This document shows, one piece after another, positions 1 through 64,000 of a stretch of 64,000 nt of DNA. The translations under genes and the position numbers were made by a program. The DNA is taken from positions 30,142,336 to 30,206,335 of the forward strand of contig CM048849.1 of the NCBI GenBank assembly GCA_026545225.1, given 5' to 3'. Numbering within the stretch: position 1 is the first letter of the stretch; each line of letters begins with the position of its first letter. Under the pieces are notes generated by a model. The model worked only from the letters and a program-made list of their open reading frames with translations. It searched no databases and had not been told where the DNA came from. This DNA is from Cornus controversa (Eukaryota > Streptophyta > Magnoliopsida > Cornales > Cornaceae).

Positions 1-799
1 AAATCAATTTGATCAGTTCTTATCATGATTAGCAAGTTAAAAATCTAATCTAAACATCTTTATATTATAGAAAAATGCTATAGTCAGATCACCCTCTTGA
101 TGATTGAATTACACAAAAGTTGCTATAATATTATTAAAATTGATGATTGAAAAACTAAAATATAAAGATGAGAATATGGATCCGGAATAATAGAAATTGT
201 GATGCTAAAATATTTTAGTCCATAAGATTCTAACAACCAGCATAGCAAAAGGGTCATCTGGGAGCAATGGCATACTCCCACCCACTTATATCAAAGGATC
301 TGAGATTTTGTGGCAACTGAAATCGAGAATAAGAATGCAAAAGTGAAATTACAACTTCAACAAGGAAAAATAATTAAAGAACTAGAAACTTGAAAAACAT
401 AAAAATGAAAACTTAAGCAAATCAAGATTCAGATCTTGCCCAAGTCTTTTAATTTCAAAACATTTGGTTGTTTTTATCATAGTAATACCTATAACTTCAG
501 CAATGACTTGTACTAATACATGTAGCCATCAAGACATTCTCTTTCCACCACTTTGCATTCCATAATATCATAGGTTGTGGTGTCTTTATCACAATTTTAA
601 CCCATGTGCCTTTTACCTTCAGCCATATCAACTTAGTACCAACGAAGTATAGAGATGCATGCAAAGTTAAAAGTACTACCAAATGTAAGAGCAGTACAAA
701 GGTAAGAATTCATCAGAAAAAAAAAATGTTTAAGTTCTAATATGTCCAAAGGTAGTTTAAGAAGGGAAATACTATATTACACAAACAAGTCATCATTAC

Positions 800-859
800 C
801 TATATAGTTTCCAAAAGCAGGGCGATGGTGGTCAAATCCCTTTACATATGTCATGCAAC
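800..859 (-). other. Unidentified exon-like block
   Basis: On the reverse strand a 60-bp open block is bounded by an acceptor (TTATTATAG) and a donor (G|GTAATG). It reads CMTYVKGFDHHRPAFGNYIG. I do not recognise the source gene. It lies downstream of the pirin pieces in the same CACTA element, so it may be a third captured fragment or a diverged pirin exon. Another weak candidate lies at 540-640 on the same strand. Confidence 0.25.
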
Positions 860-1130
860 CTATAATAACATCAATATATAACCTATTATATAATTTGTAA
901 AAAATCTTTTTTGAGATTAAAATTATTGACTCTTTGCCACAAGGTCATAATCAATAATTAGCCTATTATTATTTGAAAAATTAGTAAAAAATAATGTGTC
1001 AACTTTTTATCCATCAGTTGCAAATTTGGTGAATATTTTTCATTTTGGTTCCCTGAGTTTTTCTAACTAAAACAAAACACAAGTTGAAAACTTGAAAATA
1101 CAATGCATGAGCTAAAAAATAATTTCTTAC

Positions 1131-1791
1131 ATTTTGTCTTTAAAGGAAAGATTGATCCATAGTTGCAAACTTCTTTGGGTTCCTTGTCCTGCAGGCATTT
1201 CTGAATGAATTATCCCTCTTCCTGCTATTATCCACTACACAAACTCATACAAAAAGTGACAAATCAAGATATATAGTCAATTTATGCATAAAAGCTTCCT
1301 AAATTTTACAATCATTCAGAATAACATGGACCTCAATCAATACCCCTTACCTGCACATCACCGGTTCCGATTGTACTCTTCTGCCTTGCAAAGTCTTGAT
1401 GAGTAAAAGATCCCTAAAATACACAAAACCCATGTTCAGTATCAAATACTACTCCAACCTTTTCGCAATCAAATTTGTAATCATATTTTAACTAAACAAA
1501 GTGTACCTCAAACATATATGTTACAGTCTCAAAACATGTAAAATCAACATGCAATTCAGGATCCAATAAAATTAGTAGAAATAGGATAGACAGAAACAAA
1601 TGAGGATGTTAATTAAATTTGTGTGGGAGATCAGGAAATCCAGTAGGAGGTGATACTGTATGAACAAAGACAGTAAAGTCATATTAAATAAAAATGAATA
1701 TCAAGAGTGCCATGATTAGATAGATGATCATCATAATGTACCTACAAACTAATCCAACATGAGAAAAGGATCCAAATTCTTCAATTCTGGC
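1131..1791 (-). pseudogene. Pirin gene fragment, four exons with introns, inside CACTA element
   Basis: Four consecutive blocks on the reverse strand match the order of plant pirin (a cupin-fold, iron-binding nuclear protein family). Block 1742-1791 reads PELKNLDPFLMLD. Block about 1615-1655 reads SPPTGFPDLPHKF, resembling SPPAGFPDHPHRGF of pirins. Block 1351-1413 contains THQDFARQKSTIGTGDVQ. Block 1131-1234 reads WIIAGRGIIHSEMP and continues to LQLWINLSFKDK. The last two are separated by a 116-bp phase-0 intron with donor CAG|GTAAGG and acceptor TGTGTAG|TGG. Retained introns mean the capture was from genomic DNA, not from mRNA. The first block has a stop where pirins have Glu after MLD, the second decays after PHKF, and no C-terminal cupin half was found, so this is a dead fragment. 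The pirin assignment rests on remembered family motifs but is strong in the last two exons. Confidence 0.82.
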
Positions 1792-2320
1792 CTAAAAAGT
1801 TAAATACCAATCAATTATATATAAGCAATCAATATATGTATGACAGAAAATGATTCCTCTAAGAATCATGTAAAGACACAAGACATAAAATAGAACAGAA
1901 CTTGAATTATTAGCGGAATGAAATTTCAGGCACAGCTATAGTAACAAATTTCAAGACTCAAAAACAGAAAGAGAATCGAAAAAATTAAAAATTGAATAAG
2001 ATTTCAAGGAAAAAACTGAATCAAAACAACTACAATAACAAATTTTAGACAAAAAGGTAGGAGAGAACTAGAAAAATAAAAAATTCTAGACAATGAGCTT
2101 GATGTTACGTTAAGAGTACAGAGGCAAACCACATGAACACATGCTAAACATAATATTTTTTCATCAGGGAACTAAAAATTATAATGAGACATAATATCAA
2201 AAACTTGAACTACAATATGTAAGGTCCTAAGGACATCAAAACAAGACGTAGAACTTAATCATGACTTTGAGAACCAGTGCATTAAAATGATTGAAAATGG
2301 ACAAATGTTGAGAATCGAAC

Positions 2321-2425
2321 CTGGTAGATGAAAGATTCTTGTTCAGGTTTTGAGAGGTTAGAATGAAGAGCATCGACGATTTCTTTCTCGCAATCTTCAG
2401 TCATTTTCAACAGACTCTTCAACTG
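2321..2425 (-). pseudogene. Aldehyde dehydrogenase family 3 exon fragment inside CACTA element
   Basis: A 105-bp reverse-strand block reads QLKSLLKMTEDCEKEIVDA, then LHSNLSKPEQESFIYQ, and ends at a clean splice donor (CAG|GTTCGA). This matches the N-terminal helix region of plant ALDH3 enzymes (pattern SQLKALLKMxxxxEKEIVDALxxDLxKPExEAF), which oxidise aldehydes with NAD(P). Just upstream in the reading direction is GAGGTTTGCAG, which could serve as an acceptor, with an in-frame stop before it, so the original N-terminus is missing. The catalytic Cys and Glu regions are absent. It lies about 530 bp before the pirin fragment on the same strand, suggesting that two host genes were combined in one element. 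Confidence 0.75.
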
Positions 2426-2758
2426 CAAACCTCATCATTCGTAACTCTTCATTTTATGGTTGGGAAAGGAGCTCTAAGCTAGCCCTAGCATCTCGATTGG
2501 CGACGAGAAAGGGATTTCGCCCTGGCGTCCTGATCCCAAGATAGAGGAGGTAGCGAATTGGGGATTTTTAGTAGCTAGGGCTTCATAGCTTTTAGAAGGT
2601 GGGAGATCAACATGGGGTAGGTCTCGACCTCCTTCAAATAGCAACTGAAACATAAGACTTCATTTGAGTGTGTTTGCTATATTGGTACCTTGGCATGGGA
2701 AAATCTCAAAAAATCACTAGCGTAAAATTTTAGCGCCATAACCTCATTTCTTGTAGTG

Positions 2759-3042
2759 GTAGTGCGGGATAAAAAATAAAACTTTTCACCATGGGCTAAG
2801 CCAGTGGTGGAAAGCTCACTTTCCACCACGGGCTTAGCCTGTGGTAGAAACTAACTTTCTACGGATGGGCCCAAGTCAACCGCGATAGAAAATTCTTTCT
2901 ATGACGGGCTACTTAGGCCCGCCATAGAAAGTCACTTTCTACCACGGGCTACACAGGCTCGTAGTAAAAAATCACTTTCTACCACGGGCTACACGGGCCT
3001 ACCATAAAAAGCGTGTCGTTGAAAGTTAAAATTCTTGTAATG
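2759..3042. mobile_element. CACTA subterminal repeat array and terminus
   Basis: Direct and inverted copies of CTTTCTACCACGGGCT and its complement fill this stretch, which ends in GAAAGTTAAAATTCTTGTAATG at 3021-3042. The array is the same family as the right end of the complete CACTA element at 25740-26002, which ends TTCTTGTAGTG; one terminal base differs here. Subterminal repeats of this kind are where CACTA transposases bind. The matching left end is not in the window. Confidence 0.75.
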
Positions 3043-3235
3043 AATAGAGTTAAGCTTATGCGGTATTTAAATGTAAGGGGGGGTGTTTCATTAGGGTTAA
3101 TGGATGGGTTCACCCCTCGGTTCCTGGGAGTCGGGAATCAGGTCGTGACACGAACACTCAGCAGGTATTTTGTCCCCTTCGTAGTGCACTCTTCTTCTCC
3201 TTCCTCACCAACAAATTGTTGTAGAAGAAACCAAA
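3043..3235 (+). mobile_element. LTR scraps: Ty3 LTR tail, then copia LTR piece
   Basis: From 3043 to about 3148 the sequence resembles the end of the forward Ty3 LTR at 41540-41606 (GGGTTCACC...CGTGACA). From about 3149 to 3235 it matches, in reverse orientation, an internal part of the copia LTR family (compare 6672-6765, sharing ATTTTGTCCCCTTCGTAGTGC). Both are short fossils. Confidence 0.5.
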
Positions 3236-4870
3236 TGAAATGCCCCCTACAAATTTCACGCATGAGGTGGCCAGTCTCACACATAAAACATTAGGGATAC
3301 CTACAAGTGATAGCAAATAAGCATAGACTACAAGAATAAAAAGAAAAGATTTATAAATGCTGAAAGGAAAGTCTAACTCAAATAATAAATAACATTAAAT
3401 AAACATAATACTAGTATGAAAAATACAATCTTGAAGTCCTGTAACTCAAGGACCCCTTCAACCAAAAATCATAAAAGTAAAATACTTTATGAAAAGATCT
3501 AAGTCCCTACACTAAAGTCTGGTAAGGAATAGATAACCGCCACGCTCTTCGAACTCCACGTTCTAACGTTGAGGTGAAAACTGCCTAGGACCTAAAATAT
3601 CAACAAAGTGGGTTAAACCCACGAGCAAGTTCCCTCTACTATAACCCAATTAGAGAACAGGTAAACATACCCTCTACATGAGGGACAATAAAAAAAATAG
3701 ATATATATACATATCATTTCCTTATTTAACCTCTGTCCCAAAATAGAACCATCCTCCACACCATCCCAATCCATCAAAAATAAATATATATGTATCATTT
3801 CCTTATTTAACCTCTGTCCTAAAATAGAAACCATACTTATTAAATGAAATAACTTATTAATATTTGGCAATCTTGACATGCCTCCCTTGTAAACATATTA
3901 AGTAACCTACTATATAATTGGCAATCCTCATATGCCTCCTTTATTATCCTTAAATACCCCATTGGTAATCCTGACATGCCTCCTAGTAATCCTCACATGC
4001 CTCCCCAATTAACCTTGAATATCTTATTGGCGATCCTAACATGGCTCTTAGCAATCCTCACAAGCCTCCCTAATTAACCTTAAATACCCTATTGGCAATC
4101 TTGACATGCCTCCCTAATTAACCTTAAATACCCTGTTGGCAATCATGACATGCCTCCCTAATTAACCTTAAATACCTTGTTAGGTATTGGCAATCTTGAT
4201 ACACCCCCTAGCAATCCTCCCTAATTAACTTTAAATACCCTATAGGCAATCCAGGCATGCCTCCCTAATTAACCTTAAATACCTTATTAGGTATTGACAA
4301 TCCTCACATGCCTCCTGACAATCCTCACATGCCTCCCTAATTAACCTTGAATACCTTATTTGGTGTTGGCAATCCGTATATGCCTCCCTTATAACCTATT
4401 TAAATACCCTATTGGCAATCCTGACATGCCTCTTGACAATTCTCACATGCCTCCCTAATGAACCTATTTAAATACCTTATTGAAATACCAATTGCTTATA
4501 AATCTACACTAAGTGTATTTATTACACCTTAGGTGTAAAATGACCAAAATGCCCTTTAATTATTTAATGTATCCTCCCGACCTCAGTTTTTGATTCTGAA
4601 AGCGGTTTTGCTTATGAAATCAATTCCTTATCTCTTAAAATATTTTAAATGATGTAAAACCAAAAAAATAAACTTTATCAAAAAAATATCTAGTTTCTAG
4701 GGTCCACCCGACCCACATCACAAGCCCCGTCAACCCAAAAATCCCAAATTTAGCCAAATGATCCGAAAACTTTCCAGGACCCTTAAACAAGTCCCCAAGC
4801 ATGTATGTAATATTTAAAACATGCATAAAATTATTTATAATCAATTAAACAATAAATGATGAATAAAAAG
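3236..4870 (-). mobile_element. Ty3 chromovirus-type LTR fragment, reverse strand
   Basis: The segment 3240-3700 follows the left part of the LTR at 34690-35130 closely, sharing for example ATATCAACAAAGTGGGTTAA and GAACAGGTAAACATACCCTC. The remainder is LTR-like with the GTGGGTCGGGTGGACCC motif near 4700. It is an incomplete old LTR without an adjoining coding region. A duplicated block of about 75 bp lies at 3690-3835 and a minisatellite at 3880-4490. Confidence 0.6.
3880..4490. repeat. Minisatellite, units of about 45-65 bp
   Basis: About ten degenerate tandem copies of a unit built from TTGGCAATCCTGACATGCCTCC and TAATTAACCTTAAATACCCT. Unit length varies because some copies lack the second half. 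A few related units occur in the LTR at 35180-35330, so the array expanded inside an LTR. Confidence 0.85.
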
Positions 4871-6246
4871 AAAACCGACCTAAAACGGAATCAGTCTTTT
4901 CATGAACCCTATTCTGACCAAAAGTATTATGCACATTAAAATTAGAAAAACAATAATTTCTCTTCCTATAGAAATAGTGTTTACTATGTCTATTCTCAAA
5001 ACAAAAAGTACAATAAAACACATTGGACACAACATTAGCATACAGAGACTCAACTTCTACTCTTGGATCTCCAAATTCAAGATCTCACCATCTTATTCTC
5101 ATATTAATGATCATGTACTGGTTTTAGTTCATTTTTATTTTTTCTTTGTATTGGAAATGGTTTTTCTCATTTCCTTTCAATTGTATGATCTTGAGGGTAT
5201 GCCCTCTTCTTGTACTTGTACTCTCTTGAGTCTTTGGCTCGTTTATTTATGATACAACCCCATTGAGGAAAAAAACAAAACTTAGGTTTGGGTGTAGACA
5301 TGTTCAAGTTCTTAGGCATAACAATCCTTAGATGATGACCTACCATAACCTCGTCAAGTCTTATCTACTACAAGCTTACCAAAACTAATTGTACTATTAA
5401 ATTAATCTGCCCAAAAATAAATGCAATCAACTTCTCTAGCAACTTTTTCAATTCAGGCTCCAAAAAATCAATTATAGCAACAAGAGTATCCATAGTATAA
5501 ACAACTTGACTGACCTCACTCTGAGAAATTTCACCTTGCTTCGAGGATCTAGAATTTTGAAAGTATCCTCCTTAAACAACTTCAGCAACTTTTCACTTTC
5601 TTTCACAAAGGAATCTTTTTTAATTTTTACATTCCCCAATAGTTTATATTGCTTTTTGTAGGCTCTTTTTACTTTGACAATCTCTGTAAACAACTCCTCA
5701 AAATTTTTGGACAATTCTTCCTTAGTTGGTTCTTCTCTTTCTTCATCTTTAGAATCATCAGATCCCACTTCACTTAGAGTTTTATATTTCTCTATTTCAC
5801 CTATATTAGAAGAAGAAACTTTAGTTGTATCATCATTCAATAAAACAACAAAAGTAACAAAATTATTTTCAATTGAAGAATCACTATCACACTCAGAATT
5901 TTCAGATTCAGAAATAATAGCTTTTATGACTTTCTTTTTATCTTTCAAACTTTTCTTGGCACTAAAGCTATTATTCTTAGGACTTGAACATTAAGTAGAT
6001 GTGTGACCTTTACTACCACATATAATTTCTATCACCCTAGAGTCTTCTATATTCTTTCCTTTATTTTTCCTATTATTTCCTCTATATGATGATCCATTAA
6101 AGAAAGGATTTTGATGAACCAATCCACTCTCTTGCTTGTGAGATTCCATAACAATTTTTGAAAAAAAAAATAGATTTTGATTTTTTTTTTTAAAAACATT
6201 CTCAAGGAACAACTCACAAATTAGAGAACATTGCTGTGATACGAAT
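4870..6246 (-). pseudogene. Copia-like gag fossil, reverse strand
   Basis: Reverse-strand translation resembles the gag region of the copia-like element at 14143-16106. Shared features are an acidic Ser/Asp-rich stretch (SDSSIEN near 5860) and a CCHC knuckle region. An unrelated block of about 190 bp sits inside at about 5096-5290. This internal region is joined to one LTR (6247-7595). The element is broken in many places and its other end is missing. Confidence 0.7.
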
Positions 6247-7595
6247 TGTGAGTAGCACGGTGCATAAGTGGTTATGAAAGCTTGATTAAAACCTAGAGGG
6301 GGGTGATTAGGTTTACTTACTCATTTGCTTAATTTTCCAAATTAACTCAAAGTTAAATTCAATTAAAATGAACCAAACAACCACAAAGCAAGAAATAAAA
6401 TAATGTGGCCAAGTAAAGTAAAGAATGCACCAAATATATGTGAAAAGACCCAAGATGGAAAAATTACACGGGTGAGAATTGTAGCCCCGGAGAACCAAAT
6501 TCACTATCTGGAAGCAGAGTACAGCAGACTCTGTCTCAGACTCACACCCACTTCACTCTGACAAGAACTTGATAAGGAATGTTTCAAGCTTACTCTTGTG
6601 ACTCCCCATCCAATTATTGCAGACTTTCGACTAATGTCATAATTTTCCCATAAGGGTAACTGAAAGAACATGAACACTTTGAGAATATTTTGTCCCCTTC
6701 GTAGTGCGATCTTTTCCTCCTTCCTAACCAACAAACAATTGTAGAAAAAACCAAACGAACCAATGTCTTGATTAATAAGAAATTTTTTGAATCGATATTC
6801 ATATGATTAATCAAGCAAAGAGGGCCATCCTAAATCACACAATGAATTTGTATGTGCTCTCAAAATATAAATCAGAAAATTAAAGAAGAATTTTTTGCTC
6901 TAAAAATAACTCTATGCTTTCTGTCACTAGAAAATAATTATTTTGATGTATATTGAAAACTGAATTAAGAGATAAAATATATGAGGTTTATATAGATGTT
7001 AAAAACCCTAATTTCTCTAAAAAAAAACCATGTTAAAAACAACTTGGAAATGAATCCCAATGTTTTAGGAAAGTTCAGAGTTTAATCCCGGTCAAAACAG
7101 GAAGGTAGTAGAGGCAAAAAGCTAACACAGCAGGTGTGGACCGATCCAAGGCATTCTTTTACTGGTACAAGTCTCTAGCCTTCAAGATTTGAAGTCTTGA
7201 GACTTCATGAACTAGTCCAGAAAAGCCTTGGACCGGTCCAACCTTGAACACTTTGAATTTTTGCTTGAAAACTCTATTTTTTCAAGGTCAAAACCTATAT
7301 GTTCTCACCATTTTACCCAGACTATGTGACTCTCATGCTTGATTAATGATGTCCACATGCAATTGAATCCACTCAAAAAATTCAAACGTTAAAATCCTTG
7401 TTCAATACATTGATGCCTTCTTCCGAAGTTTTAAGCTTCATGCCTTTAACGATCATTTGCATGTTTTGTGTAGAACTTCATGCTTTGCTCTCTGTCTTCA
7501 ATCACACGATCAATTACAAGAATAAAAGTGAAATATTATAACTTGATCATGTGATGTTTTGACACCGAATATTGCAAATTACAAACATATATGTG
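6247..7595 (-). repeat. Copia LTR, reverse strand (5' LTR of the fragment)
   Basis: The LTR end TGTGAGT at 6247 faces a primer-site-like stretch, as in the intact relative at 14051. The far end near 7595 resembles the LTR start of that relative only loosely, so the boundary is approximate. It contains the palindrome GGACCGGTCC at about 7221 and the CAGACTCTGTCTCAGACTC segment seen in both LTRs of the other copia element. Confidence 0.65.
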
Positions 7596-7711
7596 ACGGT
7601 TGATGAGTAAGTGGATGTGAATGCGTTAGAAGAATGACGTTAACGAAGGTCGATGTATAAGGTGAAATTTTTTGAAGGTCGATGTGAATGTGTTAGAAAA
7701 ATGACCTTGAC
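7596..7711. repeat. Short host repeat at the Ty3 insertion site
   Basis: GAAGGTCGATGT followed by GAATG.GTTAGAA.AATGAC occurs in about two degenerate copies here. A further copy starts right after the element (29136). The Ty3 element at 7712-29130 therefore inserted into a small tandem repeat. Confidence 0.6.
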
Positions 7712-7839
7712 TGTAACACCCTTAAACTATGATTCCTTTTTGTCTTCGTCTCATTAGGATTCAAAGGTAATTTTTGGACTTTGTAGCACTATAAGTGTAG
7801 TTATACATATGGATATATATATATATATATATATATAGA

Positions 7840-7873
<34 letters not shown>

Positions 7874-10800
7874 GTTATTACATAGATATGTAGTATTGGT
7901 TTCTCTGATGCATGTATTTGAGTTGCCAAGTGGGATTTCTTTGACTAGCCTTGACTGGTCTAATATTGCTACGCAACTCTCTTATATTTATGTGTTTGTG
8001 ATAGAAAAGGAAAAAAACAAAAAAAATACAACAAGTGGCACAAACTGGGGTGCCTGGGCGACAGGTGCCATCCGGTCAGCCTTGTAAATTGTGGGTAGTA
8101 TACTAGAATAATTACCCCAAGCTTCTCACAGAAGCTTTGTTGCTTTTCAAAATATTAGATCTGTAAGTATAGGCTAAAGAAAAATAAAGGTTGTAGAGGG
8201 TCCGACAGAAGAGAGAGAAAGAGAAAAAAAAAGGCAAAACTAGATAGAGAAAGAGAGAAGAAGAAGAAGAGAAAAAGAGAAAGGGAAGAAGAAGAGAAGA
8301 AGTTAGGCAAGTTCATTCTTGCCAAATTTTCTTATATATATATATATACTTAGGTTTAATCCTATGTAGAATCTTAGAATGATGCATGGGTGTACTTCAA
8401 TCCCATGTTTCCTTTAGCTAATTACCAAATATGTTTTCAAATAGTGTTATGTGCCTACATGCATCCGTTTATGTAAGAATAAGAAATAACATGTTTCATT
8501 GATGGTTTAACCTTTCTTGGTAGTTGTTGGTAGCAGTATCCTATTTCATAGGAACTTAGTTATGGGTCTTTAAAGAAATAGTGCATTTCTTTATGTATGG
8601 TTGACTGGAATGTGTAGGCACTTTTTATGCAAACATGTATATAGGATCTATCAATTTACATGAAGGTTCACTTATCCATATCTCTGCCCATTTGATTTAG
8701 ATTAATCCTTGCATAAATTTTGTTTTTGGTTAAGATTAGGTAAGAGCCTGATATCATTATATATGGATGTGAGAAGTTTTGTATTAGAATGTATACAATG
8801 TTTGGATATGTATATAAATATATACATATACCATAGTTGGTGGTCCTCTCATGGTGGCCATCCAGGGTGCTTCGGTGAGGTGTGGTGGTGCCATAACTGG
8901 TGGTTGAGGTTTGGCAGTTGGGTTTCGGCTGTTGGAGCATTTGTGCATGGCTTATTGTGTGGGTTATCAGCTAATGAAGGCTAGGCAATTTGTTGGTACC
9001 TTGAATGATGGACACGGCTGAAAATGGGTCTTCGGAATGGTGCTGCTGGAAGTTGAGTGTTGGGTAACCATGGTGGTAGTTCGGGGTGGTCAAAATTGGC
9101 TAGAGAATATGGTGGGTGGCTCGGCAAATGGTGGTTGTTCATGGTGAGTTTCACGGCTGGGTTTCTCCTGGTGGTCTTTGGCTATGACTTTAATTATGGT
9201 TGAAGAGGGTGAAAGCAAGATGGCCAAAATTGGGTCTTTCTTGAGCAGCTAGGTGGTGTCGTGAGGTGAGGGCCTTGCATGGGTTCGGCCATAGGAGGAA
9301 GGTTTTCCTTGGAAGCTATGATGGTGGTTAGGTTGGGTGGAGGAGATGGTGGTGGCTGGGAATGTCTCCGCCATGGAGCTGAATGAGATTGCTGGAGGTT
9401 CAAGTGTGGATTAATTAGTGGGCTAGCATATTGGGTTTGATTGTGGCTGGTTGATTTGGGCTGGCTAGCTTAAGGATTTGCTTGATTCATTGGGCTCTAA
9501 ATTGGGCAGTGTACTGTCATGGTTCAAACATTGGGTATTGTTTGATGTTTGGTTTAGCTTAGGAAATGGATCTTTCCTGAAACTAAAAGAATTTTTTTTT
9601 GGGGCTAAAGTTAGGAACTTGGAGAAAAATATTTTTAATGCTCCATAATTTATGTAAAGATTTCCGAAATTATATGTTTATGCCTAATAGAGCTTGTTAT
9701 GTAGAAATACTTGGTCAAAATGATTAAAACCCGACGTGTGATGTTTGAGAATAATGAACGCACACAACTCGCTCATTTAATTTATTAAATGTGAAAAAAA
9801 TTTAATAAATTATAAAAGATTATATGTTGGTATAAAGAATGCTCGATTTCCTTTTGTTTCAATTTAGTAAAAATTGGAGAAAAATATCCTTTTAGCTCTA
9901 AAAATTACAAAAAATCCTAGAATGGTATATTTTGGCATAATAAACTTAATTATGGTAAAAGAGTTAAGTTTAGAAAATTTTTAAGTGGCAAAATCCTAAA
10001 GTGATTAATTAATGTGAGTAGTAATCACATTAAAAGAATGTTTGATTTATTAAATGTTAAAAACGTTTGGTAAATCTTAAAGGCTTAAAATCGCGAAAAT
10101 TAGTTAAAATTTTCTTAAAGATGAATTGTGTGGTGTAAAAGTGAAGAGGTAGTCTGGGATTAACTCTTTTAAAAGATTTCTTAGGTATGGTCAGGGACCT
10201 ACCTATTGGGTGTACACTAGCCATTTGTTCATTGGGTGAAGTGTGCCCTTATTGTGTGGACGTGGTCCGGGACCATTTCGGTGAGTAGACGAACAAGCCC
10301 AGCCACATGTGCGAGATTCCTTAGTGTGGGACGATGCGATGTGCACCACTTGTTAGCTAAGCATGCCATCTACTTGAGGGGAGCCCAGGGCTAATGTGAG
10401 GTTATTAATGCTAAGTTTATCTAGACGATTTGCTTAATAAGGAATTGTTGAGAATACAGTTCCTGTGTGTGAAAGAAATTGTGGATATGATAACAAACTA
10501 TAGTATAATTATCATAAGAAAATTTTCAGAATCTAATCAATAAAGATTGTTGTACGAGTCCCTATATATAGGAATTTAAGGCAAGGTCAATTTGTTGAGC
10601 AATGATAGTGATTTGCAGTTCTTGCTGAGCTCACCTCATTTTATTTTTAGGTACGAAGTGAATGGAGGCACGGTACAAGACAGTGGAGGCCATTTACATG
10701 TAAATCACTTTGGCTTGTAATTAACTCTTGTTCTACAAAGTTGATACTCAAGATGAGCGATGAGGTCTCTGGATAAATTTTTTTTGTAAGGGATGATCTA

Positions 10801-10934
10801 GATGATCATATTTTGATTGTAAAATATTTTTATATTAGATGAATGTATAGTATGATAGATGTAGTTTTTCAAGTCCCGCACGAAATTCAAGTACCGAACT
10901 AGAGTTTCTGGTATTTAAATTTTGGGGCGTGCTA
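7712..10934 (+). repeat. 5' LTR of the Ty3 element (3.2 kb)
   Basis: Starts TGTAACACCCTTAAAC and ends TTTTGGGGCGTGCTA, typical of chromovirus LTRs. Inside are an (AT)n/(GT)n tract at 7812-7873, a purine-rich GA tract at 8200-8305 and a GT-rich stretch at 8830-9420. It is about 600 bp longer than its partner, mainly because about 540 bp (roughly 9417-9940) have no counterpart there. Open frames in it are chance. Confidence 0.88.
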
Positions 10935-10937
10935 GCT

Positions 10938-10949
10938 TGGTATCAGAGC
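10938..10949 (+). other. Primer binding site, tRNA-iMet type
   Basis: TGGTATCAGAGC starts three bases after the LTR end. It is complementary to the 3' end of initiator tRNA-Met, the usual primer of chromoviruses and many copia elements. Confidence 0.9.
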
Positions 10950-11104
10950 CTAAGTTACGAGGTACCTAGCTAATGGAAGTGATATTTAAGATAGGAGTTT
11001 TATGAGTTGTATTGATTATCCTATCTGTTTTGTTATGATGCTCCGAGTTTAGGCATAATTAATTGTTTGACTAATGATATTATCATCTTGTAACGGAAAA
11101 TAGG

Positions 11105-12858
11105 ATGTCGAGAGCTGGTAGAGGACATGGTAGACAAGGTGGACGTGATGGCATTGGTTGTGGAAGAGGCGGTCGTGGAGAGGAACAGATGGAGGAGGTA
11201 GTTCAAATGTCAAACCCAGATGTGGGACAAGGTCCAATCATTACCCTAGTCTAACAAATAAAGAAATTGGGAGCGGTTGACTGCACAAATGCTACAGATC
11301 CACTCGATGGAAAAAAGTGTATAGAGGACATGGAAAAATACTTTGAGATTATGGACTGTACCGAGGTACAGTAAAGAAGGTTAGCAATTTTTTACTTATC
11401 CAGCGATGCCCGACAATGGTGGAAATCTGTTATTAGGAGTGTCAGGGTGTCACACACACGCACTGGGATAAGTTTAAGAATCGGTTCTATGACAAGTATA
11501 TTCCACGTGCAATGAGGGATGGAATTCCAGCAGAGTTCATACACCTGGAGCAAGAAACTATGGCATTGATAGTGAGTCAATATGAGGCAAAGTTTGTAGA
11601 ACTCTCTTAATTTGCTCCTTATATGGCTGTAGATGAGGAGAGTCGGGCTAGAAGATTTGCAGAGGGATTGACTCCTAGCATAAGGAGGCTAGTGATTAGT
11701 CAGGGGTTAAATAGTTACGTAGAGGTCGTAGAGTGTGCTATGAGGATCAAACAAGATAACCTTAGATATCAACAAAGGAAGGAGCATAAAGCTGCAGAGA
11801 AGGAAAAGAGGAAAATTAGTTTTAACTCACAACATAATTTAAGGAGGCAACAGCAGCAACAACCTCCAAAAGATATGCAGAGCTAAGCGAGGTAGAGAGA
11901 TAGGCAGGATTGGCAAGTAGTGAAAAGACAAAGAGTGGGTGGAGGTGAGCAGTCCATAGCTATGGTACCAGCTGCACCTCATAACGCTCAGCCTCACCAG
12001 TTCCATGGACAATGCTACAACTTTCAAGAAAAAGGACACATAGCCCGCTACTATACTAAACCATGTCAAGAAGGTCAGTAGAGGGGTTCAGCACCACAGC
12101 AGTAGGGTAGAGCAAAGGTTGATGATGTATACCAAAAAGTTGGGTAGGATGTTGCACCACCTGCAATGGAAGGTACATTTACTGTTTATGGCAATATAGC
12201 TAGAGTGTTATTTTTTTCAGATTCTACGAAGTCATTATTTCATTATCATTGGTAAATGCACTTCGATTAGAACATGAAAGTATAAATAGTGATGTACCCA
12301 TTACAACTTCCCTTGGACAGTCAACGACACATGATAGGGTGTGTCATACTTGTCTTATTATGATTATTGAAAGAACTTCTGGTTGACTTGATGATATTGC
12401 AAATGAGGGCATATCATTTTCACCTATCTAGTTTTGGGAATTTGGTAAGCTAGACCTGAGGTTGAAGTTTAGGTAGAGTTATGATAGTTAAGATGTAATA
12501 GATTCTAGTTATAGGAGCCTAGGACTTTGAAAAGTTTTGAGATAGAAATTTCATGTGAAAAATGGAGAATTGATTGTGAGTACCAATTGAGGGAACCAAA
12601 GGTATGAGGACAAGGAAGACAAGTTGTCGAGGTTGAGCTAATAAGGGAAAATGTCCTGGCCGGACATTTTTCTTTAATTAGTGCTTTTCTTATAATGTGT
12701 CAGGTCCAAGTAGTTATGGAATTGATTGGTTAGATGTTGACAAGTGAGAAAGAACTATAGTCTAGGTAGTAAGTATTAGAAAAGTAGGACTTAGTGATAT
12801 GTTAGATCTATATATTGTCTCTCGTGGGATACAAGGTTTTAATTTGCTAATTGGTAAT
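11105..12858 (+). pseudogene. Ty3 gag and protease-like fossil
   Basis: Starts with a Gly/Arg-rich leader (MSRAGRGHGRQGG). A gag domain follows (ATDPLDGKKCIEDMEKYFEI, then SSDARQWWKS, then RARRFAEGLTPSIRRLV at about 11643-11693) and a zinc-knuckle-like stretch near 12010-12050. A weak protease-like segment lies at about 12160-12260. The part up to 12858 before the nested copia element has no further recognisable domain. Broken in several places. Confidence 0.75.
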
Positions 12859-14051
12859 TGTGAGATATATAATTGTAATTGGCATATTTCGGTGACCAAA
12901 ACTTGATTGATCAAGTTGTAATTTTTGTATTATTTTATGCAATTGATCTTCGACAACTTCGAGCTAATATTCAAGTGCATGGAAGCAGATAAATCACGAA
13001 GAACACCATATAGTACAAGTAAGTATGGGGAGGACACTCTGCACTTTATATTTCTGAGCCTATTTTGAAAAACCAAGGTTTAAATGGAAAATATAGGGTT
13101 TTTCAAAGTAAGACCGGTCCCCAATATTTAGGACCGGTCCAACATTTCTTGGCAGTTTGATTTCTAAAGGTTTTTACAAAGTCCCACCGGTCCTATTTAT
13201 TTGGCACTGTTCCCACTTGTCCTGTTCCAAATAGGAAATAACTTTTAACAAAAATTCTGATTCTTATTGGGTTTGAAACTTCTAGGAGAGTTCTATTTTG
13301 GTATTCAACTTCTTTTTCAAGTAGAATTAGGACTCCCTTGACTATATATACGTATCTATATTTCCACTACAGAGTGAGCCTGAAAAAATATATTTTTAGA
13401 GAGAGAAAGTATATATAGTATAATTACGGCTATATATTTTTAAAACACACAGCTATATTTCACAAGTGATATTTAGGACGGTGTTCTACTTCTGATTAGC
13501 TGTTCAGAGACTGCATCAAATCATATCCTGATTAGAACATTGGATTGATGGTTCTTTGCTTTCTTACTTGCTGAGGAAGACAGGTGACTAAATCGTACTA
13601 TAAAGGGAACGAAATACTTGCTGAGTATTATTGTTCTTCCAGTAACCTTTCTGTAAGGATCGTGATGTTAGCCAAAAGTCCGCAGTAGTTGGACGAGTTA
13701 TCACAATCGTAAGCCTGAGGTGTTCTGCATCAGATTCTTGACAGAGTGAAGAGGGGTATGAGTCTGAGACAAAGTCTGCTGTACTTTGCTTCATTATAGT
13801 GGATTGGTTTCCCGAGACTTTTTGCCTCCGTCTGTGATTTTTTTCCACCTTGGGTTTCCACGTATATCCAGTGCATTCTTTTCTTTACTTGCACTTTAAG
13901 TTATTTGCTTGCTTTAATTGTTTAGTTAATTATTAATGGAACTTAAAATTGAATTAATTTAAAAAATTAAGCAAATGAGGAAGTGATCCTTTTCACCCCT
14001 TCTAGGTTTTAGAGTACTTTTCACAACCGCTTTCGCACCGCGCAACTCACA
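12859..14051 (+). repeat. Copia 5' LTR
   Basis: Begins TGTGAGATAT and ends CAACTCACA. Contains two ACCGGTCC blocks at about 13112-13142, one in the palindrome GGACCGGTCC. ATTAGTATTAGAGC (14052-14065) directly follows and is a worn tRNA-iMet primer site. Confidence 0.9.
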
Positions 14052-14142
14052 ATTAGTATTAGAGCAGTGTTCTCTAATTTATGAGTAGTTCCTTACGAAG
14101 TATTTTTAAAATCAAAAGTTATATTTGTTTTAAAAAATTCTC

Positions 14143-16106
14143 ATGGAATCTAGTATGAAAGAGGGTAGATCGATTCAGCGATCTCCTTTGTTTGATGGTT
14201 CAAATTATACTTTTTGGAAGTCTCGTATGAAAGCTTTTTTGAAATCTCAAGGAAGGAGAGTTTAGATGCCTGTAGAGAATGGCTATAAAATTCCTACCAC
14301 TACCACTGGTAATGGTGATGCTGCTGTGACTGCAAAAAAGGATAACGCAACATAGTCTAATGTTGAGCATGAAGATGCTAATAATAACAATAAGGGTTTA
14401 TATGCTATATTTAATTTTGTTGTTCATTCTGAATTTGCTAGAATTTTTTCCTATTCCACTTCGAAAGAAGCATGGGATATTTTACAGGTAACTTATGAGG
14501 GTACCACCAAGGTAAGGAAATATAAGTTACAAATAATTGCCATTAAATTTGAAACAATTAAAATGGATGAAGATGAGATATTTTCTGATTTTTATTCTAC
14601 ACTTAATGATATTGTTCAAAGTAGTGTTAACCTTGGTGAGAAAATTCCATCTTTCCAAATTATCAGAAAAATCATGAGATCATTGCCTGATAGGTTCCAA
14701 ACTAAGTTGGAAGCCTTAGATTAGAGCAGAGATGTATATTCAATGAAGGTGGTTGAGTTGGTTAGATCAATTTAAACTTTTGAGATGAAATATCCAAAGT
14801 TTCAAAAAATAAAAAATTTGGTTTTAAAAACCTCAAAGACTTCCAACTTCAAATTTGTCAAATATTTCAAAATCTGAAATTAAAAAAATTGAAAGTTTTG
14901 AATATGATTCAGATAATGATGTTGCACTCCTTGCTAGGAAATTTAGAAAGATTCTTGAATATGAAAAGGTTAGAAATTTGGTAAAAGGAAATCCTTCTAA
15001 ATTCCGGAATCAAAGCTCATCATCCAAAGGTAAGGAAAGGAAAAAGAAAGAAGATGACTCTAGGGAGACTGAGCTTACTTGTTGGACATGTGGTGGTAAA
15101 GGTCATACATCTAATCAATGTCCAAGTCCTAAGAAAAATAGCTTTAGTGCAAAGAAAAGTTCAAACACTAAAAGAAAGTCATGAAAGCTATTATTTATGA
15201 GTTTGAGTCTTCTAACTCTGATAGTGATTCTTCTATTGAGAATGATTCTCTTCCTTTTGTTTCTTTATTGAATGATGATACTGATAATGAATCTTCTTCT
15301 GATGTAGGTGAAACAGAGGTGTACACTACTCTCAATCAAATAGGGTCTAATGATTCAGAAGTTGAGTAGTCAGATGTAGAACCATGTTCAAACAAGCTGC
15401 CAGAACTCTTTGAGAAATTGCTAGAAGCTTATAATAAGAAATTTGAGAAGCTTAAGCAAGAAAAATCTAAGGAAGAAAATTTGAAGAAAATGAATGAAGA
15501 TCAATTGAAGTTGATTGAATAGAATAAAGCTAACATTCTGAATCTTCAAGGCAAAGTTAAGTTTCTTGAAAGCGAGGTAAGTCAAGCTATTTCTGCCAAA
15601 GATTCTCTTATTGCTAGAATTAATTTCTTGAGTCTGAATTGAAAAAATGACGAGAGAAATTAATTGCTTTTACTTCTAGACAGATTAAGCTTGATAGCAT
15701 GATTACTGTTGGAAAGCTTGTAGGAGATAAAATTGGATTAGGTTTTGTAGGGTCATTATCTAAGGGAAAAACTATTTTTGTTAAACTTAAGAATTTGATT
15801 GTGTCTGAACCCAAACCAAAGCCTCAAGTTGAGTCTTTGCATGCTAATGTTGTGTCCAATGTGTTTTTTTGTTCTTTTGTGGTAAGAATGGACATAGTCA
15901 ACACTATTGCTATAAAAAGAAAAAACATTCTAATTATGATTTTCATGTGCATAATTCTTTTACTAAGAATATGGTTCATGCTAAAAAAACCACATTATTG
16001 GAGCAAACCCAAAAATTGTCAAGCTAAAAAGAATTCAAACAAGAGAAATGATGTTTTTGTTTCTCCACAATACTTTCCTGATAAATTGCATGTTAAAACT
16101 ATCTGA
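14143..16106 (+). pseudogene. Copia-type gag fossil
   Basis: Begins MESSMKEGRSIQRSPLFDG and continues with NYTFWKSRMKAFL, the usual N-terminus of plant copia gag. SKEAWDILQVTYEGT follows near 14465. A CCHC zinc knuckle CWTCGGKGHTSNQC lies at 15080-15121. An acidic stretch with SDSDSSIEND follows at 15190-15245, then a Lys/Glu-rich coiled region and a second knuckle-like stretch near 15870-15915. Its relative lies on the reverse strand at 4870-6246. Broken in several places. Confidence 0.8.
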
Positions 16107-17016
16107 ATGAAAAAGGAAGATTTGTTGAAGTTTGTGCCTGTTGATATAATGGGATTTATTCTTAATAGATCTTTTGGTGCAAAACTCTCTAACTAGGTCA
16201 TTAGGACTTTGATGATAATGGACTAAGCTTATGTTCATTGTTTGTTTTCCATTGAACCATATCTTTTAGGTTAGGATAGGTTTTGTTTATTTTTAGTAAT
16301 AATCATAAGAGATTATGTTAATCATATTTTTCTGAGAAATAATGTGAATTCTATGTATTTCTTTTTAATTTCACTTTGATTTGTGAATGCATAATTGGGA
16401 CACTTAGTTTGTCAAATAAATGAAGTACTTGATTTTATGATATAGATATTAATAACTAATTCGCGATATTTATTTCTTTTTAGAGGTAAATCTTTTGAAT
16501 CTATATAATTTGTGCACTAGTCCAACTCTGAGAGAATTGATTGAAAACTAATGTGAAATTGACTAGAGTGTAATGTATAAGTAATTTTGAGCACTGGTTG
16601 CACTTCTACAGGTTCTGAGGAACCGAGAGAAGTTGGACCGGTCCCCAAAAATTAGGACTGGTCGCACTCAGTGATTGTCGAGATTTTTGAAAATCTGCGC
16701 GCGCACTGTGGTGCCTTAAGTCACACACTCTCACTCTCACTTATACACACAAACCCACTCTCACTCAATCTCTCTAACCCTCAAGCATTCTTAACACACT
16801 CCAACTCACCAACTCACACACACTCTTCTTCTATTTTATTTCTTTGTGGATATTGATTATTGGAGGTTGAGATTATCTATATTTGGAGGTATTGATTTTT
16901 GTGGTGATATTTTGCAAACAAATACCTTTGAAACATGGGGATTTTCTTGGTGAACACCAATTGTTCGACACTTTGTCTAAATCGAACTTTTAACTCTATT
17001 TTTTATTCCATTCGTT

Positions 17017-17916
17017 GTGGTATTGATGGCACGCAAATGGGGACGTAATGAGGCGTCAACAAGTGCAGATAACCGCATTGTGTTTAGTAGGAACATGTTT
17101 GAAGATGATTTTAACTACAACACTTTCGTTAACATCATTGGATGTCGTGCTATGAGGATAGAACGGAAAGTGAATCTTGTGGCAATAAAACAAGAATGGA
17201 AATTAGATTTTGTGCGATATTTTGAGGATAATGGTTGGGAGTCTTTATGTGATCTTTGGGAGATTGTCAAGCCGGACATGGTTCGATACTTCTATGGCAA
17301 TATCTTGGATGACCTAACTTTTGTGACCAAGTGTTATGGCATTCGTGTTAAGGTTACCAAGGATACAAGTGCCAATATATCGGGAGACCCAGAGATTGAA
17401 AATGGCATAGTTTTGTCATATCAAATTGAGGATCTAAATTGACCGACCATGGATGACATGATTAGGGAGTTATGCATACCCAATGCCCCTAGGCTTATTG
17501 ATAGGTTGCCTTCACTCTATATCACACACAATGTGTCGGCATTGAATTTAGTGGTCTCCTACAACCTTGATCTTCATGATCGTAAAGGTAATTTGATCAA
17601 AAGTCGAGCTAAGTTACTATATCATATTGTTCGAGAGGATCCTATCAATCTTCTTGTAACAATCATGCATACCATGATTCTAGCTAATCGACACTCTAGG
17701 TCATCATCAGCCTTACCCTTCCCACAGATTATCATGGCTATTCTGAGAGGTGCTAGGGTTCTTATTCCTGATGGAGCAGATGTTGAGAGACCGAAAGGAA
17801 TAATTGATACTACTGCAATTACTCATTTATTCAACAAAAAAGAAAAGGATAAGAAAGCTTATGAGCTCAGTCAAGGAGCTGGACAAGCTGTGTCTGGGGG
17901 TTGTGGAGTCTTCTAA
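17017..17916 (+). pseudogene. Plant-specific 'transposon protein' ORF in copia-like element
   Basis: The translation contains MVRYFYGNILDDLTFVTKCY, IRVKVTKDTSANISG, MDDMIRELCIPNAPRLIDRL and LLVTIMHTMILANRHSRSSS. This is the pattern of the widespread plant family often annotated as 'putative plant transposon protein', found in non-autonomous LTR elements. Function is unknown. It stands where copia elements normally have pol. The region 16110-16990 before it is AT-rich with one more ACCGGTCC block (about 16638) and no recognisable coding sequence. Broken about once. Confidence 0.75.
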
Positions 17917-18571
17917 CTTCCTACGACTGACACACAAGTGACAACCAATCAAATAAACCAAGTTCTCAGGTTCATTCAGCAAGGGTTCAATCGCTTACAT
18001 GCTAGAATAGACAAGCTGGACCATGCTGTATTTGATGAGGCTACTGATGATGCAGAAGATGATTAGACTTTAGGTCTTGATATCTTTTGTTCTAGACTAT
18101 TTTTGACTTATTTACCCCTGATGTCTAGAGTATTTATTTTTTTTTATGTTTTGTTCACTCCATCAACTGATATGTTTTGAATATTTATTTTTATCAGTGA
18201 TGATGATTATTTTTGCTTCATTATTATCTTATTCTCTCTATGTGCTTACTTAATTATCTGCGTATATCATTCTCCTTGGAATTTCTTTGTCAATTTGTTA
18301 CAAAAAGGGGGAGAAGTATTTGTCAGGTATTTTGAATTAAGGGGGAGCATTACAGATTTATGTTTATATTTCTTTATTAAGCTTTTCACAAGTTGTGTTG
18401 TTTAAGTAATGTGCAGCTACAAATTTTTCTTCTTCTAAACCGTCTTGAACACACAAGTGAAGCTTTTGTTGATCAGCTTTTTATTTCTATGTATTTTTGA
18501 GGAGCATTATTATCTAATTTTTCCAATGGGTTAGGTTATAATTGTCTAAGTGGTTTTGTCACGAAATTGCC

Positions 18572-18583
18572 AAAGGGGGAGAT
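18572..18583 (+). other. Polypurine tract of copia-like element
   Basis: AAAGGGGGAGAT immediately precedes the TGTGAGATAT start of the second LTR, the standard plus-strand priming position. Confidence 0.85.
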
Positions 18584-19775
18584 TGTGAGATATGTAATTG
18601 TAATTGACATATTTCGGTGATCAAAACTTGATTGATCGAGTTTTAATTTTTGAATTATTTTATGTAATCGATCTTCGACAACTTCAAGCTGATATTCAAG
18701 TGCATGGAAGTAGATAAATCAGTAAGAACACCATATAATATAGGTAAGTATGGTGAGGAAACTCTGCACTTTATATTTACGAGCCTATTTTGAAAAACCA
18801 AGGTTTAAATGGAAAATGTAGGGTTTTTCAAAGTAGGACCGGTCCCCAATATTTAGGACCGGTCAAACTTCTCTCGGCAGTTTGGTTTTTGTAGGTTTTT
18901 ACAAAGTCCCAGCGGTCCTATTTATTTGGCACCGTTCCCATTTGTCCTGTTCTAAATAAGAAACAACTTTTGACGAAAATTCTGATTCCTATTGGGTTTC
19001 AAAATTTTAGGAGAGTTCTATTTTGGTATTCAACTTCTTTTCCAAGTGAAATTTGGACTCCCTTGCCTATATTTATGTATCTATATTTTCTCTACAGAGT
19101 AAGGCTGAAAAATATATTTTTAGAGAGAGAAAGTATATACAGTATAATTAGGGTTATATATTTTTAAAAACACACATTTATATTTTATGAGTGATATTTA
19201 GGATGGTGTTCTACTTCTGATTAATTTTTTAGAGACTACATCAAATCATTCGCTGATCAGAACATTGGATTGTTGGTTTTTCGCTTATTTGCTTACTGAG
19301 GAAGAAAGGTGACCATATTGCACTACGAAGGAAATGAAATACTTGCTGAGTATTGTTGTTCTTCCAGCAACCTTTCTGTAAGGATCATGATGTTAGCTGA
19401 AAGTTTGCAGCAATTGAACGTGTTGTCGCAATTGTAAGCCTGAGGTGTTCCGCATCAGATTTTTGACAGAGTGAAGAGGGGTGTGAATCTGAGACAGAGT
19501 CTGCTGTACTTTGCTTCATTATAAGATTGGTTTTCTGAGGCTTTCTGTCTCCCTCCATGGTTTTTTCCCACCTTAGGTTTCCACGAATATCCGGTGCATT
19601 CTTTTCTTTACTTGCACTTTAAGTTATTTCCTTGCTTTAATTGTTTGGTTAATTATTAATTGAACTTAAAATTGAATTAGTTTAAAAAATTAAGCAAACG
19701 AGCAAGTGATCTTATTCACCCCCCTTTAGGTTTTAAAGTACTTTTCGCAACTGTTTCTGCACCATGCAACTCACA
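18584..19775 (+). repeat. Copia 3' LTR
   Basis: Co-linear with 12859-14051 over its whole length with scattered substitutions. Ends CAACTCACA and is followed by the GTAAT duplication. Confidence 0.9.
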
Positions 19776-19780
19776 GTAAT

Positions 19781-20361
19781 GATTTTTGGTTGTTGATGAT
19801 GTATGGAGTGGCACGCTAATCCACATTGAAAATTATATGGGTAACAATATCTATGAGATATGATACTCGTATTGTATTGATTTTATGCATATTGTTGTGT
19901 GCAGACCACTTTTATTGTTGATTGTACATGTACAAGTTGAGAATATATACATATACATATATATATATATATATGTATATGTGTAGATATATATATTTGG
20001 GTGATTTTCTGAAACTAAGATTACACTAAGGAGGGTTGGAAGAAATGATTCTAATAAATGTATAAATTTGATCAAATCATTGATAAGGTATATTTGGTTG
20101 ATTGATGGATTGTAACTTATGAAGCAGTGAGTGATGTACATTGGTACACAAGGAGGAAATTTGTATAGAAATTGAGTTGTATGAATGTGAATTTATATAC
20201 AAATAGATGTGTACAATGAAACATTGGTTGTTAAATGTTGCCTACCTCTCATTATTTCTTTATAATCCTCAAAGATTGATGATTATTTGATAATTATGTA
20301 GATGGAATGTGAAAATTAGGGGATGAGTAAGCGAATCTCTACAACTAAGGATGATAACAAG
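19781..20361. other. Ty3 internal sequence between nested insertions
   Basis: About 580 bp of AT-rich sequence belonging to the Ty3 element between the copia and CACTA insertions. It includes an (AT)n tract near 19950-19975. No coding domain is recognised. Confidence 0.6.
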
Positions 20362-20389
20362 TATCACTACAAAAAAAAAAGCTTTTTAC

Positions 20390-20665
20390 GGCGGGCAAAG
20401 AGAGCTTTTACCACGGGCTTGGTCCGTCATGGTATCCGGTGTCGTAGTTGCTGAAGGACTTTCTACCACGGGCTTAGCCCGTAGTAGAAAAGTACTTTCT
20501 ACCACGGGCTGAAGGACTTTCTACCACGGGCTTAAGCCTGTGGTAGAAAGTATTATTTTTAACCACGGCCCAGCCCGTGGTAGAAAGTATCCATTTTCTA
20601 TAACGTACTCAGACTGTGGTAGAAAGTGTACCTTCTAACACGAGCTGAGCCCGCCATAGAAAGTG
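20390..20665. repeat. Left subterminal repeats of CACTA element
   Basis: About six copies of the ACTTTCTACCACGGGCT unit in alternating orientation, GC-rich against an AT-rich background. Confidence 0.88.
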
Positions 20666-21125
20666 TTTTTTTTTAAAAAAAAATATTTTCCTTCTTATAT
20701 AATTTTTCCAACCAAACTCCACCTAAAGCCTGCACAACCAATATCACTCACCAAGCCTCGCAATCAAACAACACAAATTTACACACTTCAATCTCAATCT
20801 GCCATGATCCATAGAATCCTTACAAAAATTCAACTTAATTTTATATAAATAAAGAATTCATCCACAACCTACAGAGCTCAATGGAAGATTTTGTGATACT
20901 GCATTAGAAAAATCATAAATAGAGGCCAGCTTTGAAACCCTCAAGTGCCAATATTTTAGAACTACATGTTAAAGAAGCACTATGGAATTAAATAGGAGTC
21001 CTAAGTAGCAATTTTAGCTGGAGCTATACAAGAAAAAAATAAAATAAAATAAAATGAAAAAGGAACTAATACTAGGTTGAAATAGAGCGTACCTACAACA
21101 TGTGATTAATGCTTTTCAATCAAAA

Positions 21126-21185
21126 TTACAATACGGTTGTACGTTTCTCTAAGCACAACTGGAACATTCTTTCGGTGTATCTTGT
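21126..21185 (-). other. Unidentified exon-like block
   Basis: On the reverse strand an acceptor-like TTTTACAG near 21195 is followed by an open stretch EVTRYTERMFQLCLEKRTTV. It could be another captured exon, but I do not recognise the family. Confidence 0.2.
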
Positions 21186-22300
21186 AACCTCCTGTAAAAT
21201 ATTATAATAATAAGAAATATATATGTAAGCATAGATGTCATACTTAAATGCATAATAAATTGAAATCAGTAAGCAAAAGAGGGGAGGGAAAGAAAACAAA
21301 ATTTTTCTTTCTTTCATGGAACCTTACATTTAGGTTCAAACATTTATTATACAGTCAAAAGTGAATTAATGATGTTCTCATATGATAACATTTGAAATTT
21401 GGAATTGAGCAAGTACCATAGATCTTTCTAAAGAGACTACAGTATAATGCAAAGCAGAAGATGCAGGCAAGTAGTGAGAATAAAAATTAACAAATTACTA
21501 AAAATGTCATTGAAAATAATAATTTTCTCATTAAAACAAAAAAAATACCATTAACTATTAATTGTGATACACTTGCTAAAAAAAACTATTAGGTCATATC
21601 TCAATCAATTTCACACTAATATGGCATCAACTATTCAATGATGACAAACTTAGATATCAAATGCATAACATAAAGATGTAGCCTATATCCTTAACTCAAT
21701 TTAGCAGACATTAATAATATGCAATTTCTAGAAATGATCACCATGAGACCAACCTCAGCTAGGTCAATTTATAAATACTAGAATAATATTGATAGTAGAA
21801 TCACTTAAATGAGGCAACATAAGTCAACAAAATTAGCATCAAGTATACAATTCAGAGTGCAGGTGCCTGCAAGGTTTAAGGTAAGTGAAACTAGTTCAAA
21901 TGTATCTAATTTAATTGATTGAAAACTATTATAACAGATCAAAACTTTTCAAAGTGTTCAAAGGCAGCACATAACTTTTCTGCAGGGTGGGTTTATGGTT
22001 TAAAAACATAAAATAACTCTGCTGAATTTTATGTATTTCAATGCACACATTGGGCAGTCATTTCTTACATCATATGTAGGACAATATAGAATTTTCTATT
22101 TGATATATTTCATGTACGGTTTACCAAATTTATTTTCAAAATTTTTTCTTCATTTTTCTTCTTAGGGTTTGCCAAATTTCTTTTTGGAAGTTTCTCTTCT
22201 TGCTATTTGTTGTTTGGAAGGATGCATATTCATATTTAAAGATTCTACTTCATTAAATTAAAATAACAGAGAGTCTGCAATGGAAACTCTATGTTAGTAG

Positions 22301-23221
22301 ATTAAAATACACCAAGAAATTTATATAGTTACACATAGCATTGAAAACAACAACCAGTTGCAACTTTTGTTAGTTTCAACTTTTTTTAATGTTAGTTACA
22401 CGTACCTAATGCTGATAGATCAGTATTGTGGTTGTAGTTTTACACTCTTCTCTACTAGAAAGCGTAGTCAAGCATTCTTTGCACAGACAACCTTTTTCTT
22501 TTGTTGTTCTGTTTCTTCTGTACATTGTGTTCATTATTTTTTTTTTTTTCTTTCAATTTATTTTTGTTCTATTTAGTTGATAATAGTTATTAGTTTCCAT
22601 TACATGTCTTCTCTTGTGGGTTTTAGTTAAAATTTTGTTTTTAATGCACAAGGCCCTATTAAATAATGTACAATTTGACTTGTTCAAATTTCTATGCAGT
22701 GATTTTTTATTTTTTTTTATATTTTCTTCTTCTTTCTATGAAAGATAGTTGATATTTATTGGATGGTGAATTTTTAGTGTTTGCTAGTTAGCATAAATAC
22801 TTATTAGTTATTGCCTTTCATATGTTTTTATTATTATTATTTTTTTCATGTATGTTTCGTGATCTTGAAGCGCAATCCTGAAGTAGTTAATACAAACAAA
22901 AAATAAAAACAAAGTTAACACCAGCCCTAGAATCCAGTGGGATTCTTATTCTGGACAACAAAATGAAAGTGAAAAAATTATAATTTTAATTAAATTGGAC
23001 GATACTCCAGCTCTTTTATTAAATTTTTGTCCTAGTACTATTTGAAGTTGTTACGAAACAGGAATATAAATTACTAAAAATCATCCTAATCAATATGATA
23101 ATTCAACTAATTGCAAGATTAAAATGCAACTAAAATAGAGAAAATGAAACATTAAAAAAAGTTGAAACTAACAAAATAATATATTAAAATACACCAAGAA
23201 ATTTATATAGTTACACATAGC
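22301..23221. repeat. Inverted-repeat structure flanked by a 39-bp direct repeat
   Basis: A 39-bp direct repeat (22301-22339 and 23183-23221, beginning ATTAAAATACACCAAG) encloses a perfect 29-bp inverted repeat (22365-22393 and 23148-23176, beginning TTTTGTTAGTTTCAAC). The interior of about 750 bp is T-rich on the left and A-rich on the right, with no coding region. It looks like a small inverted-repeat element or a segmental rearrangement inside the CACTA element. Confidence 0.8.
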
Positions 23222-25012
23222 TTTAAAAAGATGAGAGAGAGCAAGAGGAATAATAAAGAGTTTTGAGTGTTGCGAGATACCTTCAAACTTAGAGTTGGAG
23301 GGGAAGAAATAATTTTTCCCAGATTATATTTGTGAGAAATGGCTAAAATTACCGGATGCTTTAAAAATTAATCAATGTACTTGCTCCAACTAACCAGAAA
23401 AGTAGCTTTGCTAAGTAGTCCTAGGAAGTGCCTATGATATCATGGAATTCGTCACCACAACTTTGGTAGTTCTCTGCGCTCCTTATAGCTAAATCTCCCA
23501 AAAAAAACTAGAGAAAGTATCATTTTTAAAGAAACTCTTCAATATGTTTTGAACAAGTTCGTGAATAATTTCCTCCACCTCTAATGATGATAACTAAGAT
23601 AGTTCAGTCACCTATTGAAACAAATTATAATTTCTGAAAAATCCAACTTCAAGCAGAGAGGCAATAGTCACATGAAAAAAAATTAAGGATCATACCATAT
23701 CAAATTCCAAGGACCTTAAATACTCCAACAAATAATTGTTACTTTCTCTAATATGCTCAATTCTCATATGTTTCTGCTTTTGAGAATTTAGTTGAACAAG
23801 CCTATAGATTTTTCAGCAACCTATAGAATATGAAGGCAGGATGTGATCTCTGGTCTCTAGTATAGAACTTATAGATTTTACAAGCAGATCATATGACACC
23901 TTTAAAATCCTAAATTCAATTGATTGCATGTTTTCCTTGGAAGTATAAGTTTTAGTTTCTTATTAACCCCTAGATATCTGGTAAAGATCTTGAAGAAAAT
24001 TTTTTACATGCTCTATAAAAAAAACTTAATACAGTGGGAGAAAACAATTCTCACTAGTAACTACTTGAAGCTGAATGAATTGAAAAGTTTCGAACACATT
24101 TATTTATCAAGGATAAATCATAGTTAAGGTGAGACCTTTATCATAGCTAATCTGGCTAACAATGTTGCTTAAAATTCATGGTGTTCAAGGTCAATAATTA
24201 CACGTTCAAAATAAACAGGTGAAAATTAATTATTTGAATGTGATGATTTCTATTTTTTTTCATTTTATTGCAAGGGCTTCTTTTTTAATTAATAATCATA
24301 AGTTTTACTAAAGTGGTGGTCTTTTTGTTGTTCTGATTCTAAAAACAGCCCAGGGAACTTCAGAAGCTTATTTGAGGTCTCTTTGTTCAAATTCATTCAA
24401 CAATATACTTGGAATCACAAAATGATATAGAACATTTCTATTCCTAAGAATCCAAAATACACCTACCCTATGAACTCTGTTTTATTGAAACAAAAATTCA
24501 CATGACAAATGTAACAGATGAACAATTCCAAGGGACATTCATTTGGTATGAGAAAAGAGTGATATGTCTTATTACTATCTAGATGAAGAAAATAAATTTG
24601 TAAAGCTCGTGATCTCTATATTTTAAGAACATTTAAATAACCTGCCTGCATTTAGCTTCTTCAAAATCTAATACATTATCAATAATTTGTAAATAACAAC
24701 TTAAGCTTCATAGCTATGTAATCCCAAAACCTTTAATTTCACCAAAACTCATTGACAAGTATTGAGTCAAATACAAACTTTTCAATTTCATAACTGAGTT
24801 TTCTTGCTCTTAAATTTTCAATTCAGTTTACCATTTACTAAATCTAGTTTCACATCAATTTTGCAATCTAAACGTGGAAGATGTGAGTGTGTCCTAAGTG
24901 TGTCTTGGTAGAGAGAGTAAAATCTTAACCTTCTTAGATGTGGATAACTCTAATTCTGGCTGCTGAATGTAGCTGACAACCTCAGGCAACAAATCACTAA
25001 TACTCTAAAAGT

Positions 25013-25625
25013 TTACTCTCTCCTCATCTTCAATATATCAATACCAACAACCTCACTCTTCTCATGCTTTACTTCCCAAACGTTATTCTCCTGCAAAAAA
25101 CTTGACATTTCTGAACTCTCCGATGATAGATGGAATTTCCTCATCAATGAATTTTGATATTCCGCGTTCCACAAAGTGTAGCTAACAATTTCAACAATCA
25201 AATCATTTTCTATAACAATTCAATTTCAAGCACAAATAAGAACAACATATACACACATATATGAGTGAAATGAAGTAGAGAAGAAGTCTTTACCTGGTAA
25301 TTATAGAAGAGATGAGGAGATGATACAGAGGACGCTTTGAAACCCTAATCGTGATGGAAAATTGATTTGACGAGAGCAATCCTAGCATTGTTGATATGGT
25401 CTGTTTCATAGAGTCCTTAGTGGAATCAAAAAACCCATTGGAGATAACAGAAGTGTTTAAAGGTTCAATTTTTTTAAGCATATCGGCGATTACAAAGAAT
25501 TCTCGATTGAATCCAGATTTTGTGGTGGAGACAAAGTCGTCCGAGACTTCACCATCGTCGACGCCAGAAACCAGGTAGTTAACGGCGACCGAAGGATGGC
25601 TCTTGATGACTATGGCGAGAAACAA
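25013..25625 (-). pseudogene. DUF760 (UV-B-induced protein family) gene fragment, two exons, inside CACTA
   Basis: Exon 25294-25625 contains MLKKIEPLNTSVIS and DSMKQTISTMLGLL and ends ...LLISSIIT at donor AG|GTAAAG. A 112-bp intron (25182-25293, acceptor TTGTTAG) leads to exon 25013-25181, which reads YTLWNAEYQNSLMRKF. Joined, the reading frame stays open across the splice. The motifs match the conserved core of the plastid DUF760 family (At3g17800-like; pattern AMKQTISxMLGLLPSxQF then GYTLxNAEY). A stop follows ILKMRRE. Beyond it, 24930-25003 reads SDLLPEVVSYIQQPELELST in another frame up to a donor-like GTTAAG, perhaps a decayed later exon. The N-terminal 40 residues are not recognised. It could be transcribed but is unlikely to give a working protein. 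Confidence 0.8.
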
Positions 25626-25734
25626 TAGTCAAAAAAGGTACAGAGAGGGTTAGGGTATCAGAGGTGTTTGGGTAGTGTTTGGTAATGAGAAAGAATTTGT
25701 TTGCGGGAATCAAAAATAATAAGTTCTCTAAAGA

Positions 25735-25985
25735 AAAGTAACACCTTTTATCACGGGCGTAGCGCGTGATAAAAATAAAACTTTCCACCACGGGCTAAGC
25801 CCGTGATGGAATGAGACTTTCTACATCGGGCCCAAGTAGACCGTGGTACAAAATTCTTTCTATGGCGGGCTACATAGGCCCGCCGTAGATAGTCACTTTC
25901 TACCACGGGCTACACGGGCCTGCCGTAAAAAATTACTTTCCACCACGGGCTACACGGGCCAGCCGAAAAAGTCTGTCGTTGAAAG
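25735..25985. repeat. Right subterminal repeats of CACTA element
   Basis: Alternating copies of ACTTTCTACCACGGGCTACACGGGCC and its complement. Homologous in order to the array at 2759-3020, showing that the two elements are one family. Confidence 0.88.
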
Positions 25986-26005
25986 CTAAAATTCTTGTAG
26001 TGTAT

Positions 26006-26511
26006 ACACTCTCCCTCCCACCCAAACCAACCTCAACTTACGTGCAAAAAAGGAGAGTAGCTTGTGTTAGGGATTTTTTGCCATTGTGTAGGCAAAATAT
26101 ACCAAGACCTACAATAGAGGACTCCAAACAAGAACCTAGAACTCACAGGGAGTCTAGTGTCAAGCAAAGGTCCAAACGAGAGTCTGAACTATACAAAACA
26201 AGTTCAGAAGAATCGAAAACTCACACTCGAGGAGTCAAGGAAGAGTATGAGATTGAGACCGACCCAGAACAACTAGAATATGAAAGTAGTCAAGCATCAA
26301 ACTCACTACATTATCCTTAAAGTTTTTTATAGTAAAAGTTGTGCATGTTAGACACTTTCGGATAATGTTGTTTTATTCACCTTATTTGATGTTTAAAATT
26401 GCTTTCAAAGTTAATGTCATGTTTGATGACTGTGGTAGTAATTGTTTTGAATCATGAAGACTCGATGATTTTAAAATTTTGAGGACGAAATTTCTTTTTA
26501 AGAGGGTAAAA
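26006..26511 (+). other. 3' internal tail of the Ty3 element with polypurine tract
   Basis: Downstream of the CACTA insertion an open stretch runs to 26318 and encodes a charged peptide (KRRVACVRDFLPLCR, then many Glu/Ser/Lys). I do not recognise it. AAGAGGGTAAAA at 26500-26511 is the polypurine tract directly before the 3' LTR. Confidence 0.65.
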
Positions 26512-29130
26512 TGCAACACCCTTCAACTATGATTCCTTTTTGTCTTCGTCTTCTTAGAATTCAAAGGTAATTTTTGGACTTTGTAGGGCTATAAGTGTAG
26601 TTATGCATATGGATAAGGATATATATATATATATATATAGTTATTACATAGATATGTAGTATTGGTTTCTCTAATGCATGTATTTGAGTTGCCACGTGGA
26701 ATTTCTTTGACTAGCCTCGACCGGTCCAATATTGCTATGCAACTCTCTTATATTTATGTGTTTGTGATAGAAAAGGAAAAAAATAATAAAATGCAGCAAG
26801 TGGCACAAACTGGTGTGCATGGGCGACAGTTGCCATTTGGTCAGCCTTCTAAACTGTGGGTAGTACACTAGAATAATTACCTCAAGCTACTCACAGAAGC
26901 TTTGTTGCTTTTCTAAATATTAGACCTATAAGTATAGGCTGAAGAAAAAAAAATGGTTGTAGAGGGTCCGGCAAAAAAGAGAGAAAGAAAAAAAAAAGGC
27001 ACGGCTAGAGAGAGAAAGAGAGAAGAAGAAGAATAAGAGAAAAAGAGAAAGGGAATAAGAAGAGAAGAAGACATGCAAGTTGATTCTTGCCAAATTTTCT
27101 TATATATATATACTTAGGTTTAATCTTATGTAGAATCATAGCATGATGCATGAGTGTACTTGAATCCCATGTTTTCTTTATCTAATTACCGAATTTGTTT
27201 TCAGATAGTGTTATGTGCCTACATGCATCCGTTTATGTAGGAATAAGAAATAACATATTTCATTGATCATTTAACCTTTGTAGGTAGTTGTTGGTAGCAG
27301 TATGCTTATTCATAGGAACTTAGTTGTTGGTCTTTAAAGAAATAGTGTATTTCTTTATGTATGGTTGACTGGAAAAGTATAGGCACTTTTTATGAAAGCA
27401 TATATATAGGATCTATCAATTTATATGAAGGTTCACTTATCCATATCTCTGCCCATTTCATTAAGATTAATCCTTGCATAACTTTTGTTTTTAGTTAAGC
27501 TTAGTTAAGAGCCTGATATCATTATATATGGATGTGTATATATATATATACATATACCATAGTTGGTGGGTCTTCTCATGGTGGCCATCCAGGGTGCTCT
27601 GGTGAGATGTGGTGGCGCCATAATATGGTGGTTGAGCTTCGGCTATTGGAGCATTTGTGTATGGCTTATTCTGTGGGTGATCGGCTAATGAAGGCTGGGC
27701 AATTTGATGGTAGCTTGAATGATGGTCACGGCTGAAAATGGGTCTTCAGAATGGTGCTGCTAGAAGTGGAGTGCTGGGCACCCATGGTGGTAGTTCAGGG
27801 TGGTCGAAATTGGCCAGAGAATATGGTGGGTGGCTCGACAAATGGTGGTTGTTCATGGTGAGTTTCATGGCTGGCTTTCTCCTGGTGGTCTTTGGCTTTG
27901 ACTTTAATTATGGTTGAAGAGGGTGAAGGCAAGATGGCGAAATTGGGTCTTTCTTATGCAGCTAGGTGGTGTCGTGAGGTGAGGGCTATGCATGGGTTTG
28001 GCCATAGGAGGAAGTAGGTTTTCCTTGGCAGCCATGATGGTTGTTAGGTTGGATGGAGGAGATGGTGGTGGCTGGGTATGTATCGGCCATGGAGCTGAAT
28101 GAGGTTGCTGGAGGTTCAAGTGTGGACCTCCAGCAACCTCATAAAGTTAATTATGCTAACATAATTAAATTTAGAAAAGTTTTAAGTGGCAAATTCCTGA
28201 AGTGATTAATTAATGTGATTAGTGATCACATTAAAAAAATGTTTGATTTATGAAATATTAAAAACATTTGGTAAATCTTAAAGGCTTAAAATCTTTGAAA
28301 TTAGTTAAAATTTTCTTAAAGATGAATTGTGTGGTTTGAAAGTGGAGAGGTAGTCTGGGACTAACTCTTTTAATAGATTTCTTAGGTATGGTCAGGGACC
28401 TACATATTGGGTGTACACTACCCATTTGTTATGGGAATTGGGCGAAGCATGCCCTTATTGTGTGGATGTGATCTTGGACCATCTGGGTGAGTAGACATAC
28501 AAGTCTAGCCACATGTGCAAGCTTCCTTAGTCCAGGACTATACGGTGTGCACCACTTGTTGGCTAAGCATGTCATCTATTTGAGGGGAGCCTGGTGCTAA
28601 TGTGAGGTTATTAATGCTAAGTTAATCTAAACGATGAGCTTAATAAGGAATTATTGATAATACGGTTCCTGTGTGTGTAAGAAATTGTGGATATGATAAC
28701 TAACTAGCGTTTAATTATCATAAGAAAAATTTGAGAATCTAATCAATAAAGATCGTTGTACGAGTCCTTATATATAGGAATTTAAGGCAAGGTCAATTTG
28801 TTGAGCAATGATAGTGTTTTGCAATTCTTGTTGAGCTCACCCTATTTTATTTTTAGGTACCGAGTGAATGGAGGTGCGTTACAGGACAGTGGAGGCCATT
28901 TACATGTAAATCACTTTTGCATGTAATTAACTTTTATTTTACAAAGCTGATACTCAAGATGAGGGTGAGGTCTCCAAATAAAGTTTTTTTGTACGGGATG
29001 ATCTAGATGATCACATTTTGATTGTAAATTTTTTTTATATTGGATGAATGTATAGTATGATGGATGTAGTTTTTCAAGTCGCGCACCAAATTCTAATACC
29101 GGACTAGAGTTTAAATTTTGGGGCGCGACA
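26512..29130 (+). repeat. 3' LTR of the Ty3 element (2.6 kb)
   Basis: Begins TGCAACACCCTTCAAC, ends TTTTGGGGCGCGACA, and is followed by the TTGAC duplication. Co-linear with 7712-10934 except for length differences, chiefly the segment missing at the 28126-28145 junction. Confidence 0.9.
28099..28142. repeat. Perfect 17-bp inverted repeat at an LTR length-difference junction
   Basis: ATGAGGTTGCTGGAGGT (28099-28115) is followed after 10 bases by its exact complement (28126-28142). The partner LTR has only the left arm (about 9388-9404, with small differences), then about 540 bp not present here. Confidence 0.9.
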
Positions 29131-29900
29131 TTGACGAAGGTCGATGTGAATAGAGTTAACCTTTACATAATTTCTACTTTCATAAGTAAAATAAAATCGT
29201 AAATTTTACCTAATCCCAGTCAAATGCTAAGGGTAAATTCATAAATTCCACTCTTGGAACAATGACTTCTTTTAGAAGTCCCTCTACCCCCAAATCAAAT
29301 TTTCTTGTTCGAGTCCTTATCTCAATGAATTTCAACAATGACTTCTTTTAGAAGTCTAATTGTTTCATATATATTTGTTTTGTCATTGTTACGATAGCAT
29401 CACCCATACGTTATTGTTTTAAGCCAAACCTCAAGGATGTCCGAGTAAGTTACCTTTAAATTTAACAGGGATAATACTCTCTCATATGTTAGGAAGAAGT
29501 GTTGTAATAGACTCAACTAAGAATTGAAGTGTCGATTTCCACTTTTCTCCCTGAATTGCAGCAAATGCCCATATGCCAAGTCCATTGCTTCGACTTGGAA
29601 ACTTTCTAAAAAAAATTATTGACCCAGCCGAAAGAAATCTTTATTTCTTTCCCATCTGAACTTTTTTTTTACCTCCAACCTGTCCGAGTTGCAACCCTAG
29701 TTAGTATCTTGAGGTGTTGGGCCTTTGTTTTTTTGTTTTGCATTGTTTCTTTTACTTTGGTCTTCTTGGGCGAATTTTTTCTTGCCTTTGGGCTTCAGGC
29801 TGGTTTTGTGTAGGCCATGGGAAATGCACCAGGTTTTGTGTAATTTTTTCCTTTCTGTTTAGATATACCAATTTATTCACCGAAAAAGAAAAAGAAAAAA
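29131..29900. other. Intergenic region, no gene seen
   Basis: AT-rich host flank after the Ty3 element. Short open frames (for example 29619-29947) show no recognisable protein features. Confidence 0.6.
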
Positions 29901-29905
29901 AACTA

Positions 29906-30830
29906 TCCATTGGATATAATTGTTGCAATTATATTCACCGTCATTAATGGATCCGATTAGCATCATGCCAATCTTATATATATATATCATCCCAATCAAT
30001 TTCAACAATGACTAGAAGTCTAATTGTTCAATATTTAATTTTCTGGTCACTGTTAGGACTTGGGACAACAACATTTACACTTTATTTAACCTAAGACATT
30101 CTTAATACTCCCCCAGATGTGGATTTTTCATTAGTGTTCTCGGCTTCAGAGGTGGTATAAGTAGAGTCTACTAAGAAAATTAAAAATTATAGTCCACAAC
30201 ACCCTGATCCCATTCGCATCACGCTAATCTTTTATATGTATATCATCTCAATCATTTTCAATAATGACATCTTCTAGAAGTGTAATTCTTCTATATTTAA
30301 TTTTCTGGTCACTGTTAGGACAACAACATCTACAAGTTAATCCAAACCTTAGAGAGGTGAAATTAATTTTGGCTTAAATTGGACACCAATAATACTCCCC
30401 CATATTTGGATTTTTCATTAGTGTATAAACAGAGTCTTCCAAGAAAATTATGAAATATGTAGGAAAATTGTTGTGGTGAGTATATGATGGTGTACCTTAA
30501 TTCACGGCTGTCCATTTGATATAATTGTTGCAATTATATTCACCATCCTTAATGAATCCCACTAGCATCATACCAATCTTTTATATATATATATATCAAT
30601 ATGGACAATGGCTTCTTCTAGTAATTTATTTTTTTGTCATTTTTAGGACAACAACATCTACACGTTATATAATCTATCACAATGTTAATGCTTTATTTTG
30701 TTCTACACATGTGTACACATTAGGGTAGAGAGAATTGTGTACACATTAGGGGTAGGAAAATTGTTGTGTCTAATTGGCATCATGCAACATCTACACATTA
30801 TTTAATCCACGAGACTAACACTATGTTAAT
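29906..30830. repeat. Repeated blocks upstream of the receptor kinase gene
   Basis: Three degenerate copies of a block with TAGCATCATGCCAATCTT then TATATATAT then AATGACTTCTTCTAGAAGT and CTGGTCACTGTTAGGACAAC begin near 29958, 30216 and 30563. A further block, GATATAATTGTTGCAATTAT, is present at about 29913 and 30518. Partial copies occur at 29333-29400 and 30780-30830. They occupy the probable promoter of the LRR kinase. Confidence 0.7.
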
Positions 30831-30862
30831 ACTTGAACATAGAGGAGAGAGAAATCAAAGGA

Positions 30863-33800
30863 ATGGTCCTTCCACTTTCAGAAATGAGTTCAGCACCATT
30901 GCTCTCACTTTATACACTAATCGCATTTCTATTATTCAATACTTTGGTCCATGTGACAACTCTCCACACTACAACCGCCACTAGTACCTATAGTGGAAAC
31001 AAGACTGGTCATCTTGCCTTGCAAGCTTTCAAGGCAACGATTATTAATGACCCTCAAGGAGTGTTGAGCTCCTGGAATGAGTCCTTCCATTTCTGCGAAT
31101 GGGAAGGTGTTAAATGTGGTCCCCGGCACAGAAGAGTCACTATTTTAGATCTAGCATCCAAAGGCTTAGCTGGTTCCCTGTCTCCTCATATCGGAAACAT
31201 GAGCTTCCTTCGGGTGCTATGGCTCGACAACAACACCCTTCAAGGTGAGATTCCTCCTCAACTTGGTCAACTGTTCAGGCTGCAGAGATTGAATCTGAAC
31301 TCCAACAACTTTGAAGGAGAAATTCCGGCCAACCTATCCCACTGCTCCAACCTCACACACCTTTTTGTAAGTGACAATAAGCTAGTTGGGAAATTTCCAA
31401 AACAACTTTGCTTCTTCACCAAGATCGATACTCTTTACATTCACATGAACAATTTAACTGGGGGGATCCCTCATTGCATTGGGAATCTTACTTCTCTTTG
31501 GTCTATATCTGCTGGTATAAATCATTTCGGAGAAAGTATTCCCGATGTCTTTGGTCAATTGAAAACCCTAAGAGAAATCGGATTTGGTGGCAATGGACTC
31601 TTTGGTAAAATACCTCCTTCCATTTATAATCTCTCCATTCTCACTGTCCTGTCTTTGGGTGAAAATCAACTTCGTGGTAGTCTTCCACCAAGTCTAGGTA
31701 TGATGCTCCCTAATCTTCAACTACTTCAATTGTGGGGTAACCAATTTACTGGACCCCTTCCATTCTCAATATCCAATTGTTCAACACTAGGAAGCCTTCA
31801 AATGGAACGAAATTATTTCCAAGGGAAAATAGCAATTGATTTCGGACGTCTTTCGAATCTTGTGACAGTTAAACTACAATACAATAATTTAGGAAGTGGA
31901 GAACCAGATGAAATGAGCTTCATTACTTCTATGGCCAACTGTACCAATCTGAAACTATTAAGTCTAAATGTTAACCGACTGAGAGGGCTGTTACCCAATT
32001 CTATTGGTAATCTCTCAAGCCAACTTGTTTTTCTAATGCTTGGTGGAAATCTCTTCTATGGAAAACTCCCTTCAACAATAGGTAATCTTGTCAACTTAAC
32101 TTCATTAGGTCTAGATAGTAATCAGTTCATGGACACAATTCCTGCCAACATTGGTAATCTTCAAAAATTACGAGTGTTAGCTCTTAATGAAAACAACTTC
32201 ACTGGTAAGATTCCAGATTCTTTCGGAAACATTTCATTGGTGATTCAGCTTTCCTTGGGAAATAACAGATTAGAGGGCAGCATACCCCCAAGTCTTGGAA
32301 ACTGCAACAAATTGTTATTGTTAGATCTCTCTCACAATAATCTCAATGGTCTCATACCTAAAGAACTTTTGAGAGTTTCAGCTCTATCAATTTTACTAAA
32401 TCTTGGCCATAATCATTTGTCTGGATCCCTCCATTCAGAGGTTGGCAACCTCAAAAATTTGCTTGAACTGGATATATCTGAGAATAAGTTGTCTGGAGAA
32501 CTTCCTAGCAGCCTTGGCAGCTGCAATAGCCTGGAAAACCTATACCTAGAGGGGAACTTATTCAATAGATCTATTCCTGAATCTTTGAGTTCTTTGAGAG
32601 GAATTCAAAATTTGGATCTTTCTCGAAACAATTTCTCCGGACAAGTTCCTAGATTCTTGGAGAAATTTTCCCTAAAGAATCTTAATATCTCATTTAACGA
32701 TTTTGAGGGTGAAGTACCAATAGGAGGAGTTTTCAAAAATACTAGTGCAATATCAGTTGTTGGGAATATTAGGCTTTGTGGGGGAATACCAGAACTTCAA
32801 CTACCCAAATGCGAGAATCAAAGAAACAAAAAAGGTCTCTTGCACTCATAACAGCAATCTCGGTAGTGTGCACAACACTGGGTCTAATGATGGTGTTGGG
32901 TTTCTTGTTTTGTTGTTGTGATCTTAAGAACAAAAGAAAGGGTCAACGTTCTGGGTCAATTTTGAAGGAATTATTCTTGAAGGTGTCTTATGAAAGGCTT
33001 CTCAAAGCAACTAACGGGTTTTCTTCAACAAATTTGATTGGTGTGGGGAGTTATGGCTCTGTTTATAAAGGAATCCTTGATGAAGATGAAACATCTGTTG
33101 TTGCAATCAAAGTGTTAAACCTCCAACGTCGAGGAGCTTCCAAAAGTTTCATGAGAGAGTGCGAAGCCTTGAGAAATATTCGACACAGGAATTTGGTAAA
33201 GGTCATAACTTCTTGCTCTAGTGTTGATTTTCATAGTAATGATTTTAAGGCTCTAGTTTACGAGTTCATGCCCAATGGAAGTTTAGAGAGGTGGTTGAAT
33301 TCAGATCCAGAAACAGAAAATGAACAGAATGAGATTCAGAGCCTAAACCTGCTTCAAAGAATAAACATTGCAATTGATGTGGCATGTGCACTAGAATATC
33401 TTCACCATCACTGTCAAACACCAATCGTTCATTGCGATTTAAAGCCAAGTAATGTGTTACTTGATGGTGACATGGTTGCACATGTAGGAGATTTTGGGGT
33501 AGCAAGGTTTCTTCAACGGCTTTCAGATCCAAAGGCAAGCAATTCGATTGCAATAAGAGGAACTGTTGGGTATGTGGCTCCAGGTACGTTATTATAGTTC
33601 ATTATTGTTTGTTTTATTTTTGTGGCATGCTGTGTTGTTGTTGTTGTTATCCATAACATCACTCAAGGCACCATAACCTCTCTCTCTCTCTCCCTCATCT
33701 CCCCATGCGTGTGTGTTCTTGTTAATTGGTTCAAAAGAGTGATGATTCAAAATAGTTCACAAGTTTTCTTAAAAAAAATTTAATTAAGCTACTTTTAGTC

Positions 33801-34283
33801 CATGAACTCAAATGCTTTCGAATATGTACTTTCCAGTTTTGTGATGAAATGTTTTTCTTTCTCCTTTCTTTTCATTCATTTTGAAAAAAATAAGAGTATG
33901 GTATGGGAAGCAAAGTGTCAACAGAAGGAGATGTATATAGTTATGGAGTCTTAGTATTGGAGATGATGACCGGAAAGAGGCCCACAGACAGTATGTTCGT
34001 GGAAGGCCTTAATCTTCATAACTTTGCTAAGACGGCCTTGCCTCATCGTGTTACAGAGATTGTACTCCCGGTACTTGTGAACATTTACGAAGAAGAGACA
34101 ACAGTTGTGCCCATTAAAAGTCGAGTTCCGGCAGAATCAAGAAATGACATCAGAAAAGATTGTGTCATATCCATGATCAAGATCGGAGTTGCATGCTCTA
34201 TGGAAGCACCACAAGATCGAATGGATATAACTAGTGTCGTTCGTGAGCTGAATCTGGTGAGGGAGTTTCTTCAAGGAAATTGA
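30863..34283 (+). CDS. LRR receptor-like kinase, subfamily XII (EFR/Xa21-like), non-RD; apparent one-base frameshift
   Basis: Encodes a plasma-membrane receptor of about 1036 residues, close to the usual length of EFR-type receptors, which sense microbial patterns. In order: signal peptide (about 1-30), LRR N-cap with FCEWEGVKC, about 21 leucine-rich repeats (LxxLxLxxNxLxGxIP), C-cap LCGGIPELQLPKC, membrane helix SLALITAISVVCTTLGLMMV (about 659-685), then kinase. Kinase motifs are glycine loop IGVGSYGSV (about 727), VAIK lysine (about 750), catalytic loop HCDLKPSN (about 857; Cys before Asp makes it non-RD, as in many immune receptors), DFG (about 877) and GYVAPE. Exon 1 ends at 33583 and exon 2 runs 33895-34283, ending VREFLQGN. 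Start: ATG 30863 has G at -3 and +4; ATG 30884 is an in-frame alternative. The LRR and kinase frames differ by one base: the run AAC AAAAAA GG near 32825-32836 looks one A short, and total exon length (3110) is one below a multiple of three. Otherwise it looks intact, so either a fresh pseudogene or a homopolymer sequencing error. Confidence 0.93.
33584..33894 (+). other. Intron of the LRR receptor kinase gene
   Basis: Donor CCAG|GTACGT and acceptor AATAAG|AGTATGG; splicing restores APEYGMGSKVS. The position inside the APE motif codon is the one conserved in LRR-XII kinases. The 311-bp intron is T-rich, with a (CT)n tract at about 33679-33693. Confidence 0.9.
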
Positions 34284-34448
34284 ACAAGTCATAATGTGCA
34301 GCTATAAAAGCCAAAACTACTGAACTTAAATGGCTTTTACCACTATTTGAAATCCCCTGAAGTTTTTCTTTATTAACAGCATGTAATGCAGAGGATTTTG
34401 GTTCCTTCAAATGCGATCAAAATTTTATTTTCATGATACCATGAAGTG

Positions 34449-34492
<44 letters not shown>

Positions 34493-34678
34493 AAGTAGTG
34501 CTTTAAGCATTTTTTTTGTGCTAATCAAACCCTGTCAAGAACCCACAAGTCATTTTGATAATGATTTATTTAATCACTAAAAATTTCCCTCCTTTCCTTT
34601 TCTCCTTTCACAAACAGTTTACATGAGTACGGAGGTTGAAAACAATAAGAGCAGCCGGAGCTCATGTAAGACAAGCAA
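34284..34678. other. 3' flank of receptor gene with (AT)n microsatellite
   Basis: Presumed 3' untranslated region and spacer. An uninterrupted (AT)n tract of about 40 bp lies at 34450-34490. No gene is seen before the LTR at 34679. Confidence 0.7.
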
Positions 34679-37549
34679 TGAAATACGTACTCCCTCAAAA
34701 TTTCGTGCATGAGGTGCCAGTCTCATACACAAAACTTGAAAGTTATTTATAATTGATAGCAACGAGCATAGAATACAAAAGGTAAAAAGAAAGTCCATCT
34801 GAATTATAATAAAATGTTGCATAAATAAAGTACGTGTCTGGTAGTACAACTTGAAAGCCCCGTAACCCAAGAACTCCATAACCAGAAAGAACAAGAGTTA
34901 TTACTTAATCTGAACATGAAGAAAATAATAGGTTCCTACTCTAAAAACTAATGTGGAGAGATGTCCGCCACAACCAACCAACCCAAACACTATCCTCTTG
35001 GTGGAATCGGCCTGGGACTTGAAATATCAACAAAGTGGGTTAAATTCACGAGCAAGTCCTCTTTACTAGATTCCAACCCGTGAACAGGTAAACATACCCT
35101 CTATATGAGGGATACAAAAACAAACTTATAACCTATTCTTTAAGTTCAAACCAAAGGCACAAAAGAAAGTATTCTATTAAACCTAGGTAATCCTGACATG
35201 CCACATATACTATCATTGGAATACCTTAATAGGTATTCCCTGGCAATCCTTGCATGCCCTCCTAACATTAGATACCTTAATAGGTATTGATAATCCTAAC
35301 ATTCCCCCTCACAATCCTTACATGCCTCTACAACTAACCAATTAAACCAAAACAAAACACCTATCTTACCTAACACATTAATTTAATCTAACAGAAGTTC
35401 AACCACCACAATAAAATAACTCATACACAATTAAACTAATATCAAATATCATGAACAGTTATGAGTTCAAAGAATACAATTAAGGAAAGAATATAATACA
35501 ACAAACAATTATATTAGCAAGCACACAACCAAATCTCTAATATACCTAAATCATCGAGGGAGTCTAAACCTAGCTCTAATCTAGGTTTCTAGGCCTATTT
35601 TGTTCCTAAGAATCCTATTTAATTATTAGAGAGTTTTTTATAATTTTTGAAAATTCATAACAACCTAAAGCAAAGGAAAGAATTTAAAAAAAATTCTCAT
35701 TTTGAAGTACACTTTTTAAAACTAGTTCTATAACAAGGGAAAATTATTTCATAAAAAATTTAAAACCCATGCCTATTCTGACCCCCAAAGATTAGATAAA
35801 AAGTTTGAGAATTTTCTGGAATTTATCGATAATTTTAAAATATTTCCAAAATAAAAGAAAAATAAAAATCTAGTATTGAGGCACACCTTTTATACTACTT
35901 AAACCATAAGGTAACCCCATTTTCACTTGATATTTAAAACCCAAATGCATTCTGTTCCCAAAAGATCACCAAAATTTTCTGAAAATTTTAAAAATTATTT
36001 TTCAAATAAAAGAAGATGAAAACTCAATTTTGAGGCATACTTTTAAAATCAATTTAACTATGAGGGAAACTCATTTCCACTTGATATTTAAAACCCAAGT
36101 GCATTATGTCCCTAAAAGGTTACCCAATTTTTTTTTGAATTTTCCGGAATTTAAAAACGATTTTAACAATTATTTTTCCTATTTTTCTAAATTAAAATCA
36201 ATTAAAAAACAAATAAAAAAATATTAAAATATTCTGGACTGGGCCTGTCAGTGGGCCTAGCGAGTGGGACCCCACGGACCTTTCCCTGTCCCCCACCGGT
36301 GGTGCACACACCCCCACGCACCAGTGGGTGCATGGCCCCCTTTTTTATTTTTTATTTCCTTTTCTTTTCTTCTTCTTCTTCCTTCCATCTCTTCCTGCAA
36401 TAGAACGTATCAACAATGGTGCTGGAATGTTTCGGGCACTAAATCGCGCATATGAAAATACCATTGAACTTGTCTCGATCTAAGCTACGCATTGGTACCA
36501 AATTTACGCCATCTCGCGGCCTAAATAAAAAAAGCCGAATTTCAAGTTCTAAAAATCTAAAATTTCAAACTCAAATTCCTGTCAATCTACCCAACGGTTC
36601 GCTTCCAAATTTTCAAGGATTGTTCTAGGAAGCAAGATCTACCTATTGATCAAAACAAAAACCTTCAAAAATGATGAATACAGTAAAACCCAATTTCATG
36701 TTCGTACATATATATATATATATACACCCACCTATACAGTCATATATACATGTATATACATATGCAAAAATACCCTAAAGCAGTACCAAAATCCTAGAAT
36801 CTTCATGTTTAATTCACAGAATTATTCTTAGCATGCAAAATCATTTAATTTCATAATTAAATACATAAAAAAAAATTCCAGCAACATGTATATACAAATA
36901 ATATTTATATTATATATATATTCCAACAACATGTATATACAAATAATATAATATATATATATATATATATATTCCAGCAACATGTATATACAGATAATAT
37001 ATATGTCTATAGATTCAAAGGGGAAGAGAAGAGTTCGAACTTGCCTTTTTGTTAACTAAAACTCGTCCCTACGAATCGCTCATTCTCTCCCTTCTTTGTT
37101 GTGTCTATGTTCTTTCAGTCTCTGTGCATGTAAACGACAGACACCCTACCTTCTTTTCTTTTCTTTAATTTTTTTTCTAAAAAATTAAATAAACTCCAAA
37201 ATAATAAGAATAAAAAATATAATAAAAATAAACCTTACCCCATTAAAAATAAATATACACCTAGCCCAACCATTCCAGCCCAACTCAACCTAGATTCCTC
37301 CCTAGCCCAATCCAAAATTAAAACAAAGAAAAAATACAAAGACCCGGTCCAAATAAAATTAAATAAAATAAAATAAAGTAAGCTACACCAAAATATTTAA
37401 AGCACTCCAAGAAATTTAATCCAACCAATAAAGCAATTCAAAGCACTCAAAGAAATTTAATTCAACCAATAAAGCAAATAAAAATAAATAAATAAATATA
37501 AAGCATTTAAATTAAAAATAAATGACCTCAAAAATTACGGGGTATTACA
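34679..37549 (-). repeat. 3' LTR of the chromovirus (2.9 kb)
   Basis: On the reverse strand it starts TGTAATACCCCGTAATTTTT at 37549, the classic start of this clade, right after a G-rich polypurine tract (37550-37561). The other end is worn and placed at about 34679. It contains three degenerate copies of a unit of about 155-175 bp (35690-36170, each with TTGAGGCACAC/TTTAAAACCCA), a repeated TTCCAGCAACATGTATATAC block (36875-36995, three copies) and a 40-bp tandem duplication at 37399-37480. Confidence 0.82.
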
Positions 37550-37599
37550 TTTTTCCCCCCTAAAAAGAGAAATTCTGTCCTCGGAATTCACCCCATACT

Positions 37600-39330
37600 T
37601 AAGAGAAAAAGCTCTAGATACTTTGCTTTTATTTCATCCCCCTTTTCCCAAGTGGACTCCGCCTCAATGTGGTTGGATCCACTGAACTCTTACTAACGGA
37701 ATGGTCTTAGAATGAAGAACCTGGTCCCTATAGTCAATAATACAGTAAGGTGACATATGTTGCATCTCGCTGCAACTCAATCTCTCTAACCTCAATGTGC
37801 TGGTAAGTATCCTCATCTCTAAGAAATTTTCGCTGCATAGAGACATAAAAGACATTGTGCACCCTGTGCATCGTCTGGTAATGCCAGTCTATACACTACA
37901 GCTCCAACCCTATCAGTAATCATGAAAGGACCTACAAAATGAGGTGACAACCTTCCCTTTTTCCCAAACCACAATACTCCCTTCATGGGAGAAACCTTGA
38001 GTAAAAACCTTATCCCCGACCTTGAATTCTAATGCTCGCGTTTTCTGATCAACAAAAGTCTTCTGTCTACTCTAAGCAGTCCGCATACGGTTTCTAATAA
38101 TAGCGACTTTCTCAGATGTGTCCTTAATGAATTCAGGACCAAGAATCTGTTTTCTCCAACATCCAACCAACATACCAGCGACCTACATAGGCGCCCATAC
38201 AGAGCCTCGAATGGTGCCATACCAATAGTCTTTTGATAACTATTGTTATAGGCAAACTCAACTAGTGGCAAACAACTCTCCCAATACCTTTGAAGCCGAG
38301 TACACATGCTCGCAACATATTCTCTAAAATCTAATTAACCCTCTCAGTGTAACCATCGTTCTAAGGGTGATAGGTTGTACTGAGACGTAGAGTTGTGCCC
38401 ATAGCCTGCTAAAAACTCTCCCAAAGCCCTGATACAAAATTTAAATCCCTATCCGATATAATGGACAAAGGCATGCCATGAAGCTTCACTATCTTGTCAA
38501 TGTAAAGTTTCGCGTACTGCTCTGAGGTGTAACTCGAGCTTAAAGGCAAGAAATGGGTTGATTTTGTCAACCTATCCACTATCACCCAAAATAGTATCAT
38601 GATTTCATTGGAAAGTCCCACAATGAAATCCATGGAGATACTCTCCCACTTTCACTCCAGTATAGGCAATGGCTGCAAAGATCCTAGCGGTCTTTGGTGA
38701 TCAATCTTGATCATCTCACATATGCTACACTTAGAGACAAATATAGTAATGTCCCTCTCCATACCCGCCCACCAAAACTGTGGTTTCATCTCTTTGTACA
38801 TCTTATCCCCTCCCGGGTGTACCAAAAACTGAGAACTGTGGACCTCACTCATCACTGCCCTCCTCTAGTCATCACTATGAGGGACCACTAATTGCCCCTT
38901 ATACCTTAATCCTCTATCTGTACCCACTGTATAGAACGGTACCTCTCTATATTTCAACTCAATCACCTTGTCTACGCACTGCGGGTCAGTAAGCTGATCT
39001 GTAACTACCCTCCAAATAATAATAGGTGCAACCACTGCACACACTACAAAAGCATCGTCTAAATCATCAATGCTTCTCAAATCATTCCATTATGTTTCAA
39101 ATAAAGCTGAAAGACTAGCATAGGGTCAGTGACTGAGTGCATTAGCTACTACATTCATTTTCCCTGGGTGGTATTGGATGAAAAAATTATAATATTTCAT
39201 GAATTCCAACACTGCTGACACCTTGCTTGGATCAACCATTATCCTCTCTTAGATACTACATGACCCAAGAACTTCACCTCCCTTTGCTAGAAATCATACT
39301 TCTCAAACTTTGCATACAACTGGTGATCTC
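37600..39330 (-). pseudogene. Chromovirus integrase, chromodomain and RNase H-region fossil
   Basis: Reverse-strand pieces: HHCC zinc-binding region with HPGGDKMYKEM and CSICEMIKIDHQRP (38652-38855); catalytic core with MDFIVGL, VDRLTKSTHFLP and SIISDRD (38409-38633); integrase C-terminal part with LPLVEFAYNNSYQKTIGMAP and FEALYGRLCRS (38029-38307); chromodomain-like TIPLVRVQW (about 37690). A short reverse transcriptase end with LRDHQLYAKFEKY and VKFLGHVVS lies at about 39250-39340. Broken in many places. Confidence 0.85.
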
Positions 39331-39645
39331 TCAGTGTCTATAGAACAATACTGAGATGTCTGGCCTGATCCTCCTCTGACCTAGAAATAGGCTTGGTGCC
39401 TAGAGCTAAGTAAATTACAAAGTCTATCTCACGACTCGGTGGTAGTCTTGGAATTTTTTAAAACATATCCTGAAAGTCTCGTACCACTAGTGGGATCCAT
39501 AGAAACTGTATTTCTCTCTAGAGACTCCTCACTAATAAATAATGGGTGAGTACTAGCAGCATAGCAATCAAACACATCTCCTAACCCAATATAGAAAAAT
39601 AGTTACCCTATCATGGCAATTGACATGGGTATGATAATGCAATAA

Positions 39646-40182
39646 TCAATCTATCCTGAGTGTGACATCATATAATTTCATATCCAAGACCAATAGGTCT
39701 GCAAAGAACCTGAGTATGCCAATGTTTATAGTGACTTGACTACAGCGTTCTTGTAAAATTATACTAATCCCCAATAGTGTAGCAATACTAAATGGAGAAC
39801 TATACGACTGAATGTCTATACCAGGCAAGCTAGCAAATGTTTTAGATACAAAGGATTGAGATGCAACAGTATCAATTAAAGCACGACCGAATCTACCATT
39901 AATCAAAAATATACCCTCAATCACCTGAGGAGCCTACATCTCATATAGCATGATGTTGTAAACCCTCCCATAATGCATTCGCTGACCAGGTTGCCTCATA
40001 GATGGTGGTGGTACAGGTAAAGCTGGACGATGTACGTTGAGCCTAAATCTGTGGAACTTGTTGTACCAGCAAAGGTGGTTGATGCCTCTGTCCTTACTAA
40101 CCAAGCTATCCCTGATTGGTCTTAGGGCAATATTTAGTTGAATTCCCAACCCATAACAATGGTCCTCTGAATACACCAGCAA
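39646..40182 (-). pseudogene. Chromovirus protease and gag-end fossil
   Basis: Reverse-strand GRALIDTVASQSFVSKTFA at 39646-39924 aligns with the LIDTGASHSFIS active site of Ty3 aspartic proteases. Upstream (39934-40600) are gag C-terminal remains. Incomplete. Confidence 0.7.
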
Positions 40183-40629
40183 GCCTCCTTAGCTGGCTTT
40201 CCTATGACTGAACCTGACGTGCCTGTGGTACCCCATTCTGCCTCTTGTGAGTAGAGGCTTCCCCTCTCTGAGCATCACTATTAACTCTGTTCCTCTTCCA
40301 TAGTTATTGCCCTGGGTAACTACCCCTATCAAATTATCTCCCACCATTTACATTCTTCCTATCTCAGGTATTTGGCTGCTCCACCAATAATGCAACATGC
40401 GCCAACTGCGGTGGCTGTTGTGGTAGCAGCCGATTCTAGAGAGTAGTCACCACTCCTATAGCTATAGCCTCAGTAATAATGGCTACCAAATTGGGAGGAA
40501 GTTCAACATTTCCACCCTGAACGGGGTAATTCCTACAGAGCCGTTGAAATGCTCACCCTTTTTCTCTGAAACCTTTTACAAATAAAGTACCCATGACGGA
40601 CGAGACTTGATTGATCAAGCAAGGTTCCT

Positions 40630-41606
40630 TGTAGAATTTTTTCTGATTTTTGATGTTATGGATTTGGCTATGCATACCAGCATGTGGCATGTTAATTTGC
40701 ATAGTTATAGTTATAGTAGAATTTTTAACATTTTTGGACCTTAAGCGTGAAATTCTTGTAATAACTGTAAACTTAGAAGTTTCATGGATTGAGATATATA
40801 TTTGGACCCAATTTATTGTTTAGAATCTATGTGATGGAAAGTTATTATTCTTTCTCATGGTCTAAGTATATGTATGGACATTTCCAAGTAAATGAAATGC
40901 AAATTGTATGAAATGGATGAGTTGAGATGTAAAAATGATAGAGTCATGCTTCTCTTGTATGTTAATGATGTGCAAGTGTTTTAGATTGAAAACAGAAGGC
41001 ATCACAGTAGCCAATGGGGGAACACATGCCCAAAAGTGTCCATTTTGGATTGAAAGAGGGATATACGAATTTTTACTATTTTTGGTGGGTTTGAATCTTG
41101 TTTAAAGCTTGATTATGAGTGAGTATTGAGTTAGAATGTGTTTGGAGTTGAAAAATGCAGGGAACGGGTTTTTTTACACTTTCGATTGACTAGCCTCTGC
41201 GTCGGTTGACTGAAAGATATGTGATATGGAACATTAGAATTCTAGGTACTTGTTTCAGGCAACTGAAATTGGGTTTCAGTTGACCAAAAGCATTTTTTCG
41301 ATCGACCGAAGTTACTTTCTAGTCGAATGATTGGATTAATTCCCTGAAGGCCAGCTGAGCCTAAGTTTTAGTCAATCGAAACTTCTCTGGATGAAAATAC
41401 ATGATTTCTGAGATAAGAATGAGTGGGTGCGAGTTCATGGATAATTGTGGCTCCCATTGACGGGGAAAATGATGAATATATATACCTAAGAGACTGTGTA
41501 TATAGGGCTAAGCTTCCATAGTTTTTGATATAATTGAGGAGGTTTATTGGAGTTTAATGAATGGGTTCACCTTCGATTTCTAGGAATTAGAAATTGGGGC
41601 GTGACA
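40630..41606 (+). repeat. Ty3-type LTR remnant, forward strand
   Basis: Begins TGTAGAATTT and ends GGGGCGTGACA. It shares organisation with the LTR at 54652-55630, including several GTTGACTGAAA/GTTGACC/GATCGACCGAAG motifs (41180-41370). No matching 5-bp duplication was found, so it is probably part of a larger rearranged element. Confidence 0.6.
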
Positions 41607-41652
41607 ATGCATACGTACCCTAAAAAGGGATCAAGTCATTACGATTTTTTTT

Positions 41653-41870
41653 GTGAAGACATTTTATACTCATATCAAGGAGTGTTTGATTTTTTTTCTA
41701 TGAAGACAGTTTATACTCGTGCCAATGAGTGCTTTTTTTTTTTGTAAACAGTTTATACTCTTGTCAAGGAGTGCTATTTTTTTTTGTAGATATTTTATAC
41801 TCATGTTAAGGAGTTTTTTTTTTTTAAGACAATTTATATTGGTGTCATAGAGTATCATTGACAGTTTAGG
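41653..41870. repeat. Minisatellite, unit about 40-47 bp
   Basis: Five tandem copies of GAAGACAGTTTATACTCGTG plus TCAAGGAGTGC, each followed by a poly-T run. Two more worn copies follow up to about 41950. Confidence 0.88.
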
Positions 41871-41949
41871 CTCGTATTGGGGAGAACTTTAGCTTTGATT
41901 AGTTTTCAACTCTGCAAGATTTCGAAGACAGTCCAAGCTTGTGTTGAAA

Positions 41950-42775
41950 AGTGCCAACCAGCTCAACGTCAACTTGGAGATTTCCTTTTTTCTTTGTTTC
42001 TTCATTGTACTCTTCTTGTACTTGAGAATAAATTTCCCTTTCGAGCATGATTCCCTATGTAAAAGGAAGAGGAGTTTCATTCGTCATCGTCCATGCTGGA
42101 GGATTAAACCTCACCTAGTATGCTTTCATTCTACTACGAGAATCGATCCAGATAGCATTTTTGCGCTTTGGTCCCCACACTTTTCCTTCCTTCAGTCTTT
42201 CAATTTTCAAAGCTTTTTGTTTCATTTGGAATTGGAGACAAATTTGTTCTTATTCCTTGCTTTCTTGTTTGAGACCTTTGTTTTACTAGTTGTTAGAGAC
42301 AGTTTAAGAAAATGACTCTTGAGACATCACTTATGTGTTTCTGGGTAATGATTCTTATGAGATCCTTGCAAGACTTTTCCCATCTTGAACATTCTTCTTT
42401 GGCCTCCAAGTAAGCACGGTATTCTGAACTCTTCTACTTAAAGTCATTTGAGAAAAACTTGAAGAATTACCTTTATAACGTTTCTTTGATGCAAATCCTT
42501 GCGATTTGTCACTTTGGTTTTGAGATTTTTCTTATTTCTTTCTTGAGACTTCTTTCTTATTTTGAGGCTTGAGAAATGTGTAGACCTTTTTGAAGGACAA
42601 ACGTGAATCTTGCCCCCATGCCAAGGGTATTTCATATAAGAGAACTGGGAATGAGCTTTGTTTGGAGGGTTTGCCGCCTATCTGTTTAGCCTTCTACCAA
42701 GGTTTTCTTGATGCAATACCTTGGGTAACAGAGAACCTTCAGATGAAGTCACAGAAATAACATGATGTATTGATA
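41950..42775. other. Uncharacterised Ty3 internal sequence
   Basis: No convincing domain. It probably belongs to the reverse-strand Ty3 element whose gag follows to the right. Confidence 0.4.
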
Positions 42776-42779
42776 TAAG

Positions 42780-44240
42780 TTTATAGAGATGATAATTGTA
42801 ACATAAGATGTATCTATTTCAGCATCCGAGTTAAGAAAAATTTTGTTTTCCTCTTCAGACTCAACCCCTTCATCTTTAAGACAGTTGTCAGACATATTGA
42901 AAAATTACTTGTCATGCTGAGCTCCATATCATGGGCACGAGTAACTAGTTCTTCAAATTTTTGAGAATTGATTCTTTATAAAATGTAGAGAAACTCCCAG
43001 TGTATGCCTTCCATACACATTTTGACTGTTGAGACTTCAGAAAGACAATCTTTACAATCAAGACTTAGAGCTCGCCAGAAATTGATATAGTCAACCACAA
43101 CCTCGTCTTTCATTTGTTTAATGTTAGTGAGTTCTGGCATGCTTCCTATTATGTGAATACTGTAGAAGCGATTGAGAGACTCTCGCTCCATCTACTCCCA
43201 ATCGTCAATACTCCCAGCTTTGAGGTGTATGTACCAATTAAATGCATTCCTTTTAAGGGAATGAACAAACTGCTTGACTTAGAGGTCCCCTTCGGTGCCA
43301 GCATTATTGCAAGTCTCCACAAAGTCTGCAACATGTTGTTTGGGATTGCCTTTACATCAATTGTTAGAACTTTGGTGGTTGATATCCCACTGACATTTTT
43401 AAGCTATCAATTCTTTCAGTTTAGAGTTTTGAGTAAATGAGAGTGATTTGAGGGGCACCACCATACTATGTTAGGGCTATGTTCATTATTATATCCTATA
43501 ATTGTTGGACAGATAGAGAAGTGACTGGCAAAGCATAGTTAGTTTCGTCAACCACATGTCTTGCCTCAAATGTGTGACGACGATCTTTTAGTTGGGCACC
43601 TTACAGGGCTAAATTTCAAGTATTCGCAGGCAGTTGTGTTACTCGTCAAGATTTTAGATTTCAAGCTTACTCATTAGCACAGTGATCTGCCAGTCCTTCT
43701 CTTTAACATTTTTGTGAGGTTCTTGATTGTGCATGCCATCACAGCCAATTGGTCTTCCACCGAGGTTGTTCCAGTCATCATAGTTATGACAACATTCAAA
43801 TAGGAAAGACCTTGAGAGTCAACATTCTTTGAAGTGACCGATTGTTTTGAAATCTCAAGTAATGACTCTGAGAGCGAACCAACGCTAGATTTGGAGTTAG
43901 AGACGGAGTGGGGTGAATGTGGTGGCACCAATTTTTTTGAAACAACGTGAGAGTTCTTTGCCCCCTGAGGAGCAATGGTGATAACATGTTGAGTTTTCAT
44001 ATCCATTGGTTTAGTATGATTGGTTTTCACCAAATCTTGCTAATTCTTGAGCGAAACAATTGTTTTGGTCTTGCTACACATCATAGGACCTACTGAGGTG
44101 TTGCTGGCACTTGACGGGTTCCTAGTGTTCTTGTCACTACTTGCGGCAACTTTGGTGTTAGCCATTGTAGCAACGGTGTCTTTTGAGTTTTTTTTGTTTA
44201 TCGTCTACACCTTGGGAGGAGCCATAGATTCTGATGAATA
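42780..44240 (-). pseudogene. Ty3 gag fossil, reverse strand
   Basis: Reverse-strand 42976-43191 contains SLNRFYSIHIIGSMPELTN and VVDYINFWRALSLDCKDCLS, a gag domain common in eudicot Ty3 elements. The stretch 43674-44033, with Ser/Thr-rich sequence, is its N-terminal part. The corresponding 5' LTR is 44311-52539, itself split by an Athila-like element. Polymerase was not found. Broken in several places. Confidence 0.75.
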
Positions 44241-44597
44241 GAGTTTTGGATATTTGATGTAGGAGACAAAGATGAGAGGCAGAGATGGTCCCACCGGCAT
44301 ATTAAAAATTTGTACACACAAATTTTGAGTCTAAGAATAAGATCAAAACATGTGGACAAATATATCAAATATATTTATTTCAAAAAATATGGGTTACAAA
44401 TCTTTGTTGATCTTTACAAAAGAAAAAAAAAATTCCTCTGATTCGATCTCCTTGGTGATCCAAATTCATGGGCTTCTAGAGCTTGATCTTGAATTGGATT
44501 AAAACTTTGGTGAAGAATGGCACGTGGATGATGTGCTTGTTGTTCTTCTCCTTCAGGGTTTACATGTTTTGGTGCTTTGGATTTTGAGTGAAGAATT

Positions 44598-46100
44598 TGA
44601 TTCGTGTGTGAATGTGACTCAATAAGTGTATTAATTAAAAATTACCACACTTCGCAATAGAACGAATTCCTTGCTGAATAGGGCTATCGAAAGGGGTGTC
44701 GAACCTCAGGGATTATGGTCTGATGAGTTGGAACACGGAATTAATTCTAATTAAATTTTAGAGAAAAGAATTTTGATTTTTAAACTAAACTAATTAAAAA
44801 GTAAAATAAAATAAAACAAAGTAAATAGAAAGTGAAGAAAATATGAGAGAAATCTAAAGTATTTGACTTCACCACTAACTCCACAATCAATGGTCAATTG
44901 AATCAATTATGGGGAATTATATCATGCATAAATGGTGTCGGTGGCTACAAGCTCACCTTCATCCGTCAAGAAGATAACATATGATTAAGGCTAAGTCATG
45001 GAATATCTTCGATTGGCATGGACCATTTGCTTAACTACTCTAATCTAGGGTGCAGTATGGTTCATCTTCTCTAGGCATAATCCATCAAAGCTTTTAATGA
45101 TATATTCAGTGATTACCATTGTGTAATAATCGCTCTCATGATCACAGAAAATAAGATAAATTGAGTTCAATAACAACAACTAAATATCTAAGACAAGATA
45201 AGAAATCATTGAAAATGAATTTACAAGACTTTTATTGCACAATTTTATAATAAGAATCCTCTAAATTACACAATCTATACATGTATATAAAGTCCCCAAT
45301 AATTAAAACAATCAAATCATTGATACTTTGTTAGGGTTACATCAAAACCCTAGTGGATGAACTAGCCGCTCATGGTAGAAGAAGAAGCTTCAACTGTTGA
45401 GGAAGAAGGCATCATCTTCATGAATTATGTGTATGACTTTGTTTTCTAATGGCTCTGCAAAGTATGTCTTCTGTTCTGTCCTCAACCCTCTCAGACACTC
45501 CAATCTCTCGAATCATCCCTCAACTCAGCCTCCAATTCTTCACTTTATGCCCCAAAAGAATACACCAAAGTCCTAATCTAATTAGGAATTAATTAGGTTT
45601 TCCAGCAGCACTAATCATGTTTTTCTGCTGAAGTTCGGCCCAACTTTTGACCCACTAGAAGTCCGATTCACGGAATTTTTGTGAAATACAAAAGTGTGCA
45701 GAATCGAATTTTGTTCAACTTAATTGAAAATTAAGTTGATTTGAGGCTCGAAAATAACACTTCTGGTCCATTTTCCAAAATGGGATTAAGACTGTATTAT
45801 GCGCAGATTTGGGCTTCAGGCCCGAAACTTTCTTAAGTAGTTGTAATTCTCTTGGACCTCTTCCTTGGGCTGATTTGAGTTAAAATAAATGGTTGAATGA
45901 ATCTCCTTGAAGTAGGTTTCATCTAACCATCTTGGATGTCTTCTTTAAAAGCCCAAATCATGGTTTTAACTGAAATAATCATTAAGGCCCTGAAAATACA
46001 GAAAATACTAAAACGAATTAAAATAACAAAATAATCTATCACTAAGAGAATAAAATACATAAGTTAAGAGGTTAGAATGCGTAACATTCAACGCCTATCA
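44598..46100 (-). repeat. Athila-like 3' LTR (1.5 kb)
   Basis: Forward-strand ends are TGATTCGTGT and AACGCCTATCA. About 255 bp longer than its partner because part of 45390-45610 is absent from the other copy. Confidence 0.9.
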
Positions 46101-46112
46101 CACCCCCAAGCT

Positions 46113-47720
46113 TACGTATTGCTAGATCCTTAGCAATAAAATAAAACAAACTAAAACAAAGAAACTACTAAACACTAACTAAACTACCTAACTCCACTTT
46201 CGTGGGAGAAACGATTGCATTTAGCATATGCAACAAGCCTTTAAACCCCTAGGTTCCCCCTAGTGGACGAGTATAGTCTCGAGGGTTTCCAGAAATGTTA
46301 CCCACAAACATTCAAAATTCTGTTTCAACACTAATCAAGAAGAAGATTACAATATATAGTTACAAACTTGCATTCAAGAATACCTTCAAACTTTCAAATT
46401 CCATAATTCAAATCAGTGGTCCCCACACATAATTCACATCAACATATCTCAAAATAACCAACTCTAGTTCCCTCGTGTAAAGTGAACTAGCAGTCATCTC
46501 ATGTAGCAAAACCAAGCTCTGAATATATTAAGGCACATACCCCTTCAACTCACTAGCTCCCCTTATTGAAATCATACTTCCAAACATGAATACATGACTT
46601 TTTTTTTCTTTTTCTTTTTCTCATTCTTTTTTTTCATTGCTTTATTGGTTGTGCAATGTCTTGATTTATTAAACTTTTTGAAAGATCCATGTAGTAAGCT
46701 TTCAGTCAGTGACTCCCAAACAAGATGGCTTTAGGTTACTAGGCTTTAAGATACCCCGAAGAACCTAATTACTCAAATCAGTCAGGCTATAAATCAAGAC
46801 AACCAATGCTCATCTTTTCTCACCCTTTCCTTTTGACGTGAACACTCTGTGCTTCCTAAGGCATAAAGGCCCGGTTACTTATGAAAAGGATCAAATTGAT
46901 TTGCTTATTCATCACTTTTTTTTTCTCTTTCTTTTTTCTCTTTTTTTTTTCATTGAAGTCAAGTAAACACATCATCGGTACTCATTCTCAAGAGATACTA
47001 ATTAATATCAAGTATATGTAACTCAACAACTCAAAGTCATAGTTTTATACCCCACAAGACTATGCTAGTGTGTATGTGCATGTAAGGAAACTAAAAGTAA
47101 TCACCCCAAGGCATGTTAATGCAAACCATGATTAAAACCACTTAATTCAATCCATAGTTTCCAAAAATTAAAAACATACTCAAAAATTGCAAGTGAAGCA
47201 CCTATATAAGGTATTAATCCCTTGAATGATGTCAAAACATTCTATCTAATAAAACACAAGAAAATAAAATAAACAAACTAAGAAAATAAAATAAATAAAA
47301 ATCCTAAAACAAGAAAAATTTCATAAAAATTTCCCCCATATGCAATAAAGCACATAAATAAGGCATCGCCTCACCCCCAAACTTAAACTGTACATTGTCC
47401 TCAATGTACACCCAATTAAAGCATAGAGAAGAGTAAGAACGATGTTACCAGGAATCAGAAGAGTAGTGGAAAGAAAATAGAGCACACCAATGGTAAGAAG
47501 GCAATGCAAGCACTCCCCCAAACTTGGATGTTACAACCTGTCAAAACAAACCACTATACCCCAAAGATCAAGTGAAATAGTGTGGGTGAAAATAAATATG
47601 AAAGAGAAAAATCAATTTTTTTTTATAATAATAAAAATCTAACTACAGAAAGAAAAATAAAACTAAAAAGAAAAATAAAAACTAAGAATAAAATAAAATA
47701 AAATACAAAAGAGAGTTACC
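46113..47720 (-). other. Non-coding internal region of the Athila-like element
   Basis: AT-rich, with poly-T tracts at 46600-46650 and 46915-46960. No recognisable coding domain over about 1.6 kb between the second ORF and the polypurine tract. Confidence 0.6.
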
Positions 47721-47726
47721 TTCCAT

Positions 47727-48404
47727 TCAAGGATGTGGTGGTGACTGAGCATCCGGATCCAAGTTCGTCTGGCGCATCAGTGCACGCAACATCCTTCTCA
47801 TCTCTAGTTGATCTTCCACCAATGGTGGTATATCTACAGGTTCCCCTCCCTGAGCCAATCGAGACACTTCACCTGACGCAGCTATGACGCTTTGGTGCAT
47901 ATGAGATCGGCTCAAATTCCAGTCAGGTGTGCCATAATGAATATCACATGGAAAGGCAAGCTCGTCCTCATGGACTGCATAGCCTTGTGCAATGAGCAAC
48001 TGATGAATGATAGTAGGGAATGGAAACTCCCAGTCACTTGCACTGTCTGGTGCCTTGGCCACAACCTTGGAATAGAATTTTTCAATATAGCCCCAGACAA
48101 TCTGTGGGAATGACAGCCAATGCCCAAAATGTATGGCATATAAAGATCTAAGGAACTCTTGACATCTCTTGGTTTTATATCCAATGGGACATATATTCTT
48201 GAGCAAAACAGCATCAAGGAACCATAAATGATTTGGCATAGAAGACTTGGAAGCTGCATTCCTCTTTGGTCTGGAAATTTGGTTAGCACACAAACGTGCA
48301 ACCAAATTACCCACTGACAAATTATCGGGTAGAGGAGTATAGATATTATTCAAATCATCTGGGCACTCATGAGGATAACCCATGGCAATAGCAATGGATG
48401 ACAT
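47727..48404 (-). pseudogene. Plant-specific 'transposon protein' ORF in Athila-like element
   Basis: Reverse-strand ORF of 225 codons with MSSIAIAMGYPHECPDDLNN, PNHLWFLDAVLLKNICPIGY and FPFPTIIHQLLIAQGYAVHE. It shows the plant 'putative transposon protein' type of organisation, like the ORF at 17017-17916, although direct identity between the two is low by eye. Function unknown. It lies downstream of gag, where pol would be expected. Confidence 0.6.
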
Positions 48405-49310
48405 ATCAACCTGAACTACTGTTCCATCTACTGAAGAAAAAGAACATCCCGCTCATCAGGTTTCGGTATTAAGTTCTAATAAAATACCTTGACAAGCCTC
48501 AGGTAGATAGTAGTAGAGAGTGGAACAAAAATTGAAGCTGACTTATGACAACAGATGTCAGAAATCCCCCATCGTGTCTCGGGAAACATACCATAGAGTT
48601 CGGCGATGTCAAACGTTGTTTCAAAATTCAAGGTCCCTGGATGCCATCTCTCATGAATACCTTCTCGGTGAGATCTTGAGGAACTGGTGTTGGATCATGC
48701 CTTGCTCAGCGAGGATTGCGTGAGCTTGAAGCACCTTGGTGACTTGCTCTTTTGATGTAGAACTTGAAAATGTGAGAGTTTCCTTGAGAACTAGAGAGGA
48801 TCAATCCGGTTTTAATGTTGATGTTGATGATGATCAATGTTAAATACTTGTTCAAGAATCACCAATTGAAGAAAATAAATTTCCAGTTGAAGTATGAGTC
48901 AAATTGGAGCTCAAAGATGTCAAGGAAGCAAGTAGTAGCAACAAAAGAGGAGAGGTGGCCTTTATAGGCTTTAAAATTTTGGGCAGTCATTCCATGGGCC
49001 TGGGCGATCGATCCCTCCAGTAATGGGTGATCGATCGCCCACTTGCTGGTGGGTTTCCCTTTGAAAAATCAAGGGGCGATCGATCCCCCTCAAATGGGGC
49101 GATCGATCCCCCTTCTGCTGGCCTGTTTGACCCTCCATCGCCCAAGGTCGACCGAGACGTGTATTTTTGGACTTGTGGTCACTTTTTCTTCTTCTTTCTT
49201 CTCACCCACCTTATTATCAATTATTTTTCCACTTCTCAAAGTGGTAATGGCTTGAACTTACTCATGGTGTGGGTTGCTTGTGGAAGTTTGCATCCCTCTT
49301 GGATTAGCAA
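48405..49310 (-). other. Linker between gag and second ORF, with CGATCGATC motif cluster
   Basis: Four copies of GGCGATCGATC or its complement lie at 49003-49108 (49003, 49028, 49075, 49098), in a GC-rich island within AT-rich sequence. Coding signal is weak here. Confidence 0.55.
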
Positions 49311-49314
49311 CTGG

Positions 49315-50859
49315 TTAACTAGGGAGCTTCCCTTCTTCTCTTCTACTCAATGAAGTAGTAAGCTGTCCAAACTGAGATTCCAATTTGGCAATGGATTGAG
49401 AATGAGAGTGCACTAGCTGAACTGTAGATTGTACTATTGCTGCAGTAGCTTGCACTGTCTCTATAAGAGAATCAAAATTGTCAAATTTGGACAAGGTAAG
49501 TGTCAGCTTGTCTTTAATAACAGAGATTCTTTGTGCCATAGGACTTTGTGTTTGATATTGCTATTGAGGTACAAAAGTCCTAGGTTGATATGATGGTTGC
49601 ACTGCTACCCCTTGGTTACTGTAAGAAAAACCAGGATGATTCCTCCATGTAGGATTGTAAGTATTACCTCGTGGATGATTCATTGGTCTAGTGAATGCAG
49701 CTTGGACTTGCTCATGTTGAACATCAGAAAATTGCCCCATTGAAGGACAATTGCTCACATTATGCATAGGACTAGAGCAAAATTCACAAGGGCCTAGCAA
49801 TGAAGAATTTGGAGCAGAAGGAGTTTGATTGGCAGCCATAATTGCTGCTACCTTCTGTGCAATTAGATCAATGTCAGTTAGCATAGCTTCTGAAGCACCA
49901 ACTTCAAAAATCCCATCAGTCTTCCTTATAGTGGCAGGTCTGCTAGAACGAGTAGAGAACATATGTTGTAGAGAGTTGTCACTAAGATTTTCAAATAAGG
50001 TCCATGCCTCTTCTTCACTCTTCAACATAAAAGTACCTCCACACGATGCATCAACCATCTGTCTGTTGGCTTCTGTCAACCCTTCATGAAAACTCTGCAC
50101 TAGTTGCCACTTAGGAACTTGATGATGGGGACACTTCCAAAGAAGGTCCTTGAATCTTTCCCATGTCTCATAAAATTGTTCCCCCTCATGTTGGGAGAAA
50201 CCAGTGATAGCACGTCTGAACTGATTGGTCTTCCCTATCGGAAAATATTTCTTGAGAAACTCATGTTACATCTGAGTCCAAGTCATGATAGAACTTGCCG
50301 GTAGAGAATTGAACCAATACTTTGCTTTATCTTTCAGGGAGAATGGAAAAAGTCTCATTCTGAAAGCATCTTCAAAGAAGTTATGGATTTTGGTAGTTGA
50401 GCACACTTCAATGAATTTATCTAGATGCTTGTAAGGGTCTTCTTGAGTCAGCCCAAAATAAGATGGTAGCATCTGAATAGTGCTGGACTTGATCTCATAA
50501 TTCTGTGCCGTGACATTGGGCAGTTGAAAACCAGCTGGTGAGGTGTATGTCTCAGGAACATAGTAGTCCCTAAGCAATCTAGCCCTTTCTTCAGCAGCAT
50601 TAGGAACAAGATTATTATTACTTTCTTCCTCTATGTCTTCAATTAATTCTTGCTCTTGCACAATGGTGTCAAGAGGGATGTTCTTCTGTTGTCTAAGAGT
50701 ATGTTCAGGCTCAGGATCAAGAGGTATCAAAGGATCAGCCACAAAAACGACGACCTTGCATATATTAATGAAAAGCACCTGAAAAGAAAACAAAAACAAA
50801 ATATAAAAATTTCCTAAACTAAAAATCCAATTAAAATTAATTCTGTAAAATCCAATCAA
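49315..50859 (-). pseudogene. Athila-type gag fossil
   Basis: Reverse-strand N-terminal part (50266-50859) contains RARLLRDYYVPETYTSP, then DPYKHLDKFIEVCSTTK and FSLKDKAKYWFNSLP. The next part (49561-50100) contains GLTEANRQMVDASCGGTFML and a zinc-knuckle-like stretch CEFCSSPMHNVSNCP. Then comes a coiled stretch (49315-49539) with SQSIAKLESQFGQL. This is the normal order of Athila/Ty3 gag. Broken in a few places. Confidence 0.82.
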
Positions 50860-50870
50860 TCAAATAGATA

Positions 50871-50889
50871 ATCCCCGGCAACGGCGCCA
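50871..50889 (-). other. Primer binding site, tRNA-Asp type
   Basis: Reverse-strand TGGCGCCGTTGCCGGGGAT lies five bases inside the 5' LTR and matches the complement of the plant tRNA-Asp 3' end. Confidence 0.9.
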
Positions 50890-50894
50890 AAAAT

Positions 50895-52142
50895 TGATTC
50901 GTGTGTGAGTGTGACTCAATAAGTGTATCAATTAAAAATTACCACACTTCGCAATATAATGAATTCCTTGCAGAATAGGGCTATCGAAAGGGGTGTCGAA
51001 CCTCAGGGACTATGGTCTGATGAGTTGGAACACGAAATTAATTCTAATTAAATTTAAGAGAAAAGAATTCTGATTTTTAAACTAAACTAATTAAAAAGTA
51101 AAATAAAATAAAACAAAGTAAATAAAAAGTGAAGATAATATGAGAGAAATCTAGGGTATTTGACTTCACCACTAACTCCACAATCAATGGTCAATTGAAT
51201 CAACTATGGGGAATTACATCATGCATAAGTGATGTCGGGGCTACAAGCTCACCTTCATCTGTCAAGAAGATAACATATGATTAAGGCTAAGTCATGGACT
51301 ATCTTCGATTGGCATGGGCCATCTGCCTAACTACTCTAATCTAGGGTGCAGTATGGTTCATCTTCTCTAGGCATAATCCATCAAAGCTTTTAATGATATA
51401 TTCAGTGATTACCATTGTGTAATAATCGCTCTCATGATCACAAAAAATAAGAGAGATTGAGTTCAATAACAACAACTAAATATCTAAGACAAGATAAGAA
51501 ATCATTAAAACTGAATTTACAAGATTTTTATTGCTCAATTCTATAATAAGAATCCTCTAAATTACACAATTTATGCATGTATATAAAGGTCCCTAATAAT
51601 TAAAACAATCAAACAATTGATACTTTGTTAGGGCTCTATCAAAACCCTAGTGGATGAACTAGCCACTCATGGTAGAAGAAGAAGCTTCAGGTGGGTTTTT
51701 CCTGCTACAGCACTAATCAGGTGGGTTTTTCCTGCTGAAGTTCACCCCAACTTTTGATCCACTAGAAGTGTGATTCACGGAATTTTTGTGAAATACAAAA
51801 GTGTGCAGAATCGAATTTCGTTCAACTAGCGTAGCAATTAAGTTGATTTGAGGGTCAGAAATAACACTTCTGGTCCATTTTCTAAAATGGGATTAAGACT
51901 GTATTATGCGCAGATTTGAGTTGAAATAAATGGTTAAATGAATCTCCTTGAAGTAGGCTTCATCTAACCATCTTGGATGTCTTTTTTAAAAGCCCAAAAT
52001 CATGGTTTTAACTGAAATAATCATTAAGGCCCTGAAAATACAGAAAACACTAAAATGAAGTAAAATAACAAAAGAAACTATCACTAAGAGAATAAAATAC
52101 ATAAGTTAAGAGGCTAGAATGCGTAACATTCAACGCCTATCA
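50895..52142 (-). repeat. Athila-like 5' LTR (1.25 kb)
   Basis: Co-linear with 44598-46100 apart from length differences. Followed on the forward strand by the GAATT duplication. Confidence 0.9.
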
Positions 52143-52330
52143 GAATTCTGCAAAGTTTTAGCTTTCTTTGAGAGTCTTCTGCTTTTCCTCCCCACCCCTA
52201 GACCTTTATTTATAAGCTCACCGAAAGGGTAGATTTGTAACTTTCTTTTCTTTTGAAAATTATCCTATAATTATCTTTTATGATAATTGCGATAATTATC
52301 CAATATATAAATAATAATTATCTTTGATGA

Positions 52331-52361
<31 letters not shown>

Positions 52362-52539
52362 TTTTAATTAATTATCCATTTTATCCATTTTCAAGTGGGC
52401 TTGGACATTTTTAGACAATTTGGATTAGCCCATAACCCATTTATTTGTGGTGGGTTTGGACTTTGAATTATCTGAGTCATTGAGCCACATTCCAAAGTGG
52501 GCTAAACTAAAGATAAGTCCAACTTATATTTTGCGTACA

Positions 52540-53494
52540 TCATGTAATTTTTTAATGTCTACAATGTGGTTACATGCTTATTACTTGTTTAAAGTGATTA
52601 TATAGCATGACAAAGGTGTGTGTGAAGAGAATTATATATGATCCATGTATATATGCGAATGTGAAGATTATGTGTTTGTTAAATTGCCTTGAAGAGCAAG
52701 ATTACATGTAAGGCATATTTTTGTTATTGAAATAATTGCTTTGCATGAGATGAGGTGGACATAAGCATGAGAATTATAAAATTAATTATGCATTGCGCAT
52801 ACATTGGCATAAAAGTTTATGTGATGACAGAGAGGAACACTGGATCAACCGACTGCAGAGACCGGGACCAATTTCGGCCAGTTTGTATTTTTTGCGACAT
52901 AATTGCCATAAATGTGCTTTGAGTAATGTTAAAATGTTTTGAGGTTTTGGTAGGCTTTTGGGACATTTGGAGATATTTGACTTTTTGGTTAAATAGGATC
53001 TCAAGACGCGGTCCAGGTGGGATCGAGGACCCAGAAATTTTTAAAAAATATTTATGGCAACCATGAGTTGGCGTGGGCTATAGTTAGCTTTCTTTTGAGA
53101 ACACTTTGAGTTTTACATTTGAAATGTATGTCCGACTTGTGAACTTTATGTAAAGATTTCATCTTGTATATATTCCTTGGTATTTTTGGAAACATGCCAT
53201 AGTTATACCTTATGATTTTAGTTTATGTTCGGTATTAGGGCACCGTTAAATATTAAACTTTGAAATTGATCATTATAAATTTTGTATATGATTCAATTAT
53301 GTATGTTTGATAATGTAAAGATTTCTGCTGTTTGTAATAATCATGGTGGTCCAAGTAGGAACTGAGGGAGATAATGGTAGTTTGCCATGGTTGTTCGGGT
53401 CGTGGAGTGTTGATCGAGCAATCATGACACCTCATAACCTGGAGTTTGGGCTCGAATTGGGGGAGTCCCAGCAGTCCAAATTTTGGAGCGTGAT
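52540..53494 (+). repeat. Ty3-type LTR remnant, forward strand
   Basis: Contains GACTTTTTGGTTAAATAGG and ends TTTTGGAGCGTGATA, matching the LTR family at 54652-55630 in layout. The start is uncertain and no flanking duplication is seen. Confidence 0.5.
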
Positions 53495-53599
53495 AGGTAC
53501 TGATTGACCAACCACTCCAGCAAATTCTCTTCAACACGGAAACCTCTAGGCGCCTCATAAAATGGTCGATGGAGCTCGGAGATTATGACATTTAATACA

Positions 53600-56200
53600 A
53601 GCCAAGGGTAGCACAAAATAGCCAAATGTGGGTAAATTTTGTAACCGATTTAACATCCTCTCTAGAAGAGGAACCACTTCCAAAATCAACCTCAAAAGAA
53701 CCAAAGGGAGGAGACTGTCAGATGAGCCCTAAAAATACATAGGTTATCTTTGTAGATGGAACATCCGATGCCTAGACCTATGGGGTTGGATTAACAATCA
53801 CCTTCCTTTATGGGGAGAGCTTCAAATATATACTTCGATTTCAATTGAGGGCCACAAACAACGAAGTAGAGTATGAGGCCATGATAGCCAGGTTAAAGTT
53901 GGTAAAGGCTCTTGGAGTGCAATAGTTGAAGGACAGGTTTGAATAGAGTATAAAACCAATGACGAACAAAATTAGGTCTTACCTATAGAAGGTACACGAG
54001 CAAATCAGTCATTTTGAACAATTTATGATTCATCAGATACCAAGGGAGAAGAATGGAAATGTGGATGCTTTAGCTCGAATGTCTACTATTATAGGCCCTA
54101 GAGCGGATGAATCGACACCCTTGGGGTATCTTAAGGCACCTAGTATATCATAGGAGTAGTGAAAAGACGTGCATTAGATTACCCAAGGGATGGATGGAGT
54201 GGGCAGATTCCATCATCAAGTACATCTAAACCAAAAAATTATTGTCAGACAGGGTGGAAGCTCAGACATTGAGAATTTAGGTGTCTAGATACACAATCAT
54301 CAATGAAGTCCTCTAAAAAAGAGGAATTTTTTCCCTATTTACGTTATGTTTCGATGGATGGGGGTCATTACATCACGAGAGAAATTCACGAGGGGGCTGC
54401 AGAAATCATTTGATAAGTAAATTGTTAGCATACAAGGCCATTTGGCAGGGCTATTTCTGGCTTACAATGAAAAGGAATGCCACCAACTTTTTCAAGTAAT
54501 GTGACAAATGCTAATGGTTTGCTAATGTCCCAAAACATCCCTAAAAGAGTTAACCCTTATGACAGGCCCATGGCTCTTCGCTTAATGGATAATGGACCTA
54601 ATTCGCCCTTTACACTAAAGTAAGGAAATGACTAAGTTTGTTGTCATGGTTTGTAGAGACCGAGTCTAATTTTGATCAATTTCCATTTTTAAGCATCATT
54701 TTTGTCCTAATTGCATTTTAAATGATGTTTAGCATGTTTTAATTGAGGAAAACATGGTTAGGGAGTTGTATTAAGGTTTTGTGAAGTTTTGAGAACATTT
54801 GGACAAGTTTGACTTTTTGGTCAATGGGAGCACCGAGATGAGGTCTAGTGGGTCCAAGAATCCAAAAAAATTTTGGAAAAATCTTATATTTGATTTTGAG
54901 TGTAACAAAATGTTTAGAGAGTTAAAGAATCAATTTTGGAGTTGTACCCGCTTTCGAAATCGAAAATGGAGGTCAGGTGGGTATGTTAAGTGAAGCGGGG
55001 GCATTTCGATCATTTTCTACCCCAAAAGGAGAGATAAATATATGGTCACTGAGATATTTCATTTTTACATATTTCTCTCTCTCTCTCTCTAACTCACCCA
55101 CTTTATCTCTCTCCCTTCTCTCTAGATTTTGGAAGTCTAGGGTCGGGATTTGTAAGTTCCCGAAAGGACAAATTGTTCCTCGGGCTCAAGGCTTTTGGTC
55201 GACCCGAACCACTCATCAGTCAACCGACTGAGTAAGGATTAAATTCCAATGAGGTTGCTCTTTTGGTATTAGCTGAACCCAGGTTTCAGTCAACCAAAGG
55301 TTAGTATCAGTTGACCAAAACTGCTCTAGGATGGAGTTTTGTAAATTATGCAATAGAAAAGGACAATTGGAAGTATATGGAACCAATTGAGTTAGAGAAT
55401 GATGAGTATACGTACACACAAGTGGGTATGTGACTTTAACTTCTGTAAATTGAGTGTTTGACGTTTAACAATTACCATTCACCCACATCTCCCTCGCTCT
55501 TAACCGGGTGTCAAAAATTGAGGCGTGATAACTTTGTATCATAGTATGATATCAAAGAATAATTATGGTTAGAGTGTGATTCATTAGCTACTAATCACCT
55601 CCAATTTTTGGGAGACAAAAATCGTGACATAGTGTTTGATTATTTCACCAAGTGGGTGGAAGTAGAACCCCTAGCCAAGATTAGTGAAAATAGTATCATA
55701 GACTCTGTCTAGAAGTCGATAACATGTTGGTTCAGGATCCCTATAGTCATTGTGATTAACAATGGGAAGTAGTTTGAAATTACTCTATTCAAAAATTTCT
55801 ATTTTGAGCTCGAAAATAAAAATCACTACTCGTCACCAGGGCATCTGTAGGCCAACGAGCAAGTTTAAGTGGCTAACAGGGCGATTATCATATCAAAACG
55901 AGAGGGAGTTAATGGACAGCCTAGACCTTATTGTGGATAAAAGAGAACAAGCCCAAGTTAGAGTAGCAACGTAACAGCAATCAATGTCCCGATATTACGA
56001 CTTATATGTAAAACAAAGAAGTTTCTAGCTAGGAGACATGGTATTTGCAAAGTCACCAAGGTGACAAAGGATTCGGCCATGGGAAAAATAGCTCCTAATT
56101 GGGAAGGCCTTTCTGGGTGAGAAATAACTTCTCCACCCTTGGAATGTAGACCGTCTAAGAAAATACTACCAGTGAAGGTTCAGATAGTAATCCCAACAGA
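53600..56200 (+). pseudogene. Tat-like Ty3 pol fossil (RNase H, integrase), split by an LTR insertion
   Basis: Forward-strand pieces: RNase H of the extra type found in the Tat lineage, with FVDGTSDA and LRATNNEVEYEAMIARLKLV (about 53745-53925); integrase zinc-binding and core remains (54240-54650); core continuation YFTKWVEVEPLAKI with NHYSSPGH (about 55640-55850); C-terminal PWNVDRLRKYY near 56140. An LTR (54652-55630) interrupts the integrase. No gag or LTR of its own is recognised. Broken in many places. Confidence 0.78.
54652..55630 (+). repeat. LTR insertion within the Tat-like integrase
   Basis: Begins TGTAGAGACC. A GGCGTGATA end at about 55529 is followed by a worn iMet-type primer-like TTTGTATCATAG, then a second end-like CGTGACA near 55629. 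It contains (CT)n at 55074-55092 and GTCAACCGAC/GTCAACCAAAG/GTTGACCAAAA motifs (55216-55320). The target duplication is unclear (TGGTT against TGTTT). Confidence 0.6.
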
Positions 56201-56219
56201 AATATTTTGAAATATTAAG

Positions 56220-57930
56220 AAATTTTAATCTGCACCCTATTATGTTTCTTGAATTTTAAAACGTACTAAAAATTTTGAGTTAAACTCCCATTGAGTTCAC
56301 AAACAATAATGTCATTTTACTTTCAAATTGAGGTGAATTGATCAAATAGTGCGCGCGCAGACACACACACACACATATGTATATCTATATCAATACAAAA
56401 AGGATTAATTCACCACTTATGCTGCCATTTGTTGGGAGAAAGGAAGGGGGAGGGACAAAAGAGAGGAAAGATGGAGCAAATTTTCACCATTTAGAACAAA
56501 GAAAATATTGGAGGAAAAATAATGATGAATGGATAAGGTATTATCTCTCCGAAAACGAATAGAAGAGAGAAGGGACGAGTAAGATAAGTATGGTATATTA
56601 CGTAAAGTAACATTATTATTCCTCATCAATATTTGTAAAATTATTTGATTAGGGTATAACATGGTTCGCAGTCATTGTCGTGTCAGTAGTAACGGACGCG
56701 ATCGCCTGTAACGGAATCGGGTTCGTATCGGCGTTACAAACAAAATCGGTTCCTGCAGTTGTGAAATTTTTTTGAACTCACATGAAGAGTCTAAAATGTA
56801 ATGATAAGTAATTTTTTACCGTATAATTCAATAAAAATGGGTAATTAGTGAATTTTGGTGAATTTATTGAATTTTTAAAGATCATTTAGCACAAAAATTG
56901 ATTAATTAATGAATTCTAAGGCACCATCGTTATTAAAAATGTTTAGTATTATTCAATAAAGATGAATTCTGGGTGAATTTGATTAATTTTTATTGAATTT
57001 TGAAGGACTAATTAGCATTGGATTTGACCTCTTTATGAATTTTAAGTCACCGTTGAAATTAAAATATCTTAGTAATATTACATTTTATTAAATTAAAAAA
57101 ATTAAGTATTAAATACATTAAAAAAAATTGTATCAATCATACATAATATGTGAGAATTGATAAACAAAAAATAAAATAAATAAATAATATAATACAAGGC
57201 AAAAGTACCAAAAAAGTTACAATTTATGGGTGAAAATTAAAAAAACAAAAAAAATATTTTAGTCTGCTTATTTGTCAAAAAATGAATATTTTATTGACAT
57301 AATGTAGTATCCAATTAAATTGATTTATTATTTCATTATATTTAAAAATAATGATTTTTATATAGTGGATATGAAACTATATTATAAATATAATAATTGT
57401 CAATTAATATAATAAAATCACTTGTGCTCTCCTGGTGGTAGGAGTTTGTCATTTGGTGCAATTGGTGAGTACTCTAGATGAGTGATATTACAACTGAAGA
57501 TGCATATTGTTCCCTACCATTTTAAATGCATAAATCGTCATTGAAAAGTCGATCATTGAAGCTTATTTTGCATTTTTCTTCTGCAAAAACAAAAAATAAA
57601 TGTGTGACAACATTAAAGTAGTTGGGATAAAACATCAAGCTCAAAAGATAAAAATAAAAACAAAAATGGCCACACCACCCAACCATAAACAATACCAACA
57701 TGGGAAATATAGTAAAACAGATGAGTGCTAAAAATTCCATTAACAACACCAACAAGAACCAACCAACAATGTAAAAGCTTTAAAAGTGAGGAGTACTTGT
57801 ATTGTCAAGGTAACAAAAGTGGTTATGCATAAATACCTCTTTATATTCATTTGACGAATATACTCATACCATGTTGCAATTTCAAGGTCATACGAGCACA
57901 CTTTTGAATATATATTGATGAAGCAAAAAT
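56220..57930. other. AT-rich region without recognisable gene
   Basis: Mostly A/T low-complexity sequence with (CA)n at 56360-56376. A short GC-rich island lies at 56670-56750 (AACGGACGCGATCGCCTGTAA). Open frames are short and show no domain. Confidence 0.55.
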
Positions 57931-57934
57931 CCAC

Positions 57935-58560
57935 TCGAACTGGTCAAACGCCAACCTATAAAAAAGGACAAGAGAAATGTAATCGAAGGAGCACCGATAA
58001 GGTGCTGGCCGATTACTCTCCGATGATCAAGTCAGATATCAGAAGGGTTTATCAAAGTTGTTTGAGAACTAAGGAGTATTCATTCCGTACCTTGGTATAT
58101 GAATCGTTTGGTATTTATATTGACCAACCAAAAGATGTGCCCTAGTAAAACTCTGTCTCCTTAATTTTTCTTTCTCACTTGGATTTAGCCAGCCCTGGTC
58201 AAAGCATTATTTTCTTCCACATCACCCTAGCATTAACTTCTCACGTCATATTAGGAGTCAAACACCCTATCAGATGCCCCCTGTTTATGAGGGTCGCTTG
58301 TCGGTTGTCAGGAACACATATAGATATACATTTTTTTTTGTCGGCCCAGTCTGATGCCCGTGGGCCACGTGCGGGGTCTCTCGACCTGGGCCTGGTGCTC
58401 AGCCTTCGCGCTGTGCTACTACTCTTGCTCTTATGCCCGACCTTGCTTACCCTTATGCCTGGCCTTGCTTGCCCTTGCACCCAACCTTGTGACCGTTGGT
58501 TTCATATCCGTTGCTCTCTTTCCCTTGCGCCTGAATTTATAGTTGTTGTCTCCTGACCAT
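57935..58560 (+). other. Probable leader or LTR part of a Tat-like element
   Basis: The stretch GGAGCACCGATAAGGTGCTGG with CTCCGATGATCAAGTCAG resembles a block I associate with Tat-lineage LTR and leader regions in eudicots. It precedes the antisense ORF. Boundaries are unknown. Confidence 0.35.
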
Positions 58561-58750
58561 TAGGAAAAGAATATTGGGGATCAGCTCTTTCCCTATTTAA
58601 GTAGTTTTTTCCTTATTCACAATTACACCAACTCACTAGCTCATGCCTGATAGCATCATTCCTTCTCTCTCGTGTTGCTTATATGCTATTGATCATACCT
58701 TCGATAAGCCATCTCCGGAGAACTTTGCCCCTGGTTCCCCCCTTATCTAA

Positions 58751-61180
58751 GTGTTTGAGTTTCTGCATTCCATAATGGCGGACTATTGCGAGTGCCAAGA
58801 TCTTAAGTCCATTATGACGGAGTCCGAGGTGGAGGAGCTGGCTGCTTTATATTTTCTTCCAGAGGGGGTCATGGCTAGGCTCCCCTGCCCGGGAAGAGGG
58901 CTTACTCCATTTGCCTGGGAGAAACATGCTTCTATGAAGGTCATTTTATTTCAGGCCTTCGATTCCCTATCTCAGACTTTGCCCAGGATCTGCACCAGGC
59001 AATTAACCTCTGCCCTTCTCAACTTACGCCCAATTCTTGGCGTATTCTCATGGCAACCTTAGTTCTTTAGAAGTCTTCTAATCTTACCCCTCAACCAACT
59101 ATTAATGAGTTTCTCTCCTGTTATACCTATGGGTGGCAATTTCCTCTGTCCTGACGGGTTTCTTCCCCATTCCTCCCCTAATGGAAGGGATTTGGTCCGC
59201 CCCTAATCGGAGTAGGGGCGGGTATGGTTTTTTTAAGAAAACCCGCCTAGTACCCGCCCTGCCCCGATTACACACACACACACACACACACAGATATATA
59301 TATATATATATAGTGATATAATTTTATGAAGTGTGCCATTTCTTTTATTATTATATTACTTATATAAATATAGTATACTAGATATATGGCACCACTAGGT
59401 TACCTTATTCTGCTCTATTCCTCTCTTTATCTTATGGCTAAAAGAGAACTATCTCTATCTTGTGTACATAATAGATCTATAACAAAAAAAAATCTTGAAG
59501 ACCTTTCTATCTCCATCTACATATGTATGTATGTTTGTGTCCTTTTCTTTAGTCTTATATATTGAGGTTTTGACTGTAGGAGTGTTGTATCATCGTTTGG
59601 GTACATTTAGCCCAAATATCGAATTCAAAGCAAATAAAGCAAAGGATTTTAAGGAATTTGTTATCATCTCTTTCTCTAACTGAGGCGGTGGTAGTATGTT
59701 TACCACAAACCCGTTAGGGTTCTTAATGGGAGATGGATTTAGTATTTCTTTGATGGGGCAGGGTAGGGTTTTGGCATACTCGCCCCATACCTGCCCCGTT
59801 GCCATCCTAAGTTATACCCTTCTGAAGAGCAAGGACTAGCATCATATACAAGGCCGGGCTCGTAGCGCAAGGAGCCTGCCTAAAGGAGTGGTGGTTCTTG
59901 ACAATAGTCAAAGGATAAAGAATTGGAAAGAATGCTTCTTTTTTGTCTCGGGAAACTAGGAGCTTCCCCCTTTCTGCATCCCTCGTACCTGGACTGTCGA
60001 GAATACAACTGGTGAGCTTCTCCTACTTTCTTTACCCATGCTATTTCCACCATTTCCTGACTGCGCCTTACACAGATTTATTTTCATGTTCCAGTTGCTA
60101 GAGTCGAATCGATGGTGAGCCATGAAGAAGAAGATAGATTGGACATCGTCTATGAGCTCCAGATGAGAGAAGCGATGGTCTTAACCTCTAACGCGAGGCT
60201 GAGTACGTTGGGCTATCCCGCTAGTGTGCTTGGAAATAGGCGAGGTACACCCTAACACTTTTATCTTCCTTCCTTTTTCATTTAACAAGTCATGTAACAC
60301 AGTTTTGTGCTCAAACTCACAGGCTCGCGGAGGAGGCCAGATAGAGATATTCTCACATTGGCGAAGGGAAAGGGTGCTGAGTCGTCCTCCTCCCCCTCCG
60401 CTCAGAAAAAGCCACACATCCCATGATTATCAGGAGTACCGATCCACCTATAGGTGGGGACTTGTCTTCCCCTCCTTCCATTGGTACTCCCTCCTTTCTG
60501 TAGCTATGAGCACTCCAATTCTGGTCCCCTGTCCATTTGGGGTGCATCCTACTCAGCTATTTGCAGGCTATTTTCTGCCGAACCTAACCACATTCGAGGT
60601 ACCGACAACGCAACTATTTGGCGGTGGTAGCTCACACGTATCTTTTTCTCCTGCTACCAGTCACACCGGGCTGCTAACCCCGGCTGCTAGCCACACTGGA
60701 TCGCTACTGTCTGATACAGCTTTTGCTGTAAAAAGATCCGAGGAGTTTGTTCTTCCAGGCGATCTTGAGAAAGTGAATGCCATTGACTCTTCTTACTCTG
60801 CTGGGTATCTGCTGGCCAACATGGCTAAGGTACATCCCTACTCCTCTTATTATATTGGAGTGAAATTCTCCCTTTCCTTCTTTTTCATTTTTTTAACTGC
60901 GTATTCCTTCTCGTGTGCCAAATAGGGCTAGACTATTGCCCATAGTCTTTCCAATCGCCTCTTGTGGACGGAGGAGGAATTAGAGAAGCAGAGAACCACA
61001 TTTGCCACGGAACATGCTTCCTTCATCAGTGAGTGCGCTACCTTCAACTCAGAGCTTGAGACCCTTCGTGTTTCCCACGTTTCACGCGACGAGGAGATAG
61101 ACACCCTTAACTCTCAGCTCAATCATAAATGGGAGGATTTTAAGGATTCGCTTAATTTTGAGAAGGCCCTCAATTAGTCG
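58751..61180 (+). pseudogene. Tat-element extra ORF (gypsy-type 'transposase-28'-like), split by a hAT element
   Basis: Forward-strand pieces match the plant family annotated as 'putative gypsy type transposon': EVEELAALYFLPEGVMARLP with CPGRG (about 58826-58900), then FVSGN-type remains near 59940, a Pro/Ser-rich middle (60224-60925), and a coiled-coil end ELEKQRTTFATEHASFISEC with LETLRVSHVSRDEEI (60962-61177). Tat-lineage elements are known to carry such extra ORFs, some antisense to gag-pol. Here it is opposite to the pol fossil at 61900-64000. A hAT element (59128-59810) is inserted in it. Broken in several places besides. Confidence 0.65.
59128..59810. mobile_element. Non-autonomous hAT element (683 bp)
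   Basis: Flanked by the exact 8-bp duplication GTTATACC (59120-59127 and 59811-59818), as for hAT elements. Terminal inverted repeats are imperfect: TATGGGTGGCAAT on the left, TTAGGATGGCAAC read inward from the right. Subterminal regions are rich in CCCGCCC/GGGGCGGG, typical of plant hAT MITEs. It contains (CA)n then (TA)n at 59271-59312 and no transposase. Confidence 0.9.
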
Positions 61181-61474
61181 TATATCGACAGGTTTAAGTA
61201 CTTTTGTGAGGTGGCACAGGATCAATGGCCTAATATAAACTTCTCTGGCTTACAACTTGGAGACCCTAATGCCTGATTTGGTGTCTTTTCTTTTAGTACC
61301 ATGTAATACTCCTCCTTTGTGGAGGCTCCTTGTATCTTTCTGTTTTAATCAATGAGGAACCGTCTATTGAAATATTGTTTGCTTTGTGGATATAATTTTT
61401 GCGGCACAAGGGTTTATGTCGTGCTGTTAGATAAGTCCACATACAATCTTGGGATTTAACCCATTTTATCGTCA

Positions 61475-61803
61475 AAGGCCTTCCGTGGAGGTGTGTCACC
61501 GTAAGGCTTTGTCCTCGCAGGGTTGTGATTTTCTCGGGATTAATCCATCCCACCTTTTTCTTCAAAGGCCCTCCGTAAAGGTGTGTTCCCATAGGGCTTT
61601 GTCCCCGTAGGGTTATGATTTTTTCAGGATTAATCTATCCTGCCTTTTTCTTCAAAGACCCTCCGTAGAGGTGTGTCCCCGTAGGGCTTTGTCCCCGTAG
61701 GGTTGTGATTTTCTCAAGATTAATCCATCCTGCCTTTTTCTTCGAAGGCCCTCCATGGAGGTGTGTCTCCGTCAGGCTTTGCCCCGTAGGGTTTTGCATT
61801 TTG
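61475..61803. repeat. Minisatellite with 90-bp period
   Basis: Three and two-thirds copies starting at 61475, 61563, 61653 and 61743, each with CAAAGGCCCTCCGTAGAGGT, TAGGGCTTTGTCCCCGTAGG and GATTAATCCATCCTGCC. Two spacings are exactly 90 bp. It lies between the antisense ORF and the pol fossil. Open frames across it are a product of the repeat. Confidence 0.92.
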
Positions 61804-61899
61804 AATATAACAGCAGCTCTTGGAAAGAACAACACTTTTATTGACGTTCTATAATAATATTTTATTCAAGAAAAAAGGGAACTGGGCTTGTAACAGGAA

Positions 61900-64000
61900 C
61901 CCTATTTCGAGGCTTGGCAATAAAGCTAACCTCTAAAATAACACTTGCTAAAAGTAGATGCAAGCTAAAAAGTAAAAAATGATGGGACGCAAAACTAATA
62001 AATAACAAGTCATTAAAAATGAGACTTCATAGATAGGACTTCCTCAAATGCTCGGCGTTCCATGGATGGGCCAACTATTTTCCTTCTAAGGTTTCCAGCT
62101 AATACGTGCCTCATCTTTGAGTTTCCAGCCAATACGTGCTGCGTAAGACTATATCACCAGGCTGAAAACTTCTCTGCTTGACCCTGGTGTTGTAGTACAA
62201 GGACATAGCCTGCTGATACGCCGCCATTCGTACTTACACTTGCTCCTTTTTCTCGTCAATGAAGTCAACATTGGCTCTTAGTTCCTCCTCATTATGAACG
62301 GGGTCATAATGCCTGGCTCGATGACTTTCCACCGCCCCTATTTCAACGGGAAGAACTGTTTTGCTTCTAAAAGTTAAGAAGTAGGGCGTCTCCCTTGTGG
62401 GGACTTTGGCAGTGGTCATGTAAGCCCATAAGACGCTTAATAGAAGTTCTAGCCATAATCCCTTGGAGTCATCCAGGCGCTTCTTGATCACTTTAAATAT
62501 TGTCCTGTTGGCCACTTCAGCCTGCCTATTGGCCTACGGGTGGCCTGGTGAGGAATAACGGTGGTTTATGCCATACTCGACACAGAAATTTTGGAAATTT
62601 TGGCCTTCAAACTGCTTTGCATTATCTATGATAATGGCCCTTGGAATACCAAACCTGCATATGATTAATTTTCACATGAAATTGATGACATTTTTTTCTC
62701 TAATTATAGCTAAGGGCTCGGCTTGTACCCATTTTATGAAGTAGTCAATTGCTACAATTGCAAATTTTGTTTGCCCCTTTCCCATGGGTAATAGGCCGAC
62801 GAAATCCATTCCCCACTGGGCAAAAGGCCACGGGACCATTATCAGGGTCAACTCTTCCGGAGGCTGCCTCAGGATGTTGGCGAAACGCTGTCACTTTTCA
62901 CACCTCTTGACAAATTCCATTGCATCCTGCTACATAGAGGGCCAATGGTATCCTTCCCTGATGGCCTTATGAGCCAAGGACCTACCCCCCGCAAGGTTTC
63001 CGCATTCCCCTTCATGGATTTCCTTCATGACATGCCGAGCTTCTTTCATCGATATGCATCGTAGGTATAGCAAGGAGACTCCTCTTTTGTAGAGCATTCC
63101 GTCGATCAGGGTATACCTAGACGCTCTTATCCTTGTTCTATGTGCCTCTGACTTGTCGGATGGTAGCTCACCATCTCTTATATATCTAACAATCGGATCT
63201 GCCCATTCCATTCCCTGGGCTACTTGGTTCACCTAACACGGTGTCACTTCTGTTATACTCGGGTGGTCCATGCGTTCTACAAGCACCCCCCTTGGACTGC
63301 CTCCTGTGCTGTAGCCAATCGAGCAAGAGCATCTGCATTAGAAATTTCACTGCGAGGGACCCGCGTGATTAAAAATTTTTGGAAGTGGGTAGCTAGCTCT
63401 TGTACTTTTTGTAAGTAAGATTTCATCTTTGTTCCCTTGGCTTCGTATTCTGCACCGACTTGTCGGGCAACCAGCTGGGAGTCAGTATAAGCTTTTAGTT
63501 ACTGTATCTTAAGAACACTAGCTAGTTTTAACCCTAGAATCAAGGCTTCCTACTCAGCCTCATTGTTTGTTGCCTTGAATCTGAATTGCAGGGTATACTT
63601 GAACGTTTCCCCTGCCGAAGACCTGATCAATATTCCTGCATCGCTAGTTTGTGTGTTCGATGACCCATCCACAAATAATTGCCATGTGCAATCTGGGTCC
63701 ATTAGGTCCTCCTTATTCCATTGGACTGGGCTCTCCACCTCTTCCTGTTGAACCTGCTCTCTTCTTGGGGGGTATGTAAATTCAGCTATAAAATCTGCCA
63801 GCACTTGACCTTTGATAGCTGACCTTGGCTTATACTGGATGTCAAATTCTCCTAGTTCTATAGACCACTTTACAAGTCGTCTAGAGGTTTTGGGCTTGAG
63901 GAGGAATTGCCGGAGCGTTTGATCAGTTAGAACCACAATAGTGTGCGCTTGGAACTATGGCCTAAGTTTCCTGATCATCGTAATCAAGGCGAATGCCAAT
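61900..64000 (-). pseudogene. Tat-like Ty3 pol fossil, reverse strand, running out of the window
   Basis: Reverse strand, from right to left: end of the first RNase H (QFLLKPKTSRRLVKWSIEL, VLADFIAEF, 63700-63936), second archaeal-type RNase H (WQLFVDGSSNTQTSDAGILI, RFKATNNEAE, 63550-63700), integrase zinc-binding region (KEIHEGECGNLAGGRSLAHK, 62930-63232), integrase core remains (62550-62900) and C-terminal part (RETPYFLTFRSKTVLPVEIG, 62234-62515). The double RNase H is a hallmark of the Tat lineage. Reverse transcriptase and gag should lie to the right of the window. Broken in several places. Confidence 0.88.

What the first reader, a model, noticed from the sequence alone, without database searches (positions are those of the whole stretch)
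1131..2425. Two different host genes captured side by side in one CACTA element
Within 1.3 kb the reverse strand holds a spliceable ALDH3 exon (LKSLLKMTEDCEKEIVDAL) followed by four pirin exons in the right order (..LKNLDPFLMLD, SPPTGFPDLPH, THQDFARQKSTIGTGDVQ, WIIAGRGIIHSEMP). Introns and splice sites are kept, so the capture was from genomic DNA. A read-through transcript could fuse an ALDH3 N-terminal helix to a cupin core, or act as antisense or small-RNA source against both parent genes.
Basis: partly seen in the sequence, partly recalled or inferred. Interest (0 to 1): 0.8.

Follow-up and report, generated by a model that had tools for sequence, protein, structure and literature searches.

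The report
Gene scraps inside a plant CACTA transposon
A plant jumping gene of the CACTA kind appears to have picked up broken pieces of two, probably three, ordinary host genes with their introns, a rearrangement of a kind already described in soybean, maize and other plants.

Summary
The gene pieces are real. On the minus strand, four pirin exons (1791-1742, 1655-1507, 1413-1351, 1234-1131) lie in order with canonical splice sites. Joined, they match solved pirins at E 5e-30; unjoined pieces match too. Upstream is part of an ALDH3-type exon (about 2470-2321), recognised against a recalled Arabidopsis ALDH3H1 (E 9e-6); it does not begin at 2425. A third piece, from a DHHC palmitoyltransferase (860-780, E 0.006-0.008), is likely but weak. 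All are degraded by stops, lost cysteines or an insertion.

The transposon claim is half shown. A perfect CACTA terminus (2747-2758) sits where a second CACTA element's subterminal repeats (2759-3042) break off, so one element probably inserted into another. The left end lies outside the window. A complete CACTA at 20365-26002 (TSD TAT), related to the second element, carries a DUF760 gene fragment.

A normal ALDH3-pirin fusion protein is not supported: reading frames disagree, with stops. Only exon-skipped splicing would be in frame. Closest precedent: soybean Tgm-Express1. A new member of a known kind.

The parts
2747..2758 (-). Right terminus of inner element A: CACTACAAGAAA, exact; presumed 3-bp target-site copy GTA at 2759-2761 (other copy not in window)
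   Evidence: Exact match; 0.0175 expected in the window, both strands together; lies where homology of element B to its relative stops in the alignment
2759..3042 (-). Right end of a second CACTA element B: subterminal repeats built on TTTCTACCACGGGC and a mutated terminus CATTACAAGAAT at 3031-3042; element A sits in it
   Evidence: 9 unit matches at 3 mismatches or fewer here, 0 in 1-2758; 2772-3046 is 81% identical to 25734-26006; 2759-2826 aligns with 25759-25824
2321..2470 (-). Partial ALDH3-type exon ending at donor CAG|GTTCGA; two adjacent TGA stops after KSYE
   Evidence: tblastn of recalled ALDH3H1, E 9e-6; boundary
1742..1791 (-). Pirin exon A, PELKNLDPFLMLD*FV, with a TAG stop
   Evidence: no Pfam hit alone
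1507..1655 (-). Pirin exon B, VSPPTGFPDLPH ... ETVTYMFE, split by about 86 inserted bases (about 1535-1620, ends uncertain by a few bases) that hold a stop
   Evidence: halves have no Pfam hit alone
1351..1413 (-). Pirin exon C, GSFTHQDFARQKSTIGTGDVQ
   Evidence: Pfam E 0.035 alone
1131..1234 (-). Pirin exon D, WIIAGRGIIHSEMPAGQGTQRSLQLWINLSFKDK(M), donor GTAAGA
   Evidence: Pfam E 2e-5 alone; tblastn E 1.8e-8
780..860 (-). Probable exon piece of a DHHC palmitoyltransferase, GCMTYVKGFDHHRPAFGNYIGNDDLFV, the Cys of DHHC replaced by Arg and a second expected Cys by Tyr
   Evidence: Pfam PF01529 E 0.0061 and 0.0076, under the curated cut-off; 0 of 9 script shuffles hit; not found when the whole frame was scanned; no PDB hit
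20365..26002 (.). Complete related CACTA element, termini CACTACAAAAAA and CACTACAAGAAT, TSD TAT on both sides, subterminal repeats at both ends
25296..25484 (-). DUF760 gene fragment inside the complete CACTA; a second, sub-cut-off DUF760 stretch at about 23510-23731
   Evidence: Pfam PF05542 E 3.2e-10, 6.5e-11 and 0.0056

Best explanation
Positions 1-2758 are the right part of a non-autonomous CACTA transposon (element A) of the Pack-CACTA kind. It holds genomic pieces of an ALDH3-type gene, a pirin gene and probably a DHHC palmitoyltransferase gene, all on the minus strand with introns. Element A inserted into the subterminal repeats of an older CACTA element (B, right end 3042). The pieces are passengers that decayed by point mutation and an insertion, and most likely have no protein function. 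Shown: the identity of pirin and (less firmly) ALDH3, splice sites, decay, a CACTA terminus at 2758 and its place against B's repeats. Inferred: that one element encloses all pieces, the capture route (neighbouring insertions re-mobilised as one, as proposed for Pack-CACTA), and loss of function.
For: Pirin. ALDH3. Pieces are partial: PRN1 residues 33-131 only, and no other part of PRN1 or ALDH3H1 has a hit better than E 1.5 elsewhere in the window. Terminus exact and at the break of B's homology. No B-type repeats left of 2759 and no plus-strand terminus within 2 mismatches in 1-2746, so, unless B's left part was lost, A's left end is beyond position 1. A related complete CACTA in the same window with TSD TAT carries another gene fragment. 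Precedent: Tgm-Express1 (PMC1947982, abstract and two sections read) and Pack-TYPE elements (PMC8903248, abstract and two sections read).
Against: A's left terminus and left TSD are outside the window. A's last 259 bases hold no repeated 10-mer and only one self-palindrome, whereas CACTA elements usually have subterminal repeats; B and the complete element do. The longer alignments of B with its relative start at 2772 in another register of the repeats; only the shorter alignment starts at 2759. No second copy of 1-2758 is in the window at E 1e-4. ALDH3 identity rests on recalled reference sequences. The parent genes of this plant could not be searched.
Confidence: 0.75

Rival explanations
1. 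Helitron capture: a rolling-circle element picked up the pieces, and the CACTA terminus belongs to something else.
For: Helitrons carry captured pieces of many host genes (PMC13317346, passages); that they often do so in one orientation with introns is recalled.
Against: No Helitron-like 3' end (perfect GC-rich hairpin then CTRR-T) on either strand of 1-3100 by a simple scan; the break at 2758/2759 carries an exact CACTA terminus. The scan is crude and the left part is missing.
Confidence: 0.08
2. The pieces are ordinary decayed host pseudogenes (segmental duplication or repair patchwork) and the CACTA terminus is a remnant next to them.
For: The pieces are decayed; the left terminus is not seen.
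Against: Unrelated gene pieces, pirin and ALDH3 each lacking the rest of the gene, packed in 1.7 kb on one strand and closed by a CACTA terminus; a related complete CACTA nearby has its own gene fragment.
Confidence: 0.15
3. The block is expressed and makes a chimeric ALDH3-pirin peptide by skipping pirin exons A and B (compatible with the best explanation, not an alternative origin).
For: The ALDH3 donor and the exon C and D acceptors are all phase 0; ALDH3-C-D reads open for 83 residues from an internal Met. Even a transcript with all exons keeps a 58-residue open reading from an internal Met at the end of exon B through C and D. Tgm-Express1 exons are spliced in many combinations (PMC1947982).
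Against: With all exons the ALDH3 reading enters pirin out of frame and stops; the start is an internal Met after two stops; exons C and D are a small part of the pirin cupin (55 residues); no expression data.
Confidence: 0.04

Closest known systems
Tgm-Express1 (soybean CACTA; PMC1947982, abstract, Background and one Results section read)
   Same: CACTA element with several unrelated host gene pieces that keep exons and introns
   Different: Tgm-Express1 is 5.7 kb, carries five genes, sits in a gene intron and its splicing was shown by RT-PCR; here one end only is seen, the genes differ and nothing is known of expression
Pack-CACTA / Pack-TYPE elements (PMC8903248, abstract and two Results sections read)
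   Same: Non-autonomous TIR elements with coding DNA, in maize often from more than one locus; [quoted passage not shown]
   Different: Here a CACTA element appears nested in another, decayed one; capture route not observable
CACTA elements of Chenopodium with gene fragments (PMC8978399, one section and passages read)
   Same: Gene fragments (Neprosin in one element, AP2 in three) within CACTA-like elements
   Different: One gene family per element, 754 to 1342 bp from the TAD domain of the element; no transposase seen here

Membership tests
CACTA element (inner element A) | Terminal inverted repeats beginning CACTA | tested here: inconclusive
   Right terminus exact at 2747-2758; left terminus not in window
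CACTA element (inner element A) | 3-bp target-site duplication | not testable with these tools
   Right copy would be GTA at 2759-2761; left flank outside window
CACTA element (inner element A) | Subterminal repeats | tested here: not met
   No repeated 10-mer in the last 259 bases of A; shorter or diverged repeats not tested. Hence 'CACTA' for A is said as likely, not as established membership
CACTA element (complete relative 20365-26002) | CACTA termini, 3-bp TSD, subterminal repeats | tested here: met
   Termini, TSD TAT/TAT, repeats at both ends
CACTA element (complete relative 20365-26002) | CACTA transposase (autonomous elements only) | tested here: not met
   No transposase in Pfam over three minus frames of 20640-25730 and three plus frames of 20640-24500; plus strand 24501-25730 not scanned. 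Non-autonomous elements lack it
Pack-CACTA | Host coding DNA between the two CACTA termini | tested here: inconclusive
   Coding pieces inside the one visible terminus of A; met for DUF760 in the complete relative
Pirin | Pirin N-terminal cupin sequence | tested here: met
   only about residues 33-131 of PRN1
ALDH3 | Sequence match to class 3 ALDH N-terminus | tested here: met
   tblastn E 9e-6 with a recalled plant sequence; direct Pfam and PDB searches silent
ALDH3 | Catalytic and NAD(P)-binding parts of the enzyme | tested here: not met
   With three recalled full ALDH3 proteins, no hit outside 2470-2318 better than E 0.91 in the window
DHHC palmitoyltransferase | DHHC motif | tested here: not met
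   DHHR in place of DHHC; a decayed piece at most. Family match only Pfam E 0.0061-0.0076, under the curated cut-off
Helitron | 3' hairpin and CTRR end | tested here: not met
   None in 1-3100, both strands, simple scan

The most novel reading that the evidence does not exclude
The locus is a halfway stage of multi-gene capture: a gene-carrying CACTA lodged in the terminal repeats of another, so that outer and inner termini could be used in turn to mobilise a larger composite, and its exon-skipped ALDH3-C-D transcript is made.
Probability: 0.05. Interest if true: 0.5.

Novelty: new member of a known kind. Interest (0 to 1): 0.25.

Why it matters
It adds a likely multi-gene capture by CACTA elements in an unidentified plant, with a complete gene-carrying relative about 17 kb away. 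It is useful as an example for how Pack-CACTA elements gather genes, but does not change what is known.

Tried and rejected
Fusion of an ALDH3 helix to a pirin cupin core: rejected for the normal exon order (phase 0 donor to phase 2 acceptor, stops); kept only as an exon-skipped possibility. ALDH3 exon starting at 2425: rejected, homology runs through. A short CACTA lying wholly between the genes and 2758: rejected, no B-type repeats to the left and no left terminus within 2 mismatches in 1-2746. Two plus-strand CACTA pentamers in 1-2758 (1233 and 2715) lack the rest of the terminus. Open stretches at about 490-655 minus and 2477-2653 minus: no Pfam hit; one frame of the first also searched in PDB, only E 0.058; unassigned. 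DHHC piece in PDB: no hit. Search of viral contigs for the subterminal repeat: 0 hits. The window's own genome is not held, so sister copies and parent genes could not be searched. Paper searches: transposon + gene fragment + pirin + aldehyde dehydrogenase, 0 papers with all four; CACTA / gene capture / pirin, two of three terms, 44 papers, 15 listed, none of those listed with all three; Pack-CACTA, 18 papers, 15 listed; CACTA + captured + host gene fragments, 10 papers; a further search gave unrelated papers only among the 8 listed.

Full report
What is there. The window is plant-like DNA with LTR elements and two CACTA ends near its left edge; its genome is not held. On the minus strand between 2470 and 1131 lie an ALDH3-type exon piece and four pirin exons. 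The pirin identity is firm: joined exons match Pfam Pirin at 2.3e-23 and solved pirins in the PDB at 5.4e-30, and unjoined evidence agrees. Exon A and the two halves of exon B gave no Pfam hit alone, but tblastn with a recalled Arabidopsis PRN1 places them. All eight pirin exon boundaries have AG or GT. Only PRN1 residues 33-131 are covered; no other PRN1 segment has a hit better than E 1.5 in the window.

The ALDH3 piece is less firm. Direct Pfam and PDB searches are silent, but Pfam is silent for the recalled Arabidopsis N-terminus too. That recalled ALDH3H1, which the PDB search confirms to be an aldehyde dehydrogenase of class 3 type, finds 2470-2318 as its best place in the window at 9e-6. 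ALDH3F1 and rat ALDH3A1 (recalled) align in the same register only weakly. Homology stops at a donor, CAG|GTTCGA.

A third piece. At 860-780 the minus strand reads GCMTYVKGFDHHRPAFGNYIGNDDLFV, a DHHC palmitoyltransferase match at E 0.0061 to 0.0076; 0 of 9 shuffles hit, but the match vanishes in whole-frame scans, is below the curated cut-off, and gave no PDB hit. I hold it as likely.

The transposon. CACTACAAGAAA occurs exactly on the minus strand at 2758-2747; 0.008 and 0.009 such matches are expected on the two strands. From 2759 to 3042 runs an array of TTTCTACCACGGGC repeats (9 unit matches with up to 3 mismatches; 0 in 1-2758) ending in CATTACAAGAAT. Its part 2772-3046 is 81% identical to the right end of a complete CACTA at 20365-26002, which has TAT on both sides. 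The longer alignments start at 2772, in another register of the repeats; a local alignment of 2730-2830 alone starts exactly at 2759. So an element (A) ending at 2758 most likely interrupts the subterminal repeats of another (B). A's left end is not in the window. A's end region has no repeated 10-mer, a point against a typical CACTA.

The complete element carries a DUF760 fragment on the minus strand near its right end (E 3.2e-10; 6.5e-11 and a second stretch below cut-off at 0.0056) and no transposase in the frames scanned. This shows that a CACTA element of this genome carries a host gene piece, independently of the finding.

How it works. The most likely reading is passive: a Pack-CACTA moved by a transposase made elsewhere, its cargo drifting. 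The pirin reading has a TAG in exon A and an insertion with a stop in exon B; a full ALDH3-A-B-C-D transcript enters pirin out of frame and stops, though a 58-residue open reading from an internal Met remains over the end of B, C and D. Of six exon combinations tried, ALDH3-C-D (83 residues) and ALDH3-D read open in the pirin frame. Expression and small RNAs could not be tested.

Known kind. [quoted passage not shown] abstract and two sections). In maize, Pack-TYPE elements often hold more than one locus and Pack-CACTAs the greatest number; re-mobilised neighbouring insertions are the proposed route (PMC8903248; two sections). Chenopodium CACTAs carry gene fragments (PMC8978399; one section). 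The finding is therefore a new member of a known kind.

Noticed in passing
20365-26002: Complete CACTA element with TSD TAT and a DUF760 gene fragment near its right end
   Followed up: partly
12857-19775: Probable copia-type LTR element: repeat pair 12857-14051 / 18582-19775 at 88% identity, gag and zinc knuckle inside, and a Transposase_32 match (E 1e-10, just below cut-off) at 17443-17913
   Followed up: partly
44594-52142: Second direct-repeat pair, 94.8% over 800 bases and further blocks, probably LTRs
   Followed up: no
7712-10929 and 26512-29125: Direct duplication of about 2.6-3.2 kb in two blocks at 86.5% and 88.1% identity, nature unknown
   Followed up: no
30830-34280: LRR receptor-like gene: LRR domains in 30830-32848 by Pfam; the following open frames look like a kinase by eye, not searched
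   Followed up: partly
about 490-655 minus and 2477-2653 minus: Open stretches inside element A that may be further captured pieces; no Pfam family found
   Followed up: partly
3921-4453: Imperfect tandem array of units like GCAATCCTGACATGCCTCC
   Followed up: no
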